A stretch of DNA of 64,000 nucleotides from an uncultured Bryobacteraceae bacterium (GTDB lineage: Bacteria; Acidobacteriota; Terriglobia; Bryobacterales; Bryobacteraceae), in the NCBI GenBank assembly GCA_937924525.1, contig CALDSU010000001.1, positions 310,001 to 374,000 of the forward strand, in the 5' to 3' direction. The translations under genes and the position numbers were made by a program. Below the pieces are notes generated by a model. It was not told where the DNA came from, did no database searches, and saw only the letters and a list, made by a program, of their open reading frames with translations. Numbering within the stretch: position 1 is the first letter of the stretch; every line of letters begins with the position of its first letter. Shown here piece after piece: positions 1 to 64,000 of this stretch.

Positions 1-143
1 AGAAGTCTCCACCCTGAGTCTACGCCCGCGGAGATCGGAAGGCGATGCGGAGCCGGTTGAAAAACGCCGGGACCGGCAACCTGACCCACCCGGGTTGTCG
101 GGCGCGCCTCGGAGCAGTCCCGGTTTTTCCCCAAGCGCTTCGC
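1..143. other. Left-edge intergenic segment
   Basis: Nothing I can support is visible here. The segment lies 3' of the lactonase gene that ends at 144. It has no convincing terminator hairpin, RNA gene or start of a gene. Confidence 0.4.
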
Positions 144-1211
<1,068 letters not shown>

Positions 1212-1225
1212 GGCTTCGGAGCCTC

Positions 1226-1231
1226 AGTATA
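1226..1231 (-). promoter_or_regulatory. Candidate -10 box for the lactonase gene
   Basis: Reads TATACT on the minus strand, with its inner edge 14 nt upstream of the ATG at 1211. The predicted leader would be only about 8 nt. No good -35 is seen, so this is a box-only call. Confidence 0.35.
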
Positions 1232-1307
1232 CCCCAGCGGCTCGCGTGGCGCCGGCGGGCGCCGCGGTCAGGCAGCCGCCCCCGCCGTGCAGGAGGCGTA
1301 GTGCGCT

Positions 1308-2972
1308 TCAGGCGCCCTCTTCGCGGATTCCTTCGCCCTCGACGCACAGGTAACGCCGCCCGGTGCGGAGGTTCTTGTATTCCTCCTCGCGTCCGCTCGG
1401 CCAGAGGATCACGGCGCGCTCGATCTGGTCGCGCCGGCCGACGCCGAAGGTCACCGGCAGTTCCGACTGCGACAGGTAACTGGACCCGCTGCGCACCAGG
1501 CGGGAGAAGCGTTCGCCCCCGGCGTACAGGCGGACCGTGGCGCCGATGGCGTCGCGGTTCGAGCGGGTGCCCCGCAACCGGAAACGGATGCCGCGGTTCC
1601 CGTTCCGCAGATCGTTGCGATAGAGGTAGGCGGGGCCGTGATTGGTGGTGATCAGCACGTCCAGGTCGCCGTCGTTGTCGATGTCGGCGAACGCCGCGCC
1701 GCGGGCGACCTTGGGGCTGGCGAACCCGTCGCCGACTTCCGCCGCCACGTCGCGGAAGGAGCCACCGCCCGCGTTCAGGAACAGATGAGGCGGCTGGGCG
1801 TAGCGGATGTCCTCCCGCAGGCGGTCGACGCCTTCGTCAATGTGTCCGTTGACCACCAGCAGGTCCAGCCGTCCGTCCAGGTCCGCGTCGAAGAAGAAAC
1901 ACCCGAAGCCCAGGCTGCGCCGCGTTGACAGGCCCAGTTCGGTGCGCGCCGCCCAGTCCACGTAGATGCCGTTGCCGATGTTGTGATACAGGCCCAGCAT
2001 CTCGTTCGCGAAGTTGGTCACCGCCAGGCTAGGCAGCCCGCTGTTGTCCAGATCGGCGGCGTCGACGCCCATGCCCGCGCGCGCCTTGCCGTCCTCGCTG
2101 AAGGCCACGCCCGCCCGGACGCCGATCTCCTCGAAGCGGCCCCGGCCGGTGTTCCGGTAGAGCTTGTTAGGCTGCGTATCGTTTGCGACAAACAGGTCCG
2201 GCCATCCGTCCAAGTCGTAGTCGAACATCGTCACGCCAAGCGACTTGGAACTGGAGTCGAACAGCCCCGCCTGCGCCGTGACCTCCTCGAAAGTCCCGTC
2301 GCCGCGGTTGCGGAACAGCCAGCAGGTGGCCCCCCGGTAGGCCTCCGGAGTGCAATAGGACTTCGTTTTGCCGTCCAGCGAGCAGCGCACGTCCAGGGCG
2401 GGCGACCACTTCACGTAGTTGCACACGAACAGATCCAGCAGTCCGTCGCGGTCATAGTCGAACCAGAGCGCCGAACTGCTGAAGCCCTCCCGGTTGCCCA
2501 ACCCGGCGGCGGCGGTGACTTCGCGGAAGCCTCCCCGGCCGCTGTTGCGGAACAGCCGGTTCTGGCCGACACAGGAAAAAAAGATATCGGGAAAGCCGTC
2601 GTTGTTGTAATCGCCCACGGCGACGCCGAGGCCGTACATCTCCACGTCCAGTCCCGCCTCGCGCGTAACGTCGGTAAAGGTGCCGTCGTGATTGTTCCGG
2701 TACAGCCGCGGCGTCGATCGGTTGCGGGCCCGCCCCGGCCAGTCCATGCCATTGACCAGCAGAATGTCCTGCCAGCCGTCGCCGTCGTAATCGAGGAAAG
2801 CGCAGCCGGGGCCGAGCGTCTCCGGCAGGTATTTCTGGCCAAATGCGCCCGAGTTGTGGTGGAAGCGGATGCCGGCGCGGGTGGTGACGTCCGTGAAGCG
2901 GAAGCCCGGCCCGGGAGTATTCCCCCGCAGCAGCGCCGGCGCGGCGCCCAGCAGAAAATCCCGGCGTCTCAC
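1308..2972 (-). CDS. CRTAC1 family protein (FG-GAP/VCBS propeller with ASPIC/UnbV C-terminus)
   Basis: About 554 residues from a GTG at 2972 that overlaps the TGA of the response regulator (GTGA, 4 nt), so translation is probably coupled. An RRRDFLLGAAPALL signal suggests export, possibly by Tat. The body holds repeated calcium-loop motifs such as DYDGDGWQD, DYNNDGFPD, DYDRDGLLD, DYDLDGWPD and DNDGDLD, typical of FG-GAP/VCBS propellers. The C-terminus matches the ASPIC/UnbV domain (SNRDAIGATVRL, RSGSSYLSQSE, LWPSGREEEY). Members are secreted or surface proteins of unknown biochemical role. Cotranscription with a two-component system is unusual and hints at a sensing or signalled function. The frame is open far upstream, but that part overlaps the regulator and is rejected. 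Confidence 0.88.
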   Translation of the reverse strand: MRRRDFLLGAAPALLRGNTPGPGFRFTDVTTRAGIRFHHNSGAFGQKYLPETLGPGCAFLDYDGDGWQDILLVNGMDWPGRARNRSTPRLYRNNHDGTFTDVTREAGLDVEMYGLGVAVGDYNNDGFPDIFFSCVGQNRLFRNSGRGGFREVTAAAGLGNREGFSSSALWFDYDRDGLLDLFVCNYVKWSPALDVRCSLDGKTKSYCTPEAYRGATCWLFRNRGDGTFEEVTAQAGLFDSSSKSLGVTMFDYDLDGWPDLFVANDTQPNKLYRNTGRGRFEEIGVRAGVAFSEDGKARAGMGVDAADLDNSGLPSLAVTNFANEMLGLYHNIGNGIYVDWAARTELGLSTRRSLGFGCFFFDADLDGRLDLLVVNGHIDEGVDRLREDIRYAQPPHLFLNAGGGSFRDVAAEVGDGFASPKVARGAAFADIDNDGDLDVLITTNHGPAYLYRNDLRNGNRGIRFRLRGTRSNRDAIGATVRLYAGGERFSRLVRSGSSYLSQSELPVTFGVGRRDQIERAVILWPSGREEEYKNLRTGRRYLCVEGEGIREEGA

Positions 2973-3589
2973 GTTACCGTAACCAGGCCCTTGCGGATTG
3001 CGTACACCACCAGTTCGGCGGTCCGGTGCAGATTCAACGCCTCCATCAGGTTGGCCCGGTGGACCGCGACGGTGTTCACGCTCACGTTCAGGATCGCCGC
3101 AATCTCTTTGTTGCTCTTGCCCTGCGCGATCAGTTGCAGCACCTGTTTTTCGCGGGTGGTAAGCACCTCGAAACCGTCTTCGTCGGCGGCGTGATCCGCC
3201 AGGCCGGGGCTCTTGTAAATCCGTCCGGCCGCCACGGCCTTCACGGCGGCGGTCAGGTCCACCTCGATGGCGTTTTTCAGCAGGTAGCCGCGCGCGCCGG
3301 CGTCGAAGGCGTTCTTCACGTAGCTGTCCTGCGCGTGCATGCTCAACACGAGGATCGCGGTCTTCGGCAGACGCCGGCGGATTTCCCGCGTAGCCTGGAT
3401 GCCGTCCACTTCCGGCATCGCCAGGTCCATCACCACGACATTGGGCAGGTGCTGTTCGGCCATCTGGATGGCCTGCATGCCGTTGTCCGCCTCGCCGACC
3501 ACGCGGATATCGGCGTCGTCCTCGAGAATGCGGCGGAAGCCCCGCCGGACCAAATGGTGATCGTCGGCCAGCAGAACCGTGATGGGCAT
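2969..3589 (-). CDS. NarL/FixJ-type response regulator
   Basis: A 206-residue regulator with an N-terminal receiver (residues 1-120) and a C-terminal LuxR-type helix-turn-helix (about 143-195). The receiver has the acidic pair DD (9-10), the phosphoacceptor D55 in VVVMDLAMPEVDG, and the conserved lysine K105 in GYLLKNA. The output domain reads LTTREKQVLQLIAQGKSNKEIA then VSVNTVAVHRANLM, a classic GerE-type DNA-binding helix pair. Its ATG follows directly on the stop codon of the kinase gene, and its own stop overlaps the start of the CRTAC1 gene. It is therefore the middle gene of a three-gene unit and presumably the cognate partner of the kinase. Confidence 0.95.
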   Translation of the reverse strand: MPITVLLADDHHLVRRGFRRILEDDADIRVVGEADNGMQAIQMAEQHLPNVVVMDLAMPEVDGIQATREIRRRLPKTAILVLSMHAQDSYVKNAFDAGARGYLLKNAIEVDLTAAVKAVAAGRIYKSPGLADHAADEDGFEVLTTREKQVLQLIAQGKSNKEIAAILNVSVNTVAVHRANLMEALNLHRTAELVVYAIRKGLVTVT

Positions 3590-4930
3590 CTATTCCGCGG
3601 GCGCGGTGGCGAGCGGAATCTCGAGCACCACGCGCGTCCCTCCTCCCTGCGGACGCTCCCAGCTCAGGCGTCCCTGCAAAATATCGGCGCGCTCCTTCAT
3701 CGCCACTAATCCCAGTCCGCCTCCGGTGCGGGCGCCGTTCCCCGGCAGCCCCGCGCCGTGATCCTCCACCTCCACGCGCAGCAGTCCGCCGGCGCAACCC
3801 ATCCGAACCACCGCGTCCCCGGTTCGCGCGTGCCGGGCGACGTTGGTCAAAGCCTCCTGGACGATCCGGTAAATGTGGATCGCCGCCTGTCGGTCGATTT
3901 CCGGGCAGGCGCCCCGGCTCTCATATCGTATGACGATCCCGGACTGTCTGGCGAACTGTTGCGTATACCACTCGAGCGTCTGGCCAAGCCCGTAGTCATC
4001 GAGCACGGAGGGATGCAGCGCCTGGGAGAGGCCGCGCGTCGTCTCCAGGGCGGCTTGCACAATCTCGCGCACCTCGCCTACCTCGCGCCGGAACAGGGAG
4101 TCTTCCGGGAGACCCTTCTGCTCGGCGCGCCGCAGCAGCGCGCCGACGGCGGTGAGGATCTGCCCGAACTCGTCGTGCAATTCGCGCGAGACCGAGTGGA
4201 GAATCTCCTCCTGGACGCTAATGAGCTTGCGCGCCAGCACCCGGCGCTGGTCGGAAAGTTCGGCGACCTGTCTGAAGATCCGCCGGTTGACCAGGATCAG
4301 ATACGAACTGGTGGCGGTGATGAGCGCGACAATCGCCGCCAGGGACCAGTAGGTATTGCGTTCGGCGGCGGTGTAGATCTCCTGCATCATGCGCGCGGCG
4401 CGCCGTTCGCCCTCGTTGTTGAGGAGCAGCAGTTGCGCCACCTGGGAGGTTAGGGAAGCCTGCTGCGATTCGAGCGAAGCGCGGATCATCCGGCGCGCCG
4501 CCGCATCTTGGCCCTGGTTGGCCAGGGCGAACATCTCGTCCACCGAACGCCAGAACTGGGCCAGCGACTGCTCCAGTTGCGCCTGGATTTCGGGCTGCTG
4601 GCTGGCGACGCCGAGCTTCCGTTCCAGGCGCAGGGCGTCCTCCAGGTCCAGCCTGAGGCGGTCGAACTGGGCCCGCCACGCGGAGAGCGGATAGGGTTCG
4701 GCGCCCTCCACCATGTCGCGCAACGCCAGGGCGAGCGAGTGGAGGTTGTTTTGAATCCGCAGCAGTTGGAGGGAGTTCCGCCGGTTGCGGTCGAGCACGT
4801 TGTCCTGGAGCGACCGTAGCCCTTCAATCTGGGCCAGAGCGTACCACGCCGAGCCCGCGACGGCGGCCAGCGTGATGGCCAGCCCAATCAGCAAATTGCG
4901 CGTCGGTGACGAGCGGGCCATGGCCTTCAT
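3590..4930 (-). CDS. Membrane sensor histidine kinase (HisKA_3, NarX/DegS type)
   Basis: 446 residues from the ATG at 4930, or 443 from the ATG at 4921. A first membrane segment (about 12-33) and a second (about 195-216) enclose a helical periplasmic sensor of roughly 160 residues rich in Gln, Leu and Arg, likely a four-helix bundle. A cytoplasmic linker leads to the dimerisation and phosphoacceptor helix with SRELHDEFG (H252). The ATPase domain has the N box IVQEALTNVARHA (N363), D390 in VEDHGAGLPG and the G-rich GGGLGL. This pairs with the NarL-type regulator immediately downstream. A frame extension to 5143 overlaps divergent sthA and is not believed. The sensed ligand is unknown. Confidence 0.93.
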   Translation of the reverse strand: MKAMARSSPTRNLLIGLAITLAAVAGSAWYALAQIEGLRSLQDNVLDRNRRNSLQLLRIQNNLHSLALALRDMVEGAEPYPLSAWRAQFDRLRLDLEDALRLERKLGVASQQPEIQAQLEQSLAQFWRSVDEMFALANQGQDAAARRMIRASLESQQASLTSQVAQLLLLNNEGERRAARMMQEIYTAAERNTYWSLAAIVALITATSSYLILVNRRIFRQVAELSDQRRVLARKLISVQEEILHSVSRELHDEFGQILTAVGALLRRAEQKGLPEDSLFRREVGEVREIVQAALETTRGLSQALHPSVLDDYGLGQTLEWYTQQFARQSGIVIRYESRGACPEIDRQAAIHIYRIVQEALTNVARHARTGDAVVRMGCAGGLLRVEVEDHGAGLPGNGARTGGGLGLVAMKERADILQGRLSWERPQGGGTRVVLEIPLATAPAE

Positions 4931-4991
4931 CGTATAACGCGCGCCCGCCCGTTCATGGTCCGCGGGTGGGTACCTTACAATGAAGGGGCGC

Positions 4992-6380
4992 ATGCGGACG
5001 TACGACGTACTGGTCATCGGGTCCGGCCCTGCGGGCCAGCGGGCGGCCATTCGCGCCGCCAAGGCCGGCAAACGCGTGGGGTTGATTGAGAAGCGCGAAG
5101 TGCTCGGCGGCGTGTGCGTCAACACCGGCACCATCCCGTCCAAGACGATGCGGGAAGCCGTGCTGCACCTGTCCGGCTACAACTACCAGAGCATCTACGG
5201 GATGAGCTACCGCGTGAAGGAAAAGATCACCATGGCGGATCTTTCCTTCCGCGTGCAGCACGTAATCCGGACGGAAATCGACGTGACCAACGCGCAGCTT
5301 TCCCGCAATGGCGTGGATGTGATCACCGGCACCGCGGCGTTCCTGGATCCGCACCGGCTCGAGGTGGCCAGTTCGGGAGGCCGCAAGCAATACGAGGCGG
5401 ACATCATCATCATCGCCTCCGGCACCAAGCCCGCCGTTTCGCCGAAGGTGCCGATCAACGACCGGAACATCATCAACAGCGACCAGGTGCTGGATCTGCC
5501 GGCGATTCCCAAAACCATGCTAGTCGTAGGCGGCGGCGTGATCGGGGTGGAATACACCTGTATGTTCGCGACGCTGGGCGTCCGCGTTATCCTGATTGAG
5601 CGGCGGCCGCGCCTGCTCGAGTTCGCCGATGCGGAGATGGTCGAAGCGTTGTCCTACCACCTGCGCGACAACCGCGTCACGATGCGGCTGAACGAAGAGG
5701 TGGTGTCGGTGGAAGAGACCGCGGACGGCGCCGTGGTGGCGAATCTCCAGAGCCGCAAACGGATTTCGGGCGACGTCCTGCTGTACGCCGTGGGCCGTCA
5801 GGGTAACGTCGAAGAACTCAACCTCCCGGCGGCCGGCATCGAGGCGGACGCTCGCGGGCGCATCGCGGTGGACGCCGAGTATCGCACCAAAGTCCCGCAT
5901 ATCTTCGCGGTGGGCGATGTGATCGGGTTTCCCAGCCTGGCGTCGGTGTCGATGGAGCAGGGGCGGATGGCGGCGGGTTACGCGCTCGGGCTGCCGGGCG
6001 TCTCCAACCCGGCGCTGTTTCCGTACGGGATTTATACGATTCCCGAGATCTCCTTCATCGGCAAGACGGAGGAGCAACTGACCGACGAGGACGTACCCTA
6101 CGAAGTAGGCGTCGCCTACTACCGGGAAATCGCGCGCGGCCAGATCCGGGGCGATACCACAGGACGCCTGAAGCTGATTTTTCACCGCGAGACCAAGGAA
6201 ATCCTCGGCGTCCACATTATTGGCGAAGGGGCGTCGGAACTGCTGCACATCGGCCAGGCCGTCATGACGCTGGGCGGCACGGTAGAGTATTTTATCGACG
6301 CGGTGTTTAACTATCCGACCTTGGCGGAGTGCTACAAGGCCGCGGCTTTTAATGGTTTGAACCGCCTCAGCCGGTTATAA
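4992..6380 (+). CDS. sthA: Soluble pyridine nucleotide transhydrogenase
   Basis: 462 residues from MRTYDV (an ATG 12 nt upstream at 4980 is possible but falls inside a TACAAT box). It is a class I flavoprotein disulfide-reductase fold: FAD motif GSGPAG (11-15 region), NAD(P) motif VVGGGVIGVEYT in the middle, and the second FAD motif IFAVGDVIG. The redox motif of dihydrolipoamide dehydrogenase (C-x4-C) is here C42-VNTG-T47: the second cysteine is Thr. Together with GTIPSK this is the signature of Si-specific NAD(P)+ transhydrogenase, which moves reducing equivalents between NADPH and NADH. The C-terminal dimerisation domain is complete. It is transcribed divergently from the kinase operon and is followed after 49 nt by a ROK gene. 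Confidence 0.9.
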   Translation: MRTYDVLVIGSGPAGQRAAIRAAKAGKRVGLIEKREVLGGVCVNTGTIPSKTMREAVLHLSGYNYQSIYGMSYRVKEKITMADLSFRVQHVIRTEIDVTNAQLSRNGVDVITGTAAFLDPHRLEVASSGGRKQYEADIIIIASGTKPAVSPKVPINDRNIINSDQVLDLPAIPKTMLVVGGGVIGVEYTCMFATLGVRVILIERRPRLLEFADAEMVEALSYHLRDNRVTMRLNEEVVSVEETADGAVVANLQSRKRISGDVLLYAVGRQGNVEELNLPAAGIEADARGRIAVDAEYRTKVPHIFAVGDVIGFPSLASVSMEQGRMAAGYALGLPGVSNPALFPYGIYTIPEISFIGKTEEQLTDEDVPYEVGVAYYREIARGQIRGDTTGRLKLIFHRETKEILGVHIIGEGASELLHIGQAVMTLGGTVEYFIDAVFNYPTLAECYKAAAFNGLNRLSRL

Positions 6381-6429
6381 CCGCCGGGCGCACCGCCTGC
6401 GAGAGCTGCATTCGGGGAGGGAGGAGCGT

Positions 6430-7356
6430 ATGCGGCACTTCCTGGGAGTCTTGGTCGCGGAACGCATCGCGGCCGGCGTGGTCGCGGGACATCGGCTGAC
6501 GGGTCCGGTGAACGCCTGCCCGGTGGAGGGAGACGGCGGCGGCCGTCTGGACTTGGCGCCTGCCGGCGAAATCTTGCGGGCCATCCGCCAGGGGGTGGAG
6601 ATGGTGGCGCGCGGACGCGCGATTTCGGCCATTGGGGTCGCCGTCCCGGGTATCGTCCTGGACGGAGTGATCCTGGAAGCTCCCCGTCTTCCCCAGTTGA
6701 AAGGCGTGGCTCTGCGCGACCGCTTGCGCGAAGCGTGCGGCTGCCCGGATGTCTGGGTGCTGAATGATTCCCACGCGCTGGCGGCGGGAGTAGCGGCTTC
6801 CCGCGGGGAAGTGGACCGCGTGGTCCGCGTTTGGAATCTTGGCGACACCGTGGGCTACGGCCGCCATCCGCAGTTGGGCGGCCTGTGGGAAGGCGGCCAC
6901 TGCACCGTCACGCTCGATCCCGCGGAACGCTTCTGCGGGTGCGGCGGCGTCGGGCACCTGGAAGGCATCCTGGGCGGGCACGCGATGCGTCTCCGTTTCC
7001 TCGACCTCGAACCGGAGGAGGTATTCGCGCTGGCTGCGCACGGAGATGAGCGCTGCCGGGCGTTCGCGCGTCTTTGGCACCGCGCCCTGGCCGCCGCCAC
7101 CGGGAGCAGCATTCACCTGGATGGACCCGGCAAGTTCTACATCACCGGCCCGATGGCGCGCTTTGTCGACAGCAGGGTGCTAAACGATTACCTGGAGGAA
7201 ACCGTCCAGATGAGCCCCCTGCGAGGCAGTTACGTCGAGGTCGCCGCGGCGGACGCCGAGATCGCCGTACTGGGCGCCGCCATCGCCGCGGGCCGCGCGG
7301 CGGGGAGCGGGAGGGAGACGGCGCCGGCGGCCGAGCGCGTCCCCGCGGCGAAATGA
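6430..7356 (+). CDS. ROK family protein (sugar kinase-like)
   Basis: 308 residues with a strong GGAGGGAGGAG ribosome-binding stretch before the ATG. ROK features visible are VAVPGIVLDG, the catalytic-loop-like LNDSHALAAG, EGGHCTV, and a zinc-site-like segment CGCGGVGHLEG. The usual third cysteine of the ROK zinc motif (CxCGxxGCxE) is replaced by His in this copy. The usual GTGIG phosphate loop is replaced by NLGDTVGYG, and the sequence is divergent overall. It may be a kinase of an unusual sugar or a non-catalytic ROK protein. It has no N-terminal HTH, so it is not a NagC-type repressor. It is probably cotranscribed with sthA. Confidence 0.75.
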   Translation: MRHFLGVLVAERIAAGVVAGHRLTGPVNACPVEGDGGGRLDLAPAGEILRAIRQGVEMVARGRAISAIGVAVPGIVLDGVILEAPRLPQLKGVALRDRLREACGCPDVWVLNDSHALAAGVAASRGEVDRVVRVWNLGDTVGYGRHPQLGGLWEGGHCTVTLDPAERFCGCGGVGHLEGILGGHAMRLRFLDLEPEEVFALAAHGDERCRAFARLWHRALAAATGSSIHLDGPGKFYITGPMARFVDSRVLNDYLEETVQMSPLRGSYVEVAAADAEIAVLGAAIAAGRAAGSGRETAPAAERVPAAK

Positions 7357-7363
7357 TCCGCGC

Positions 7364-9553
7364 TCACGGCGCGAACTCGATCGGGAACTCTTGCTCCAGC
7401 CACCGGCCGCCGTCTTCCGCCCGCACGGTCAGGACGTGGCGTCCCGCCGCCATCGATTGGTCGGCCGAGCGATCCTCGGAGAACAGCACATACGGAGGCG
7501 CGGCGTAGCGATTCACGCGTTTGCCGTCGACCCACAGTTCGACCGTCTGCGGGCGGAATCCCTCCACCCAGACGCGCACGCGCTCCCAACGGTGGTAAGC
7601 CGGGCCCTGCGCGGGTTTGGTCAGGTAGACGCCCTTGCTGTAGCTGGTTTGGAGGCGGTCGCGCTCCTGCCTCCAGCGCCGCAGCGACGCGAGGGAGCCC
7701 GCCCGCCGCAAAGCGCGGCGATCCTCGGGCGAGCCCAGCGCGGGCGCGTCCGCCTGGTAGACGTACGCCCCATCGGCGTCCTGCTCGTAGAGATGGAGCA
7801 CGCGCTCCAACCACAGGTCCGGAAACGGCAACCCCCAGTGCAAGGCGTCCACACAAGGCAGCAGGCGCACGGCCGTGCCGCGCACGGCCTGCCGGTACTC
7901 GGCGATGTCGAAGGTCAGGTGGCGCGCCTGAATGTTGCTGGGCGCGAGGTAATCGACCAGCCGCTCCCTCACCCACGCGGCGTAGTCCATGAATTCGGCG
8001 CCAGGAACCCCGCGCGCCGGAAAGCGCGTCAGGATCGGGATACGGCGGCCTTGCGTCTCCCCGAAGCGGTCGACCAGCGCCCGCAACTCCCGGAAGAACG
8101 TGGTGACGGTGTCTTTGTCCCGAATCGAATGCGGGTAGCGGCACCAATCGACCGAGACTCCGTCCACCCCGATTTCCAGCGCCTCCTCAAACAGCGCGAG
8201 CACGTAACGCCGTACTTCCGGCACGTCGTATCGCAACGTGTTGCCGATGCGCCACTCGGGATGGTCGCGGCAGAAATCGGCCTGCAACGGCGAACCCGGA
8301 TAGCAGTTGGTCGCGCCGAGATTGGCGAAAAACCGCATCCCCAAACGCCGCGCATGGCGCGCCTGCGTAGCCAGCATGTTCGTGTACTGCTGCATCCGGC
8401 CCACATTCGACGTACGCGGGACCGCGCCGCGGACCGGGTCGCCCATCGTCTCGGCCAGCAGTTGTTCTCCGGCCCGCGATTCAAACACCAGTTTGGCCCC
8501 CGCGCGCCCGAATTGGGTGTCGAGAATGTCCACCCGCGCTTCGGCAAAGGCCAGCAGCGGCTCTACATGCTGCAAGTTGGTGGTGACCTTCTCGTAGAAC
8601 GCCCAACTGTAGGGCTCGTTGTAGCCGGCCACCAGTTTTCGTTCGCCGGTCGCGGCCGCTTCCGCCTCCAGTTGCGCAACCAGCGCCGGCGGCAGGGGCA
8701 CCAGGCGCACGTAATCGAGATGAGCGCGGAAGCCGTCTTCGTACTCGTAGACGGTGCGATAGGGCTGCTGGATCACCAGGTGCTGCCGGGTGAGGGAGTC
8801 CCACCGCCAGAACGTCTCCGCGCCGGGCCGCGACTCATGGAGCCACTGCGCGCGCTCGTCGCCCGAAAGGCGCAGTTCCACCCCGCCGAGCTTGGGAGGC
8901 AACGCGACGAACATCGCGTAGGGTCCTTGGAGGTTCAGCGGATAGGTGAGGGGCGGCAGTTCGATGCGCTTTTCTTTGACTTCGAGCGAGTCGCCGCCCA
9001 GGGGCGCGCCGGGGCCTGACTGGCCGGTGCGCAGCCACCACATCGCCGCGCCGGGCGGCGGGTCTGGCGAGACCGCGCCCTGCTGGATCACGCGTTCCCA
9101 CCGGTCCAGCATCACGACGTCGGAATTGTCGAGTTCCACCCTGGTCTCGCCGCGCCAAAGCGGACCCTCGCCAACGGCGACGCGGAAGTCGACGCAGATC
9201 CGGGCGCTGCCAAAGCGCACCGGATTCCATACCAGGGTGCGCCGCAGGCCGGCGGCGAGCCGTTCGGCCAGTTCGCCGCGAGCGATGCCGGCCTCCCATT
9301 CCGCGCGCGGGGTCAGGCGCTCCGCCGTGGCCCCCTTCCAGGCCCACACCGGCGCGGGCTGCCAGGTCTGGGTTCCGCAGGCCCGGTGCTCGGCGCGGAC
9401 CACGACGGCATCCGGAGCACCGGCGGGCACCGGATAGGAGACCCGCACGTACCGCGTCACCGGGTCCACTTCGTATTCCAGGCCGGCGGCTCCCACCACC
9501 ACCCCGTGAGCGAGCGCGCTGGCGACCGCGCATGTCCTCAGCAAGATCCTCAT
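7364..9553 (-). CDS. Secreted putative glycoside-hydrolase-like TIM-barrel protein
   Basis: About 729 residues from the ATG at 9553, with an N-terminal signal-like segment MRILLRTCAVASALAHG. The N-terminal third is beta-rich. The centre has TIM-barrel features reminiscent of hypothetical glycosyl hydrolase families (GHL10-like): GMRFFANLGATN, GVDGVSVDWCRYP, ILTRFPARG, YLAPSNIQ. The C-terminal 80 residues look like a small beta-sandwich (VEGFRPQTVELWVDG, GRHVLTVRAEDGG). A catalytic role is plausible but no catalytic pair can be assigned with confidence. It sits 29 nt downstream of a SelA-like gene on the same strand, and its 3' end converges on the ROK gene with a 7-nt gap. Confidence 0.7.
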   Translation of the reverse strand: MRILLRTCAVASALAHGVVVGAAGLEYEVDPVTRYVRVSYPVPAGAPDAVVVRAEHRACGTQTWQPAPVWAWKGATAERLTPRAEWEAGIARGELAERLAAGLRRTLVWNPVRFGSARICVDFRVAVGEGPLWRGETRVELDNSDVVMLDRWERVIQQGAVSPDPPPGAAMWWLRTGQSGPGAPLGGDSLEVKEKRIELPPLTYPLNLQGPYAMFVALPPKLGGVELRLSGDERAQWLHESRPGAETFWRWDSLTRQHLVIQQPYRTVYEYEDGFRAHLDYVRLVPLPPALVAQLEAEAAATGERKLVAGYNEPYSWAFYEKVTTNLQHVEPLLAFAEARVDILDTQFGRAGAKLVFESRAGEQLLAETMGDPVRGAVPRTSNVGRMQQYTNMLATQARHARRLGMRFFANLGATNCYPGSPLQADFCRDHPEWRIGNTLRYDVPEVRRYVLALFEEALEIGVDGVSVDWCRYPHSIRDKDTVTTFFRELRALVDRFGETQGRRIPILTRFPARGVPGAEFMDYAAWVRERLVDYLAPSNIQARHLTFDIAEYRQAVRGTAVRLLPCVDALHWGLPFPDLWLERVLHLYEQDADGAYVYQADAPALGSPEDRRALRRAGSLASLRRWRQERDRLQTSYSKGVYLTKPAQGPAYHRWERVRVWVEGFRPQTVELWVDGKRVNRYAAPPYVLFSEDRSADQSMAAGRHVLTVRAEDGGRWLEQEFPIEFAP

Positions 9554-9582
9554 CTGGATCGCTCCGCCGCGCACGCGGCATC

Positions 9583-10854
9583 CTAAGCGCCCGCCCGCTT
9601 GCGGGCGTCGTTCAGAATCTCGCGCAGGCGCTTGCCCACAATCAGGTCTTCGCCCGGCTGGAGCGTCATCGAGATGATCCGAATCTGATCGGCGCGTTTG
9701 GGAGTTTTCTCGTCCCGGCCATGCACCGCGGGCACCAGGCTCGGGTTGGAACGCGTCAGCACCTCGATGCGCGGCTCGCCGTCCCGCAGCGCCTGATCGC
9801 AGGCGGAGACGGGGAAATTCCACCCCGCTTCGTCCCAGCTCACCACGAGGGTGGGGTAGCGGTTGCCGCCTGGCGGGATCTCGATCTCCGTCTTGACGCC
9901 GGGCACCGTGTCCACCAGTTTCTTGATGCGTTCCACCCGCGCCGCCCACTGTTTGTCGAGCGCGGCCAGGTCGGCGTGCACCCAGGCCTCGACGGCCGCC
10001 AGCACGCCCATAATCTCTTCCTTGCCGACCTTCATCGGCCGGCACACGGCGCCCTCCCACGGGCTCGAATTGGCCAGCGCGGCTTCGATGAGATCCTGGC
10101 GGCCGAACAGCAGGCCGGAGCACTGCGGACCACACAGTCCTTTCCCCCCGCTGAACGTGTACAGGTCGCAGCCCATCCGGGCATACAGCCGCATGTTTTC
10201 GATGGGCGGAATGCCCGCGGCGTCGTCCATCAGCAGCGGCACCTTCGTCCGCCTGGCGATGGCGATGGCTTTCTCCAGGCGTTCCCCGCGATGCGTGGTG
10301 TAGATCATCGCAGTCTGGTGGTTGATCGCTTTTTCGAGTTCGTCGTGCGTGGCGGCCAGCACCAGTTTTCCGCCGGCCAGCCGGATGGCGCTGTCGAACG
10401 GGCTGCGGCCGCCGAACATGACCACTTCGTGCTTGAGACCCGTGGTGTCGGGCAGTTGCCAGATTTTCTCGGGGTCGCTGCCGGCGATGCAGGCGGCGGT
10501 GGCGACGGCCATCGCGCCCGCCGCGCCGGAGGTGACGATCGCGGCTTCCGCGCCGGACAGTTCGGCCAGCCGCCGGCCGACGCCGCGCTGCAATTCAAAC
10601 ATATCCACAAAGTGCTCCGCGGCGGCCTGCTTGGCGGCCTTCACCTCAGGCAGTTCCAGCGAACCGCTCAGGTAGGTCCACGTCCCGCGCGCGTTGATGA
10701 AAGGGCGCACGCCGATGCGGGTGTAGATGTTGTTTTTCGGGGAACGGCGCACCGCTCCCCATGCTTTGTGCCAGGCGCCTTGCGCCGCCAGGTAGCCGAG
10801 CAGCGGCGCGGCGGCCGCCTGTTTGAGCAAAGTGCGGCGATCCAGCAGGGGCAT
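9583..10854 (-). CDS. Exported SelA-like PLP-dependent enzyme
   Basis: 423 residues from the ATG at 10854, supported by AGGAG 11 nt upstream (a longer frame to 10896 lacks such support). DRRTLLKQAAAAP looks like a Tat signal. The fold is aminotransferase-V/SelA type: IVTSGAAGAMAVATAA (PLP phosphate site), LLMDDAAGIPP (D210/D211) and YTFSGGKGLCGPQ with the expected PLP lysine K238. Its closest functional relatives are D-glucosaminate-6-phosphate ammonia-lyase-like and SelA-like enzymes, not true selenocysteine synthase, since nothing nearby points to tRNA-Sec. Export of a PLP enzyme is odd but recurrent in this lineage. A decayed relative lies at 58510-58640. Confidence 0.82.
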   Translation of the reverse strand: MPLLDRRTLLKQAAAAPLLGYLAAQGAWHKAWGAVRRSPKNNIYTRIGVRPFINARGTWTYLSGSLELPEVKAAKQAAAEHFVDMFELQRGVGRRLAELSGAEAAIVTSGAAGAMAVATAACIAGSDPEKIWQLPDTTGLKHEVVMFGGRSPFDSAIRLAGGKLVLAATHDELEKAINHQTAMIYTTHRGERLEKAIAIARRTKVPLLMDDAAGIPPIENMRLYARMGCDLYTFSGGKGLCGPQCSGLLFGRQDLIEAALANSSPWEGAVCRPMKVGKEEIMGVLAAVEAWVHADLAALDKQWAARVERIKKLVDTVPGVKTEIEIPPGGNRYPTLVVSWDEAGWNFPVSACDQALRDGEPRIEVLTRSNPSLVPAVHGRDEKTPKRADQIRIISMTLQPGEDLIVGKRLREILNDARKRAGA

Positions 10855-10882
10855 CCTCGGGAACTCCTTCCAGAATGGCCTC

Positions 10883-10888
10883 ATTCTA
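10883..10888 (-). promoter_or_regulatory. Candidate -10 box for the SelA-like gene
   Basis: Reads TAGAAT on the minus strand, 28 nt before the ATG at 10854. A TAGAAT also stands on the plus strand at 10985-10990, 8 nt before the divergent epimerase start at 10999. No clear -35 hexamers are seen. Confidence 0.3.
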
Positions 10889-10998
10889 TCAGCCACGGTC
10901 GCGCGCCAGTATCCCGCGCTGCCCCTCTGCGCCGCGGCGACGGGGGCGGCGCCCGCTGCGGTCCGCCCCCGGCCGCCAGCCTGCTAGAATCCCTCCGA

Positions 10999-12168
10999 AT
11001 GACGCGAGCGGCGCTAGCGGAGTTCTATCGCCGGCTGTTGTTCGAGGGCTTGCTGCCGTTTTGGATGGAGCACGGCGCGGACCGCGAACATGGCGGCGTG
11101 CTGAGCTGCATGGACGAAGAAGGCCGCGTCCAGTCCACCACGAAGTATCTGTGGTCGCAGGGGCGCTGGCTTTGGCTGATGGCCAGGCTGTACAACCGCA
11201 TCGAAGCGCGGCCGGAGTTCCTCGAACTGGCGCGGCGGACCGCCCGCTTCCTGCTGGACCACGGCGCCGACGCCGAAGGCCGCTTCTTCTACTCGGTCAC
11301 TCGCGAAGGGCAGCCGCGGGAAGGGCCGCTGAGCGTGTTCGCCGACTGCTTTGCCGTTTACGGGCTGAATGAATACGCCCGCGCGGCGAACGATCCCTCC
11401 GCGCGGGACGCGGCGTTGGCGGCCTACCGCCGGATTCTCGCGCGCATCGCTGACCCGGCTTTCGCGGATCTGGCGCCCGAGTCGGTTCCTCCCGGCCGCA
11501 AGGTGCACGGCGTGCCGATGATTCTGTCGAGCGTCGCCGACGAACTGGCGCAGACCACGGCAGACGCCCGGATCGAGGCGGATGCGGACCGTTTCGCCGC
11601 CGAAGTGATGACCCGCTTCCTGCAACCGCGGCGGCGGGTCATCCTCGAATTCCTCGCTGGCGATTACGGGCTGCTGCCACCGCCCGAGGGAACGCACGTG
11701 GTGCCGGGCCATGGCATCGAGTCGATGTGGTTTCAACTGCGCCTGGCGCACCGCCGCGGCGATGCCGCCTGGGTGCGGCGGGCGGCCGAAGCGATGCGCT
11801 GGCATGTGGAACTGGGCTGGGATCGCGAATATGGCGGCCTGATGCTGCATCTTGACGCCGACGGGAATCCGCCACGGTTTGGCAATGCGGACAAGAAGGT
11901 TTGGTGGGTGCATAGCGAAGCCTTGTATGGGCTCCTGCTGGCGCACGCGCTGACCGGCGAGGACTGGGCCTGGGAGTGGTACCAGCGGGTGCACGAGTGG
12001 AGCTTCGCTCATTTCCCCCTGCGCGATTTCGGCGAATGGTGGCAGCGGCTGGACCGGCAGGGAAGGCGGGTGACGGACCTGATCGCGCTGCCGGTGAAAG
12101 ATCCGTTCCACCTGATGCGCGCCGCGATTCTCACGCTGGAGTTGCTGGGGTGGGAGCGGCGAACGTAG
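10999..12168 (+). CDS. AGE family epimerase/isomerase
   Basis: 389 residues, the normal size for N-acylglucosamine 2-epimerase and cellobiose/mannose 2-epimerase (alpha6/alpha6 barrel, cytoplasmic). Family residues are visible: YLWSQGRWLWL (about 50-60), VPGHGIESMW with H238, KKVWWVHSEAL with H305, and FGEWWQRLDRQG near residue 350. The histidines correspond to the general acid/base pair of the family. Whether the substrate is a free hexose, GlcNAc or a disaccharide is not determinable. The start is set by the ATG after TAGAAT at 10985-10990, which leaves almost no leader. The open frame continuing upstream to 9532 is antisense to the SelA-like gene and is rejected. The next gene starts 38 nt downstream. 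Confidence 0.88.
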   Translation: MTRAALAEFYRRLLFEGLLPFWMEHGADREHGGVLSCMDEEGRVQSTTKYLWSQGRWLWLMARLYNRIEARPEFLELARRTARFLLDHGADAEGRFFYSVTREGQPREGPLSVFADCFAVYGLNEYARAANDPSARDAALAAYRRILARIADPAFADLAPESVPPGRKVHGVPMILSSVADELAQTTADARIEADADRFAAEVMTRFLQPRRRVILEFLAGDYGLLPPPEGTHVVPGHGIESMWFQLRLAHRRGDAAWVRRAAEAMRWHVELGWDREYGGLMLHLDADGNPPRFGNADKKVWWVHSEALYGLLLAHALTGEDWAWEWYQRVHEWSFAHFPLRDFGEWWQRLDRQGRRVTDLIALPVKDPFHLMRAAILTLELLGWERRT

Positions 12169-12206
12169 CAGCGGGCGGCGCGCTGGTTGGGCATAAGGAA
12201 TCACGC

Positions 12207-13400
12207 ATGCGGATCGTAGTTACTCTTCTCTCGGCGGCGGCGCTGGCCGGCGCGGCGCCGGTGTTCGAAAGCCAGTTGATCTTTCCCCTGGAGCACTGGC
12301 ACAACCACTCCTCTTCCATCGTCGAACTGGCCAACGGCGACCTGTTCGTTTGCTGGTACCACGGTTCCGGCGAGCGCACGGCGGACGATGTCAAGGTGGA
12401 GGCGGCGCGCCGCAAGTACGGGACGCGCCAGTGGCAGCCCCGCTACACCCTTGCCGACACGCCGAACTTTCCGGACACGAACCCGATTCTCTTCGTCGAC
12501 CGCCAGGCGCGCTTGTGGCTGATGTGGCCGGTGATCATCGCCAACCGCTGGGAGACAGCGCTGCTCCAGTACCGGATCGCCGGGCGAGGCGGCCAGACCG
12601 ATCCGCCCCGCTGGGAAGTCAGCGAAAGCCTGCTCTTCATCCCGCCGAACTTCGCAGCCCGCGTTCGCGCTTGGGTGGAGCCGATGCGGACTGATCCCGC
12701 GTTGCCGGCGCAAGTCAGGCAATGGGCCAGCCGCGTGTGGGAGAAGGCCGCCGACAAGTACTTTTCGCGGATGGGCTGGATGCCGCGCGCGCATCCGTTG
12801 GAGCTGCCTTCCGGCCGGATCCTGACGCCGCTCTATTCCGATGGGTACGACTTCAGCCTGATCGCCATCACCGACGACGGAGGCCGCACCTGGACCGCCA
12901 GCGAACCTCTGCTGAGTTATGGCGGAGTCCAGCCTAGCCTGGTCAGGAAACGCAACGGCGAGATCGTCGCCTACCTGCGCGACAACGGCCCGCCGCCCAA
13001 GCGCGTGATCATGGCGGTCTCCAAAGACGAAGGGGTCACCTGGACCCCGGGCGTGGATACCGATATCCCGAACTCGGGGACCAGCGTGGAGGTGATCGCG
13101 CTGCGCGACGGGCAATGGCTGATGGTGAATAACGACACCGAGCAAGGGAGGCACGCGCTTTCCGCCTGGCTTTCCGATGACGAAGGCGCCACGTGGAAGT
13201 GGAAGCGCCGCATCGAGTGGGACCGGCGGGAAAAGGGCGCGGGTTCGTTCCACTACCCTTCTGTGATTCAGGGGCGGGACGGAATGATCCATCTGACGTA
13301 CAGCTACTTTCTAAACCATCTGCCCAAGGACGCGCCGCGCAAGTCCATCAAGTACGCCCGGTTTAACGCCGAGTGGGTCCGCGCGGGAGACGGGCCGTGA
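12207..13400 (+). CDS. Secreted sialidase-fold (BNR repeat) protein
   Basis: 397 residues with a signal peptide (MRIVVTLLSAAALAGAAP) and an AAGGA site upstream. Several Asp-box/BNR motifs are present: ITDDGGRTWTAS, SKDEGVTWTPG and SDDEGATWKWK. An N-terminal HNHSSSIVELANGDLFVCWY segment and FHYPSVIQGRDGMIHLTYSY complete the propeller. This is the family often named exo-alpha-sialidase in soil bacteria. The sialidase label is only by fold, since an arginine triad cannot be confirmed here. Its stop overlaps the GTG of the next, broken gene. Confidence 0.8.
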   Translation: MRIVVTLLSAAALAGAAPVFESQLIFPLEHWHNHSSSIVELANGDLFVCWYHGSGERTADDVKVEAARRKYGTRQWQPRYTLADTPNFPDTNPILFVDRQARLWLMWPVIIANRWETALLQYRIAGRGGQTDPPRWEVSESLLFIPPNFAARVRAWVEPMRTDPALPAQVRQWASRVWEKAADKYFSRMGWMPRAHPLELPSGRILTPLYSDGYDFSLIAITDDGGRTWTASEPLLSYGGVQPSLVRKRNGEIVAYLRDNGPPPKRVIMAVSKDEGVTWTPGVDTDIPNSGTSVEVIALRDGQWLMVNNDTEQGRHALSAWLSDDEGATWKWKRRIEWDRREKGAGSFHYPSVIQGRDGMIHLTYSYFLNHLPKDAPRKSIKYARFNAEWVRAGDGP

Positions 13401-14033
13401 ACCGCCGGCGTTTCCTGGTGGCGCTGGCGGTGTCCCGCGGCGCCTTCGCCGCCCGCCGGCGGACGCGGGTCTCGATCGACGGCGACCGGTTCCTGATCAA
13501 CGGGCGTCCCACCTACCCCGGACGCACCTACCAGGGACGGCGCATCAAAGGACTGCTGCTGAATTCGCGGATGCTGCAGGGAATCTTCGACGACCTCAAC
13601 CCCGCCACGCGCTCGCGTTGGGCGTACCCCGACACGGGATGCTGGGACGCGGAGCGGAACACCCGCGAATTCCTCGCCGCCCTGCCGGATTAGCGGAGGC
13701 ACGGACTGCTGAGCTTCACCATCAACCTGCAAGGCGGCAGTCCGGAGGGCGCGCATCGCCGCGATGGTGCGGGAAACGCGGGCAGTGCCTGGCTACCGGC
13801 CCAGGCCGATTCTGTTCAACGAGGACGACCACTTCGGCTTCGACCGGCCGGAGAACAATATGCTGGCGGCGCTGAGCGAATACGCCTCCTGGGGGTACTT
13901 CGATCCTGGCCGCAGCGATTACGAAAGCGGCTATCAGTGTCCGCCGGTGAATTGGGGCATCAACACGGAACGGAAGCGTGCGTTCTTCTCCCTGGTGCGC
14001 GAGGTCACGGACGAGGGGCGGCTGAGCGGTTAA
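13397..14033 (+). pseudogene. Decayed secreted TIM-barrel-type protein (nonsense, deletion, frameshift)
   Basis: A GTG at 13397 overlaps the preceding stop (GTGA). It opens a Tat-like N-terminus (VNRRRFLVALAVSRGAFA) and a frame that reads well to AALPD, then meets TAG at 13691-13693. In the same frame the text continues sensibly (RRHGLLSFTINLQGGSPEG), so TAG probably replaced a Trp codon (TGG). After about 13750 sense jumps to another frame (RIAAMVRETRAVPGYRPRP onward to NTERKRAFFSLVREVT, ending 14033). The join between the two parts lacks the middle of the protein. I read this as a nonsense mutation plus an internal deletion with a frameshift. The family resembles a roughly 400-residue secreted protein common in Solibacter-type genomes. 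That recollection is not verified. Confidence 0.75.
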
Positions 14034-14086
14034 TTAAGCTCCCGCCCTTGTGTTTCCCGCCGCGCGGCGCCTACAGTATCGGTATC

Positions 14087-15010
14087 GTGAACCATCGTTC
14101 GGCATGGCTTGGTGTGCTTCTCTTGGTGCTCGCGCCCGTGGGGGCGCAGCAGGCGGAAACCTACCGGTGGCTGCGCTCCTTCGGCGACGCGGCGGACGGC
14201 CCGGGCCAGCTCCGCGGCGCGCACGGCATCTGCATTGACGCGGACGGCAACGTTTTGGTGATCGACAGCCGGCTCTCCCGCATTTTCCGCTTCACGTCGG
14301 AAGGTCGCTACCTGGGAGAAATCGGCGAGGGTCCCGGCAGCGGTCCCGGCCAGTTCCAGGCGCCCCGCGACGCCCGAGTCAGCCGCGACCGCAAGATCTA
14401 CGTGGCGGACGTCGGCAACCATCGCATCCAGGTGCTGACGCATGAGGGCAAGTTCCTCAAATCCTTTGGCAGCGAGGGGCGCGGGCCCGGCCAGTTTCTC
14501 CGGCCGCACACGCTCGACTTCGACCCGGCCGGACGCCTTTTCCTGGTCGACGTCGACCGCAGCGTGGTCGACGTTTACGATGCGCAGGACCAGTACGTCA
14601 CTTCCTGGGGTAAGACCGGCCAGAGCGAGGGCGAGTTCAACGCGCCGCATGGCATCGGCTGCGACCCGCATGGCGACGTCTTCGTGTCCAACTATTACGG
14701 CCCGGCCATGAAGTTCACCCCCGAGGGCAAGCTGCTGCAAGTGTTCGCCCGCATCCGCGAAGACGGGGGGCCGTTCCACTATCACAACCTCTCGACGGAC
14801 GGGGAAGGCAATGTGTACCTGATGGCGCGCGACCGCCAGCGCCGGAGCACGATGGAGAAATTCGATAACCAGGGCCGCCACTTGGCCACCTGGCGGCTGC
14901 CGCGCCCCGAGAACTTCATTCAATCGGCCGCCATCGACAAAGAGGGACGGGTCTACGTCACCTATCAGGGCCGGGCGGGCAGCGGCGTCCACGTCTTCGT
15001 CCGCGAGTAG
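14087..15010 (+). CDS. Secreted NHL-repeat propeller
   Basis: 307 residues from a GTG at 14087; signal peptide VNHRSAWLGVLLLVLAPVGAQ. Five or six NHL-type repeats are visible: GPGQLRGAHGICIDADGNVLVIDS, then GPGQFQAPRDARVSRDRKIYVAD, GPGQFLRPHTLDFDPAGRLFLVD, EGEFNAPHGIGCDPHGDVFVS and later blades. The spacing of about 45 residues indicates a six-bladed propeller. Such proteins are extracellular or periplasmic, with functions ranging from binding to peptidyl-alpha-hydroxyglycine lyase-like activity. No catalytic signature was identified. It follows the pseudogene by 53 nt and precedes the next propeller gene by 8 nt. Confidence 0.85.
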   Translation: MNHRSAWLGVLLLVLAPVGAQQAETYRWLRSFGDAADGPGQLRGAHGICIDADGNVLVIDSRLSRIFRFTSEGRYLGEIGEGPGSGPGQFQAPRDARVSRDRKIYVADVGNHRIQVLTHEGKFLKSFGSEGRGPGQFLRPHTLDFDPAGRLFLVDVDRSVVDVYDAQDQYVTSWGKTGQSEGEFNAPHGIGCDPHGDVFVSNYYGPAMKFTPEGKLLQVFARIREDGGPFHYHNLSTDGEGNVYLMARDRQRRSTMEKFDNQGRHLATWRLPRPENFIQSAAIDKEGRVYVTYQGRAGSGVHVFVRE

Positions 15011-15018
15011 CCGTCCCG

Positions 15019-16590
15019 ATGTACAGAACCGCGATTTTGCTGATCGCCGCCGGGTCGCTTCCGGCCGGGCCGCGCACCATCCTGTTTGTGGACGACCACG
15101 ACATCCTCTACCGCTCCGGCACGCGCCGGGCCGTGCATCCGGCGGTCCGCCATCCGGCCAATCCGGTGGTGCGGGAGGAGAAACCCTGGGAACTGGCGAT
15201 CGGTTGGACCAGCGTTTATCGCGATCCGCGCCGCGGCCTTTACCAGATGTGGTACCAGAGCTACGCCAAGCCGGCGGCGCGGCGGAAAACGCACCAGTCG
15301 CTGGTCTGCTATGCCGAGTCGCGGGACGGCGTCCACTGGACCAAACCGGACCTCGACCTGTTCGATTTCAATGGCGGCAAGCCCACGAACATCGTCATGA
15401 TCGGCAACGGCGGGTTCAGCGACCGGTACACGAATTCCGTGGTCGTCGATGAGCATGCGGACGCCGCCCACCGGTACCGCATGGTGTTCTACGACTGGTT
15501 TCAGAAGGACGGCCGGGAGTATCCGGGATTGCAGCTTGCCTGGTCGCCCGACGGCATCCACTGGACCAAGCCGGAGGGTGGCCCGATGCTGCACACGCTT
15601 TACGGCGGCCAGGGGCAACCGCCGCCCTTCGCCGGCGAGGACCACCTCGGCGAGGACCGCACGCGCGGGGGAGCGCCGCGTCCGGCCTGGCGGTTTCCGC
15701 TCTCCATGTCCGATGGCGCGGACTTGATGTGGGATCCCATCCGGCGCGTCTGGGCCCTTTACGGCAAAATGTGGTACGACCGTCCGGACGGCGGCCTGGT
15801 GTTCAAGCACGGCATGGGCCGCACGGAGAGCCCCGACCTGGTCAGGTGGTCCGCTCCCGAGTTGCTGCTGACCCCGGATGACGACGACTCCCCGGACGTG
15901 GAGTTTCACACGACGCCGGTGTTCTACTACCAGAACCGCTATCTGTGTCTGAACCAGGTGCTGCGGCGCGAAGGGGAACGCGGCAACCTCATGATCGACA
16001 TCGAACTGATGGTGAGCCGCGACGGCCTGGCCTGGGAACGTCCCTACCGGAAGACGCCATTTCTGCCGCGGAACCCGGCCGGCGGCTTCGATGGCGGCAG
16101 CATGTTCACCAACGCCAACCCGATTGTGCTGGACAACCAGATCCGCTTCTACTATGGCGCCTACCCGGGCACCGCGGTGGGTGGAACGCGAGGTCCCGCG
16201 CGGGATCCCTACGGCGATACCGGCGTCGGTCTCGCCAGCATTCCGCGGGACCGGTTCGCCGGTATCCGCGCCGTGGCGCGCAGCGACCAGCGCTCGCTCG
16301 GCGGCGTGCTCGAACACCGCGGCCAGATCACGCTGCGGGCGCTGGACCTGACGGGCGCGCGCCGCATCACCTTCAACGGCGACGCGCGCGCAGGGTGGAT
16401 CAAAGCCGAACTGCTCACCGAGCGCGGTTACCGCGTGCGCGGCTACACGCAGGATGAGGCAATCCCGCTCCGCGGCGACTCGTTTGCGCACGCCGCCGCC
16501 TGGCGCGGGGCGGACGGCTTGCCCGCAGGACGATATCTCCTGCGCATTCACCTCTACCGGGCGGAGGTGTTCGCGGTGACGGTAGAGTAG
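15019..16590 (+). CDS. Secreted GH32/GH43-like five-bladed propeller protein
   Basis: 523 residues with a short signal peptide (MYRTAILLIAAGSLPAGP). Repeated blades carry motifs such as VCYAESRDGVHWTKPDLDL, AWSPDGIHWTKPEGG, MVSRDGLAWERPY and GGSMFTNANPIVLDNQIRFYY. These recall the N-terminal domain of GH32 and related GH43/GH68 propellers. A C-terminal beta-sandwich (about 425-520) includes ARAGWIKAELLTERGYRVRG. The protein at 56964-58385 has the same architecture, including the C-terminal domain, so the two are paralogues. It likely acts on a plant or microbial glycan outside the cytoplasm. The substrate is unknown. Confidence 0.75.
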   Translation: MYRTAILLIAAGSLPAGPRTILFVDDHDILYRSGTRRAVHPAVRHPANPVVREEKPWELAIGWTSVYRDPRRGLYQMWYQSYAKPAARRKTHQSLVCYAESRDGVHWTKPDLDLFDFNGGKPTNIVMIGNGGFSDRYTNSVVVDEHADAAHRYRMVFYDWFQKDGREYPGLQLAWSPDGIHWTKPEGGPMLHTLYGGQGQPPPFAGEDHLGEDRTRGGAPRPAWRFPLSMSDGADLMWDPIRRVWALYGKMWYDRPDGGLVFKHGMGRTESPDLVRWSAPELLLTPDDDDSPDVEFHTTPVFYYQNRYLCLNQVLRREGERGNLMIDIELMVSRDGLAWERPYRKTPFLPRNPAGGFDGGSMFTNANPIVLDNQIRFYYGAYPGTAVGGTRGPARDPYGDTGVGLASIPRDRFAGIRAVARSDQRSLGGVLEHRGQITLRALDLTGARRITFNGDARAGWIKAELLTERGYRVRGYTQDEAIPLRGDSFAHAAAWRGADGLPAGRYLLRIHLYRAEVFAVTVE

Positions 16591-16628
16591 GCGCGCCGGA
16601 GAACCGATCTGGTGCCGTCCGCCCGCCG

Positions 16629-16925
16629 CTACGGCTGAGCTTCGATCCTGTCGACGCGCGGGATCTGCGTCTTCTCGTACAGCACGCCGGTGACGCGCAC
16701 CTTTTTCCCCGCGAACGGCGCGGGCAGTTTTTGATCGCTCAGCTGATAGACGTTCCTGCCATCGTATAAGGCGTACTGGGCGCCGTGCCCGCGCACGCAG
16801 CCTTGCACACATTCGGGGGCGGACCCCATTGTCATGGCCGAGTGGTCGGCGCCACACATCGAGCAGGTAACCACGCCCGTAAAGGTTCTGGGTTCCGAGG
16901 AGGCCGCGAACATCGCCGCAGCCAC
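16629..16925 (-). CDS. Small secreted Cys-rich protein, last gene of the efflux operon
   Basis: About 98 residues if started at the GTG at 16925. A CTG at 16937 (overlapping the preceding TGA) or an ATG at 16913 are alternatives. LVAAAMFAASS is a signal sequence. The mature part has VVTCSMCGADHSAM, then PECVQGCVRGHG, giving two CxxC/CxxxC-type pairs with Met and His nearby. It ends in an OB-like strand pattern (FAGKKVRVTGVLYE). The Cys/Met/His content and its position at the end of a CusCBA-type cluster suggest periplasmic metal binding. This is inference. Small proteins of this type are common in Acidobacteria but to my knowledge have no assigned function. Confidence 0.65.
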   Translation of the reverse strand: MAAAMFAASSEPRTFTGVVTCSMCGADHSAMTMGSAPECVQGCVRGHGAQYALYDGRNVYQLSDQKLPAPFAGKKVRVTGVLYEKTQIPRVDRIEAQP

Positions 16926-16933
16926 AAGAAAGA

Positions 16934-17686
16934 TCAGAATGGTTCGCAGAGGGATGGGTTCTCCGGATTCTTGTAATGGTCGAGAATATGCGCCTCGTGC
17001 CGCGCTCGGATCCGCCGCCACAGTGAGTCCACCCGAGCCGGATCGATCGGCCGCTTCAATCGGAATTGGAAATCGCGGCGTCCGCCGTAGTGCAGACGCG
17101 ACCGCTCGAAGGTGGTCAACGTGAGGGCGTAGGGGTCCGTGCTGATCACGTTGTCGATATCGGCCAAACGCCAGTGGCGGCCGCGCCCGGGTTTCGCAGT
17201 GCGAAATACGATGGCGTCCTGGTGTAACTCCAGCGTGCCGTGCGTGCCGGTTGTCAGGCGCAGCAGTTTGGCGGGCGCCGCCCACGCAGGCTCTTGTTCC
17301 GGCGGGTCGGTGACGACCAGCCGCGTGTCGAGTGGGCGACGAAGCGCCTCGCGGAGGCTGACGAAACTGTTTCCTGGGGCAAGGGAAAAGGAATACGCGC
17401 GGTCGGCGCCCAGCCGCAGGACGCGGTCCTCGTAGGTCAGGATGCGCAGCGTGTCGCGGCCGAGGGTGGCCTGTTGGATCTCGTGGTAGGGCCAATGCCA
17501 GGTGTGAGGCCTCTTGCGCGGCTGGCCGCGGAGTTCCGCGAACGAGACTCCCGTTGCATCCACCGTCAACCGGCCCGGGCAGCCCTTGCGCCAATGCTCG
17601 TGCCGCGCGTCCAGCCCTTGCCCGGCCGCGGCCGCGGCCGCCAGCATCAGGATTGCGGCAATTGCCGTTTCACGTCGAAATGCCAT
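16934..17686 (-). CDS. Uncharacterised exported protein in the metal-efflux operon
   Basis: About 250 residues. The ATG at 17686 is preceded by GAGG and overlaps the end of the cusA-type gene by 40 nt. A signal peptide (AIAAILMLAAAAAAGQG) precedes a mature protein. Two similar segments are visible, an N-terminal one (about 40-120: VSFAELRG, WHWPYHEIQQATL, ILTYEDRVLRLG) and a C-terminal one (about 145-225: DAIVFRTAKPGRG, RHWRLADIDNVIST, LTLTTFERSRLHYGG). Both read like PH-like beta-sandwich domains of the type used to test for membrane or surface binding. I do not recognise a family. The linkage to the efflux pump is by overlap only. Confidence 0.6.
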   Translation of the reverse strand: MAFRRETAIAAILMLAAAAAAGQGLDARHEHWRKGCPGRLTVDATGVSFAELRGQPRKRPHTWHWPYHEIQQATLGRDTLRILTYEDRVLRLGADRAYSFSLAPGNSFVSLREALRRPLDTRLVVTDPPEQEPAWAAPAKLLRLTTGTHGTLELHQDAIVFRTAKPGRGRHWRLADIDNVISTDPYALTLTTFERSRLHYGGRRDFQFRLKRPIDPARVDSLWRRIRARHEAHILDHYKNPENPSLCEPF

Positions 17687-20600
17687 TTCCAAGCCTCATA
17701 AATCGCGGGATAGACCAGCAGTTCCAACAGGAACGAAGTAAAGACGCCGCCGACCAAAGGCGCGGCGATCCGTTTCATCACGTCCGCGCCCGTGCCGGTG
17801 GACCACATAATCGGCGCCAGAGCAATGAACAGCGTCGCCACGGTCATAAACTTGGGGCGGATCCGCTGCACCGCGCCCTCGAGAACGGCGGCGCGCAGCG
17901 CGGCAAGGCTGGTCAGCCCGCCCTGCCGGCGCGCCTTGTCGTAAGCGAGGTCCAGATAGAGCAGCATGAACACGCTGGTCTCCGCGTCGATGCCCACGAG
18001 CGCGATGAGTCCCACCCAGACTCCGATGCTCATGTTGTAGTCGAGAAGGTAAAGCAGCCAGATGGCGCCCACCGCGGAGAACGGCAGGGTCAGCAAGACG
18101 ATCGCCGTCTTCACGATCGATCTGGTGTTCAGGTACAGCAACGCCAGGATCAGGAATAGGGTGAGCGGGACCACCACGAGGAGTTTGCCCCTCACCCGCT
18201 CCATCGCTTCGAATTGACCGCTCCACTGCCAGGCGAATCCCGGGGGCAGTTGGATGACGCTGCGCAGGCGCTCGCGAGCCTCGGCGATGTAGCCGCCGAG
18301 ATCGCGTCCGGCGACCTCGATGAAGACGTATCCGCAGAGCAACCCGTTCTCGTTGCGCAACATCGCCGGGCCGCTGCGCACGCGGATGTCCGCCAGGTGC
18401 GAGACGGGAATCTGGATCCGTCCCTCCCTCGCGGGAACCAGCACGCGCCCGAGCTGTTCCAGGTCCTCGCGGTAGTCGCGCAGAAGCCGGACGCTGACTG
18501 GGTAGCGTTCTCGCCCCTCGACCGTTGTCGTCAGGGCATCGCCGCCGATGGCCGACGTCACGAGCATCTGGGCGTCGTCGATCGACAGCCCGTAGCGGGC
18601 GAGTTGCGTCCGCTTCCAGGCAAAATCGAGGAAATAGCCGCCCCTGGTGCGCTCGGCGAAAATAGTCCGCGTGCCGCGAACCTCACGCAGGGTCGCCTCG
18701 ATCCGCTGGCCGATCTGTTCGATCCGGGAAGCGTCGTCGCCGAAAATCTTGATTCCCACGGGAGTCCGAATGCCGGTGGTGAGCATATCGACGCGCGCTT
18801 TGATGGGCATGGTCCAGGCATTGGAGACGCCTGGGATTTGCAGCGCCTGATCCATCTGGCTGACCAGTTCCGCGGTGGACAGGTGATCCGGGGTCACCCG
18901 GCGGAGGGCGGGCTGCAGCCAGTCCGGCGCCCAGTCCGAGTACCAGGTCTCTTTGCGCCGCCACGCAGAGTGAGGTTTCAGCACGATCACGGTTTCCATC
19001 ATTGATAAGGGGGCCGGATCGGTGGCGGTCTCGGCGCGCCCGGCCTTGCCCAACACGGTATCGACCTCCGGAAAGCGCTTGAGGATGCGGTCCTGCACTT
19101 GAAGCAGACGCTCGGCCTCCGTCACCGAAACGCCGGGCAGCGTCGTGGGCATGTAAAGCAGGCTGCCCTCGTCGAGCGGCGGCATGAACTCAGAGCCCAG
19201 GCGCTGGTAGAGGGGAACGGTGAGCACGACCAGCGCGGCGGAGCCGCCGAGCACCAGCCACTTCCAGCGCAGCGCCCACAAACAAGCTGGCTGATAGAGA
19301 CGAATCAGCATCCGGCTGACCGGGTGACGCTCTTCCGGATGGATCCGGCCGATCAGGACGGCGTTCGCCGTGCGGGCCAGCCAGCGCGGCCGGAAGTGGA
19401 AGTTGCGAACGTGCGTAAGCAGCACCCGGAGGGCGGGGTCGAGCGTGATGGCCAGGAACGCCGCCACGATCATCGTGAAATTCTTGGTGTAGGCGAGCGG
19501 CTTGAACAGCCGTCCCTCTTCCGCCTCCAGCGCCAGCACCGGCAGGAACGACACGGCGATGACCAGCAGCGCGAAGAAACTGGGGCCGCCCACTTCCTGG
19601 ACGGCGGCGACGATCACCTCGCGAGGCTCGCCCGGGCGCCCGGACCGTTCCCACTGTTCGAGTTTCTTGTGCGTCTGCTCCACCACGACGATGGCGGCGT
19701 CCACCAGCGCGCCGATGGAAATCGCCATGCCTCCGAGCGACATGATGTTGGCGGTGATATTCATGCCGTACATCGGCAGAAATGAGATCAGCACGGCGAC
19801 GGGGATGGTGACGATGGGGATCAGGGCGCTCGGGATATGCCAGAGGAAAAGCAGAATCACCAGCGAGACCACCGCCATTTCTTCGGTCAGCGTGGTCTTC
19901 AGATTGTCGATGGCGCGGAGGATAAGGTCCGAGCGGTCGTACGCGGTGACCACGCGCACGCCGTCGGGCAGCCCTGGCTCGATCTCCCTGATTTTCGCTT
20001 TCACCCGGTCAATGACGGCCAGCGCGTTCTCGCCCTGACGCATCACGATGATGCCGGAGACGGCGTCGCCCGTACCATTCCAGTCCGCCAGGCCGCGCCG
20101 CACGTCGGGACCGAGGGTGACGCGGCCGAGATCGCTGATGCGGATCGGGACTCCGGTCTCGCTGGTGGCCACGGCGATGGCCGAGAGGTCGGCGGCGGAT
20201 TTCGCGTAGCCCAGGCCGCGCACCATGTACTCCGCGCCGGCCATTTCGATCAGGCGTCCGCCCACGTCGCGGTTGCCGGAGCGGACCGCCTCGAGTACCC
20301 GCCCGATCGGGATGCCGTAGGCGGCGAGTTTGCGGGGATCGACCTGTACCTGATACTGCCGGACGAAGCCACCGAGCGCCGCAACCTCCGCCACGCCCGG
20401 GACGGCCTTGAGATAGTAGCCGAGATACCAGTCCTGAAACGATCGCAAATCGGCCAGCGAATGTTTACCGCTCGTGTCGACGAGCGCGTATTGGAACACC
20501 CACCCCAGGCCCGTGGCGTCCGGCCCCAGTTCCGTCCTGACCCCCTCCGGCAGGCGCGGCAGCACCGCGGACAGATACTCGAGCGTGCGCGAGCGCGCCC

Positions 20601-20910
20601 AATACAGGTCGGTGCCCTCCTCGAAAATCACGTAGACGAACGAGTAGCCAAAGTCCGAGATGCCCCGCACGTCCTGGACGCGGGGCGCGCCGAGCATGGC
20701 GGTGACGATGGGATAGGTCACCTGGTCTGCAATGATGTCGGGACTGCGATCCCAGCGGCTGTACACGATGACCTGGGTGTCGCTTAAGTCAGGGATGGCA
20801 TCGAGCGCGATGTTGCCCATGGCCCACCAGCCGGCGGCAGTAAGCGCCGCCACCAGCGCGAGCACGGCCAGCGGATTCCTGCCCGCGAAAGCAATTGTGC
20901 GGTCAATCAT
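17647..20910 (-). CDS. cusA: CusA/CzcA-type heavy-metal RND efflux pump
   Basis: 1087 residues, the usual length. It is the inner-membrane proton-driven RND subunit that exports metal ions through a tripartite complex. Visible features include the N-terminal TM and NIALDAIPDLSDTQVIVYSRW signature of the heavy-metal (HME) branch, VTYPIVTAMLGAPRV, the TM4-type segment with MAISIGALVDAAIVVVEQ, FLPVLALEAEEGRLF, and a C-terminal YNMSIGVWVGLIALVGIDAETSVFMLLYLD. Sequence alone cannot separate Cu/Ag from Zn/Co/Cd specificity. The HMBD-bearing adaptor encoded upstream favours Cu/Ag. The start overlaps the adaptor's stop by 8 nt. Confidence 0.93.
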   Translation of the reverse strand: MIDRTIAFAGRNPLAVLALVAALTAAGWWAMGNIALDAIPDLSDTQVIVYSRWDRSPDIIADQVTYPIVTAMLGAPRVQDVRGISDFGYSFVYVIFEEGTDLYWARSRTLEYLSAVLPRLPEGVRTELGPDATGLGWVFQYALVDTSGKHSLADLRSFQDWYLGYYLKAVPGVAEVAALGGFVRQYQVQVDPRKLAAYGIPIGRVLEAVRSGNRDVGGRLIEMAGAEYMVRGLGYAKSAADLSAIAVATSETGVPIRISDLGRVTLGPDVRRGLADWNGTGDAVSGIIVMRQGENALAVIDRVKAKIREIEPGLPDGVRVVTAYDRSDLILRAIDNLKTTLTEEMAVVSLVILLFLWHIPSALIPIVTIPVAVLISFLPMYGMNITANIMSLGGMAISIGALVDAAIVVVEQTHKKLEQWERSGRPGEPREVIVAAVQEVGGPSFFALLVIAVSFLPVLALEAEEGRLFKPLAYTKNFTMIVAAFLAITLDPALRVLLTHVRNFHFRPRWLARTANAVLIGRIHPEERHPVSRMLIRLYQPACLWALRWKWLVLGGSAALVVLTVPLYQRLGSEFMPPLDEGSLLYMPTTLPGVSVTEAERLLQVQDRILKRFPEVDTVLGKAGRAETATDPAPLSMMETVIVLKPHSAWRRKETWYSDWAPDWLQPALRRVTPDHLSTAELVSQMDQALQIPGVSNAWTMPIKARVDMLTTGIRTPVGIKIFGDDASRIEQIGQRIEATLREVRGTRTIFAERTRGGYFLDFAWKRTQLARYGLSIDDAQMLVTSAIGGDALTTTVEGRERYPVSVRLLRDYREDLEQLGRVLVPAREGRIQIPVSHLADIRVRSGPAMLRNENGLLCGYVFIEVAGRDLGGYIAEARERLRSVIQLPPGFAWQWSGQFEAMERVRGKLLVVVPLTLFLILALLYLNTRSIVKTAIVLLTLPFSAVGAIWLLYLLDYNMSIGVWVGLIALVGIDAETSVFMLLYLDLAYDKARRQGGLTSLAALRAAVLEGAVQRIRPKFMTVATLFIALAPIMWSTGTGADVMKRIAAPLVGGVFTSFLLELLVYPAIYEAWKWHFDVKRQLPQS

Positions 20911-22288
20911 GGTGGTGATGGTGAGGAGGCGAACCGCCGCCGCCGGCCGGCGCTTCGGCCGCGCTCATGGCGCCCGCCGCGGACTTCAGTTTGCTCTCCG
21001 CGTCGAGCAGGAAGTTACCACTCGTGACGACGCGTTCGCCCAGGCGCAGACCATGCAGGATGACCACGCGCCCGCCCACGCGTTCTCCCACCTCGACGGT
21101 GCGGGGTTCGAAGTAGCCCTCGCCCTGGTCCACAAACACCTTCCGGGTGTGGCCGGCGTCCAGCACGGCTTCCGCCGGCGCGGTCAGCCGGGGCGCTCCG
21201 GTAACGCGAAGATCCACCTCGACGTACATCTCCGGTTTCAGCGTCAGGCGCGGGTTCGCCAGTTCCAGGCGGACCTTCAGCGTGCGCGTCGCGCCATCGA
21301 GCTCCGGCTGGATATAAGACACCCGGGCGGGGAACGAACGTCCCGGCAGGGAGGGCAGGCTGATCACCGCCGCCGTTCCCACGCCGATGGCGGAGATTTC
21401 CGGCTCGTAGATATCGGCAATCACCCAGACTCGCGAATAGTCCACGATGGTGTAGAGTTCCGTTTCTGGTTTCACCCAGTGCTGCGGAAACGCGTTCCGC
21501 TGCGTGACATGTCCGTGCGCGGGAGAGTAAAAGGCCAGCGCGCGGCGCGCCTGCCGGGTTACCTCAAGCTCGGCGATCTGGTCCGCGGTGAGGTCCCACA
21601 GTTCCAATTTGCGCCGCGCAGCCTCGACCAGCGCCGCGGCGTGGCGGCGGGTTTCTTCGCGCCTGGCGCTGGCCAGTTCATCTCTGGCGCGCAGCGCCAG
21701 CAGGTATTCCTGCTGTGCCGCGAGAAGATGCGGGCTGTAGAGACGGAAGAGCAGTTCGCCCTTGCGAACCTGCTGGCCTACGAATCCCACCGCCACGTCC
21801 TCGATCCATCCCTCGATCTTGGCGTGGACGTGATGGATGCGCGTTTCGTCCGCCGTCACACGCCCCACGGCGTGAATGGTCCGCGCCACGGAGGTCATCT
21901 CCACCGTGCCGTAAGTGACGCCGATGAGTTGTTGTTTCCGCCGCGGCACGCGCAGCGCGCCCGGCGGGGGGGCGCCCTCCTGGTGCGGCGCCAGTTCGTT
22001 GCCGGTTTCGGGATTAAAGCCGGGGTTCCCAGACCGGTATGCAGGTTGCTCAGGATCGTAGTAGTAAAGCACCTTGGGCTCCGCGGGCGCCGCGCCGTTC
22101 GCGTAGACCGGTTCGAGAGCCATGCCGCAGTCCGGCGCTATCCCGGGGCGGTCGGACTTATAGCTGGGGTGCATGGGGTCAACCCAATACAGAACTGTGC
22201 GTTCCGGTTTCGCCGTCCCGGCTCCGCGGAAGAAGTAGCCGGCGGTGAAGGCGCCGGCGAGCAGAAGCACGCCCAGGACGCGCCTCAT
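20903..22288 (-). CDS. cusB: CusB-type periplasmic adaptor with duplicated heavy-metal-binding domain and His tail
   Basis: 461 residues from an ATG at 22288 that overlaps the cusC stop (ATGA). A TM/signal anchor (about 3-20) is followed by an HMBD motif, YWVDPMHPSYKSDRPGIAPDCGMALEPVY. A second copy, YYYDPEQPAYRSGNPGFNPETGNELAPH, has lost the Met-His and Cys-Gly-Met positions. Next come the barrel-sandwich, alpha-hairpin (EYLLALRARDELASARREETRRHAAAL) and membrane-proximal domains of an RND adaptor. The C-terminus is SPPHHHHHD, a likely metal-binding tail. It couples the pump to the TolC-like channel and may hand metal to it. Confidence 0.92.
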   Translation of the reverse strand: MRRVLGVLLLAGAFTAGYFFRGAGTAKPERTVLYWVDPMHPSYKSDRPGIAPDCGMALEPVYANGAAPAEPKVLYYYDPEQPAYRSGNPGFNPETGNELAPHQEGAPPPGALRVPRRKQQLIGVTYGTVEMTSVARTIHAVGRVTADETRIHHVHAKIEGWIEDVAVGFVGQQVRKGELLFRLYSPHLLAAQQEYLLALRARDELASARREETRRHAAALVEAARRKLELWDLTADQIAELEVTRQARRALAFYSPAHGHVTQRNAFPQHWVKPETELYTIVDYSRVWVIADIYEPEISAIGVGTAAVISLPSLPGRSFPARVSYIQPELDGATRTLKVRLELANPRLTLKPEMYVEVDLRVTGAPRLTAPAEAVLDAGHTRKVFVDQGEGYFEPRTVEVGERVGGRVVILHGLRLGERVVTSGNFLLDAESKLKSAAGAMSAAEAPAGGGGSPPHHHHHD

Positions 22289-23514
22289 GGCTCCCACCCT
22301 CCCGTGAGCGCCTCCAGCCGCGCCAGCGCCTGATAGTAGGCGGTCATCTCCTCGTAGTAATGGAGCTGGTATTCGAGGGTCATGGAGAAGTTCGAGAAGA
22401 CCGTGAGGAAGTCCACCGCGCCAGTCTGATAGCTGGCGAGAGACGATTCCAGCGTCAGGTCGCTCTGGGGAACCACGCTTTCTTCATACAGTTCCATCAG
22501 CCGGTAGGCGGTCGTGGCGGCCAGATACTCTTCCTGAATGCGGTAAGCCAGGTCTTGCGCGGTGGCGGCCAGCGTCTTGCGCGACGCCGCCAGTTGCCGC
22601 GACTGCTCGGCAAGCGCTGCGCGCTGCTTGCGGAAAAACGAGGTCGGCAGCCGAAAGTCCACCCGAAACTCGAACATGTCCGGCATGCGGCCCATCGTGT
22701 AGTAGCCGGACGATACGGCGTAGTCGGGGTAGTAATCCTTGCGGGCCAGGTTCACGGCGAGTTGATTGCGGGCCACCTGCTTTTCGTCGCGCCGGAGGGC
22801 CGGGGCGCGGGCCCCTGCTATCGCCAGCAACTCTTCCAACGGGGAAATCAGCGGCTGCGGCCGCTGCAAGTCCGGCCTTTCTAAAGGCTCGCCCGGTTTC
22901 CGGTTGACCAGGCTGAGGATCTCGGCATGACGTGTGCGCCGCTCGCGTTCCAGTTGCAGGAACCGGGCGTCGAGCAGCGCCAATTGCGTCTGCGCTTGGA
23001 GGACATCCTGTTGCGCAGTCTTCCCCACCGCGTAGCGCGCTTCCGCAATCTTCAAAAGAAGCTGCAAGAGTTCGCGGTTGCGCTGGAGGGACTCCTCGGC
23101 CAGGTAGGTGAATCCCAGGCGGTAATAGGCCTGCTTGAGCCGTGAAATCACCGAGAGACGAGCCTCCTGATACCGCTGATAATCGGCGTGCGATTCCGCT
23201 TCCGCGATTTCACCCCGCAGGCGGCGCTTCCCGGGGAAAGGAAACTCCTGCGCCACCATCACGCCGAGGTTGCTGGTGGGATACACACCCAATCCGGCGC
23301 CAGGCCAGGGGCGCCCGCTGCCGGTGTAACCGGCCGACAGCACCGTCTCCGGCAGAGAACTTGCCTGGCCGGGACGGTAGCGCGAGGCCTGATAGCGGTG
23401 AAGAGCCGCGGTGACGACTGGACTATGTTCCAGCGCCTCGCGGATCAGGTCCTCGAGCCGCAGCGCGCCTTGCAAGGGCGCGCAAAGTGCAAAGCAAAGC
23501 CACAGTTTTCTCAT
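22285..23514 (-). CDS. cusC: CusC/TolC-type outer-membrane efflux channel
   Basis: 409 residues with a signal peptide (MRKLWLCFALCAPLQGA) and no clear lipobox. Two internally similar helical halves typical of OEP/TolC proteins are present. Examples are LEDLIREALEHSPVVTAALHRYQA and EFPFPGKRRLRGEIAEAE in the first half, and FRVDFRLPTSFFRKQRAALAEQSRQL with YQTGAVDFLTVFSNF in the second. It forms the outer-membrane duct of the tripartite metal exporter with the next two genes, to which it is joined by overlapping start and stop codons. The preceding Cys-rich gene ends 83 nt upstream. Confidence 0.92.
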   Translation of the reverse strand: MRKLWLCFALCAPLQGALRLEDLIREALEHSPVVTAALHRYQASRYRPGQASSLPETVLSAGYTGSGRPWPGAGLGVYPTSNLGVMVAQEFPFPGKRRLRGEIAEAESHADYQRYQEARLSVISRLKQAYYRLGFTYLAEESLQRNRELLQLLLKIAEARYAVGKTAQQDVLQAQTQLALLDARFLQLERERRTRHAEILSLVNRKPGEPLERPDLQRPQPLISPLEELLAIAGARAPALRRDEKQVARNQLAVNLARKDYYPDYAVSSGYYTMGRMPDMFEFRVDFRLPTSFFRKQRAALAEQSRQLAASRKTLAATAQDLAYRIQEEYLAATTAYRLMELYEESVVPQSDLTLESSLASYQTGAVDFLTVFSNFSMTLEYQLHYYEEMTAYYQALARLEALTGGWEP

Positions 23515-23597
23515 GGGGACCGTTCCTCTTCCGCGCGCAAAGACACCGGGTGCGTGCGCGGAGACACACTCCGGCTATAGCGCCGGGAACGGTCAAC

Positions 23598-23960
23598 CTA
23601 GATCAGCAATGCGGAAAAACGGGCGCCCAGGAGGCCTGGGGGAGCGCCGCTGCGCGGCTCGGGCACGGGCGCCAAACTGGCGAAGAGGGCGGGAGCCGGC
23701 GAATCCGGAGCGGGCTCCGCGGAGACGGCCGGCGGTGGCGCCTGGGGAGTGACGACATTTTCCGCCGCCCAACCGGTGCGGGCGCAATCGGCCTCGGGCG
23801 CCGGTTCGGAGCCTCCGCAGTGGTGTTCCACCTTTGGCGGGCAACAGGCATGCGCCCCGGTCGCCGCGCCGATGGCGCACGCCAAGCAGGGCACGGCAAC
23901 CAGTGCCGCCACCAGCAAAACCATGAGGCGAAGCACACCCACTGCACCCTTAGTATACAC
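23598..23960 (-). CDS. Small exported Cys-rich protein heading the efflux operon
   Basis: Up to 120 residues. The ATG at 23960 includes a possible -10 box (TATACT), so a GTG at 23942 or 23936, after AAGGG, may be the true start. The hydrophobic LVAALVAVPCLACAIGA looks like a signal segment. It is followed by GAHACCPPKVEHHCGGSEP, then a Pro/Ala-rich low-complexity tail. Clustered CC, HH and C residues suggest metal binding, in line with the adjacent cusCBA-type genes. No known family is recognised. Its reality rests on the signal segment, Cys cluster and operon position, because long shadow frames overlap it. Confidence 0.55.
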   Translation of the reverse strand: MYTKGAVGVLRLMVLLVAALVAVPCLACAIGAATGAHACCPPKVEHHCGGSEPAPEADCARTGWAAENVVTPQAPPPAVSAEPAPDSPAPALFASLAPVPEPRSGAPPGLLGARFSALLI

Positions 23961-24017
23961 ACGGACAAGCGGGCGCTGAAGAGAAGGCGCGAACCGCGAG
24001 AACTTCGGAGAAACGGC

Positions 24018-25508
24018 TCACAACTCCGCGATGCTGCGAAAACTGGGCGCGAGGGCAGGGTAGAGTCCCTGATACACCCGGTGCGCTCGGGCGTAGAAGG
24101 GCGCTTCCGCGCCGGGACTGACCGAGTCAACTTCGCGAATCACCGCCCCGCAGACTTCGGGCACGCTGGCGTACGCTCCGGATCCGGCCAAGGCCAGCAG
24201 CGCCGCGCCGTAGGCGGAGCCTTCCTGCGTTTCCAGTTGCACCACGCGCTTGCCGAACACGCTGGCCAGCACCTGCCGCCAGAACGCGCTCCGCGCACCG
24301 CCGCCGGAGACGCGCACCGCCTCGACCTTGACGCCCAGCGACTCGACAATCTCCAGGCAGTCCCGCTGGCTGTAGGAGACGCCCTCGATCACCGCGCGGA
24401 TCAGGTCCGCGCGCTGATGCTTCGCCGTTAAACCCAACCATCCGCCCCGGGCGGTGGCGTCCAGGTGGGGCGTGCGTTCGCCCATCAGGTAAGGCAGCCA
24501 GAACAAGCCGTGCGCGCCGACGGGCGCGCCGGCCGCCTCCTCCGTCATCTGATCGTACGTCAAGCCCGGCATTAACTGATTCCGCAGCCACTGCAAGCTC
24601 AGCCCGGCGCCCTGGGTGACTCCCATCACGTGCCATTTGCCGGGCACGGCATGACAGAACGTGTGCACGCGCCCGGCCGGATCGTACGCCACCTGGTCCA
24701 TGTGCGCGAAGACCACGCCCGAGGTGCCGAGCGTGCAGGAGACAATCCCGCCCCGGACGATGCCGTTGCCTACCGCGCTCGCCGCCTGGTCCCCGCCGCC
24801 GCCCACCACGGGCGTGCCCTCCTTCAGTCCGGTCAACGCCGCGGCTTCCGCGGTCACCGCCCCGGTGATCTGGCTGGATTCGTACACGCGCGGAAGGATA
24901 GCCCGGTCCAGGCCCAGCGCGTCCACCATCTCCCACGACCAGCGGCGCCGCACCACGTCGAACAGCGCCGTGCCGGAAGCGTCGGAGACTTCACTGGCGA
25001 ACTCGCCCGTCAGCCGGAAGCGCACATAGTCTTTTGGCAGAAGCACCTGCCGCACCCGCGCGAAGTGCGCGGGTTCGTGGTCGCGCACCCAAAGCAGTTT
25101 CGGCAGGGTGAAACCGGTCAGCACCGGGTTGGCGATGCACTCGAGCACTTTGGCCGGCCCCAATTTGGCGTTGATGGCGTCCACTTGCGGCTGGCTGCGC
25201 TGATCGCACCAGATCAACGCGGGACGGATCACCTGGCGGTCTGCATCCAGGATCACTAGGCCGTGCATCTGCCCGGAGAGTCCGGCGGCGCGCACCTGCT
25301 CGCCGGAGGCGCCGGCCGCGGCGAGCACGCCGCGAATGGCGGCCGCCGCGGCGTCCCACCAGTTCTCCGGCCGCTGTTCCGCCCACAGCGGCCGGGCCAT
25401 GGTCATGTCTTCGTGCGGAGCGGTGAAGCCCGCGCGCACGCGCCCTTGTTCGTCCACCAGCAGCGCGCGGCTGCCCCCAGTGCCGATGTCCAGTCCCAGC
25501 CAAAACAT
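24018..25508 (-). CDS. xylB: Xylulokinase (FGGY family)
   Basis: 496 residues from the ATG at 25508. It phosphorylates D-xylulose with ATP to feed the pentose phosphate pathway. Features: GLDIGTGGSRALLVDEQG (phosphate loop, residues 5-22), the XylB-specific AGLSGQMHGLVILD with M81-H82, and the catalytic base D240 in VVGGGGDQAASAVGNG. Also present are the second phosphate segment LGTSGVVFA and the adenosine motif VRVSGGGARSAFWRQ. The MHG motif favours xylulokinase over glycerol or ribulose kinases. Its start is 17 nt after the stop of the ROK kinase, so the two are probably cotranscribed as a sugar-kinase pair. Confidence 0.93.
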   Translation of the reverse strand: MFWLGLDIGTGGSRALLVDEQGRVRAGFTAPHEDMTMARPLWAEQRPENWWDAAAAAIRGVLAAAGASGEQVRAAGLSGQMHGLVILDADRQVIRPALIWCDQRSQPQVDAINAKLGPAKVLECIANPVLTGFTLPKLLWVRDHEPAHFARVRQVLLPKDYVRFRLTGEFASEVSDASGTALFDVVRRRWSWEMVDALGLDRAILPRVYESSQITGAVTAEAAALTGLKEGTPVVGGGGDQAASAVGNGIVRGGIVSCTLGTSGVVFAHMDQVAYDPAGRVHTFCHAVPGKWHVMGVTQGAGLSLQWLRNQLMPGLTYDQMTEEAAGAPVGAHGLFWLPYLMGERTPHLDATARGGWLGLTAKHQRADLIRAVIEGVSYSQRDCLEIVESLGVKVEAVRVSGGGARSAFWRQVLASVFGKRVVQLETQEGSAYGAALLALAGSGAYASVPEVCGAVIREVDSVSPGAEAPFYARAHRVYQGLYPALAPSFRSIAEL

Positions 25509-25525
25509 GAGTGTGCTCCGATGTT

Positions 25526-26437
25526 TTATTCGAGAAACGGCAGGAAAGCCGCGCCGTACAGGCCCGCCAGGTTGCCCAGCTCGGCCTTTTCGATCCGCGT
25601 CCCCGTGGCGCGGTAGACGGGCGAGCGGCGCCGGCATTCGTTGAGCATGGCCGGCGCGAAGAAATCCCACGCGCCGAGCAGGCCTCCGCTCAACAGGTAC
25701 AACGGGAAATTGAAAATATTGGTCAGATTGGCCAGCGCGATGCCGAGGCTTTCGCCGATGATGGAGAAGATCTCCTGCGCCTTGGTGTCACCCGCGGAAG
25801 CCAGTTTGAAGACGTCCTCTGCGCTCAGCGAGTCGCCGAGTCCCACCAGCCGGGCCATCACCGTGACCGCGGTCGCCGAGGCGTGTTTTTCGAGGCACCC
25901 GCGGTTCCCGCAACCGCAGGGATTCCCGGTGGGGTTCACGGTGAGGTGACCGATCTCCCCCGCCATGCCCACATACCCGTGCAGGACCCGCCCGCCGCAA
26001 ATAATGCCGCCGCCAATGCCGGTGCCCAAAGTCAGCAGCACCAGATCGTCCACGTTGCGGCCCGCGCCCATCCATTTCTCGCCCAGGGCGGCGGCGTTGG
26101 CGTCGTTCTCCAGCAGCACCCGCGCGCCGATGCGCGCCTCCAACTCGTCGCGAATCGGAAAGTTATGGAAAAACGGCAGATTCGGTGAATCCGTGACGAC
26201 GCCGGTCTTGATCATGATGAAGCCCGGAACGCCCACCCCAACTCCCGCCAGCCCGGCGCGCCCAAACTCCTCCCGCAACGCGGCGATGGCGTTCGCCATG
26301 TCCGCAATCACCGCTTCCCGGCCTTCGCTGAGGTTGGTGCTCCCGGAGACCCTGCCCAGTATCTTGCCCGACCGGTCGATGGCGGCGGCGCGCAAATTGG
26401 TCCCGCCCAGGTCGAGTCCGATGGAGTAGTTGCCCAT
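25526..26437 (-). CDS. ROK family glucokinase
   Basis: 303 residues from the ATG at 26437. All ROK kinase marks are present: LDLGGTNLRAAAID at the N-terminus, GVGVPGFI, the catalytic Asp in LLENDANAAALGE, the phosphate loop TLGTGIGGGII, GEIGHLTV, and the zinc cluster CGCGNRGCLEKHAS with its three cysteines and one upstream His. Glucose, or a related hexose, is the likely substrate. In contrast to the divergent ROK protein at 6430, nothing essential is missing. It is the first gene of the two-gene unit with xylB and lies back-to-back with the 201-residue gene at 26615, sharing a 177-nt intergenic region. Confidence 0.92.
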   Translation of the reverse strand: MGNYSIGLDLGGTNLRAAAIDRSGKILGRVSGSTNLSEGREAVIADMANAIAALREEFGRAGLAGVGVGVPGFIMIKTGVVTDSPNLPFFHNFPIRDELEARIGARVLLENDANAAALGEKWMGAGRNVDDLVLLTLGTGIGGGIICGGRVLHGYVGMAGEIGHLTVNPTGNPCGCGNRGCLEKHASATAVTVMARLVGLGDSLSAEDVFKLASAGDTKAQEIFSIIGESLGIALANLTNIFNFPLYLLSGGLLGAWDFFAPAMLNECRRRSPVYRATGTRIEKAELGNLAGLYGAAFLPFLE

Positions 26438-26614
26438 GCCGACCGCAGGATAACACGCCGGATCCAGGGAACTTGTGCCGCCGACTCCCCCGGACGGTTT
26501 ATGGGGCGGATCAGATCTTTCTGTGCGCCGGGCCGCCCGGCTATGGTAAAAAAACGAGGAATCAACTTTTCGGCGTGATCCGTCGATATAAATAGCAGTG
26601 AGGGCTAAGAGGCC

Positions 26615-27220
26615 ATGGGCGAGCGTATTTATCTCGAGATTCCTGGCAGCGGCACTCACCATCTGCCGCCGCTGCTGATCCGGCGAGTTGTGTCGGACGT
26701 TTCCCTGGAGTCGATTGTGGAACTGGTCGATGCCGAGGAAATGATTCCGCCCGCCACCCTGGACCGCGAACGGCCGGAACATGTCGAGCAGCTCCGGTAC
26801 GATCTGGCTACGCAGATCGCCCTCCAGTATCGAGGTTTGGTCGAGCACTGGCATTGGGGCGATTCGGTTCTGGAGTGGATCCGGCAGTGCGAGATCACGT
26901 TCGAGGCCAGTTCCGTGCTGCGCCGCTTCCTGCATCCGGACGTATGGCCGAATGCCAACCGATCGAGCTTTGTGGAGCTGTTGCGCGAAAAGGAAGTCCC
27001 CACGGGCGGGGTGGGCGTGGAGCACGCGGTCGGCTTGCGCCTGACGTTCCGCCAGCCGCCTCCCATCGACTGCTGCACGAACCAGTTTCTGTTCTTCCTG
27101 AACTCGCCCGTGGCCGATTCCGCGTACCATGCCTGGGCGCATCTGAACACGGAAACCCCGGCGAATCTCCCGCCGGATCGTTTCGACTTCGAGGTGCATG
27201 AACTCGCCCTGCCGGCGTGA
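26615..27220 (+). CDS. Uncharacterised cytoplasmic protein
   Basis: 201 residues; ATG after AGAGG. No signal peptide and no membrane segment. The sequence is rich in His, Glu and Trp in places (LVEHWHWGDSVLEWIRQCE) and has a motif CCTNQFLFFLNSPVADSAYHAW. Codon use and GC3 match neighbouring genes and no longer frame opposes it convincingly, so I believe it is expressed. I do not recognise a family. A TATAAA at 26587-26592 lies 23 nt before the ATG. Confidence 0.6.
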   Translation: MGERIYLEIPGSGTHHLPPLLIRRVVSDVSLESIVELVDAEEMIPPATLDRERPEHVEQLRYDLATQIALQYRGLVEHWHWGDSVLEWIRQCEITFEASSVLRRFLHPDVWPNANRSSFVELLREKEVPTGGVGVEHAVGLRLTFRQPPPIDCCTNQFLFFLNSPVADSAYHAWAHLNTETPANLPPDRFDFEVHELALPA

Positions 27221-27409
27221 CCCGCGCCCGTGCAGGGGAGGGGGCGGCGCGCCCCCTGCCAACTCCGCCGCTGGGCGCCTCCTGTCGGGCGAGCCGCGGG
27301 CAACGCCGGCTCTCCGGTAGCGGTCCGAACCGCGAGCAAGGTGCGCGAGGAGTCCCGCAGCTGAGGACGTCGCTGGCTCCAAACCCAATCCCCACGTTTG
27401 ACCGTCGCA

Positions 27410-27436
27410 GAGGGGCAAGTCTCCGACGTGCCCCTC
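27410..27436. repeat. Inverted repeat
   Basis: Arms GAGGGGCA and TGCCCCTC (8 bp, perfect) around an 11-nt loop. It lies in the gene-free region and is not followed by a T tract, so it is more like an intergenic palindrome than a terminator. Confidence 0.5.
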
Positions 27437-27473
27437 GGGTTTCGAGATGCCTCCCCCGTTTGTGAGGCGGCGA

Positions 27474-27492
27474 CGCCGGTCGAAGACCGGCG
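27474..27492. repeat. Short perfect palindrome, REP-like
   Basis: Arms CGCCGGTC and GACCGGCG (8 bp) with a 3-nt GAA loop. The flanking text (CGCTACATGGC on the right) resembles intergenic repeats I recall from Solibacter-type genomes. That recollection would need a genome-wide search. Confidence 0.5.
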
Positions 27493-27922
27493 CTACATGG
27501 CCCGGCCGTGCGCCAGGCCAGATGCCCCGTAGTCCTGCGGGCCGCCAAAGGTGAGGGCAAGGAGCGCGAGATGCGGGCATGCCGTCGAGTGCGTGAGGGC
27601 GTCGCTGGCCCCGTCTCCAACCCCAGGGTTGATTTTCACAGGAGCGGTCAGATGATCGCTGGGCTTCCGTCGTCAACAGGGAAGTTCAGAGACGAAACGA
27701 GGAAGGTCTATCGCTCTACCTCCAAGTCCCAATTTTGGCGAATTCTTCAGGCGTAGTCGCCATCCTGAAGCAGTTGCCGAGATGAGGATGCCGCCGACAT
27801 GCCGGCGACCGCCCGCGCTTCTTCAGAAGCACCTCGCGAGGAAGGAATGTCCAGCCTCAAAAATGGATTCGGCGCCCCGTGCAAGCGGAGCACTCTGGCG
27901 CGTTCCTAGCGCATAGGAAGAA

Positions 27923-27951
27923 GGCCGCCGTCCCTGTCCAGGACGGCGGCC
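27923..27951. terminator. Strong bidirectional hairpin next to tRNA-Leu
   Basis: A perfect 11-bp stem (GGCCGCCGTCC with its complement) and a 7-nt loop. On the plus strand it is followed by AATTTTT. On the minus strand, reading out of the tRNA gene, it is followed by TTCTTCC. It most likely ends the tRNA transcript. The plus-strand T run would also stop transcription entering from the left. Confidence 0.75.
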
Positions 27952-27957
27952 AATTTT

Positions 27958-28044
27958 TGGTGCGGAGAGGGGGACTTGAACCCCCACGGGATTGCTCCCG
28001 CTAGCACCTCAAGCTAGTGCGTCTGCCAATTCCGCCACCTCCGC
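27958..28044 (-). tRNA. tRNA-Leu (anticodon GAG)
   Basis: A complete class II tRNA. The acceptor stem GCGGAGG pairs with CTCCGC plus one wobble. The D arm is GCGGAATTGGCAGACGC. The anticodon stem CTAGC/GCTAG encloses the loop TTGAGGT, so the anticodon is GAG, reading CUC and CUU leucine codons. A variable arm with a GGGA/TCCC-type stem and a T arm GGGGG-TTCAAGT-CCCCC follow. The 3' CCA appears to be encoded (27958-27960). It lies just downstream of secG on the same strand (gap about 37 nt) and just upstream of the hairpin at 27923. Confidence 0.95.
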
Positions 28045-28081
28045 GAGTGGCCGCTGGGGTGCGCCCCCACCAACCGGAAAC

Positions 28082-28567
28082 CTATTTCTTCGCCGGGGCC
28101 GGTTTCTCGGCCGGCGGCTGTTGCTGACTGGCGGGAGCAGGAGGAATGTTCAGCGGGATCGTCTTCTTCTCGCCAGTCGTTTCATCCATCAGCGTGACCG
28201 TCGGCTGCGGCGCAGCAGGAGTGGCCGGGGCCGCGCCTCCCGGCGTGGGGGCCGGCGCGCCATCCTTCTTCGCCGTGCTGCTGGCCGGTTGCGCAGCCTT
28301 CTCCAGGATGCTCGACCCGGAACCGCCGCCGGCGTCGCGAGTCTGCACGATCGAAAGCGTCAACGACGTGATCATGAACAGCACCGCCGAGCCGGTGGTG
28401 AGCTTGGACAGCAGCGTCGCCGAACCGCGCGGCCCAAAAGCCGTCTGCGATCCCATGCCGCCGAAAGCGCCAGCCAGGTCAGCCGCTTTCCCGCTCTGAA
28501 GCAACACGACCCCGATCAGGAAAAGACAAACCAGCACGTGGACAACGGTCAACAGAACGTACAACAT
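28082..28567 (-). CDS. secG: Preprotein translocase subunit SecG with a long low-complexity tail
   Basis: 161 residues, where ordinary SecG has 70-110. The first 75 are canonical: TM1 (LYVLLTVVHVLVCLFLIGVVLLQ), the conserved loop GKAADLAGAFGGMGSQTAFGPRG, and TM2 (LLSKLTTGSAVLFMITSLTLSIV). Residues 80-161 form a Gly/Ser, then Pro/Ala-rich tail ending in Lys residues, with one island TVTLMDETTGEKKTIPLNI. SecG supports the SecA-driven cycle at the SecYEG channel. The start at 28567 lies only 14 nt after a TATACT box. Confidence 0.92.
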   Translation of the reverse strand: MLYVLLTVVHVLVCLFLIGVVLLQSGKAADLAGAFGGMGSQTAFGPRGSATLLSKLTTGSAVLFMITSLTLSIVQTRDAGGGSGSSILEKAAQPASSTAKKDGAPAPTPGGAAPATPAAPQPTVTLMDETTGEKKTIPLNIPPAPASQQQPPAEKPAPAKK

Positions 28568-28581
28568 ATCCGCAACTATTG

Positions 28582-28610
28582 AGTATACGGGATTTTCGCC
28601 CTCCCGGCAA
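28582..28610 (-). promoter_or_regulatory. Sigma70-type promoter of secG
   Basis: On the minus strand TTGCCG (28605-28610), a 17-nt spacer, then TATACT (28582-28587). Transcription should begin near 28575, giving a leader of only about 8 nt before the ATG at 28567. Confidence 0.5.
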
Positions 28611-28667
28611 AGAGCTTGCGTCTTCAGTTTCTGCAACCGCAGCCGGACCGGCGGCATCCCATTGACC

Positions 28668-29195
28668 ATGCGTAGGTATCTACTTTTGGGAGCTTTTGCC
28701 TTGTCTGCCAGCTTATTCGCCGCCAACTCCGTGCACGAATTCACCATGAAGTCCATCGACGGCCAGGACACGCCGCTGGCAAACTGGAAAGGCAAGGTGA
28801 TGCTGTTCGTCAACGTTGCCAGCCAGTGCGGCTACACGCCTCAGTACAAAGGCCTGGAGGAGCTGTACCGCAAGTACAAGGACCGTGGTTTCGTGGTGGT
28901 CGGGGTGCCGGCGAACAACTTCGGCTCGCAGGAACCTGGCTCCAACGAGGAGATCAAACAGTTCTGCACCAGGAACTATTCCGTGACGTTCCCGATGATG
29001 GCGAAAGTTTCGGTGAAGGGTTCGGACACGGCTCCACTTTACCAATACCTCCAACAGGCAGCGGGCGATGTGCGCTGGAACTTCACGAAGTTTCTGGTGG
29101 GCAAAGACGGCAAAGTGATCCAGAAGTTCGACTCCGGAATAGCCCCGGAGTCGGCCGAGTTGACGAAGGCAATCGAACAGGCGCTGGGGCGTTAG
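28668..29195 (+). CDS. Exported glutathione peroxidase-family protein
   Basis: 175 residues from the ATG at 28668 (a TTG at 28662 is in frame). The signal peptide is MRRYLLLGAFALSASLFAA. The peroxidase site is complete: C54 in VNVASQCGYTPQY, Q89 in NNFGSQEPG, and W137-N138 in RWNFTKFLV. It is a Cys-type enzyme with no in-frame TGA for selenocysteine. A further cysteine (EEIKQFCTRNYS) could be the resolving residue of the thioredoxin-dependent bacterial class. It probably reduces peroxides in the periplasm. It is divergent from secG across 100 nt. Confidence 0.92.
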   Translation: MRRYLLLGAFALSASLFAANSVHEFTMKSIDGQDTPLANWKGKVMLFVNVASQCGYTPQYKGLEELYRKYKDRGFVVVGVPANNFGSQEPGSNEEIKQFCTRNYSVTFPMMAKVSVKGSDTAPLYQYLQQAAGDVRWNFTKFLVGKDGKVIQKFDSGIAPESAELTKAIEQALGR

Positions 29196-29280
29196 CCGCT
29201 CGTTTGCGCAGGCGGAGAATAAGCAAATTGTCTCCCCTGTGGGCGGGCTGCCGACTAAAACCGTTCGCTCTTGCTGTCGG

Positions 29281-31614
29281 CTACCGCACCGGCAGCAGTA
29301 CCGAGTTACTCACCTTGTCGCCGACGCGAATGCGGATGACGATGTCACCTCCGGGCGCCGAATCGGGAACAACGAACCGGACCGCGCCAATGCCGGGGCG
29401 GCCCTCGGCGGCGCCGGCATAGCTCGGGTGGATGATGTCCGATCCCGCCTCCACCGACACTGGATCTGCGGTCCGCGTATTGTCTGTTTCGGCCAGCACG
29501 CCAAAACCGTCGGGCGGAGACGTCAGATAGGGGCCTAAGCCGGTGGTGAGAATCGTTACGGATTCTCTGCGCTGCACCGGTGAGTCCGGCGTTACGGGAA
29601 TGCCCCTCGCGTTGAGAATGAGCCCATAGAGTCGATCTCCAATCCGGTTCTGGAAGATGCCGGGCGCATTGCGAACGACGGTAAACTCAGCGGTGGTGTC
29701 CGGTTTTCCCTCCCAACGGGCGATCAAAGTATGTCTTCCTTCGCCGAGATCCGCCGGGAGTTGGGCGTTGATCTGCCCTGGCGAGACGAAGTAGAGGGGG
29801 AGGATCCGCGATCCCACCCGGACGGTCACGTCGCCAAGCGTCTGGGCCAGAGGATTCTGAGGTCCCACGACGTCGCTGCCCGCCAGGCTGGCGCCGAAGA
29901 TGGAGACTGCGGAGCCGGCGACCACGCCGGCGTCCGATTCGGGGTCCGCCGCATTGCGCACGCCGCCGCGGGAGATCGAGGGCACGCGGACCAGGATCGC
30001 GCGCACACTGCGCGGCGCAAACATGCCGACCGACACCTCCCAGTCCGACCCGCTGGCGTCGCCGTCCCAATAGCTGAAGCGGAAGCCGGGCTCGGCGCGG
30101 GCTCTCACCTGCACACTGGTCTCCGCGTCGTAGAATCCCGCATCGGAAGCTGGCGCGACCTCGAAGCGAGCCCCCTCCGGCGGGTCCGCGCCCACCGATA
30201 ACCGGTACTGGGTTCGATAGATCGCGGTGAGCAGGAGCGGCTCGGCGGAGGCCTGGAACGTGCGCTGCGCCGCTGCGGCGCCGCCAGGATCCCAGCCCGA
30301 AAAAATCAGCCGCACGCCGTCGCCTGCCGGCAAGGTTTCCGGCGCGGCCACCACGACGGGACTGCCGATCTGGCGCTCGAGGCTGCACGGGGTATCGCAC
30401 TCCGCGCCGTCGACCACCACCCGCAGGCCAGGGACGGAGCTCTGTACGGTGATCGGCGCGCGGCCCTCATAAAGCGCGACAAATGTGGAGCCCAGCCCGC
30501 CGGTGTCGGAAACCGTGATGCTTTGGGTTTGCTCTCCTCCGTGCGCCCACCCCCGGAATACCCAGATCCGGCCTTGAGCATCCACGTAACGCGGCGGCGC
30601 CCCAAGGACATGCTGCGAGCCCACCGCCAGACGGAAGGTGGGATCCAGCGCGGTGGACACGCCATTCAACGTCAAAGGCACTCCCGGCGGCTCGGAGAGA
30701 AGCGTCACGCGCTCGCCCCTCACAAACCGCGCGGAAAAGGTGATCGGAGGCTCGCCCTCCGGCACTAGGTACGTATGCCCGCGGGGCGCCCCCGTACTCC
30801 AGGAGTCGAACACCCAAATACGGCCTTGGCGGTCTTCCTGAGCTTCGGGAGCGTCCAGATCGTGCTCGGTCGAGCGGCCCCACTCCGTTTGATACGGCGT
30901 GATCGCGGGGGCGCGGTCGACGAGAATTTGCAGCCCTGGCGGGGTCGATTCAATCCGCACCTGCCGGGTCATGGCGAAACGGGCGTAGATGCCCATCGGA
31001 CCCGTCACCTGGATCGAGCCTCCCAGGTAAGGGGCAGTCTGGTTTGGCGTAGCGGAAAAACTCACAAAGGTCCAACCGGGGTTGGCGGTGGCGGACACCG
31101 AGTATCTTCCTGCCGCCAGGTAGGTTTGCCCGCTTCTGCTAAAGCGGTTGCCGCCCACGGTGACCGTGCCGGGCGAACCGGGGCACGGCGCTCCGGGCGG
31201 CGCCTCGTCGCAGTCATAGAAGGAGACAAACACCTGGAACTGCTCGCTGAAGTTCAAGTTGATCTGAGTCAGCCCCGGAGTGGCGATCAGATTCAGCGTG
31301 CGGCCGGAATCGGTGGTCTCGGGCACGCCGATGTTGGTCGACCACCCGCCGAATACGTACCTCACGCGCGCGCGGACGTCCTCCTGCACGGCTTCCGTGG
31401 TCAATACGTATTTTGCGCCCTCTTGCCACAAGAACGTCTGGTTGCCGGAGAACACCTGCCCATTCACGTAGTAGAACCGGCTCGGGGGATTGACCACCAC
31501 GCGAACGCTCGATACGGTTTGCGCCAGTCCTGCCGCCACGGTCCACGCCAGCCAGAAAACCATGCCTCCCCAGCGGCGTGTGCTGGCCATCCGCGACCAG
31601 GAAAGAGCGATCAT
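29281..31614 (-). CDS. Large secreted repeat protein with Solibacter-type TIGR03437 C-terminal domain
   Basis: 777 residues. The ATG at 31614 is chosen because a full GGAGGTGA site stands 8 nt upstream (a GTG at 31626 lies inside that site). A signal segment (about 15-31, FWLAWTVAAGLAQ) is followed by five or more repeats of about 80 residues. Each contains a motif like FGGWSTN, FDSWSTG, FRGWAHG, FSGWDPG or FSYWDGD, recalling InlB-B/Flg_new-type surface repeats. The last 220 residues match the Solibacter C-terminal domain: GVRNAADPES, GSAVSIFGASLAG, VSPGQINAQLP, GLGPYLTSPP and VPDSAPGGDIVIRI. It is an extracellular or surface protein of unknown role. Confidence 0.85.
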   Translation of the reverse strand: MIALSWSRMASTRRWGGMVFWLAWTVAAGLAQTVSSVRVVVNPPSRFYYVNGQVFSGNQTFLWQEGAKYVLTTEAVQEDVRARVRYVFGGWSTNIGVPETTDSGRTLNLIATPGLTQINLNFSEQFQVFVSFYDCDEAPPGAPCPGSPGTVTVGGNRFSRSGQTYLAAGRYSVSATANPGWTFVSFSATPNQTAPYLGGSIQVTGPMGIYARFAMTRQVRIESTPPGLQILVDRAPAITPYQTEWGRSTEHDLDAPEAQEDRQGRIWVFDSWSTGAPRGHTYLVPEGEPPITFSARFVRGERVTLLSEPPGVPLTLNGVSTALDPTFRLAVGSQHVLGAPPRYVDAQGRIWVFRGWAHGGEQTQSITVSDTGGLGSTFVALYEGRAPITVQSSVPGLRVVVDGAECDTPCSLERQIGSPVVVAAPETLPAGDGVRLIFSGWDPGGAAAAQRTFQASAEPLLLTAIYRTQYRLSVGADPPEGARFEVAPASDAGFYDAETSVQVRARAEPGFRFSYWDGDASGSDWEVSVGMFAPRSVRAILVRVPSISRGGVRNAADPESDAGVVAGSAVSIFGASLAGSDVVGPQNPLAQTLGDVTVRVGSRILPLYFVSPGQINAQLPADLGEGRHTLIARWEGKPDTTAEFTVVRNAPGIFQNRIGDRLYGLILNARGIPVTPDSPVQRRESVTILTTGLGPYLTSPPDGFGVLAETDNTRTADPVSVEAGSDIIHPSYAGAAEGRPGIGAVRFVVPDSAPGGDIVIRIRVGDKVSNSVLLPVR

Positions 31615-31925
31615 GTTGTCAGTCACCTCCCAGCAGAATCACCCGGCGCATACGGGCCGCCCACGCTGCCAGGCCGCGCCGCAAGGTCGTCTCCAGCCCA
31701 AAACCCCGGCCGGGACACCGGTTCCTTCACGCCAAGCCGTCCGGCTCAACAAGCCGGACAAGTCCAACGGTTATTAATCGGCCGCAGGGTTGGTTTTCAT
31801 TAGGGTCCTTCTTTAGTACTTCGCTTAGTACTCTGCCTCGGCTTGCTGGAGCCCCATGGGCGCTCGCAGGGCCTTTCGGAGGGAGGGTTTGCCGGATCGC
31901 GACTTCGCTCCGCCGGGAGCGCCCG
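31615..31925 (-). promoter_or_regulatory. Long 5' region of the repeat protein: direct repeats, 8-codon leader ORF, hairpin
   Basis: A gene-free stretch of 311 nt upstream of the ATG at 31614. Reading in the direction of transcription it has two direct copies of AGTACTAA 12 nt apart (31825-31832 and 31813-31820), then AAGGA and a tiny frame MKTNPAAD (31774-31800). An 8-bp hairpin (31739-31759) follows, and finally the GGAGGTGA site. The order resembles a leader-peptide or regulated 5' UTR, but no known riboswitch class matches. Confidence 0.4.
31739..31759 (-). other. Hairpin in the 5' region of the repeat protein
   Basis: Perfect 8-bp stem (GTCCGGCT/AGCCGGAC on the transcript) with a 5-nt loop. 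No T tract follows, so it is not a simple terminator. Confidence 0.5.
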
Positions 31926-32699
31926 CTACCGGCCGGGAGCAGCCGCGGTCAGACTGGCCAGATAGGCCAGCAGGTCGTCCAACTCTTTGGCTGTAAACAC
32001 GTTACGATACGAAGGCATCAGTGAGCGTGTTTCCGGTTGGATTGACTGGACGTCCTCTTTCAGGAACGAGTGATACTGTTCCTGGGCGTCGAGTAAACGC
32101 ACGGAGAAGTTGTCCCGCCCGCGTTCGATGCCCACGATCCGGCGTCCGTCGCGCGTGACGACGGACACGGTGGCGAACCCGGCGGCGACGTCCCGGCCGG
32201 GATTCTCGATGGATTCGCGCAAGTGCTGAAGGGTGCGAGCTCGGCCGATCCGCGACAACTCCGGACCGAATCGTCCTCCCCGCGTTCCTACCCGGTGACA
32301 CTGGCCGCAGCCTCCCTTGGTCCAGAACAGGCGTTCGCCTTCGACGCGGTCACCGGGAATGAATGGGGTTCCGGGCTGGTTGACCGACCGGAGGAACGCC
32401 ACCACCCGCCACACGCCGTCGGCGGTCAGCGCGCCGCCGAAGCCCGGCATCTCCGTGCCGGGAATGCCCGCGGCAATGGCCTGGTAGAGTTCGGCGTCGC
32501 TCCCCCCCGTGTGCAGCGTGCCTTGAAGCAGGCTCGGGCCCTTGCCGCCCTCTCCCCGAATGCCGTGACAGGGACTGCAATAGATGCGGAAGATGCCGCG
32601 GCCCACCTCGACGGAGGCCGGGTCGCCGGCCACTGGATTGGCCGTCTGGGCCCAGGCGGCCCATGCCGTCCAGAGCGCGATCGCCGTGGCGTTCCGCAC
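31926..32699 (-). CDS. Secreted dihaem cytochrome c with a haem-binding domain of the TIGR02603 type
   Basis: About 257 residues from the GTG at 32699, with signal peptide VRNATAIALWTAWAAWAQ. Two CxxCH haem sites are present: IYCSPCHGIRGEGG with its Met ligand candidate in GTEMPGFGG, and GGCGQCHRVGTRGG. The second unit continues with ISRIGRARTL-like text (SRIGRARTLQHLRESIENPG) and VVTRDGRRIVGIERGRDNFSVRLLDA, which matches the haem-binding domain found in Planctomycetes, Verrucomicrobia and Acidobacteria. The C-terminus has MPSYRNVFTAKELDDLLAYL. It is a periplasmic electron carrier or part of a larger respiratory complex. The partner is not in the window. The long frame extending to 34571 is antisense to a membrane protein and rejected. 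Confidence 0.88.
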   Translation of the reverse strand: MRNATAIALWTAWAAWAQTANPVAGDPASVEVGRGIFRIYCSPCHGIRGEGGKGPSLLQGTLHTGGSDAELYQAIAAGIPGTEMPGFGGALTADGVWRVVAFLRSVNQPGTPFIPGDRVEGERLFWTKGGCGQCHRVGTRGGRFGPELSRIGRARTLQHLRESIENPGRDVAAGFATVSVVTRDGRRIVGIERGRDNFSVRLLDAQEQYHSFLKEDVQSIQPETRSLMPSYRNVFTAKELDDLLAYLASLTAAAPGR

Positions 32700-32789
32700 A
32701 ATGCGAGCAGGATACTGCCTCGCCAGGGGAGAGGTCAATCGGGCCAGTCCCGGCGGCCGCGTTATGATAACGGTCTGCTTCCACCCGCG

Positions 32790-34787
32790 ATGGCTGCCTT
32801 CCCCTCGACCCGGCGCCGCGCCGTCCTGCTGCTGGCCGCCGATGCGGTATTGCTCTTTGCGTACGCCGCGACGCTGATCTGGCCCGTGTCGCAAACCAAG
32901 TACGCCGATCTCTGGGGCTCCATCGAGAGCACGTTCATCGCGGACGGGCGGTTTCTCGCAGCGCACTGGCCGCGCCCGCTCTGGCAGCCGAATTGGTATG
33001 GGGGGACGCGGTTCAACTACATCTACCCGCCGGCGATCCGCTACGGCACGGCGACATTGACGAAGTACTACCCCATGCCGCCGGTGCGGGCGTACCACAT
33101 CTACGTCTCGATTCTGTATGCGTGCGGGATCGTGGGCGTGTACCTGCTTGCCCGCCTGGGCAGCGGCAGCCGTTTGGCCGGATGGATGGCGGCGCTCGGC
33201 ACGGGGTGGCTTTCTCCCGTTCACCTGTTGGTAGCCGAACTGCGGAACGACACCGCCGATTATGTGACCCAGCGGTTGAAGTCTCTGGTCCAGTACGGCG
33301 AGGGCCCGCACATTTCGTCGCTGGCGATTCTGCCGGTCGCATGGATTGCGGCCTGGATCGCGCTGCGGGACCGCAGTCCACGGGCCGCGGCGGTGGCGGC
33401 GCTGGGCGCGGCGCTGGTGGTTTCCCATAACTTTTACGGCGCGACGGCGCTGGCGATGGCCTTCCCGTTCCTGGTGTGGAGCGTCTGGCTCACGAGCGGA
33501 GACCGGTCGGTCTGGTGGCGGGCGGCGCTCATCGCCGTGCTGGCCTACGGGCTGACGGCGTGGTGGCTGGGCCCGTCGTACCTGCGGGTGACGCTGCGGA
33601 ATCTGCGGTTGGTCGCGGAGCCGGGGAACTGGTGGTCGCCGGCGCTGGCGATCCTGTTTCTGCTTCTGTACGGAGCGGCGTCGTGGCGCTGGGCGCGTGG
33701 CCGCCCGGAGCGCGCGTACGCGGTCTTTCTGATCGGCGCGCTGGGTTATTTTAGTCTCGATTGCCTGGGCAACCGCTTCTTCCACTACCGGATCGCCGGA
33801 GAGCCGACGCGGCTGTTTCCGGAGTGGGACATGCTGGTGGCCCTGGCCGGCGCCGAGATCCTGCGGCGGATGGGGCAGGGAAGCCGCCGGCGGGCGGCGC
33901 TCGCCCTGGCCCTGTTTGTTGCCGTGTGCTGGCCCGCCAAGAAATACATCTTCCATCCCTGGCGGCTGTTTACGCGCGACGACAGCTACCAGGACCGCGT
34001 CGAGTACCGGATGCAGGACTGGGTACACCGGAACGTGCCCCACGCCCGCCTGGTCGCGGCCGGGAGTGTCCGCTTCTGGTACAACGTGTGGCACGATCTG
34101 CCGCAACTGGGCGGCGGCTCCGAGCAGGGCGTCAGCAATCTCTACGCGGTCGTTGCGCAGTGGCGGATTCTCCAGGAACCGGAGCCGGATTTGCCCATCG
34201 CCTTCGCGCAGGCGTTCGGCGTGGACGGTTTCATCGTGAACGGCCCGGACTCCGAGGAGGTGTATCACGACTGGCTGAAGCCTGATCGGTTCGCCGGGAA
34301 GCTCAAAGTACTTTACGACGACGGCCGCGGGAGCGTGATCTATGAGATACCGCGCCGGTACCGGTCGCTGGCGCGCGTGGTGGACAAGAAGGCCCTGCTG
34401 GCGCTGCCGGAGATGCCGTTGGAGGGCGACAACGATACGGTGCGCGCCTATGCCGCCTTGCTCGAGCAGGGGCCCGACGCGCCTACCGCCACGCGCTGGC
34501 TGGACCCGGAGACGCTGGAAATTGACGCGCCGGTGAACGAAGGGCAGGCCGTGGCGGTGCAGATCTCCCACGACCCGCAGTGGCGGGCGTCCGCGGACGG
34601 AACGCCGGCGCGCGTGCGGCGCGACGTCACCGGCCAGACGGTGGTGGAGGCGCCCGCCGGGACCCGCCGCATTCGCCTGGAGTTCTCGACGCCGCTCGAG
34701 GACCGGATCGGAGCGGGGGTATCCGTCCTGGCCGCGGGCATCGTGCTGGCGCTGCTTGGGCGGCGGCGCAGGGGGCCAGCCGCGTGA
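32790..34787 (+). CDS. Polytopic membrane protein, glycosyltransferase-C/YfhO-like (copy 1)
   Basis: 665 residues. An N-terminal membrane domain of roughly 10-12 helices (to about 370) is followed by a soluble C-terminal region and a last TM (about 640-658, GVSVLAAGIVLALLG). Motifs include LWQPNWYGGTRFNYIYPPA in the first periplasmic loop, VKSLVQYGEGPHISSLAIL-like text, and NRFFHYRIAGEPTRLFPEWD. The architecture is like GT-C fold membrane enzymes and YfhO-type proteins that transfer sugars from polyprenyl carriers. No donor can be named. It is followed directly by a paralogue whose GTG overlaps its stop codon. Confidence 0.75.
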   Translation: MAAFPSTRRRAVLLLAADAVLLFAYAATLIWPVSQTKYADLWGSIESTFIADGRFLAAHWPRPLWQPNWYGGTRFNYIYPPAIRYGTATLTKYYPMPPVRAYHIYVSILYACGIVGVYLLARLGSGSRLAGWMAALGTGWLSPVHLLVAELRNDTADYVTQRLKSLVQYGEGPHISSLAILPVAWIAAWIALRDRSPRAAAVAALGAALVVSHNFYGATALAMAFPFLVWSVWLTSGDRSVWWRAALIAVLAYGLTAWWLGPSYLRVTLRNLRLVAEPGNWWSPALAILFLLLYGAASWRWARGRPERAYAVFLIGALGYFSLDCLGNRFFHYRIAGEPTRLFPEWDMLVALAGAEILRRMGQGSRRRAALALALFVAVCWPAKKYIFHPWRLFTRDDSYQDRVEYRMQDWVHRNVPHARLVAAGSVRFWYNVWHDLPQLGGGSEQGVSNLYAVVAQWRILQEPEPDLPIAFAQAFGVDGFIVNGPDSEEVYHDWLKPDRFAGKLKVLYDDGRGSVIYEIPRRYRSLARVVDKKALLALPEMPLEGDNDTVRAYAALLEQGPDAPTATRWLDPETLEIDAPVNEGQAVAVQISHDPQWRASADGTPARVRRDVTGQTVVEAPAGTRRIRLEFSTPLEDRIGAGVSVLAAGIVLALLGRRRRGPAA

Positions 34788-36775
34788 GCGCCCGCCGCCT
34801 CGCCCTGCTGGCGTTCTTCCTGTTTGTCTTCAATGTGGCGGTCAACCTGCCGCTGTTCCGCCGCGGGGAATACATTTACCGGGACTCGATCGAAGGCGGC
34901 TATGCGTCGATGGCCGCGTTCTTCAGCGCACATCCGAATCCGTGGGGGTGGAACCCCACCTGGTATTGCGGCTTGCCTGCGCAGTTCACCTACCTGCCGG
35001 CCACCTCCTACGCGACGGCGGCGGTGGTGCGAGCCGCGCCGTTCCTCGAGCCCTATCACGCCTATCGCATGATTGTCAGCGCGGCGGCATGCCTGGTGCC
35101 GGTTGCGTTCTTCCTGTTGGTGTACTCCTTCACCCGAGCCTGGCGGTGGGCGCTGCTCGCGGGTCTGGCGATCTCGGTGTCGTCGCCGCTGTACGACCTC
35201 ATCACCATCATCGACAAGGACCGCGGCTTTGCCTATCTGCCGTGGCGTCTGCAAGTCCTGGTGAAGTATGGGGAGGGCCCGCATAACGCGGGCCTGATGA
35301 TTCTGCCGCTCGCCCTGATCGCCTTGCGCTGGGCCGCGCGCTCCGCCGGTTTCGCGCCCTTGCTGGCGGCCGCGGCGCTGATGGCCCTGGTTTGCCTCAC
35401 CAACTGGGTGGCAGCGCTGGTGCTGGCGTTGTGCGGCTTCTCCCTGCTGCTCACCTTTTTTGATGAGCCGGGGTTCTCGGTGCGCCGCGTGCTGGTGGCG
35501 GCCGCGCTTGCCTATGGGCTGGCCTGTTTCTGGCTCACGCCCAGCTTCATCCAGACCACCGCGCTGAACTGGCCAGTGGACGCCTACAAATACCGCCTCG
35601 CGGAAACCCAGCGCCTGCTGTTGTTCGGGCTGGCGGCGGGCACGCTGGGTATCCGCGCCGCGTGCTACCGGCTGGCGCGCGACGAGCGCTACCTCTGCTG
35701 GGTGCTGCTGGGGCTTTTCCAGTTTGGCTGGATCGCGCTGTGGCACTACGAAGGCGCCACGCAGGTGATCCCGGAAGCGCGGCGGTACGCCGTGGAGTTC
35801 GAGATCTTCCTGTTGCTCGCGCTGATGGAAATTCTGCGGCGCCTCTGGTTGCGGCGGGGTTGGATCCCGCGCGCCGCCCTTGCCGGCATCGCGTTGTTGA
35901 TCCTTTACTCCGCCGCGCCTCAAGCCTGGCGCCTGCTCACCGAGGGCCGCCGCGGGCGCGACCCCATGCCAAAAGATTGGACCATCGAGTACAAACTGGC
36001 GCGGAAACTCGCGCAATTGCAGCCCCAAGGACGGGTGTACGTCACCGGGGGCATGCGCTTCCGCCTGAACCAGTGGTATCCGTTTCACCAGCCGGGGGGC
36101 GGATTCGAATCCGGCTTGCGCAACCGCCGGCCGATCGACATGGATTACCAGATCCGCACCGGGATGAACAGCAAGCCGGGAGAGGAATCCAAGGACGCCG
36201 TGGAAGCCCTGCGCGCGCTGGCCGTGGAATACGTGGTGGTCCACGGCCCCCGGTCCCGGGAACACTATCGCGACGTGAAGAATCCGCGTAAGTTCGACGG
36301 TCTGCTGGAACAAGTGCACCGGGAAGAAGACGACGTGATCTATCGCGCGCCTTACGCCTGGGCGATCCTGGCGAGGTATCCGGAACTGATCGAGTGGCCG
36401 ACGGGTTCGCCGCTGCCGGTTTACCGCAACTGGATCCAGGCGATGGAGGATCCCGCGCGGCCCAAACTCAGGACGACGTGGCTGAACCCGAGCGAGATCG
36501 TCATCGAGGGGCCGACGCCCTATGGCTACGCCGTATCCTTGCTGGTCACCCACGACGAAGGGTGGGAAGCCACCCAGGACGGTCGACCCGTGCGGGTCTG
36601 GCCGGACAACTTCGGGTACATCCTTATCGAGTCGCAGCACGCTGACCACGCCCGGATTCACCTGCGCTATCGGGGGACGCGGGAACAACGGGTGATGGCC
36701 GCGGCCTCCGGGGGCGTGTGGATCTTCGCGCTCGGGATGCTGCTCGGCGAGCGGCGCCGGCGCTACCAGTCGTAA
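34784..36775 (+). CDS. Polytopic membrane protein, glycosyltransferase-C/YfhO-like (copy 2)
   Basis: 663 residues from a GTG overlapping the stop of copy 1 (GTGA). Length, order of parts and key text match copy 1: WGWNPTWYCGLPAQFTYLPA, VLVKYGEGPHNAGLMILPLAL, FWLTPSFIQTT, GATQVIPEARRYAVEFEI, then a soluble domain with VYVTGGMRFRLNQWYP and a C-terminal TM. Paralogy of the pair suggests a tandem duplication and possibly a heterodimer. Its 3' end overlaps the convergent small gene by 13 nt. Confidence 0.75.
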   Translation: MSARRLALLAFFLFVFNVAVNLPLFRRGEYIYRDSIEGGYASMAAFFSAHPNPWGWNPTWYCGLPAQFTYLPATSYATAAVVRAAPFLEPYHAYRMIVSAAACLVPVAFFLLVYSFTRAWRWALLAGLAISVSSPLYDLITIIDKDRGFAYLPWRLQVLVKYGEGPHNAGLMILPLALIALRWAARSAGFAPLLAAAALMALVCLTNWVAALVLALCGFSLLLTFFDEPGFSVRRVLVAAALAYGLACFWLTPSFIQTTALNWPVDAYKYRLAETQRLLLFGLAAGTLGIRAACYRLARDERYLCWVLLGLFQFGWIALWHYEGATQVIPEARRYAVEFEIFLLLALMEILRRLWLRRGWIPRAALAGIALLILYSAAPQAWRLLTEGRRGRDPMPKDWTIEYKLARKLAQLQPQGRVYVTGGMRFRLNQWYPFHQPGGGFESGLRNRRPIDMDYQIRTGMNSKPGEESKDAVEALRALAVEYVVVHGPRSREHYRDVKNPRKFDGLLEQVHREEDDVIYRAPYAWAILARYPELIEWPTGSPLPVYRNWIQAMEDPARPKLRTTWLNPSEIVIEGPTPYGYAVSLLVTHDEGWEATQDGRPVRVWPDNFGYILIESQHADHARIHLRYRGTREQRVMAAASGGVWIFALGMLLGERRRRYQS

Positions 36776-37182
36776 CGGCCGCGCCCGCGATCCCAACCGT
36801 ACCGGTCGCCCACGCGCATCCGCTGAAGCTGGTAGAGATGGCCGCGGAGGACCTTGCGAAAGCGCGGATGAATCTGGCGCGCCTGGGCGAGGTCGCCGAG
36901 GTGGTTCATCGCGCGGTCCAGGCGGCCGCGGTCGAAGTGGCCGCGGCTGAGGCGCGAATCGAACTCGTAGAGTGCCTGGAGCGCGCGCCGGAAGTGGTTG
37001 GCTTCGTGCCGGTCGACATACGAGCCGGCCGCGATCTGCTCCACGTCGCGGATGATGTGCCGCACCGAACCGCCCGCGCGGACATCGCGAGGACGGTCGC
37101 GATACCGCCACTCATCGTCGTGCCCCCAGCCCTGCGCCAGCATCACGCCCGCACCCGCCAAAATCAGCACGAAGGTCCGCAT
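36763..37182 (-). CDS. Small secreted basic protein of unknown function
   Basis: 139 residues with a clean signal peptide (MRTFVLILAGAGVMLAQG). The mature part is Arg/His/Asp-rich: WGHDDEWRYRDRPRDVR, HIIRDVEQIAAGSYVD, HFRRALQALYEFDSRL, MNHLGDLAQARQI and a tail GDRYGWDRGRGRYDW. The central portion looks helical. Similar small helical secreted proteins are frequent in this phylum, but I know of no function. It converges with the membrane-protein pair. Confidence 0.65.
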   Translation of the reverse strand: MRTFVLILAGAGVMLAQGWGHDDEWRYRDRPRDVRAGGSVRHIIRDVEQIAAGSYVDRHEANHFRRALQALYEFDSRLSRGHFDRGRLDRAMNHLGDLAQARQIHPRFRKVLRGHLYQLQRMRVGDRYGWDRGRGRYDW

Positions 37183-37266
37183 CGGAAGTCCCTCCTGCCC
37201 GAGAGACGCGGGTGAGGCTCCGCGGGAGTACAGGCGCGTGGCGCGGGCTGCCGGCGGGATCGCTGA

Positions 37267-38382
37267 TTACTCCGGACGCAGCCGGACCCAGTGGATGTCC
37301 ATGCGCTCGGCGTCGCCGGCGTAATAGACGACCATCGCGTCGCCATCCGGCAGCGGTTCGACGTACGGCAGACCGTAGGTCCACGAAATCTGTTCCATCA
37401 GCAGTTCGCCGGTGGTGTGGTACCCGCCGGAGAGCGGGGCCGCGTCGTACAGGAGAGTTTCCTGGGAGAACGGTCCTTCGAGCGAGGGCGCGACGGCGGC
37501 GCGGATCGTATGCGAACCGAAGCGGTCGACCCACGCCAGCAGGACGCGGCCATCGGGAAAGATGGCGGGGCGGGAAGGCTGGTCGGCAAACCCCAGCCGC
37601 TCGGGGCGTGACCAATTGGCGCCTTCGTCCACGCTGATCCGCCGCTCGATCGGCAAATACTTCCCCGTCCGCGAGTCGTAGAGCCACGTGAACGAGACGA
37701 TCCGGCCATCCGGCGCCACGGCGGCGCGCTGGTCCCAGTGGAAATAGCGGCCGGTGAGATCGCCCACGATCCGCCGCGCCTCCGGCCAGGAGCGCCCGCG
37801 GTCCCGCGAGTACAAATACTGAACGTGTTGCAGCCAGGGGGAAGGGTCCAGGTAGGTTTTGTTCGATTCCAGGCTCAGCGCCATCCGGCCGCTGGGCAGC
37901 AGCAGAATCGGGCTGGTGAGACTGGGCGGGCCGAGCGTCTCCGGTGTGGGCGCCACGCGCCAGGGACTCCAGGTCCTGCCCTGGTCGCCGGACTCGGCCA
38001 GCAGCACCCGCAGCGGCAGACATCCCTGCGTCGCCTCGTTGAAGAGGGGTTTACCCGGGTGCGCGCTCCGGTCGACCCACAAAGCCGCGGCCAGCAGCGC
38101 GCTGCCGGGTTCGGACGTTACGTAGACCACCTTGAGAGAGCCGGCGACGCCGCCGACTTCGGTGGCGAACGGTCGCCAGGGCTCGCTCCAGGATGAGCCC
38201 CCGTCCTCCGACCAGCGGCACTCCACGGTTTCGTCATCGCCGTCCTTGGCCGCGCCTACGCGGTAGGTAGCCAGCAGGCGGTTGGGCGGCAGCCAGGTGA
38301 CGGTGGGAAACGTGGCGACGGCGGCGGGCGGCTGTCCGGCGTGCAGAACTCCGCGGGCGACGATTTGCATGTCTCCCATCAT
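37267..38382 (-). CDS. Sialidase-fold (BNR) protein without obvious signal peptide
   Basis: Up to 371 residues (ATG at 38382; ATGs at 38379 and 38370 are possible). Asp-box motifs are CRWSEDGGSSWSEP, LAESGDQGRTWSPW, YSRDRGRSWPEA and ISVDEGANWSRP, spaced as in a six-bladed propeller. FPTVTWLPPNRLLATYR marks the first blade and SWTYGLPYVEPLPDGD the last. Lack of a signal peptide suggests a cytoplasmic glycan- or oligosaccharide-acting role, unlike the secreted sialidase-fold proteins elsewhere in the window. It is divergent from the amidohydrolase at 38485. Confidence 0.78.
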   Translation of the reverse strand: MMGDMQIVARGVLHAGQPPAAVATFPTVTWLPPNRLLATYRVGAAKDGDDETVECRWSEDGGSSWSEPWRPFATEVGGVAGSLKVVYVTSEPGSALLAAALWVDRSAHPGKPLFNEATQGCLPLRVLLAESGDQGRTWSPWRVAPTPETLGPPSLTSPILLLPSGRMALSLESNKTYLDPSPWLQHVQYLYSRDRGRSWPEARRIVGDLTGRYFHWDQRAAVAPDGRIVSFTWLYDSRTGKYLPIERRISVDEGANWSRPERLGFADQPSRPAIFPDGRVLLAWVDRFGSHTIRAAVAPSLEGPFSQETLLYDAAPLSGGYHTTGELLMEQISWTYGLPYVEPLPDGDAMVVYYAGDAERMDIHWVRLRPE

Positions 38383-38484
38383 TCCGGGAGAACGGCCGCG
38401 GCGGCAAGTTCTCCGCTTCCGCCATCCAACCCACTGGACCTCCGGCGGCCGGTGCCGCGCGGGCATGTCATGATACTTTCGATC

Positions 38485-39282
38485 ATGCCTTTCGACTGCC
38501 TGATCGACGTGCACTCGCACCTCGGCCAATCCAGCATGGACACAATGTCCGCCGATGGAGAGCGGCTGTGCCGCCTCTACCACCAGGCCGGAGTCACCCA
38601 CGCGGTGACGTTCTCGATCGAGGCCTGCTACGGCGGCATTGACGCCGGCAACGCCTATACGCTCCAGGAAGTCGCCCGGCACGAGATGTTGAGCATGATG
38701 GCGGTGGCGCATCCGAACCATCTGGCGGCTTCGGCCGCCTGGGTCCGGCAAGCCGCCTCGGAGCCCAAGATTGTCGGGGTCAAGATTCACCCCGCGCTGG
38801 GCGCCTATGACGTGATCTCCCGCGCCATGTTCCGGCTGATGGACGAAGTGATCGCCCCGTCGGGCTTGCCGGTGTTGAGTCACGTGGGCAACGACTCGCC
38901 GAACGTGCCGATCGACCGGTTCCTGCAACTGGCGGCCCGCTTCCCGCAAACGCGGTTTATCGCGGCGCATCTGGGCGTGGGAGTCCTAGGCCTGGCCCAC
39001 GCCGCGGTGGACGCCTGGTCGCGCCAGCCGCTCGACAACGTCTGGTTTGATCTGGGCACGCTGCGGGCGTTCGCGACGGGCGCGGTGGAGACGTTTCTCA
39101 CCCACATCGGGCCGGATCGCCTGTGCTTCGGCACCGATGCGCCCCTGTACGTGCCGGCGCCGTTCGTGCGGCTGCTGGAAGTTCTCCCGGTGACCGAGGC
39201 GGTCCGGCGGAAAATCGCCTATGAGAACGTGCTGCAAGTGATTCCGGCGCTGCGCGGGAGAACGGGCGTCGCAGGGGAATAG
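38485..39282 (+). CDS. Amidohydrolase-2-like TIM-barrel hydrolase
   Basis: 265 residues from MPFDCLIDVHSHLG (an ATG at 38470 is in frame but would overlap a GATACT box at 38472-38477). It has the metal-binding HxH (VHSHLG), later His residues in VGVKIHPALG, LPVLSHVGND and FIAAHLGVGV, and the catalytic Asp in LCFGTDAPL. It belongs to the amidohydrolase/metal-dependent hydrolase superfamily, whose members include lactonases such as 2-pyrone-4,6-dicarboxylate or sugar lactone hydrolases and decarboxylases. It appears to be the first gene of the long plus-strand operon. The next gene begins 5 nt later. Confidence 0.85.
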   Translation: MPFDCLIDVHSHLGQSSMDTMSADGERLCRLYHQAGVTHAVTFSIEACYGGIDAGNAYTLQEVARHEMLSMMAVAHPNHLAASAAWVRQAASEPKIVGVKIHPALGAYDVISRAMFRLMDEVIAPSGLPVLSHVGNDSPNVPIDRFLQLAARFPQTRFIAAHLGVGVLGLAHAAVDAWSRQPLDNVWFDLGTLRAFATGAVETFLTHIGPDRLCFGTDAPLYVPAPFVRLLEVLPVTEAVRRKIAYENVLQVIPALRGRTGVAGE

Positions 39283-39287
39283 GAGAG

Positions 39288-40265
39288 ATGCGCGGACTCA
39301 TCTTGCTGATCGCGATGGGGGCGCCGGCGACGCTGGTTTGGGAAGAACTGCCGCCCATGCCGCGCGCGCAGGGCGGAGCAGCAAGCGCGCTGGCGGGTGA
39401 GCAGTTGATCGCCGCGGGAGGCGCCACGTGGGACGGCGACCAGAAACTCTGGCTGCGGGACGTGCAGATCTTCGACCTGCGCGCGCGCCAGTGGAGGATG
39501 GGGCCCGCGCTGCCGGAACCGCTGGCGTACGGGCCTGCCCTGGCGGTCGCGGGAGGGATGGAAATTTATGGAGGCTCCACGGGCGCGCGCAGTTCCCGCG
39601 CCATTCTCCGGCTGGACGCGGCCGCGGCAGCCTGGACGGCGGTGGGGACCACGCCGCAGGACACCGTGCTGGGGCGCGCCGCGCGGGTAGGCGAGGACGT
39701 CTTCCTGTTCGGCGGATGCGCGGACGCCGCCGACCTGACCACCTGCACCGCGCAAGTCTCCCGGCGGCGGGACGGGCGTTGGGAGAAGGTTTCCGCGTTT
39801 CCCGCCGGCGCGGTGGCGCTGGGCGCATCGGCGGTGGCGGGCGGCAAGATTTACTGGTTCGGCGGCTGCTCGATGCCGGCGGGGGGCGTCCTTGCCAACC
39901 GCGCCGAGGCCTGGGAATTCGACCCGCGCACGTTCGCCTGGAAACGCTTGCGCGACCTGCCGAAGGCCAATCGAGGCCTGGCGGCTGCCGCGGCGGACGA
40001 CCGCCTGATCTATTTATTCGCCGGCTACCACGCTTCCGTGGATGAGGCGCGAGGCAAGGGACCCGAGTTCGGCTTCAGCCGGGACGTGTGGATCTACGAC
40101 GTCGCCGCCCATCAGTATCGCCCCGCCTCGCCGTCGCCCCTGGCGGTCGCCGGCAGCGATTTCTTCCTGCATGGCGACACATTCTACGCGGCGGGCGGCG
40201 AGCACCGGATGCGCGGGCGCACGGCGCGCGCGGTGAGCGCCCGCATGCACAGAACAGGAAAATGA
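39288..40265 (+). CDS. Secreted kelch-repeat propeller (NanM-like architecture)
   Basis: 325 residues with a short signal (MRGLILLIAMGAPA) and AGGAG just upstream. Six kelch blades show the diagnostic double Gly: LIAAGGATW, EIYGGSTG, FLFGGCAD, YWFGGCSMP, YLFAGYHAS and YAAGGEHR. Each is followed by a Trp-bearing strand. E. coli NanM, a periplasmic sialic-acid mutarotase, has the same six-kelch architecture. This is a structural analogy only, since kelch proteins are functionally diverse. The stop overlaps the next start (ATGA). Confidence 0.78.
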   Translation: MRGLILLIAMGAPATLVWEELPPMPRAQGGAASALAGEQLIAAGGATWDGDQKLWLRDVQIFDLRARQWRMGPALPEPLAYGPALAVAGGMEIYGGSTGARSSRAILRLDAAAAAWTAVGTTPQDTVLGRAARVGEDVFLFGGCADAADLTTCTAQVSRRRDGRWEKVSAFPAGAVALGASAVAGGKIYWFGGCSMPAGGVLANRAEAWEFDPRTFAWKRLRDLPKANRGLAAAAADDRLIYLFAGYHASVDEARGKGPEFGFSRDVWIYDVAAHQYRPASPSPLAVAGSDFFLHGDTFYAAGGEHRMRGRTARAVSARMHRTGK

Positions 40266-41251
40266 TTCAAGCCATCATGTACGGCGCGGGCGATCTGCGC
40301 CTGGAAGAACGGCCGCTCGATACGGCCAACCTCGCCCCGGGGCAGGTCTATGTGGAAACCGAAGTGACGGCGCTGTCGACGGGCACCGATTTGGGGAACT
40401 ACCTGGGCCGCTCCACCGATGTGCCGGGCGCGCCGGATTACCCGCGGCCGGTCGGCTACTCGAACGTGGGCGTCGTGCGCAAGACGGCCGAGGACGTCAC
40501 CGCGGTGCGACCGGGGCAGCGGGTGTTCTCGATGAAACCCCACCAGTCGGCGTATATCGCGAATCGGGGCGACCTGCTGGTGCCGGTGCCGGAGGGCGTC
40601 ACGCCCGAAGCCGCGTCGCTCGGGTACCTGACGCAATTGGGTGTGGCGGCGATGCGCCAGGCGCATTATGAAGCCGGCGAGCACGTCGCCGTGGTCGGAT
40701 TGGGCGTGATCGGCTTAGGCACGGTCGCGATGGCGAGGGCGATGGGCGCGCGGGTGACCGCGGTGGCCAACTCGCCCCTGCGCGCGGAGGTCGCCCGGCA
40801 GGTAGGTGCGCACGAAGTGTACCTGTCCGGCGAGCCCCACCCGCCCAGGGACGTGGACTTGGTGATCCTGACCGCGAATCCCTGGGAGGCGTACCTCGCT
40901 GCGGTGGAAATGGTGCGCTACGCCGGGCGGATCAGCGTGCTGGGATTCCCGGGACGCGGCTATCCGCCGCCGGACTTCAATCCGCTGGATCCGAAGTGGT
41001 TCTACGGAAAACAGCTCACGCTGATCGGAGCGGGGTTCTCGCCGCGCGCCGAATGCCCGCCCGGCGAAATCCGCTTCAACCTGCGGCGCAATCTGGAACT
41101 CATCTTCCGGTGCGCGGCCACGGGCGCCGCGCCGCTGGACCCGATCATCAGTCACCGGCTGCCCTGGCGGCGCATGCGGGAGGCGTACGAAATGGCCAAA
41201 GCGCATGCCAAGGAACTGGTGGCCGCGATTTTCGACTGGAGGGAGTCATGA
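40262..41251 (+). CDS. MDR-family dehydrogenase lacking catalytic zinc cysteine
   Basis: 329 residues, ATGA overlap with the kelch gene. It has the GroES-like N-terminal domain and a Rossmann domain with VAVVGLGVIGLGTVAMARAMGA. The position that holds the zinc-binding Cys in alcohol dehydrogenases reads ALSTGTD, and the structural four-Cys lobe is absent. It is therefore a zinc-independent relative, as in several sugar dehydrogenase and quinone-reductase-like groups. HYEAGEHVA and GFPGRGYPPPD are further landmarks. It probably oxidises or reduces a sugar intermediate in partnership with the aldo/keto reductase encoded next, whose ATG overlaps its stop. Confidence 0.82.
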   Translation: MIQAIMYGAGDLRLEERPLDTANLAPGQVYVETEVTALSTGTDLGNYLGRSTDVPGAPDYPRPVGYSNVGVVRKTAEDVTAVRPGQRVFSMKPHQSAYIANRGDLLVPVPEGVTPEAASLGYLTQLGVAAMRQAHYEAGEHVAVVGLGVIGLGTVAMARAMGARVTAVANSPLRAEVARQVGAHEVYLSGEPHPPRDVDLVILTANPWEAYLAAVEMVRYAGRISVLGFPGRGYPPPDFNPLDPKWFYGKQLTLIGAGFSPRAECPPGEIRFNLRRNLELIFRCAATGAAPLDPIISHRLPWRRMREAYEMAKAHAKELVAAIFDWRES

Positions 41252-42186
41252 TACGGCGCATCCTGGGCCGCACCGGCCTGGCGGTTTCGGTGATCTCACT
41301 CGGCACGGTCGAGATCGGGTTGGATTACGGGATTCCGGTGGGGGGATCGCACGGGCGGCCGGAGGAAGCCGAAGCCGCGCGCCTGTTGAACCACGCGCTG
41401 GACATGGGCATTAACTTCCTCGATACGGCCCGCCTGTATGGGGAAGCCGAGGCGATCATCGGACGGGCGCTGAAAACGCGGCGTCAGGAGTATGTGCTGG
41501 CGTCCAAAGCCCCGTCGTTTCATCAGGAGGACCTGACCAGCGCCCAGCGCAAGCAGAAGATCGGGGAGAGCGTGAAGGAGAGCCTGCGGCAGTTGCAGAC
41601 GGACGTCATCGACATCCTCATGATTCATAGCGCGCCGCAGGAAGTGATCGTCCAAGGGGATGCCCTGGAGGCGTTGCAGGCGCTGCGGGAGGAAGGACAC
41701 ATCCGTTTTATCGGGGCCAGCGTTTACGGCGAAGAAGCCGCGCTGGTCGCGATCGCCAACGGCGGTTACGACTGTCTGCAAATCGCTTACAGCGCGCTGG
41801 ACCGGCGGCCCGAGCGCGCGGTGTTGCCGGAGGCGGCCAGACATCACGTCGGCATCGTGGCGCGCTCGGTGGTGCTGAAGGGTGTCTTGACTTATAGGCG
41901 GCGGCACCTCCCGCCGGAATTGCAGCCGCTGGTTGAAGCGGCGGACCGGATTGAGGCGCTGGCGGGGGAAGAGGTGACCAGCCTGCCTGAACTGGCGTAT
42001 CGCTACGCGCTGGCCCAGTCTCCGCCGCACAGCCTGCTGGTCGGCACCGGCAGCATCGAGGAAATGGAGGCGGCGGCTGGTTTTGTGAAGAAAGGGCCCT
42101 TGCCGTCCGGGTTGATGGCGCGCATCCAGGCCCTGCCGGTGGTGGAAGAACGGCTGCTGAATCCGGGCAATTGGCCCGCTCTGTAG
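41248..42186 (+). CDS. Aldo/keto reductase
   Basis: 312 residues; ATGA overlap with the dehydrogenase gene and a GGAGGGAG site before it. The full catalytic tetrad is present: D59 (NFLDTARLYG), Y64, K87 (VLASKAPS) and H127 (LMIHSAP). The C-terminal cofactor segment LLVGTGSIEEMEAA is also normal. NAD(P)H-dependent reduction of a sugar or keto-acid carbonyl is the usual reaction. Relatives act as L-galactose or L-glyceraldehyde-3-phosphate reductases. In this operon it could reduce the product of the MDR enzyme or act on the freed sugar. Confidence 0.9.
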   Translation: MIRRILGRTGLAVSVISLGTVEIGLDYGIPVGGSHGRPEEAEAARLLNHALDMGINFLDTARLYGEAEAIIGRALKTRRQEYVLASKAPSFHQEDLTSAQRKQKIGESVKESLRQLQTDVIDILMIHSAPQEVIVQGDALEALQALREEGHIRFIGASVYGEEAALVAIANGGYDCLQIAYSALDRRPERAVLPEAARHHVGIVARSVVLKGVLTYRRRHLPPELQPLVEAADRIEALAGEEVTSLPELAYRYALAQSPPHSLLVGTGSIEEMEAAAGFVKKGPLPSGLMARIQALPVVEERLLNPGNWPAL

Positions 42187-42191
42187 ATCAG

Positions 42192-43961
42192 ATGATGAGA
42201 GTCCTGGGGGTTCTGATCCTGGCGATCCCGCTGTTTGCGGCAGATGCCGCGCAGCGCGTCAGCGGTTTCGCCTCCGAGGTGTCCTCGCCGTTCGCGGAAC
42301 GGCTGGTGGCGCACGCCGACTTCCGCGGCCGCGCCACCGGTTCGATGACCGCGGCGTGGTGGGCTGCCGGACCGGAAGGCAGGAACTGGGTGGCATGGAA
42401 GACCGCTCCGCCTCCGCGCCGGCAGGATACCGACTTCGTCTTCATCGCCTCGAGCGTGGTGACGCCCGCCGAGTTCAGCCGCGGTCCGCGGGCGCGGCTT
42501 TACGTAAATGAACAGCGGGCGCTGGACTTCGACCTAGGGATCACGCGGGACCGCGTCTGGGAGGAAAACGGCTACCGGTTGCGGTTCGAAGCGCGGCGCG
42601 CCGAATGGCCATACGCCGCGGCGCATCGCCAGTTCGAATTAAACGGCCAGAGCGGACTCTACACGCTCCGGGCGCCCGCCGTGGCCATCCGGCCCGGGGA
42701 ACCGGTCACCTTGAAGGTGCAGATGCTGCCTTTCCCTTTGTGGAGGAATGGCTGGTTCATGGTGAAACACCGCACGGACGCGCTGGCCAGCGAGACCTTG
42801 CCGGCCCTGGCCGAACAGGTTCAGCAGTTGCAGCGGGACGTGGCGCGTCTCCAGCAGGTGGCGCACGTGCTGGCGGCCAACCAATACGCGAACTTGCTCA
42901 GCGACCGGACGTTCGAGCATAGCCTGGTCTACACGAACGGCTTTCGCCATGTGTCCCCGGCAGACATCTTGCGGCTGCGGAACGGCGATCTGCCGCTGAC
43001 CGCGCGGGAAGGCGCCGAGCATGTCTCGCGCGACGGCGACGTCATCCTGTTGCGCTCCCGCGATGGGGGCCGGACGTGGGGCGAGAAACAGGTGATCGCC
43101 GGTGACCCGGACCGGGACGAGCGCGAAGCGTGCGGGGTCGAGTTGCGGGACGGCGCCATCGTGATGGCGGTGTTCTTCAACAACCTCTATCGCGAGGACG
43201 GACACTACGAGGGGGAGTGGTCTCGCAAGATGGCGTTCGCGCGCGACAAGCGTCACTTGGGAACCATGATCCTCACCAGCAAGGACCACGGCCACACCTG
43301 GTCTGCGCCGCGGGAACTGGACACCTCCCGGATGCCCTTCACCGACACCGAGGGACCCGCCGACGCTCCGGTCGAGATGCCGGACCGGCGCCTCGTGATG
43401 CCCCTGATGGCGTACCACGTGCGGGGCGACATGCGGAATCGCGCCGCAGTGCTGGTGGAATCGTCCGACCAGGGGCAGAGCTGGCGGTACCTTTCCACGA
43501 TGGCGGACGACCCGGGCGGCGCGCTGGGCCACTTCATGGAACCCGCGCTGGTGCTGACGCGCAGCGGCCGCCTGATCGCCGCGATGCGGAACCAGGGGCC
43601 CGCGCAAGCGCTGTGGACGACGGTTTCCGACGACGGCGGCCAGACGTGGCGAAAGCCGCAGCCGTCGCCGATGATCGGACATCCGGCCGATCTGATCCAA
43701 CTGGCGGACGGGCGTATCCTGTGCGCCTATGGCGTACGGTCCGGCTACCACGCCGATCCCGGAGGGATCCGGGCGGCGTTTTCTCACGACCATGGAGACA
43801 CGTGGCGGATCGAGGAAGGAGTTCAACTCCGGCGCGACTTCCTGAACCTCGACGTCGGCTACCCGGAATCCTTGCAGCTGGCCGATGGGCGGGTGATGAC
43901 CGTCTATTACTTCAATCTGTTCGGACGGTTCTTTCTCGGCCGGACGGTTTGGAAACCTTAG
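42192..43961 (+). CDS. Secreted two-domain sialidase-fold protein (paralogue A)
   Basis: 589 residues; signal peptide MMRVLGVLILAIPLFAAD. Residues 25-195 form a beta-rich domain (GSMTAAWWAAG, PAEFSRGPRARLYVN, RRAEWPYAAAHRQFELNGQ) that may bind carbohydrate. A short heptad-like helix (LAEQVQQLQRDVARLQQ) follows. The C-terminal 360 residues are a BNR propeller with LRSRDGGRTWGEKQ, TSKDHGHTWSAPRE, ESSDQGQSWRYL, VSDDGGQTWRKPQ and SHDHGDTWRIEE. Arg residues of the DGGRTW boxes recur, but the sialidase arginine triad cannot be assigned from sequence. Paralogue B (45060-46832) matches it throughout, ending with the same DGRVMTVYYFNLFGRFFLG. Confidence 0.8.
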   Translation: MMRVLGVLILAIPLFAADAAQRVSGFASEVSSPFAERLVAHADFRGRATGSMTAAWWAAGPEGRNWVAWKTAPPPRRQDTDFVFIASSVVTPAEFSRGPRARLYVNEQRALDFDLGITRDRVWEENGYRLRFEARRAEWPYAAAHRQFELNGQSGLYTLRAPAVAIRPGEPVTLKVQMLPFPLWRNGWFMVKHRTDALASETLPALAEQVQQLQRDVARLQQVAHVLAANQYANLLSDRTFEHSLVYTNGFRHVSPADILRLRNGDLPLTAREGAEHVSRDGDVILLRSRDGGRTWGEKQVIAGDPDRDEREACGVELRDGAIVMAVFFNNLYREDGHYEGEWSRKMAFARDKRHLGTMILTSKDHGHTWSAPRELDTSRMPFTDTEGPADAPVEMPDRRLVMPLMAYHVRGDMRNRAAVLVESSDQGQSWRYLSTMADDPGGALGHFMEPALVLTRSGRLIAAMRNQGPAQALWTTVSDDGGQTWRKPQPSPMIGHPADLIQLADGRILCAYGVRSGYHADPGGIRAAFSHDHGDTWRIEEGVQLRRDFLNLDVGYPESLQLADGRVMTVYYFNLFGRFFLGRTVWKP

Positions 43962-43965
43962 GAGC

Positions 43966-45030
43966 GTGGTGACCGGCGGTTCCCAGTGGCGGCGCACGTG
44001 GAAGCTGGCGCTGGCGGCCTGTGCCTGCCTGGCGGCGGGGCACGGCCAGCGCCCCGACGCGATGGCGAAGGCGCGGCAGAGCTACGAACTGGCGCGCGCG
44101 GGCAACCTGGAGCAGGCCGTCGTCGTGATGCGGGAGGCGATCGCTCTCGAACCGGAGAACGCCCTGCTGCACTCCGCGTTGGGCGGCATTCTGGCCCGCC
44201 AGGACAAGCCGGAAGAGGCGCGGAGCAGCTTCGCACAGGCGGTCCGGCTGGACCCGACGAACACCGTGTTGCGTTTCCAACTCGCGCGCCTCCAAATGCA
44301 GACCGGCCAATGGGAGCCGGCTTACGAGAACCTGCGGCAAATCGCAACGCAGCAGCCAGGCAATCCGGAGGTGCTCGCGCTGTTGGAGGACGCCGCCTGC
44401 GAACTCGGCGCCGAATGGGCGCGGGCGCGGCGGTTCAAGGCCGGACAGGCGCTCGCCCGGGACGCGGCGCGGAGGTTCCCGGCTTCGGCCCGCGTGCACG
44501 AGATGCTCGGATTGTTTGAAACGCGGAACCAGGAAAATGTGCTGGCGGTGGAGGCGTACCGGAAAGCGCGGGAACTGGCGCCGGATTCGGCGGGGGCCGT
44601 CGCCGGACTGGCGATCGCGCAGGCGGCCGCGGGGATGACGGCGGACGCCGCCGCCACGCTGGAAAGCGCGCTGGGCCAGTTCCCCAAGGACGCGACGCTG
44701 CGCCAAGTCTACGGCGTGTTGATGCTCAAGTGGAGCGAGACCGAACCCGGCCGCCGCGCGCAGGGCATCCAGGCGCTGGAAGCAGCGTTGCAGCTTGACC
44801 CGAACCTCGCGGAGGCGCATTACCAACTGGGAAACGTGGCCCTCGAGGACGGCCGGGCGGAGGAAGCGGCCCGACGCTTCGAAACCGCTCTGCGCTGCGG
44901 CGAACCATCCAGCCGGGTCTGGTTTGCCCTCGCGCGCGCGTACCGGCGGGTGGGGCGGGCCGCGGAGGCGGAAGCCGCCATGGAGAAGTTCCGCGCCCAA
45001 AAAGCGGAAGAGGAGAAAGCCCGGCCCTGA
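43966..45030 (+). CDS. TPR-repeat protein, possible lipoprotein
   Basis: About 354 residues beginning GTG-GTG at 43966 (a GGAG site lies immediately upstream, so the second GTG at 43969 may be used). LALAACACLAAG is a signal with a lipobox-like LAAC. At least six tetratricopeptide repeats are visible: YELARAGNLEQAVVVMREAIALEP, ALGGILARQDKPEEARSSFAQAV, LARLQMQTGQWEPAYENL, AYRKARELAPDSAGAV, ALEAALQLDPNLAEAHYQLG and ALARAYRRVGRAAEAE. It likely serves as an outer-membrane or periplasmic scaffold. It lies between the two paralogous sialidase-fold genes. Confidence 0.82.
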   Translation: MVTGGSQWRRTWKLALAACACLAAGHGQRPDAMAKARQSYELARAGNLEQAVVVMREAIALEPENALLHSALGGILARQDKPEEARSSFAQAVRLDPTNTVLRFQLARLQMQTGQWEPAYENLRQIATQQPGNPEVLALLEDAACELGAEWARARRFKAGQALARDAARRFPASARVHEMLGLFETRNQENVLAVEAYRKARELAPDSAGAVAGLAIAQAAAGMTADAAATLESALGQFPKDATLRQVYGVLMLKWSETEPGRRAQGIQALEAALQLDPNLAEAHYQLGNVALEDGRAEEAARRFETALRCGEPSSRVWFALARAYRRVGRAAEAEAAMEKFRAQKAEEEKARP

Positions 45031-45059
45031 AGACGGCCGGGCGGTGAGGAGGAACCAAC

Positions 45060-46832
45060 ATGCGCGAAGCGGCGATGGGAATTGTTTTGGCCGCAGGCGC
45101 GGCGCTGGCCGCCAGTCCGGCGCAGCGGGTGGAGGGATGGACCGAAACGGTGTTTTCGCCCTCAGCCGGCGGGCGCGCCGCCACGCCCTATGACTATCGT
45201 GGACCGGCCGCCGGGTCTATGACTGCCGCGTGGTGGGCGCCCGGCCAGGCGGCGCGCAACTACGTGAGTTGGAAGACCGCCCCTTGTCCGGCCAAACAGG
45301 ACACCGAAGTCGCCTTCATCGCCGCCAGCGCGGTCACGCCGCCCGAGTTCAGCCGCGGGCCGCAGGCCAGGCTCTCCGTCAACGGCCAGGCCGCGCTCAC
45401 CTTCGACCTGGGTTTGACGCTGGACCGCACATGGCGCGGCAACGGCTTCGAATTGCGCTACCAAGCGCGCCGCGCGGAATGGCCCTGGGCCGCCGCGCAC
45501 CGGCAGTTCGAGCTCAACGGCCAGAGCGGGCGATACTGGCTGCGGGTTCCCGCGAGCGTGGTCACTGCCGGAGAGCCGCTCACGCTCAAAGTCGAGATGC
45601 TGCCCTTTCCGGCCTGGCCCCACGGCTGGTTCATGGTCAAGCACCGTAAGGACGCCTTGGCGGAGACAGCGGAAGCGCTCGGCGGGCAGGTCGAGCAGTT
45701 GCAGCGCGATGTACGGCGGTTGCAGGAACTGGTGCACGTGCTGGCGGCCAATCAGTACCACACCCTGGTGGACTCGCGCGACTACGAGCACCGCATCATC
45801 CACACGGACGGCTGGCGGCACCTGCATCCGGCCGATCTGATCAAGCTGCACAACGGCGATTTGCTGGTCACGGCCCGCGAGGCCGCCGAGCATATCGCCC
45901 GCGACGGGGACGTGATCATGTTGCGTTCGAAGGACGGCGGCAAAACCTGGGGAGGCCGCCAGGTGATCGCCGGCATCAAGGATCTGGACGAGCGCGAGGG
46001 CTGCGGCATCCAACTCCGCGACGGCACCATCCTGATGGGAATCTTCTTCAACGACCTTTACCGCGAGGATGGCGATTACGAGTGGAACTGGCAGAAAGCC
46101 GTCAAGTTCACGCCGGAGAAACGCAGGCTGGGCACCTACATCATTACCTCCCGGGACAACGGCTACACGTGGTCCGCGCCCAGGCATGTGGACACGCGCG
46201 GCATGCCCTTCACCGATCTGGAAGGCCCGGCGGACGCGCCGGTCGAGATGCCCGACGGCAGCGTGCTGATGCCGCTGATGGCGTACAACGTACGCGGAGA
46301 CATGTTCAACAAAGCCGCGGTGCTGCTGAAGACCGCCGATCAGGGAAAGAGTTGGCAATTCGTCTCGTTCATGGCGCAGGATCCCGGCGGGAAACTGGGA
46401 ATGTTCGGCGAGCCGGGCCTGGTGCGCACCCGCAGCGGACGCCTGATCGCCGCGCTGCGCAATGAGGGACCGGAGAACCGCATCTGGACCACCCACTCCG
46501 ACGATGGCGGCAAAAGTTGGACGCCGGTGAAGCCCTCGCCCATGGTGGGTCACCCCGCGGACCTGATGCAACTCGCCGACGGACGCATCCTGTGCACTTA
46601 CGGCACGCGTTCGCGGCGGCACGCCGACCCTGCCGGCATTCGCGCCGCCTTTTCGCCGGACAACGGCGAGACCTGGCAAATCGAACAGGAAGTGCAGATC
46701 CGCCGCGATTTCCTGAACATGGATATCGGCTACCCTGAATCGATGCAACTGGAGGACGGCCGGGTGATGACGGTGTACTACTTCAACCTGTTCGGGCGTT
46801 TCTTCCTGGGACAGACGATCTGGAGGCCGTGA
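45060..46832 (+). CDS. Secreted two-domain sialidase-fold protein (paralogue B)
   Basis: 590 residues with a strong GGAGG site and signal peptide (GIVLAAGAALAASPAQ). It repeats the architecture of paralogue A: N-terminal beta domain (GSMTAAWWAPG, PPEFSRGPQARLSVN, RRAEWPWAAAHRQFELNGQ), short heptad helix (LGGQVEQLQRDVRRLQELVH), and BNR propeller (LRSKDGGKTWGGRQ, TSRDNGYTWSAPRH, KTADQGKSWQFV, HSDDGGKSWTPVK, SPDNGETWQIEQ). By eye the two proteins share well over half their residues, with nearly identical lengths, so this is a duplication within one operon. Export is likely. The substrate is unknown. Confidence 0.8.
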   Translation: MREAAMGIVLAAGAALAASPAQRVEGWTETVFSPSAGGRAATPYDYRGPAAGSMTAAWWAPGQAARNYVSWKTAPCPAKQDTEVAFIAASAVTPPEFSRGPQARLSVNGQAALTFDLGLTLDRTWRGNGFELRYQARRAEWPWAAAHRQFELNGQSGRYWLRVPASVVTAGEPLTLKVEMLPFPAWPHGWFMVKHRKDALAETAEALGGQVEQLQRDVRRLQELVHVLAANQYHTLVDSRDYEHRIIHTDGWRHLHPADLIKLHNGDLLVTAREAAEHIARDGDVIMLRSKDGGKTWGGRQVIAGIKDLDEREGCGIQLRDGTILMGIFFNDLYREDGDYEWNWQKAVKFTPEKRRLGTYIITSRDNGYTWSAPRHVDTRGMPFTDLEGPADAPVEMPDGSVLMPLMAYNVRGDMFNKAAVLLKTADQGKSWQFVSFMAQDPGGKLGMFGEPGLVRTRSGRLIAALRNEGPENRIWTTHSDDGGKSWTPVKPSPMVGHPADLMQLADGRILCTYGTRSRRHADPAGIRAAFSPDNGETWQIEQEVQIRRDFLNMDIGYPESMQLEDGRVMTVYYFNLFGRFFLGQTIWRP

Positions 46833-48490
46833 GCAGAGCGCGGCAAGGCGGAAGGTGGCTGGGGGCCGCGGCGGCTGCCGTGGTCGCCGCGGCGTCCCCG
46901 GCGTGGTTTGCCGATGTCACGCGCGAGGCGGGAATCGTCTGGACGCATTTCAACGGGGAGTCGCCAGACCGGTTCCTGGTGGAATCCACCACCGGGGGGG
47001 TCGCTTTTCTCGACTTCGATCAGGACGGCCGGCTGGACATTTACCTGGTGAACGGCGGCGAAACCCGCCGGGGCCGCAGCCGCACTCCCGTCCGGAACGC
47101 GCTGTACCGCAACCTCGGCGGCGGAAAGTTCGAAGACGTGGCGGCGCGGGCGGGCGTGGACCGCATCCCGTTCTACGGCATGGGCGTCGCCGCGGCCGAC
47201 TACGACAACGACGGCTATCCGGATCTCTACGTCACCGGCTATCCGGCGAGCGCGCTGTTTCACAACAATCGCGACGGGACGTTCACCGACGTCACCGCGA
47301 AGGCGGGAGTCGCCAACCAGGGCGAATGGGGGTCGAGCGCGGCCTGGTTCGATTTCGACCGCGACGGGCGCCTCGACCTGTTTGTGGCCAATTACGCCGA
47401 ATTCTCGTATGACGACGCCCGGCGCTGCGAGTTTGGCGGGCAGCCCACCTACTGCGCCCAGACGGACTACCAGGGCCGTCCGCCGCGTCTCTACCGTAAT
47501 ACGGGCGCCGGGTTCACGGAGGTGTCCAAGCAGGCGGGCATCGCCGGGATGGCCGGGCGCGCGCTCGGCGTGGTGGCCGTCGACGCGGACGACGACGGGT
47601 GGCCGGACCTGTTCGTGGCCCGCGACGCCTCGCCGAATCTGCTGCTGATCAACCAGCGCGACGGCACCTTCGTGGACCGGGCGATGGAGGCCGAGGTCGC
47701 CTACAACATCGATGGCGTGGCCCGCGCGGGGATGGGCGTCGACGCCGGCGACATCGATGGCGACGGGCGGCCGGACTTCGTGGTCACCAATTTCGACACC
47801 GAGTATCACGCCCTCTATCTAAACACCGGCCGCTATCCCTATCGCGAATTCACCGTCGAATCGCGCCTGGCGCTGCACTCTAAGCCTTACGTGGGCTGGG
47901 GCGTGCGCCTGCTGGACTTCGACCTGGACGGGGACCTGGACCTGCTGATTGTGAACGGCCACCTGCACGAAATGATCGAGCGCTCCAATCGCACGGTGCA
48001 ATACCGCGAACGCCCGCTGCTGCTGGCCAACGACGGCAAAGGCGTGTTCTCCGACTTGCGGGAGAGCGCCGGGCCGGTGTTCGACACCGGGTACCTGGCG
48101 CGCGGGCTGGCCGCGGGGGACTTCAACAACGACGGCTTTCCCGACGCGGTCTTCGTCAACCTGAACGCGCCGCCCGTGCTGCTCCGTAACCAGGCCGTCA
48201 AACGCCGCGCCTGGGTGGGCGTCCGCCTGCGGGGTACGGACAGCAATCGCGACGCCATCGGCGCCAAACTCACCGCCACCGCGGCGGACCGCCGGTGGAC
48301 GCGCTGGATCAACGGCGGAGGCAGCTTTCTGGCCTCGCACGATTACCGGGTGGTTTTCGGCCTGGGCGACCTGCCCGACTCCACGCCGGTCGATCTGGAA
48401 ATCCGCTGGCCCAACGGCCGCACCCAGTCCGCCCGCGGGTTGCCCGCCGGGCGGTATCACACCATCACCGAGCCAAGGAGAACAGAATGA
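46829..48490 (+). CDS. Secreted CRTAC1 family protein (FG-GAP/VCBS, ASPIC/UnbV)
   Basis: 553 residues from a GTG overlapping the preceding stop (GTGA); signal segment WLGAAAAAVVAAASPAWFA. Calcium-loop repeats include DFDQDGRLDIY, DYDNDGYPDLY, DFDRDGRLDLF, DADDDGWPDLF, DIDGDGRPDF, DFDLDGDLDLL and DFNNDGFPDAV. The C-terminal ASPIC/UnbV domain has RGTDSNRDAIGAKLT, NGGGSFLASHD and IRWPNGRTQS. It has the same architecture as the protein at 1308-2972 but belongs to a different operon. The stop overlaps the aldolase-family start (ATGA). Confidence 0.88.
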   Translation: MSRARQGGRWLGAAAAAVVAAASPAWFADVTREAGIVWTHFNGESPDRFLVESTTGGVAFLDFDQDGRLDIYLVNGGETRRGRSRTPVRNALYRNLGGGKFEDVAARAGVDRIPFYGMGVAAADYDNDGYPDLYVTGYPASALFHNNRDGTFTDVTAKAGVANQGEWGSSAAWFDFDRDGRLDLFVANYAEFSYDDARRCEFGGQPTYCAQTDYQGRPPRLYRNTGAGFTEVSKQAGIAGMAGRALGVVAVDADDDGWPDLFVARDASPNLLLINQRDGTFVDRAMEAEVAYNIDGVARAGMGVDAGDIDGDGRPDFVVTNFDTEYHALYLNTGRYPYREFTVESRLALHSKPYVGWGVRLLDFDLDGDLDLLIVNGHLHEMIERSNRTVQYRERPLLLANDGKGVFSDLRESAGPVFDTGYLARGLAAGDFNNDGFPDAVFVNLNAPPVLLRNQAVKRRAWVGVRLRGTDSNRDAIGAKLTATAADRRWTRWINGGGSFLASHDYRVVFGLGDLPDSTPVDLEIRWPNGRTQSARGLPAGRYHTITEPRRTE

Positions 48491-49407
48491 GCACCCGCTA
48501 TCCCCAGGCGATTCTCGTGAGCTGCGAGATTCCCTGGGATGAGAACGAAAACCTGCTGGAAGACGTGTTCCGCGAAGAAGTGCGCCACACGCTGCGGAGT
48601 GGGTTCCCCCACCTCTACATCTTCGGAACCGCGGGCGAAGGGTACGCGGTCGACACGCCGCGTTTCCGCCGGATCGTGGAGATCTTCCGCGAGGAAACGC
48701 GCGGGGACGGCATCCACCCGCAGGTGGGCGTCATCGGCCTGTCGACGGCGAACGTGATCGAACGCCTCCGGATCGCCTACGACGCCGGCTTCCGGACGTT
48801 CCAAATCTCCCTGCCCTGCTGGGGCATGCTGAACGACCGGGAAGTGCTGAAGTTTTTCGTGGACGTCTGCGGCGCGTTCCCCGACTGCCGCTTTCTGCAC
48901 TACAACCTGATGCGGGCCAAGCGGCTGCTCTCAGCCGCCGATTACCGCCGCATCATCGACGCCGTGCCGAACCTCTGCGCCACCAAGAATACCGGGACCA
49001 CCGTGTACACGACGCGCGAACTGATGACGGTGGTTCCCGAATTGCAGCACTTCTTTGGCGAGGCGATGTTTCCGTACGCCTGTCTGTACGGCGAGTGCAG
49101 CGTGCTGAGCTCGTTCGGGCCGCTGTTCCCGCGCAAAAGCCGGGAGCTGTTTGAGCTCGGGGTCACTCGCCAGTTCGACAAGCTGTTTCTGTTTCAGCGC
49201 GCGTACCTCGACGCGGTGGAATCCGTAATCGCCCCGCTGCGCCGCCGCGAGATGATCGACGGGGCGTACGACAAGATGCTGGTCAAGCTGGGCGGTTTGG
49301 AAGCCATGACCACCCGCCTGCTATCGCCCTATGAGTCGTTCCCGGACGAGGTCTATCAGGAATGCCGGAGGATCCTGCATGAGCAGTATGCGGACTGGCT
49401 GGGCTAG
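48487..49407 (+). CDS. DapA/NanA-superfamily aldolase (dihydrodipicolinate synthase family)
   Basis: 306 residues; ATGA overlap with the CRTAC1 gene. It is a class I aldolase barrel with the superfamily motif FGTAGEGYAVD (instead of the common GTTGE), the Tyr of the catalytic dyad in LHYNLMRA (Y139), and the Schiff-base Lys K167 in LCATKNTG. Members condense or cleave pyruvate-containing compounds: N-acetylneuraminate, 2-keto-3-deoxy-gluconate, 5-keto-4-deoxyglucarate, dihydrodipicolinate. No dap genes are nearby. Its place among sugar-related genes points to cleavage of a keto-deoxy-sugar acid, possibly of the ulosonate type. It overlaps the next gene by 29 nt. Confidence 0.85.
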   Translation: MSTRYPQAILVSCEIPWDENENLLEDVFREEVRHTLRSGFPHLYIFGTAGEGYAVDTPRFRRIVEIFREETRGDGIHPQVGVIGLSTANVIERLRIAYDAGFRTFQISLPCWGMLNDREVLKFFVDVCGAFPDCRFLHYNLMRAKRLLSAADYRRIIDAVPNLCATKNTGTTVYTTRELMTVVPELQHFFGEAMFPYACLYGECSVLSSFGPLFPRKSRELFELGVTRQFDKLFLFQRAYLDAVESVIAPLRRREMIDGAYDKMLVKLGGLEAMTTRLLSPYESFPDEVYQECRRILHEQYADWLG

Positions 49408-50302
49408 CGCGGCGCTCGCCGGATTGCTGGCGGCGGCGTGGCCCGGCAGCGCGCAACCGCCCGCGGCCTTGGACGCTTTCTGGCGGCGCACGCTCACCCG
49501 CCTGCGGGAGCAACCGCTGGACGCGCGGGTGGAGCCGGTGGCCGACCCGGCGCCGTACCGCACGTTTCGCGTCACCTTCACCAGTCTCGACGGCATCCGC
49601 ATCCGCGCCCGGCTGGGCGTGCCCGTCGGGCATGGGCGGGAGCGGCTGCCGGCGATTGTGGCCGCGCCCGGCTACGGCGGCGTGCAGCACGGGATCATGC
49701 TGGCCGAATGCCAGCGGGGATATCTGGTGTTGCAGGTGGATCCGCGTGGGCAGGGCGAGTCTGGCGAACTGTTTTCGTTGCGGGGCGCCGAGAAGCTCAC
49801 CTGGGGAATCGAGCGGCCGGAGGGGTACTATGATCAGGGCGCCTACGCCGACCTGGTCCGCGGCGTCGACTACCTGGTCACCCGGGAGGACGTTGATCCG
49901 TCCCGGATCGCGGCGGTAGGCGCCAGCCAGGGCGGAGGTCTGGGGTTGGCGCTGGCCGCGCTGGATCCGCGGGTCCGCGCGGTGGTGGGGCACGTGCCGT
50001 TCCTTTGCGATTTCCGGCAGGCCGCGCGCACGCCGGAATCGCTGGTGCGGAAGATCCTGGAGCGCACGGGCGCCGACCCGGAAGCCGCGCAGCGCTCGCC
50101 GGACTGCTTCGATCCGCTCCACCTAGCCGGGCGCATCCGCGCGCCGGCGCTGAGCGGCGCCGGCGGAAAGGACAAGACGTGTCCCCCGGACACCATTCGC
50201 GCAATCTACGATCGGATTCCGGCGCGGAAGAGCTTGTTTCACGATCCTGGCCTCGAGCACCCTCGTCGAGCGAGTTCTACGCGCTCGTCTGGCCGTGGCT
50301 GA
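49379..50302 (+). CDS. Secreted acetyl-xylan-esterase-like hydrolase, C-terminus frameshifted
   Basis: About 307 residues from the ATG at 49379 (MSSMRTGWASAALAGLLAAAW signal). An alpha/beta hydrolase of the AXE1/cephalosporin-C deacetylase type: APGYGGVQHG, VDPRGQGESGE, nucleophile Ser in AVGASQGGGLG, the acid in GAGGKDKTCPPDTI, and the His in HDPGLEHP. After LEHP the frame becomes RRASSTRSSGRG and stops at 50302. The -1 frame gives the expected family ending SSSEFYALVWPWLMRHLLR to about 50322. A 1-nt loss near 50264 explains this. The catalytic triad is upstream of the break, so activity may survive. A sequencing error is possible. Confidence 0.75.
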   Translation: MSSMRTGWASAALAGLLAAAWPGSAQPPAALDAFWRRTLTRLREQPLDARVEPVADPAPYRTFRVTFTSLDGIRIRARLGVPVGHGRERLPAIVAAPGYGGVQHGIMLAECQRGYLVLQVDPRGQGESGELFSLRGAEKLTWGIERPEGYYDQGAYADLVRGVDYLVTREDVDPSRIAAVGASQGGGLGLALAALDPRVRAVVGHVPFLCDFRQAARTPESLVRKILERTGADPEAAQRSPDCFDPLHLAGRIRAPALSGAGGKDKTCPPDTIRAIYDRIPARKSLFHDPGLEHPRRASSTRSSGRG

Positions 50303-50335
50303 TGCGGCATCTCCTACGCTAAAAGCCGCACGCGC

Positions 50336-51562
50336 ATGGAAATCACCCCCGCCGTCGAGCGCCGCAACGGCCGCATCTTTCTGATCAACTATGTGCTGGT
50401 CTACCTGGCCGCGCCGGTGTTGTATATCGGCGTGGTGCAGGCGGCGCTGTGCGACAAGCTGGGCGCGAGCGCGCTGGTGGCCAACCTGCCCGCGTCCACG
50501 TACATGCTGGGCAGTCTGTGCCCGCTGCTGCTGTCGTGGCTGGTGCCGGCGCGGCATTACCGTGCGGTCGTGGTGTGGGCCAACGGGTGCACCGCGGCGT
50601 TGATCGGGGGCGTGTTCCTGACGCTGGCGCTGCCGTGTCCCGCGTGGATGCGGATCGCGGCGCTCCTGGTGCAGGGACTGATCCAGGGATGCTGCGCCGC
50701 GGCGTCGCACGTGTTCATGATTCACTGCCTGCGCGGCGGCACGACGGCGGAGGGCCAGGCGCGCGCGCTCAAGGCGACCTTCGCCATCACGCCGCTGTTC
50801 GCCGTAGCCGGGTCGCTAGGCGCGCAATATGTGTTGGACGCGGGCATCCCCGGCGTGCGCTTCCCTTACGATTTCGCCTTGGTGCACCTGGCCGCCGTGC
50901 CGTGCCTGGCGTTCATCGCCTGGAACAGCAGCCGGTTTCAGTTGGTCCCCGCGCCGGAGGAACTGCGGCAGCCGCTGGGCGGGTTCCTGCTGTCGTGCGG
51001 CCGCGCTCTGGCCGCCGACCGCACCCTGCTGGTGCTCTGGCTGGGTTACTTTTTGTGGTGCTCCACCGCGAACGTGGTCACCAACTTCTCGTTGTACACC
51101 CGGGAGGCCATGGGCCGCGACCCGAACGAGGTCGCCGGCTGGACCATGGCGATCCGCTTCGGCTGTAAAGCGCTGGGCGGGTTCTTGCTGGGCGCCATCG
51201 CGGTGCGCTTCGGGCTGCGCGCCAGCGTCATTACCTCCGTGGTGATGCTGGGGGCGGCTTGCCTGTGGGCCTGGATCGTGCCGGGGCCGGCCTACCTGTT
51301 CACGTTCGGCCTGATCGGCATGGGCGAACTGGGCGGAGCCTACTTCCCCAACTACGTCGCCGCGATCTCGCCGGTGGCCACCAGCGCGCGCAACATCGCG
51401 CTGCTTACCCTGGCGGCGCCCCCGTCCGGCATCGCGCCGGCTTTGCACGGCTGGCTGACCGACCGCTACGGCTTCCCCGCCAGCTTCGCCGCGGGCACGC
51501 TGACCGCGCTTCTCTGCCTGGGGCTTTTCCGCCTCGACCGGCCGCGCCGTCAGAGCGCATAG
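50336..51562 (+). CDS. MFS transporter
   Basis: 408 residues with twelve hydrophobic segments: IFLINYVLVYLAAPVLYIGVV at the start, LGSLCPLLLSWLVPARHYR with its following basic residue in the loop after TM2, and later segments such as SVITSVVMLGAACLWAWIV and LLTLAAPPSGIAPALHGWL. It has a typical two-bundle layout with a long central loop near residues 195-225. Sitting at the end of the operon, it probably imports the sugar or sugar acid handled by the preceding enzymes. The 3' end overlaps the convergent amidohydrolase gene by 13 nt. Confidence 0.85.
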   Translation: MEITPAVERRNGRIFLINYVLVYLAAPVLYIGVVQAALCDKLGASALVANLPASTYMLGSLCPLLLSWLVPARHYRAVVVWANGCTAALIGGVFLTLALPCPAWMRIAALLVQGLIQGCCAAASHVFMIHCLRGGTTAEGQARALKATFAITPLFAVAGSLGAQYVLDAGIPGVRFPYDFALVHLAAVPCLAFIAWNSSRFQLVPAPEELRQPLGGFLLSCGRALAADRTLLVLWLGYFLWCSTANVVTNFSLYTREAMGRDPNEVAGWTMAIRFGCKALGGFLLGAIAVRFGLRASVITSVVMLGAACLWAWIVPGPAYLFTFGLIGMGELGGAYFPNYVAAISPVATSARNIALLTLAAPPSGIAPALHGWLTDRYGFPASFAAGTLTALLCLGLFRLDRPRRQSA

Positions 51563-52548
51563 AGTTCGCGCGCGTTCGCAAAGAAGATCTGTTCGATGTC
51601 GCGATCCTTGAGTTGCAGGCTCCAACAGGCCAGTTTGAGCGTCCGCAGGGACTCGATGCCGATCAGGGTGGGGAGGACGGCGGCGTAGCCGGCTTCGAAC
51701 TTCGTGTTGTCCGCCGACAGCCACAGGAACGAGTCGCCCACCGCGACGCAGCGCCCGCGCAGGTGGGACACGGGGAAGTCCGAGCCGTACATCAGCCGGT
51801 CCGCGCCCAAGGTGCGGATGATGGCTTCGTAGGCGCCGGCGTCGGTCACGGCGCTGGAATCGCACCACACATTGCGCAGGCCGCGGAGCGCGCCAATTCC
51901 CTCGAGGGTGTGGTGTGGATTGAAGCCCCGCGCGCCGTGCGCCAGAATCCACTTCATGTTCGGGTAGCGCTCGGCCCAGACGCGGATCACCTGCTGGTTT
52001 TCCGGGTCCGCCATCGCCCGCGGCTTCACCATGTGCAGCGTGATGCTCAGCCCTTCCTCGTGGGCCACGCGGACGTGTTCCTCCGGCAGGTATTCGGGAA
52101 TCGAGGCGTAGTACGTGTCGGCCCGCGCCGCGTAGACGTGGTAGCACTTCAGGCCCACAAAGCCCTCGCGCCGCACTGACTCCCGGATGAATTCGGGATC
52201 CATCTCCGGCCGGACCAGCATGTGTCCCCGGGACCGCGGACGGGTCCGGACCTCATCCGCCAGGAACCGGTTGGCGGCGGGGAAGTCCATCGACGGGTTG
52301 GGGAAGCCGAAGAACAGCCCGTCCACTTCACGCCCCGGATGGATTTCGTCCATCCGGCGCAGAAACTCGGCCATGCCGGCGCTCGCCGGGCCACGCTGGA
52401 TCCAGGCCGGCGGACCGGCGGCGAACTGCGACAGTTCATACAGGTGCGCGTGCGCATCGAATAGGCGCGGGGGCACGAACGCATCGAGTTCGCGGGCGAA
52501 CAGTTCGCGGTCCGCATCCAGCACCTGCCAGTCAGTAGGAGGAGGCAT
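51550..52548 (-). CDS. Amidohydrolase-2 family protein
   Basis: 332 residues from the ATG at 52548. Metal-binding text is LFDAHAHLYEL (HxH), VGLKCYHVYA, ITLHMVKPR, ILAHGARGF and the Asp in LMYGSDFPVSHLRG. It is of the amidohydrolase-2 group (decarboxylases and lactonases such as 2-amino-3-carboxymuconate semialdehyde decarboxylase-like). The N-terminal extension to 52617 has no support. It is the last gene of the minus-strand unit with IclR, SDR and FadR-type regulator. The gap to the IclR stop is 10 nt. Its role is likely hydrolysis of a sugar-acid lactone or aromatic intermediate. Confidence 0.85.
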   Translation of the reverse strand: MPPPTDWQVLDADRELFARELDAFVPPRLFDAHAHLYELSQFAAGPPAWIQRGPASAGMAEFLRRMDEIHPGREVDGLFFGFPNPSMDFPAANRFLADEVRTRPRSRGHMLVRPEMDPEFIRESVRREGFVGLKCYHVYAARADTYYASIPEYLPEEHVRVAHEEGLSITLHMVKPRAMADPENQQVIRVWAERYPNMKWILAHGARGFNPHHTLEGIGALRGLRNVWCDSSAVTDAGAYEAIIRTLGADRLMYGSDFPVSHLRGRCVAVGDSFLWLSADNTKFEAGYAAVLPTLIGIESLRTLKLACWSLQLKDRDIEQIFFANARELYAL

Positions 52549-52558
52549 GGAAAGAGCC

Positions 52559-53362
52559 TTAAGCGGTGTAGCGTAATTTTCCGGCGTCCTGCTCGGCGGC
52601 GCCCAGCGCTTCGCCAATCAGCGAGGCCGTTTGCCGGAGGGCGGCCGCCAATTCGGTCACATTGTGCGAAGTGATCTCGGCGGTGGTTCCCGCCAGGCTC
52701 AGAGCCGCGACCGGCCGCCGGTCGGCGCCCAGCATGGCGACGCCGACGCAACGCGAGCCCAGCTCCTCTTCCTCGTCGTCGAGCGCATAGCCCATCGCCA
52801 CCACCCGGTGCACTTCCTCCTTGAGCCGGCGCTGCGAGTGAATGGTGTTCTCGTTGTGCCGCATCAGCCCGTGATCCCGCACGATCCGCTGCACCAAGGT
52901 GTCCGGCAAGTGGGCGATCAGCGCCTTGCCGAGCGCCGTGCAGTGCACGTCCATCCGCCGGCCGACCCAGGTGGTGACGCGGCGCTCGTGCAGCGGTTCG
53001 CACTTGGCGATGACGATCGCCTGCCCCTGATCCAAAATGCCCAGGTGCGCGGTCAACTGCGTGCGGGTGACCAGATCCTGCAAAAACGGCCCCGCCAATT
53101 GGCGCAGATGCAGCCGGCCTAGCGCGTGGTTCGCCAAGGAGAGCAGCTTGGTGCCGAACAGGTAGCGGCTGGTGCGCTCGTTCCGGCAGATATAACCGCG
53201 GCGCTCCAGGGTCACCAGCAGGTAATGCACCGAACTGCGAGGCAGTTGCGACTGCTCGACCAACTCCGGCAAGGTCAACCCCGCACGGGACTGGGCCAAC
53301 ATCTCCAGGATGGAGAGCGCGCGATCCAAGGCGGGTACCGTCTGTGTCTTGATGGCGGCCAT
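52559..53362 (-). CDS. IclR family transcriptional regulator
   Basis: 267 residues. The N-terminal winged helix (about 8-70) reads ALSILEMLAQSRAGLTLPEL, QLPRSSVHYLLVTLERRGYI. The effector domain (about 85-255) has LGKALIAHL, GYALDDEEEELGSRCVGV and VAALSLAGTTAEI, typical of IclR proteins that bind aromatic or sugar-acid ligands (KdgR, PcaR, AllR types). It is encoded 33 nt downstream of an SDR gene and 10 nt upstream of an amidohydrolase gene, which it may control together with the convergent long operon. Confidence 0.93.
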   Translation of the reverse strand: MAAIKTQTVPALDRALSILEMLAQSRAGLTLPELVEQSQLPRSSVHYLLVTLERRGYICRNERTSRYLFGTKLLSLANHALGRLHLRQLAGPFLQDLVTRTQLTAHLGILDQGQAIVIAKCEPLHERRVTTWVGRRMDVHCTALGKALIAHLPDTLVQRIVRDHGLMRHNENTIHSQRRLKEEVHRVVAMGYALDDEEEELGSRCVGVAMLGADRRPVAALSLAGTTAEITSHNVTELAAALRQTASLIGEALGAAEQDAGKLRYTA

Positions 53363-53395
53363 CGGTGCCTCCCCCTTTCCAATCCGATTCGAGTC

Positions 53396-54142
53396 CTACC
53401 TTGGCAGAACGATCCCCCCGTCGACGCGGAGGATGCTGCCGGTGATGTAGGCAGCCTGCTCCGAGACAAGAAAACAGACTGCCGCGGCGATTTCGTCCGG
53501 CCGCGCCAGACGCCCCAGGGGCAGTTTCTTGCCCTCTTCCCGAATCTGGTCCTCGCTGTAGAACGTCCTCTCGCCGGGAGTATCGGTCCAGCCGGGCTCG
53601 ATTGCGTTCACGCGGATGCGGTGCGGCGCCAGTTCCACCGCCCACGTGCGCGCCATCTGGTTCACCGCCGCCTTGGCGCCGTTGTAGGACGTGGAGCGCG
53701 CGTAGGGTTGCTCGGCGTGCACGGAACTGATCACCACGATCGAGCCGCCCTCCCCCTGCCGGATCATCTGGCGCGCCGCCAGTTGGCTGCAATGGAACAC
53801 CCCCCACTGCGACACGGCCCACACCCGCGCCACGTCTTCCACTTCCAGCTCGACCAGGGGTTTGCGAATGTTCAGGGCGGCGTTGTTGACCAGCACGTCC
53901 AGCCGGCCCAGCCGCGCGATGGTTTCCGTGAAGAACGCCTCCACCTGCGCCCGGTCGGCAACGTCGCATTGCCGGTACCACGCCTGGCGGCCCGCCTCCC
54001 CAATCGAACGAATCGTGTCGGGCGGTTCGGCCGTGGGTTGAAGATCGCAAATCGCCACGTCGAAACCTTGCCTGGCCAGCGCGACGGCGGTGGCCTGCCC
54101 AATGCCTCGCGCCGCTCCGGTGACCATCGCGACGGGTGTCAT
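53396..54142 (-). CDS. Short-chain dehydrogenase/reductase
   Basis: 248 residues of classical SDR type. TGAARGIGQATAVAL is the cofactor motif, followed by VLVNNAALN, the catalytic Ser in VVISSVHAEQ, and the Tyr-x-x-x-Lys in STSYNGAKAAV. After the first strand the sequence reads AICDLQP, an acidic residue that favours NAD(H). The substrate is probably a sugar, sugar acid or polyol. The gene begins 1 nt after the stop of the FadR-type regulator, so both are expressed together. Confidence 0.92.
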   Translation of the reverse strand: MTPVAMVTGAARGIGQATAVALARQGFDVAICDLQPTAEPPDTIRSIGEAGRQAWYRQCDVADRAQVEAFFTETIARLGRLDVLVNNAALNIRKPLVELEVEDVARVWAVSQWGVFHCSQLAARQMIRQGEGGSIVVISSVHAEQPYARSTSYNGAKAAVNQMARTWAVELAPHRIRVNAIEPGWTDTPGERTFYSEDQIREEGKKLPLGRLARPDEIAAAVCFLVSEQAAYITGSILRVDGGIVLPR

Positions 54143-54143
54143 C

Positions 54144-54779
54144 TCAACTGCCTCCCAGGTGAAACAATACGCATGCTTCGGCGCTCCTGGCGCCCTCGCC
54201 CCGCAGGAAATCCAGATATTGGCGGTGCTGTTCTTCGAGCAACTGCTCCGTCAGGTCGGGACGGCTCATTTTGTAAACGGAACCGTAAGCGAAGAAGGGA
54301 ACCAGCAGCGTCCGCAGCGTCTGCGCCAGGCGGGCATTGCCGCTGGCGTCCCAGATCCGGGCGTGGAAGTTCATATCCGCCATCACGCAGTCCGCATTTC
54401 TGCCCGCTGCGAAAAGACGGCAGATCTCTCCAATGCCCTCCTCCAGGGCGGCAAGCGCGGAGGGATCCATGCGCTCCCGGGCAAGCTTCAGCGCCAGAAC
54501 CTCCAGCGGAAAACGCACCTGGCGGATCTCTTCCCGGTCCTGTGCGGTGAGCCGCAGAACGGAAAAGCCGTAATTCTGCGAGTGGGTGACCAACCCTTCC
54601 TGTGCAAGCACCAGCAGCGCCTCGCGCACCGGTCCGCGGCTGACATTCATTTCCGCCGCCAGCGCGACCTCGGACAGCGATTGGCCCTGCTCGAAGCGCC
54701 CGTCCAGCAGGGCTTGGCGGATCGCCTCCACCACCGTCTGGCGCATCGATACGGCTCGAAGTTGTGGCAGACCCCTCAT
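54144..54779 (-). CDS. GntR-family (FadR subfamily) regulator
   Basis: 211 residues from the ATG at 54779. The N-terminal winged helix (about 12-75) has VVEAIRQALLDGRFEQGQSL then SEVALAAEMNVSRGPVREAL. The C-terminal all-helical FCD domain (about 85-205) includes FPLEVLALKLA, metal-site candidates in DMNFHARIW and EEQHRQYLDFL, typical of regulators responding to sugar acids or organic acids (UxuR, LldR, ExuR types). It heads a four-gene minus-strand unit. A palindrome and good promoter precede it, so autoregulation is likely. Confidence 0.92.
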   Translation of the reverse strand: MRGLPQLRAVSMRQTVVEAIRQALLDGRFEQGQSLSEVALAAEMNVSRGPVREALLVLAQEGLVTHSQNYGFSVLRLTAQDREEIRQVRFPLEVLALKLARERMDPSALAALEEGIGEICRLFAAGRNADCVMADMNFHARIWDASGNARLAQTLRTLLVPFFAYGSVYKMSRPDLTEQLLEEQHRQYLDFLRGEGARSAEACVLFHLGGS

Positions 54780-54809
54780 CAGCGAGCAATCCTGACCGCG
54801 TTTGTGAGG

Positions 54810-54839
54810 AGTATACAGCGATCTCGCTTCGACCGTCAA
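54810..54839 (-). promoter_or_regulatory. Sigma70-type promoter of the FadR-type regulator operon
   Basis: On the minus strand TTGACG (54834-54839), an 18-nt spacer, then TATACT (54810-54815). The start point should fall near 54803, giving a leader of about 24 nt before the ATG at 54779. This is the best promoter match in the window. Confidence 0.65.
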
Positions 54840-54841
54840 CC

Positions 54842-54857
54842 GTTTACTGTTTACAGT
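54842..54857. promoter_or_regulatory. Candidate operator: palindrome within GTTTAC repeats
   Basis: Positions 54846-54857 read ACTGTTTACAGT (5-bp arms around TT) and GTTTAC occurs twice, 7 nt apart, at 54842 and 54849. The site sits just upstream of the -35 at 54834-54839, where a regulator could repress or activate. Confidence 0.45.
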
Positions 54858-54900
54858 TCTGAGCCCTGGACCACAGGCTGGCTCGCAAGCTTACCCGAAA

Positions 54901-56187
54901 TTACACGACGTAGGGTTTGCGATAATCGCGCGTCAGCAGGCGGTCGGCTTCGGGATCGCCCACGAACTTCAACCGGGTCCGGTCGAATTGCAGGCGGCGG
55001 CCTACCCGATAGCTGATGTTCGCCAGGTGGCAGAGTCCCGCGGAAATGGCGCCAATCTCAATCTCCGCCGTCATTTCCTGATGATTCCGGCTGCGGCAGG
55101 CGCTGAGGAAATTCTGCATGTGCTGCCGCGTGGAGTCGTCGCGCTCCGCCTTTTCCTCGATCGCCAGTTCGTGAGATTCGCCCTGGTACACCTTGAACCC
55201 CGACCCGTCGACCCACATCCAGCCGTCGGAGCCCAGGAACAGGTTCGCCACGGTGTTGCCCGGCTTGACCGGCAGTCCGCCTTCGGGACCGGTCGGGAGC
55301 CCGCGGACTTCGAAGACGATTTCGCGCCCGCCATAGTCGAAGCTGCACAACTGCGTGTTGGGCGTCTCCTGGTCGTCGTCGTAGACGTATTTGCCGCCCG
55401 TCGAGACGACGCTGCTGGGCCAGGTCACCTCGCCAAGTCCCCAGCGGCAGATGTCCATCTCGTGCACGCCCTGGTTGCCGATATCGCCGTTACCGGTGTC
55501 CCAGAACCAGTGCCAGTTGTACTTGAACCGGTTCTGCGTGAACGGCCGCATGGGCGCCGGACCGAGGAAGAGGTCCCAGTCGACGCCGGGCGGCACCGGT
55601 TCGGCGGGCGTCTTGCCAATCGACTTCCGCCGTTTGAAGCAGAGACCTTTGGCTTGGTAAACCTGCCCGATCACTCCCTCTTTCAGCAGCGCCATGGCGC
55701 GGATCTTGTGCGGCGTCGAGCGGCTCTGCGAGCCCACCTGCACCATGCGGCGGTGCTTGCGGGCGGTTTCGATCATGCGGGAGCCTTCATAGACGTTGTA
55801 ACTGGCGGGCTTTTCCACGTACACGTCCTTGCCTGCCTCGCACGCCCAAATGGTGGCCAGCGCGTGCCAGTGGTTTGGCGTCGCGATGGAGACGGCGTCG
55901 ATGTGCTGGTCGGCAAACATTTCGCGCATGTCGGCGTACTCTTTCGCCTGGAGCGCGCCGGTGGCGGTCAGGCGGGTTTGCGCCCGCTCGCGCGCGGCCT
56001 GATTGACGTCGCACAGGCCCCGGATCTGGCACTCGGAAATCGCCGCGTAAGCACTCAGGTGCGCACTGCCTCGTCCGCCAATACCGACCAGCCCGATGCC
56101 AATCCGGTCGTTGGCCCCCATGACTCGCGTGGCGGAGGCCGCCAGCGCCGCCCCCTGAAAGAAAGATCTGCGCGTGAGTTTCGACAC
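54901..56187 (-). CDS. Tat-exported Gfo/Idh/MocA family oxidoreductase
   Basis: 428 residues. SKLTRRSFFQGAALAASATRV is a Tat signal, and export suits the lineage's many Tat-exported members. The Rossmann domain has GIGLVGIGGRGSAHL and VSIATPNHWHALATIWACEAGKDVYVEKPA, including the family EKP. The C-terminal domain has WHWFWDTGNGDIGNQGVHEMDICRWGLG, a signature of the glycoside-related subgroup. These enzymes use tightly bound NAD(P) to oxidise or rearrange sugars, sometimes as glycosidases. A TATACT box stands at 56212-56217. It is the last of the right-hand minus-strand genes before the regulator operon. Confidence 0.92.
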   Translation of the reverse strand: MSKLTRRSFFQGAALAASATRVMGANDRIGIGLVGIGGRGSAHLSAYAAISECQIRGLCDVNQAARERAQTRLTATGALQAKEYADMREMFADQHIDAVSIATPNHWHALATIWACEAGKDVYVEKPASYNVYEGSRMIETARKHRRMVQVGSQSRSTPHKIRAMALLKEGVIGQVYQAKGLCFKRRKSIGKTPAEPVPPGVDWDLFLGPAPMRPFTQNRFKYNWHWFWDTGNGDIGNQGVHEMDICRWGLGEVTWPSSVVSTGGKYVYDDDQETPNTQLCSFDYGGREIVFEVRGLPTGPEGGLPVKPGNTVANLFLGSDGWMWVDGSGFKVYQGESHELAIEEKAERDDSTRQHMQNFLSACRSRNHQEMTAEIEIGAISAGLCHLANISYRVGRRLQFDRTRLKFVGDPEADRLLTRDYRKPYVV

Positions 56188-56211
56188 TCTCGTAATGGCT
56201 CCTGCCCGGAG

Positions 56212-56217
56212 AGTATA
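56212..56217 (-). promoter_or_regulatory. Candidate -10 box for the Gfo/Idh/MocA gene
   Basis: Reads TATACT on the minus strand, 24 nt before the ATG at 56187. No convincing -35 hexamer is seen upstream in the very GC-rich flank. Confidence 0.35.
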
Positions 56218-56328
56218 CCAACGCCCGCGGTGCGGCGCACGAAACGCGGTCCGGGGCGCCGCCGGCAGGAATCGCGAGGCGAAGCGCGAGGGTCGAAATC
56301 CGTCCTCGCCGCGGCAGCGGCGGGCCGG

Positions 56329-56916
56329 TTACTCTTCGGCCGCGGTGAAACTCAGCGCCGCGGAGTTGATGCAGTAGCGCAAGCCGGTCGGCTCGGGCCC
56401 ATCGGGAAACACGTGGCCCAGATGGCCGCCGCACTTGCGGCAAAGCACTTCGTCGCGCAGCATGCCGAAGCTCGGGTCGGTAGCGACCTTGATGTTCCCT
56501 TCGGCCAGCGGCGCCCAGAAACTCGGCCAGCCGGTCCCGGAATCGAACTTTTGCCCCGAGTGAAACAGCGCGTTGCCGCAGCCGGCGCAGCGGTAGATGC
56601 CCGGCGTCTGGTGCTTGTGATACCGGCCCGTAAAGGCGAGTTCGGTGCCGTGCTCGCGCAGCACAGAGAAGGCCAGCGGCGTCAACTGGCGCCTCCACTC
56701 CCCTTCGCTTTTGACCACGGTTTGCCCGGCCACCTCCCCCACCCGCTCGCCGCGGGCGTTGAATTCGGTGACGGTAACCGGCTTAGGCGGAGGCGTCGGT
56801 TCGGACGGCCGTCGCGCAGTGTCTTCAGGCATCTGACATGCTCCCAGCAGCAGGCACGCGGACAGCCACCAAGGGACTTGGGCAACTCCCGGCGCTGGCC
56901 GCACGCGGCGTTTCAT
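56329..56916 (-). CDS. msrB: Lipoprotein-anchored methionine-R-sulfoxide reductase
   Basis: 195 residues from the ATG at 56916. LLLGACQMPED is a lipobox (Cys at about 25), followed by a Pro-rich linker. The MsrB domain is complete: LTPLAFSVLREHGTE, zinc pairs CAGCGNAL and CRKCGGHLGH, FDSGTGWPSFW, and the catalytic Cys in LRYCINSAALSF. It reduces methionine-R-sulfoxide in envelope proteins. The adjacent upstream gene ends 47 nt before its start on the same strand. Confidence 0.93.
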   Translation of the reverse strand: MKRRVRPAPGVAQVPWWLSACLLLGACQMPEDTARRPSEPTPPPKPVTVTEFNARGERVGEVAGQTVVKSEGEWRRQLTPLAFSVLREHGTELAFTGRYHKHQTPGIYRCAGCGNALFHSGQKFDSGTGWPSFWAPLAEGNIKVATDPSFGMLRDEVLCRKCGGHLGHVFPDGPEPTGLRYCINSAALSFTAAEE

Positions 56917-56963
56917 GACGATGCTCCGAGTGTAGCGCCGGGGCCACAAGGCCGCGGACGCCT

Positions 56964-58385
56964 TCACGCAATCCGCAACGAAAACAGATCAGCGTCCCGC
57001 AACACGAAGCGCAACCGTACCGGGTGCTGCGCCCAGCGCGGCCGGTCGAGCAGACGCACGCTCTTCTCGATGAAGTCGCCGTAGAGTACCGGAGTCTGTT
57101 CCAACGCGTAGCCCGGCAGCGGCCGGCGGTTTTCGTCCAGCACTTCATAGCGCACGCTGCCCCACGCCGACGTGGCGAAGTTCAACAGCAGGTTGGTCCC
57201 TTCGCAGTAGAACGGCCTGGTGATGAGTTCGCCGCCGCGGTAATCGCCGTGGGCGCTCGCGAACCCGTCGGTGCGGACAGTCATCCGCTCGACGTGGACG
57301 CTGGCGAAATTGTAGTGCCGCTGCACGTACAGCGAGAGTTCGCCGTCGCCCGTGGGCAGGATGCCGGTCATCACCATGTTCGTCCGGTGGACCCAGTTGC
57401 GCGGGTCGCGGCCCGGGCGGATGAAGGCTTCGAGAAACCGGCGGTCCCAGTGCAGGCCGTCGCGGCTGGTCATAAACACCGTGTCGGAGATGCCGTCGCC
57501 GGGCACGTCCGGCACCGGCTTGCGCCAGTAGACGAACCGCTTGGGAAACGCCAGGTAGATCTGCGGCGCGCGGAAATACGGCGTGGTGGCGTTCGTATAA
57601 AAGTGTTCTTGCGGAGCGTCGCCGTAGTCGGCCCACTCGCCTTTGGTCCAATTCAGAAAATCCGCCGACTCGGCGCGTTTGATGGTGCGGATCCCCTGGC
57701 CGAAGTCGCGATAGATGGCCACGTAACGGCCCCGCAGCGGGTCGAAGAAGGCCACGTTCAGTGAATCGAAAGCGCCGTCGGTGATGATGGGCTCCTTGCG
57801 GATCAGTTCCCAGCGCAACCCGTCGGCCGAGCGCCAGGCGAACAGTCGCCGGTCGCCGCCGACGGCCTTGTACCGTTCGGCGGGCGGCGCGGCGGGATTG
57901 GTGTCGAGAAACGGCGCGAAGTTGTGCGAGCCCTCTCCCAGCCACACGATGTTGTTCGCCTTGCTGCCGTTGAACTCCAGCAGGTTCAGGGTGGGCTTGG
58001 TCCATTGGATCCCGTCCTTGGACTCCGCGTAGCACGTCTGGCCGGCATTCTTCGGATGCAACACCTCATCCGCGCGGAGCAGGCGGGCATTGGCGTACTC
58101 GGGCAGCGACCAGCCGCGATAGTACATCCGCATCTTGTCGCCGTCCGGAAACACCGTACCGTAGAGGCTGACGTTGCCCTCCCAGGGCTGGTCGAACGCC
58201 AGCACTTTGCCGGCGGAGACCGGCGGATGCATCCGCAGCGTGACGCCCTGCATCGACTCGATGAGGAAGTCGTCCACGAAAAGCTGGAGTTGGCCGCCGA
58301 TGCGCAGTGGTTGCGCGGGCGCGGCCGGGGCAATCCGCACCGCCAGCGGCAGCGCGGCGGAGAGAAGAGTCCTTCGGGTCATCAT
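56964..58385 (-). CDS. Exported GH32/GH43-like propeller protein (second copy)
   Basis: About 473 residues (ATG at 58385 or 58382). MTRRTLLSAALPLAVRIAPAAP is a Tat-like signal. Blades show LFVDDFLIESM, GTVFPDGDKMRMYYRGWS, CYAESKDGIQWTKPTLNL, AWRSADGLRWELI and FMTSRDGLHWDRRFLEA. The C-terminal beta-sandwich (about 385-470) with RYEVLDENRRPLPGYAL matches the one in the protein at 15019-16590. Substrate unknown, likely a plant or microbial polysaccharide. Confidence 0.75.
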   Translation of the reverse strand: MMTRRTLLSAALPLAVRIAPAAPAQPLRIGGQLQLFVDDFLIESMQGVTLRMHPPVSAGKVLAFDQPWEGNVSLYGTVFPDGDKMRMYYRGWSLPEYANARLLRADEVLHPKNAGQTCYAESKDGIQWTKPTLNLLEFNGSKANNIVWLGEGSHNFAPFLDTNPAAPPAERYKAVGGDRRLFAWRSADGLRWELIRKEPIITDGAFDSLNVAFFDPLRGRYVAIYRDFGQGIRTIKRAESADFLNWTKGEWADYGDAPQEHFYTNATTPYFRAPQIYLAFPKRFVYWRKPVPDVPGDGISDTVFMTSRDGLHWDRRFLEAFIRPGRDPRNWVHRTNMVMTGILPTGDGELSLYVQRHYNFASVHVERMTVRTDGFASAHGDYRGGELITRPFYCEGTNLLLNFATSAWGSVRYEVLDENRRPLPGYALEQTPVLYGDFIEKSVRLLDRPRWAQHPVRLRFVLRDADLFSLRIA

Positions 58386-58509
58386 GGTTTTTCGCTGTAT
58401 GGGAGAGGCAGCCTCCCTTGCCGCTACCATTATCAGAAGCAAGGGCGAAATGCCAGTGTCCTCTCGCCGCTCTACTTTCGGCCTCCAATAGGCAGGACTC
58501 TCACGGGAA

Positions 58510-58640
58510 CGAAGGCGATCGGTCGCAGGAAGCGAACTCCTCGCCGGCGCAACTTTCTCGGAACCGCGCTGCTGGCCACGGACGCCTCAATCCATACCGG
58601 CGCCTTGGCGTCCGGACGTTAATCAACGCGTACGGAACCC
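58510..58640 (+). pseudogene. Remnant of a SelA-like PLP enzyme gene
   Basis: At 58545 the plus strand reads RRNFLGTALLA, a Tat-signal core, ending at a stop before 58621. In another frame, 58589-58639 reads NPYRRLGVRTLINAYGT, which aligns with NNIYTRIGVRPFINARGT near the N-terminus of the SelA-like enzyme encoded at 9583-10854. The two pieces are out of frame and the rest of the gene is missing. I call this a truncated, frameshifted remnant. Confidence 0.6.
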
Positions 58641-58718
58641 GCCCTCTGCAGGGCGAAACGCCTAAGACCGCGAGGCAAGACGGCGCCGACCTCTGGCTGC
58701 GGGGAAATGGGGGCAAGC

Positions 58719-58739
58719 GGGGCGGCCGAGCGCCGCCCC
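58719..58739 (-). terminator. GC-rich hairpin downstream of the TonB-dependent receptor
   Basis: Perfect 8-bp stem (GGGGCGGC/GCCGCCCC) with a 5-nt loop, starting 22 nt after the receptor stop. No T tract follows, so terminator activity is only a possibility. Confidence 0.3.
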
Positions 58740-58761
58740 CAGTTCCGTGCAAACCGCCGGC

Positions 58762-61700
58762 CTACCACATCAAGCGCAACGCAAACTGAATCTGCCGGGG
58801 CGGCAACTGGTTTTGCACGACGCCGAATTGCGGGTTGTTGATGATGCGGCCCACCACGTTGTAGTTGGCGTTGTTGAACACGTTGAAGAATTCCGAACGG
58901 AATTGCACCTGAAAACGCTCCGCCAGGCGGAAGTTTTTCGCCGCGGTCAGATCCAGATTGACTAGTCCGGGCCCGATGATGGTGTTCCGGCCGACATTGC
59001 CGAACGCCGCCGCGGGAGGTAGTACGAAAGCGGCGGTATTAAACCACCGGGAGGTGGTGCGCTGGTCCCCGGCGAGCCGCGAGGTCTGGCCGGGCACGGC
59101 GTTGGGCCGGATCAGGATTGCGCCGGTGCCGCCGCCAATGCCCGCGGTGTCTCCAGCCAGGTTGGCGGTAAAGGGGAAGCCGGTCTGCATCGAGTGGATG
59201 CCCGACAACTGCCAGCCGCCCAACAGCCAATCGGCGGGACCCCCGGAACCGAGCCAGCGCCGGTTCTTGCCGAAGGGCAGGTCCCACACCATCGTGTTGA
59301 CCATGCGATGCCGGACGTCGAACGAGGCGAGTCCGCGTTCGCCGCGCAGGAAGTGCGAGTCCTGCGGGGGGGAGTTCTCCGCGCCGCCCGCGCCGCCGGC
59401 GTTCCGGAACTGCGGAGCGTTGGTGATAGCCTTGGCCCAGTTGTACGACGTCAGCCAGGAAAGTCCGCCGCTGAAGCGTTTCTCAAACCGCAGGGAGAGG
59501 GCGTGGTAGTTGGACTGCGCCGAACGCGGGAGGTAATTGATAAAGCCCACGGGCACGGAATTGCCGCTTACCACGACGTAAGCTGGGAAGCGGGTGCCGG
59601 GTGCGAATCGCAGCGCGCGGTAGGGGCGGCGGGGGTCCACTGCTCCCGTCCCGGGCCGCGCGTTGTTGGGTTGCACGTTCTGTTCGAGCTTCAAACCCAT
59701 GGTGGCCAGATATCCCACCTCCAGCACCATGTCGCGGCGCAGTTCCTGCTGTATGTTGAAACTCCACTGCGTGGAATAACTCGTCCGCTGGTGGAGGTCG
59801 ATCCCGGCCTGCTGGATCTGCTGCGGGCCGACGATCGCCGGTCCGAAAATGTCGAAGTTGCGGAATTGGGGCGTAAAGGCGTTCGCCGAAAGGGTCTGCG
59901 CGATGTTGCCGGGCAGGACCGCCGCGAGCCGAAAGAGCGGGTTGGCGTCCGTGGCCGCGTAGAACAAGCCCGCGCCGGCGCGGATCACGGTGCGCGGCAG
60001 GACCGTCCAGGCGAGACCGACCCGGGGCGCCCAGTTGTTCTTGTCCGTATACGCGCAGCCCTTCGGGTAGCCGCTCTGCCCGCAGATGAAGAACGTGGGT
60101 TCGTAGAACGCCAGCCGGCCTTCGGCGAAAATGTCGCGCGGACCGGGGACGCCGCCGTAGTCGATGCTGCCCATTTGCTGCCGGTGGTCGTACATCGGCG
60201 GCGCCAGTTCGTACCGTAAACCAAGGTTGAGGGTCAGCTTTTGCGTCAACCGCAAATCGTCCTGGAGGTAGAGGCCGAGATACTGTTGCCGGGCGTCGAT
60301 CCGGCTCGGACCCACCGAGCGCGAGCCCTGCTGGGGCAAGCCAAGCAGCATCGAGGCGAGGATGTTGCCCGTGCCGTCGTTGGCCAGCGTGCGCGAGGTA
60401 TAGCCCGGAACAAACTGGAACTGCCCGGTGACATTGGCCGATTCGAAGCGGTTATATTGAATCCAGAGCATCTCCCCGCCCGCGCTGATCGTGTGCCGAC
60501 CCTTCATCCAGGACAGATTGTCGTAAATTTGGAACGTGTTGTTCCGCACGCGGACTTGGCCGCCGCCGGTGGTGCCGGTGAAGCCGCCCGCGCCGCCCAT
60601 CACCGGGTAGCCCGCCACTACGAAGCGCGGGAGCACCTGCCGCGTGCCATTGACGTTGAACAGGGGCTCCGGCAAGCCGTCTTCGAAGCGGAGCCGGTTG
60701 AAGCCGCCGCGGATTTCGTTGACCAGGCTTGGCCGCAGCACCTGCGTCGAGCCGATCACGACATTCTGCGGGCGGCTGCCGCCGATCCGGTCGCGGTCGG
60801 GCACGACGTCGGGGATGACATTGCCCTCGTCCCACAAGGAAAACCGTCCGAACAGCGTGGTCTTCTCATTTACCACCCAGTCACCGCGCAAAGAGTAATT
60901 GTCGGCATCCTGGATCAGGACTCCCGTGGCGTTGACGTATTGGTTGGTCCCAATGGTGGGCAGGGGCATCGCGGCCTGGGCCGCCCGCGTCAGCGGATTA
61001 ATGCGCGACTCCGGGATCCGATTGCCGGGGAAGGGTTGACGCACGCCGTTGGCCAGGGTGTCGGGATCGAAAATGCCGGGCGCAAAGCCGCTGAAGTCGC
61101 CGGCCCGCTGCGCCGCGGTCGGAACGGCGACGGTGGTCAGGCCGGCGGCCGCCTGCCGGATCCGCAGCCCTTCATACGCGCCAAACACGAAGACTTTGTT
61201 CTTCACCACCGGCGCGCCGGCGGAGGCGCCGAACTGGTTCTGCTGATACTTCGGCAATCTGGACTGGTTCAGATTGAAAGGCCGCGCGTCGAAGACCCGG
61301 TTGCGGAGAAAGTTCCAAGCCGTGCCGTGGAACTCGTTGCTGCCGGACTTGGTCACCACGTTTACCTGGCCTCCGGACGCCCGCCCGTACTTCGCGCTGA
61401 ACTGCGCTGTCTGCACCTGGAATTCACCGATGGCGTCGATGATCGGCGAATAGCTCAAGGAGTTGTAATCGGGGTCGGTGTTGGCCGCGCCGTCCAGCAG
61501 AAACGCGTTATTGTTGGTGCGCCCGCCGCTGACGCTGAAGCCGCCGGTCTGGTTCAGGCGCACGGCGTTCTGCTGCACCGTGCGGCCGCCCGCGTTGGCG
61601 CCCGGCACCAGCAGCGCCAGGTTGATGAACTGCCGTCCGTTCAGCGGAAGGGCCATGATCTTCTCTTCGGAGATCACCGTGCCCTGCGCCACGGACTCGG

Positions 61701-62085
61701 CCACCAGCGGCGTCACCGAACTCGTCACTTCCACCGATTCGCTCACGCTGCCCAACTCGAGCTGGATGGTCACCTGCGCCGCTTGCGCCACCTGGAGCCG
61801 GACGGACTCGTCGCGGAACGTCTTGAACCCGGGCGCCTCGGCGGTGATGGTGTAGGAACCGGGCGCCAGCAGCGGAAACACGAAGCGGCCCTCGCTGTCG
61901 CTGAGCAGGCTCCGGCTTTGGGTGGTCGCGTTGTTGGTCAGCGTGATCTTCGCGCTGGCCACCGCGGCGTTGGAACCGTCGCGTACAAATCCCGACAGGG
62001 AAGCGGTATCGGTTTGAGCCCAAGCGGCGGGACGGAAACTCGCCGCGGCGGACAAACCCACGAGAAGAAAGAGAGCCTTGCGCAT
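58762..62085 (-). CDS. Oar-like TonB-dependent receptor with carboxypeptidase-regulatory-like domain
   Basis: 1107 residues. Signal peptide (MRKALFLLVGLSAAASF); an Ig-like carboxypeptidase-regulatory domain at about 27-110 (SLSGFVRDGSNAAVASAKITL, FPLLAPGSYTITAEAPGFKTF); a plug domain around 120-240 (MALPLNGRQFINLALLVPGAN, FSVSGGRTNNNAFLLDGA); then a long barrel with RASGGQVNVVTKSGSNEFHGT and, near the end, FDVRHRMVNTMVWDLPFGKN. This is the expanded acidobacterial receptor type, for which substrates (glycans, peptides, siderophores) are largely unknown. It is divergent from the P-loop kinase gene across 134 nt. Confidence 0.93.
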   Translation of the reverse strand: MRKALFLLVGLSAAASFRPAAWAQTDTASLSGFVRDGSNAAVASAKITLTNNATTQSRSLLSDSEGRFVFPLLAPGSYTITAEAPGFKTFRDESVRLQVAQAAQVTIQLELGSVSESVEVTSSVTPLVAESVAQGTVISEEKIMALPLNGRQFINLALLVPGANAGGRTVQQNAVRLNQTGGFSVSGGRTNNNAFLLDGAANTDPDYNSLSYSPIIDAIGEFQVQTAQFSAKYGRASGGQVNVVTKSGSNEFHGTAWNFLRNRVFDARPFNLNQSRLPKYQQNQFGASAGAPVVKNKVFVFGAYEGLRIRQAAAGLTTVAVPTAAQRAGDFSGFAPGIFDPDTLANGVRQPFPGNRIPESRINPLTRAAQAAMPLPTIGTNQYVNATGVLIQDADNYSLRGDWVVNEKTTLFGRFSLWDEGNVIPDVVPDRDRIGGSRPQNVVIGSTQVLRPSLVNEIRGGFNRLRFEDGLPEPLFNVNGTRQVLPRFVVAGYPVMGGAGGFTGTTGGGQVRVRNNTFQIYDNLSWMKGRHTISAGGEMLWIQYNRFESANVTGQFQFVPGYTSRTLANDGTGNILASMLLGLPQQGSRSVGPSRIDARQQYLGLYLQDDLRLTQKLTLNLGLRYELAPPMYDHRQQMGSIDYGGVPGPRDIFAEGRLAFYEPTFFICGQSGYPKGCAYTDKNNWAPRVGLAWTVLPRTVIRAGAGLFYAATDANPLFRLAAVLPGNIAQTLSANAFTPQFRNFDIFGPAIVGPQQIQQAGIDLHQRTSYSTQWSFNIQQELRRDMVLEVGYLATMGLKLEQNVQPNNARPGTGAVDPRRPYRALRFAPGTRFPAYVVVSGNSVPVGFINYLPRSAQSNYHALSLRFEKRFSGGLSWLTSYNWAKAITNAPQFRNAGGAGGAENSPPQDSHFLRGERGLASFDVRHRMVNTMVWDLPFGKNRRWLGSGGPADWLLGGWQLSGIHSMQTGFPFTANLAGDTAGIGGGTGAILIRPNAVPGQTSRLAGDQRTTSRWFNTAAFVLPPAAAFGNVGRNTIIGPGLVNLDLTAAKNFRLAERFQVQFRSEFFNVFNNANYNVVGRIINNPQFGVVQNQLPPRQIQFALRLMW

Positions 62086-62219
62086 AGAAGCAGACTGTCA
62101 GGTTAGCCAGAGGCCGTTACAATGGCGTAACATATGTGTAAATATTTGGTTGCGGGGAGGCTTGCAGCGGGACGTCTGCCCTGCCATGCTGGATCGCGGG
62201 GAGACAGAGGCGCGAACTC

Positions 62220-62852
62220 ATGTCTGAGGTTTACCTGGTCGGCGTAGCGGGGCGCTCGGGCTCCGGCAAGTCGGAACTGGCCTACTACCTGGCGGCGAGA
62301 CTGGGCGGGACGGTCCTCTCGCTGGACCATTACTATCGCGATTTGGCCCATTTGCCGTTCGAAGAGCGCGCCCGCCAGAATTTCGATCACCCGGACAGCA
62401 TCGATTTCGATCTCGCCGCAAGCCAGTTGGCGCAGCTTAAGGAGGGCGCCGCCGTCTGGCGTCCGGACTACGATTTCGCGACTCACACTCGCCGCGCCGC
62501 GCGGCGGCGCGTGCAGCCGGGAGCGTTGCTGCTAGTGGACGGGATCTTCGCTCTTCACCCGCGCCTGCTTCGGTTGTATGACACGCGGGTTTTTGTGGAC
62601 CTGGAAGAGGCGGCTTGTCTGGAACGGCGTCTGGCGCGCGACACTCGCGAGCGGGGCCGCACGGAAGAATCGGTGCGGGCGCAGTGGCGGGAAACGGTCG
62701 AGCCGATGAGCCGCGCGTACGTGCTGCCCTGCCGCGACAGCGCCGATGTGGTAGTCCGCGGCGATGGGCCGCTGGCCCGCTCGGCGGCCGCGGTCGCTGC
62801 CCACCTGGCCGCGCGGCGCGAGGCCAGAATGATGGAAACCGCCCGCGGCTGA
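62220..62852 (+). CDS. Uridine-kinase-like P-loop kinase
   Basis: 210 residues. Walker A GVAGRSGSGKSELA, lid/acceptor text LSLDHYYRDLAHLPF, NFDHPDSIDFDL and YDFATHTRR, and Walker-B-like LLLVDGIFALHPRLL. DTRVFVDLEEAACLERRLARDTRERGR provides the basic lid. These are the features of Udk and phosphoribulokinase-type kinases, phosphorylating uridine or cytidine with ATP or GTP. It ends only 16 nt from purF on the opposite strand. Related acidobacterial proteins are sometimes annotated simply as uridine kinase; specificity is unproven. Confidence 0.85.
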   Translation: MSEVYLVGVAGRSGSGKSELAYYLAARLGGTVLSLDHYYRDLAHLPFEERARQNFDHPDSIDFDLAASQLAQLKEGAAVWRPDYDFATHTRRAARRRVQPGALLLVDGIFALHPRLLRLYDTRVFVDLEEAACLERRLARDTRERGRTEESVRAQWRETVEPMSRAYVLPCRDSADVVVRGDGPLARSAAAVAAHLAARREARMMETARG

Positions 62853-62868
62853 CGCCGCGTTTCCCGCC

Positions 62869-64000
62869 TCAGCCGCGCCGCTTTTTGGCGCTCATCAGCT
62901 CTTCGATGTTGACGAGGTCGGTGGGATACACCCCGCTGTAGCAGGCGTAACAGTACTCCTGATCGAGGTCGTTGACGGCGCGGCGCAGCGACGCCATCGA
63001 CAGGTAGGCCAGCGAGTCCGCTTCCACAAACCGCCGGATCTCCTCGATCGAATGATTGGCCGCAATCAATTCACTGCGCAGCGGCGTGTCGACGCCATAG
63101 AAACAGGGCGACAGGGTGGGGGGGCAGGAGATGCGCAGGTGCACCTCGCGCGCGCCCGCCTGGCGCACCATGCGGACAATCTTCCGGCTGGTGGTGCCGC
63201 GCACGATCGAATCGTCCACCAGCACCACGCTGCGGCCCTCCAGCAAATGCCGGACCGGGTTCAGCTTCAACTTGACGCCGAAGTCGCGGATCGCCTGCGA
63301 CGGCTCGATGAAGGTTCGCCCGACATAGTGATTGCGGATGAGCGCCTGGCGGAAGGGCAGGCCCGATTCGGCCGCGTAGCCGATGGCCGCGGAGACGCCG
63401 GAGTCGGGCACCGGCACCACGAGGTCGGCATCGGCCGGGGCTTCGCGCGCCAGCAGGCGGCCCAGCATCTCGCGCGACTCCTGTACCGGCCGGCCAAACA
63501 CCAGCGAGTCAGGCCGCGAGAAATACACGTGCTCGAACACGCACTGCGCGCGGTCGCGCGCGGGCGCGAACTGCTGGCGGATAACGCCTTCGGGGCCGAC
63601 AATCGCCATTTCGCCAGGCTCGACGTCATTCAGGTACACCGCGTTGATCAGGTCGAACGCACAGGTTTCCGACGCGAACACGTACGCGTGGCGGCCACCG
63701 GAAAGCTCCATCTGGCCCATGGCCAGGGGGCGGAAGCCGTGTGGATCGCGGGCCACGATGACGCGGTCCCGGGCCAGAAAGACCAGCGAATACGCCCCTT
63801 CCAGTTGCAGCAGGGCGTCGCGCAGCGCGGCGGGCAGGGTGCGTTCCCGCGATTTCGCCACCAGGTGCAAAATCACCTCCGTGTCGCTGGAAGCCTGAAA
63901 GATGGACCCCTCGCTTTCCAGTTCCGCGCGCAATTCGGCGGCGTTGGTGATGTTGCCGTTGTGCGCCACCGCCACTTGGCCCTTGTTGCACGCCACCGCG
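62869..64000 (-). CDS. purF: Amidophosphoribosyltransferase, partial (5' end outside the window)
   Basis: The first step of de novo purine synthesis (PRPP plus glutamine to phosphoribosylamine). The 5' end and the N-terminal catalytic Cys lie beyond 64000. The visible part starts in the glutaminase domain (VAVAHNGNITNA) and carries the complete transferase half: ALIRNHYVGRTFIEPSQ, the PRPP loop VVLVDDSIVRGTTSRKI, and the ending SCYACYSGVYPTDL-like text (CYACYSGVYPTDLV). Cysteines at CVFEHVYFSRPDS, PCFYGVDTP and CYAC match the four ligands of the iron-sulfur-containing B. subtilis-type enzyme, so a 4Fe-4S cluster is expected. The extreme C-terminus (EELMSAKKRRG) is complete. Confidence 0.95.
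   Translation of the reverse strand, partial: AVACNKGQVAVAHNGNITNAAELRAELESEGSIFQASSDTEVILHLVAKSRERTLPAALRDALLQLEGAYSLVFLARDRVIVARDPHGFRPLAMGQMELSGGRHAYVFASETCAFDLINAVYLNDVEPGEMAIVGPEGVIRQQFAPARDRAQCVFEHVYFSRPDSLVFGRPVQESREMLGRLLAREAPADADLVVPVPDSGVSAAIGYAAESGLPFRQALIRNHYVGRTFIEPSQAIRDFGVKLKLNPVRHLLEGRSVVLVDDSIVRGTTSRKIVRMVRQAGAREVHLRISCPPTLSPCFYGVDTPLRSELIAANHSIEEIRRFVEADSLAYLSMASLRRAVNDLDQEYCYACYSGVYPTDLVNIEELMSAKKRRG

Follow-up and report, generated by a model that had tools for sequence, protein, structure and literature searches.

Eleven consecutive plus-strand genes at 38485–51562 of the window, i.e., the whole stretch of 64,000 nucleotides that was analyzed, form a functional unit around a class I aldolase (ALD). 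The unit is not closed: siaU, amH2, and SDRa in its flanks are part of it, and the flanking regulators probably are as well (Table 1). That the block supplies the greater part of a catabolic pathway of the non-phosphorylative type, acting on a sugar or sugar acid, is a proposition to which we give equal weight for and against. All eleven genes listed by the sequence-only reading are present in the order claimed, with no gap of more than 33 nt, and Pfam confirmed the families assigned to them (Amidohydro_2, kelch, MDR, AKR, BNR_2, TPR, BNR_2, FG-GAP/UnbV_ASPIC, DHDPS, AXE1, and MFS). The 4-nt overlaps that it had pointed out are exactly four in number (kelch/MDR, MDR/AKR, sia2/CRTAC1, and CRTAC1/aldolase); aldolase and esterase overlap by 20 nt with the esterase start as chosen, and the remaining gaps are 4 to 33 nt. 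Scans of the block revealed one promoter-like site (1.3 in shuffled sequences) and 12 terminator-like sites (11.1 in shuffles), neither of them above chance. The functional block held up, but its boundaries had been set too narrowly, as flanking genes belong to it too. A third sialidase-fold gene, siaU, lies upstream in divergent orientation; downstream, in convergent orientation, are genes for an amidohydrolase, an IclR and a GntR regulator, an SDR, and a GFO/IDH protein. Orthologs of siaU, amH2, the SDR, and the GFO gene also recur beside the aldolase in other loci.

Table 1. Genes of the block, its flanks, and the trans-encoded dehydratase; the last column gives the number of other loci (of 80) in which the family occurs near an aldolase ortholog.
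Feature	Coordinates	Strand	Annotation	Other loci
amH	38485..39282	+	amidohydrolase family 2, putative lactonase; PF04909 72.8 bits	3
Kelch propeller	39288..40265	+	N-terminus looks secreted; PF24996 NANM 70.3 bits, cut-off 45	10
MDR dehydrogenase	40262..41251	+	PF00107; zinc-less by eye	4
Aldo/keto reductase (AKR)	41248..42186	+	PF00248 156 bits	15
sia1	42192..43961	+	PF13088 (BNR_2) 108.5 bits, sialidase-fold domain, preceded by N-terminal ~200 aa without Pfam match; secreted by appearance	3 (sia1/sia2 family)
TPR protein	43966..45030	+	Pfam	8
sia2	45060..46832	+	paralog of sia1; PF13088 101.6 bits	3 (sia1/sia2 family)
CRTAC1-type FG-GAP/ASPIC-UnbV protein	46829..48490	+	Pfam	9
ALD, class I aldolase	48487..49407	+	PF00701 (DHDPS) 43.5 bits, cut-off 22.1; K167, Y139	
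AXE1-type esterase	49388..50302	+	PF05448 145.7 bits, cut-off 21; C-terminus out of frame compared with its orthologs	
MFS importer	50336..51562	+	PF07690 34 bits, cut-off 33.4	5
siaU (BNRu)	37267..38370	-	BNR_2; sialidase-fold six-bladed propeller, ~367 aa; orthologs 46–55% identical	15
amH2	51550..52548	-	amidohydrolase family 2; PF04909 67 bits	23
IclR regulator	52559..53362	-	Pfam; best NCBIfam match BhcR 172.6 bits, below cut-off 350	
SDRa, short-chain dehydrogenase	53396..54142	-	Pfam	15
GntR/FCD regulator	54144..54779	-	Pfam; start uncertain	
GFO/IDH/MocA oxidoreductase	54901..56187	-	Pfam	3
MR_MLE acid-sugar dehydratase	G000:C2:330956-332164	other contig	70% identical to relatives' ALD-linked enzyme	

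Aldolase orthologs in Acidobacteria, Chloroflexi, and Trueperaceae are again accompanied by members of the partner families, each family in at least three of 80 other loci, with amH2 as the most frequent partner. In relatives, we compared 13 aldolase loci with 40 stretches taken from elsewhere in eight of these genomes, all of at most 20 kb. A partner from the window was present in 11 of the 13 aldolase loci, and two or more in nine, compared to 1/40 and 0/40 control stretches, respectively. GFO/IDH/MocA was the only family also matched in control stretches and is for this reason a weak member of the unit. In the window's own genome, 13 flanks around further DHDPS genes contained no partners, a control that is biased because the orthologs sit in the window itself. 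Synteny in relatives, on which the sequence-only reading had made its refutation depend, gave a mixed picture: the gene content is kept together, whereas the order is shuffled and some parts are unlinked. The poorly kept order, the kelch, TPR, and CRTAC1 genes recurring as a set separate from amH, AKR, and MFS, and the two aldolase loci of relatives without a window partner (G084 and G108) would fit a group of unrelated neighbors that merely share a strand. Given the difference to the control stretches, the phylogenetic profiles described below, and the overlapping genes, we regard this explanation as barely credible. An IclR regulator 49% identical to that of the window was found in the amH2 locus of G108.

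The assignment of ALD as a class I aldolase of the DHDPS/NAL superfamily is based on its profile match, Schiff-base lysine, tyrosine, and TIM-barrel fold. K167 and Y139 are invariant in all 62 aligned orthologs, as is R146 beside the catalytic tyrosine. All 62 orthologs are monophyletic and form a clade of their own within the superfamily; set against NanA and KDG aldolase in the tree, a comparison that the sequence-only reading had proposed, ALD is separate from both. Identity to NanA, DapA, and YagE is 16–17%. ALD also falls outside the YagE/YjhH clade (16% identity), with which a KDG-type activity is still compatible. The placement of R143 relative to the arginine of DapA differs between two alignments.

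Phylogenetic profiles were calculated across 150 genomes of the order, Bryobacterales in the placement that we adopted, 14 of which contain the aldolase. An MR_MLE dehydratase was found in 11 genomes, all of them among these 14 (hypergeometric p = 2.4e-14, or 1.7e-6 by genus, with relatedness not modelled), and was below threshold in the other three. The dehydratase of the unit, which the sequence-only reading had not noticed, is encoded in trans and tied to the aldolase by co-occurrence; the copy on contig C2, classed as MR_MLE through its ortholog, lies near an MFS paralog 63% identical to that of the window and a kelch paralog. In eight loci (L042, L045, L047-L050, L053, and L091), the dehydratase gene immediately follows the aldolase gene. 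Furthermore, the aldolase is present in 6/6 genomes with siaU, 9/12 with amH2, and 7 of the 11 with AKR, and amH2 was found in 20 of 24 far genomes. HpcH, a second pyruvate aldolase family, occurs in 14/14 aldolase genomes and 15/136 others when two linked subfamilies are pooled, which makes the own step of ALD less certain; the c47 subfamily alone shows a mild tie (aldolase in 7/19 of its genomes). Orthologs of amH2, AKR, and HpcH also occur in some genomes without the aldolase. Another partner family, DSD, combines the domains Ala_racemase_N and D-ser_dehydrat. As a general marker it was uninformative, the wide family being present in 106/150 genomes, while the three matches of at least 57% identity all come from aldolase genomes. 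The DSD copy of the own genome, on another contig, has no further partner in its flanks save one distant SDR.

In the pathway that we propose, secreted propellers and the esterase would free or deacylate the substrate outside the cytoplasm, and the MFS protein would import it. One or more cytosolic dehydrogenases (SDRa, MDR, or AKR) may then oxidize it to a lactone, which amH and/or amH2 would open, as family precedents suggest. The MR_MLE dehydratase would yield a 2-keto-3-deoxy acid, from which ALD, via a Schiff base at K167, could release pyruvate and an aldehyde that AKR or a 2-hydroxyacid dehydrogenase would reduce. The scheme of aldose dehydrogenase, lactonase, dehydratase, and aldolase is established, according to excerpts of PMC6336799. 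Compared to non-phosphorylative Entner–Doudoroff-type pathways, the window shares the enzyme classes, the importer, and a DHDPS-superfamily aldolase; it differs by an amidohydrolase in the presumed place of the lactonase and by additional sialidase-fold, kelch, TPR, and CRTAC1 proteins. A partial example is yagE-yagF-yagG of E. coli, where yagE adjoins a gene for a xylonate dehydratase and one for a presumed transporter of xylonate, whereas the window aldolase belongs to a clade only 16% identical to YagE and its dehydratase is encoded in trans. The lactonase role of amH and amH2 is predicted from superfamily matches, and the amH2 profile had no match in the PDB at 1e-3, so no solved relative stands behind this role. 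Against the proposed pathway speak the 21 of 80 loci with none of the nine classes counted, the presence of the dehydratase in only 8 of 32 aldolase-bearing far genomes and its lack, at the threshold used, in three aldolase genomes of the order, and the amH2, AKR, and HpcH orthologs in genomes without the aldolase.

The sequence-only reading had drawn parallels to sialate catabolism, naming a kelch mutarotase (NanM), a sialidase, an O-acetylesterase, a DapA-superfamily aldolase, and a permease. NAL enzymes are indeed the nearest solved sequences of ALD and the best fold match of its model (AlphaFold pLDDT 94.8; TM 0.85 to 5c54), the window contains proteins with a sialidase fold, and its kelch protein exceeds the Pfam NANM cut-off. 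At the level of NCBIfam, however, ALD reached only 30.2 and 24.9 bits with the N-acetylneuraminate lyase profiles (cut-offs 281 and 382), the kelch protein 69.7 and 70.1 bits with the NanM/YjhT profiles (cut-offs 416 and 256), and the MFS importer 19.8 bits with the sialate symporter profile (cut-off 604). ALD shares 15.7% identity with E. coli NanA, outside whose clade it falls. Of the residues with which E. coli NanA contacts sialate (T167, D191, E192, and S208), the T167 place holds T in 50/62 ALD orthologs and the S208 place S in 53/62; the D191 place holds E in 61/62, and the E192 place E in only 7/62.

The modelled siaU (AlphaFold pLDDT 90) has the six-bladed sialidase fold, as indicated by matches to GH33 sialidase structures (Z ~32–34) and to 5hx0 (Z 35.5). 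In GH33 sialidases, the R-I-P arginine and a second triad arginine are active-site residues. While siaU shares their fold, and sia1 and sia2 their BNR_2 domain, the HMMER alignment to 1eur places T20, invariant in 16/16 sequences, at the R-I-P arginine of siaU and V281 at the second arginine; an invariant R283, two residues past V281, could stand in for the absent arginine. By eye, siaU also lacks a signal peptide. The best PDB match of sia2 is 5hx0 (E 2e-27), followed by the sialidase 8gn6 (E 2e-12), in the alignment to which a His replaces the R-I-P arginine. Ordinary N-acetylneuraminate catabolism by sialidase, NanM, O-acetylesterase, NanA, and permease is therefore highly improbable. The general idea that the genes serve to import a sugar acid and break it down by aldol cleavage is backed by gene neighborhoods that recur across phyla, by the control, and by the profiles, whereas the named sialate parallels do not go beyond resemblance.

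The superfamilies of the unit also resemble those of the Udh-Gli-Gci-KdgD type of oxidative hexuronate/aldarate pathway, with a DHDPS-like enzyme acting on a 2-keto-3-deoxyaldarate. Gci belongs to the enolase superfamily and KdgD to the DHDPS superfamily. The published part of that comparison lists uronate dehydrogenase, an amidohydrolase-type galactarolactone isomerase, a cycloisomerase, and KdgD (excerpts of PMC6353982). R146 of ALD might bind a second carboxylate. With 26 bits against the KdgD cut-off of 374, and no semialdehyde dehydrogenase among the ~40 annotated of 81 neighbor clusters, we consider this pathway unlikely.

Sialidase-fold proteins occur near aldolase orthologs in 31/80 loci, PLP enzymes in 24/80, and N-acyl or peptide hydrolases in 15/80. 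The latter two suggest amino groups, for which a plain sugar acid has no use, and so weigh against the pathway proposed above. ALD could thus be a hydro-lyase or deaminase acting on a non-sugar substrate, N-acylated or D-amino-acid-like, in line with class III and IV aminotransferases, a BhcC-like PLP enzyme, a DoeB-like deacylase, M19, M24, and M81 hydrolases, and a DAO oxidase near many orthologs, and with an IclR regulator in the window that is nearest to BhcR, though under its cut-off. None of those families is found among the genes examined at 36763–56187 of the window, and sialidase-fold partners are commoner than PLP enzymes, which leaves a non-sugar substrate distinctly unlikely.

The titles of all 80 aldolase records retrieved describe them as metagenome-assembled or otherwise uncultured, a possible reason for the pathway having been overlooked. 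Our search of the open-access literature found no paper on this cluster, although it may be in print elsewhere, and no characterized members of the aldolase, siaU, and amH2 families in the material searched; these families are kept across phyla and accompany each other. In sponge Chloroflexi, excerpts of PMC6306507 describe uronate degradation genes and GH33 annotations, none of them tied to this cluster. If the substrate were named, several protein families of Acidobacteria, Chloroflexi (including SAR202), and Poribacteria would gain a function at once, and the cluster would become a concrete case in which automatic labels such as "sialidase" or "dihydrodipicolinate synthase" could mislead.

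A more tentative reading, which we hold to be rather unlikely as it stands, is that the loci encode a widespread but previously unrecognized route for the oxidative breakdown of ulosonic acids of the Kdo or nonulosonic type, many of them N-acylated. Here, sialidase-fold propellers would release the acid, and the aldolase would act first, cleaving it to pyruvate and an aldose that dehydrogenases and amidohydrolase lactonases could turn into an aldonate. With amino sugars, deacylases and PLP enzymes would then form a 2-keto-3-deoxy acid; with plain sugars, the MR dehydratase would do so. From this acid, an HpcH aldolase might yield a second pyruvate. SDRa was considered as an N-acylmannosamine 1-dehydrogenase, to our knowledge an orphan enzyme; its PDB matches at E 1e-40 are only acetoin dehydrogenase and YohF, which lends this identity no support. 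The oxidative chitin pathway offers a parallel with OngB deacetylase, OngC amino-aldonate deaminase, and KDG; as far as the excerpted description goes, it differs by a KDG kinase route and another deacetylase family, and in the window genome DSD lies on another contig.

In a plasmid collection, the only relatives of the aldolase were rhizobial (~26% identity among the matches listed), and no relatives of siaU were found. A ulosonic acid stays a candidate substrate since the nearest ALD relative found on named replicons is encoded in a NanR-TRAP-NAL operon on pSymB of Sinorhizobium meliloti. This DHDPS-like protein is sister to the ALD clade (support 100) and 23.8% identical to ALD, with GTAGE, W112, K145-R146, and D262 in common, and its neighbor exceeds the PRK04147 NAL cut-off but not that of nanA. 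The operon differs from the window by its TRAP transporter, and its annotation over the 17 kb covered includes neither an amidohydrolase nor a propeller, an MR dehydratase, or an MFS protein. Also in favor of the ulosonic pathway are the presence of HpcH in every aldolase genome of the order and the close DSD subfamily, which two of the three genomes that have the aldolase but lack the MR dehydratase carry.

All eleven plus-strand genes that the sequence-only reading had described, with overlaps, at 38485-51562 are present in the order it stated and are tightly packed (largest gap ≤ 33 nt). Exact 4-nt overlaps were found at four junctions, i.e., kelch/MDR, MDR/AKR, sia2/CRTAC1, and CRTAC1/aldolase. 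Inspection by eye revealed signal-peptide-like N-termini in the kelch protein, both sialidase-fold proteins, the TPR and CRTAC1 proteins, and the esterase, and none in the amidohydrolase, MDR, AKR, and aldolase. Promoter and terminator scans of the block yielded sites no more frequently than chance and thus speak neither for nor against a single transcript. The esterase frame ends differently from its orthologues directly past a conserved L-E/P-H, and an orthologue-like C-terminus lies in another frame, pointing to a late frameshift, either real or an assembly error.

Features of the block, its surroundings, and related loci (window coordinates unless a contig or locus is named; G000, the window's own genome). 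Other loci: loci among the 80 aldolase loci retained, besides the window, in which the family recurs; several of the 80 are closely related to each other and not all are independent.
Feature	Location	Strand	Other loci	Remark
ORF of 139 aa, downstream of siaU	36763-37182	-		signal-like start; no Pfam match
siaU, sialidase-fold	37267-38370	-	15	outside block
amH, amidohydrolase	38485-39282	+	3	
Kelch protein		+	10	
Zinc-less MDR		+	4	
AKR		+	15	
sia1, sialidase-fold	42192-43961	+	3 (sia1/2 family)	N-terminal ~200 residues (42192-42900) without Pfam match
TPR protein		+	8	
sia2, sialidase-fold	45060-46832	+	3 (sia1/2 family)	N-terminal ~200 residues (45060-45750) without Pfam match
CRTAC1-type protein		+	9	
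DHDPS-like aldolase	48487-49407	+		
AXE1 esterase	50220-50330 (frame end)	+	3	
MFS transporter		+	5	
amH2	51550-52548	-	23	outside block
SDRa	53396-54142	-	15	outside block
GFO	54901-56187	-	3	outside block
HpcH copy	G000:C1:435465-436238			MFS and AKR genes follow
MR dehydratase	G000:C2:330956-332164			
Region of this dehydratase	L121 (G000:C2:321001-341000), 9917-16364			
Second MR copy	G000:C5:554619-555602; L122 (G000:C5:546001-564000), 8622-10843			interrupted; 2-hydroxyacid dehydrogenase follows
AKR-MFS-amH2	L148 (G023:C26:12001-30000), 4331-8560			
pSymB operon	L156 (CP140955.1), 4442-9843			

Of 150 Bryobacterales genomes, 14 carry an aldolase orthologue, the window's own among them; the other 13 orthologues are 58-70% identical. 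Aldolase loci and control stretches (≤ 20 kb) were compared with 40% identity and 65% length as the limits for a partner match. Of the 13 aldolase loci of these relatives, 11 held one or more window partners and 9 held at least two, whereas among 40 control stretches taken from eight of these genomes one had a single partner (the GFO gene) and none had two (Fisher p = 1.2e-8, aldolase loci versus control stretches). With the GFO gene excluded, the counts were 10/13 and 0/40. This control supports the block as a unit. The two aldolase loci without a window partner are those of G084 and G108. An own-genome control, in which 0/13 flanks of other DHDPS genes held a partner, was biased and set aside.

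A pattern scan of one genome per species (84,980 species) found 443 candidate stretches, and a relative is encoded in 290 of them; the best 80 were retained with ≤ 10 kb of flank per side. All 80 are MAG or uncultured records, titled as Acidobacteria, Chloroflexi, Poribacteria, Planctomycetes, Gemmatimonas, Gemmatimonadaceae, Latescibacterota, Handelsmanbacteria, Trueperaceae, and Opitutaceae. With flanking ORFs grouped into families at ≥ 38% identity, all partner families of the block recurred near the aldolase in other loci. The limits drawn at 38485-51562 are too narrow: amH2, siaU, SDRa, and GFO, which lie outside them, likewise recur with the aldolase. The shuffled gene order counts against a unit, as do 21/80 loci without any of nine counted enzyme/transporter classes, although 20/80 loci span less than 12 kb and the count was limited to families present in at least three loci.

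The relatives' partners tend toward two sets. In the first, kelch-TPR-CRTAC1 accompany the aldolase; an MR_MLE acid-sugar (MR) dehydratase and a 2-hydroxyacid dehydrogenase often come next, and the esterase is sometimes included. The second is formed by amH-AKR-aldolase-MFS opposite amH2. Both are joined in a single run in the window, and partial mixing was seen in two of the 13 relatives, i.e., MDR with TPR, CRTAC1, sialidase-fold, and esterase genes in G082, and amH2 with TPR and CRTAC1 in G124.

The aldolase has a DHDPS barrel fold, and among solved structures both the profile and the fold search rank NAL enzymes first (15-19% identity by fold). Its identity is 15.7% to NanA, 17% to DapA, 16% to YagE, and 23.8% to the nearest of eight other own DHDPS genes tested (L008). 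All 62 aldolase sequences group in a single clade (support 90, long stem) and keep K167 and Y139. They also all keep A49, W112, H138, R146, and D262, which the four E. coli references do not share. Among named replicons, the closest relative found is a protein of Sinorhizobium meliloti pSymB, sister to the clade (support 100); it shares T48-A49, W112, K145-R146, and D262, but lacks H138. It is encoded between a TRAP transporter and a protein that passes the N-acetylneuraminate-lyase cut-off of PRK04147 (379 versus 281 bits) and falls below that of nanA (262 versus 382). The regulator above this gene set passes the NanR cut-off (311 versus 260); the protein named SiaP there owes its name to automatic annotation, and NCBIfam assigns it to the DctP family only. 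This NanR-TRAP-DHDPS-like-NAL operon encodes two adjacent lyases, the first of them putative.

The siaU model (pLDDT 90) best matched 5hx0, an uncharacterised protein (Z 35.5), with sialidases at Z about 32-34. In a HMMER alignment to 1eur, the invariant T20 takes the place of R in the sialidase R-I-P, V281 that of the second sialidase arginine, and D43 aligns with an aspartate that we take to be the sialidase acid/base. In sia2, aligned to 8gn6, a histidine stands at the R-I-P arginine. These proteins are thus sialidase-like in fold and putative as sialidases.

No MR dehydratase was found near the window block; its own genome encodes one on another contig, 70% identical to the relatives' enzyme. 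The latter comes nearest to the NCBIfam models for arabinonate, galactonate, and talarate dehydratase but stays under the cut-off of each. The dehydratase gene in the window's own genome is near complex I (NADH dehydrogenase) genes; just beyond, within a few kb, lie paralogues of the window's kelch and MFS genes, the MFS one at 63% identity. Among the 150 genomes, with thresholds set per query, the dehydratase occurred in 11, all with the aldolase (hypergeometric p = 2.4e-14; by genus 6/6, p = 1.7e-6; relatedness not modelled in either). The aldolase was also present in 6/6 genomes with siaU, 9/12 with amH2, and 7/11 with AKR. Far aldolase genomes, picked by hand, held amH2 in 20/24, a siaU-type gene in 18/24 (E 1e-20; 13/24 at ≥ 47% identity over most of the length), and the MR dehydratase in only 8/32.

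The dehydrogenases, amidohydrolases, acid-sugar dehydratase, and pyruvate aldolase match the scheme of non-phosphorylative sugar pathways (PMC6336799), and the enzyme set resembles the oxidative uronate route (PMC6353982). Titles in the reference lists of these two sources give precedents for lactonases and lactone isomerases of the amidohydrolase type (L-fucono-lactonase, galactarolactone isomerase), and COG3618 is a frequently associated group in an IclR study (PMC8222616). We consider the chances about even that the block and the trans dehydratase would form a non-phosphorylative sugar-acid type pathway. In a bolder and rather improbable reading, an ulosonic acid would be the first substrate, cleaved by the aldolase, and a second pyruvate would come from HpcH; the two readings differ in which keto acid the aldolase cleaves. 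The enzyme superfamilies are all already known; within the papers and structures searched, the way the genes are combined, the aldolase clade, and the families of siaU and amH2 seem not to have been characterised.

Two HpcH/HpaI subfamilies lie beside aldolase orthologues and, pooled, occur in 14/14 aldolase genomes versus 15/136 others, the first subfamily being limited to matches of ≥ 56% identity and the pooling chosen after both results were seen. Further recurring neighbours are class III, class IV, and DegT aminotransferases, a BhcC-like PLP enzyme, DoeB-like and PIG-L deacylases, and M19, M24, and M81 hydrolases. PLP enzymes were found in 24 of the 80 loci, these deacylases/hydrolases in 15, and sialidase-fold proteins and amidohydrolases in 31 each. 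Three aldolase genomes lack the MR dehydratase; G036 and G108 carry a close subfamily of the PLP partner family DSD, G084 does not, and the window's own genome holds both. OngC, as described in PMC9537276, is a fold type III PLP enzyme converting an amino-aldonate to KDG. In G023, where no aldolase orthologue was found, AKR-MFS-amH2 is retained beside a class IV aminotransferase gene. Nine Anaerolineae loci (L095, L096, L100-L102, L104, and L106-L108) share the near-fixed string AT3-(siaU)-amH2-SDR-DUF455-aldolase; it faces mostly HpcH-SDR-GFO, followed in most by GntR and an ABC importer.
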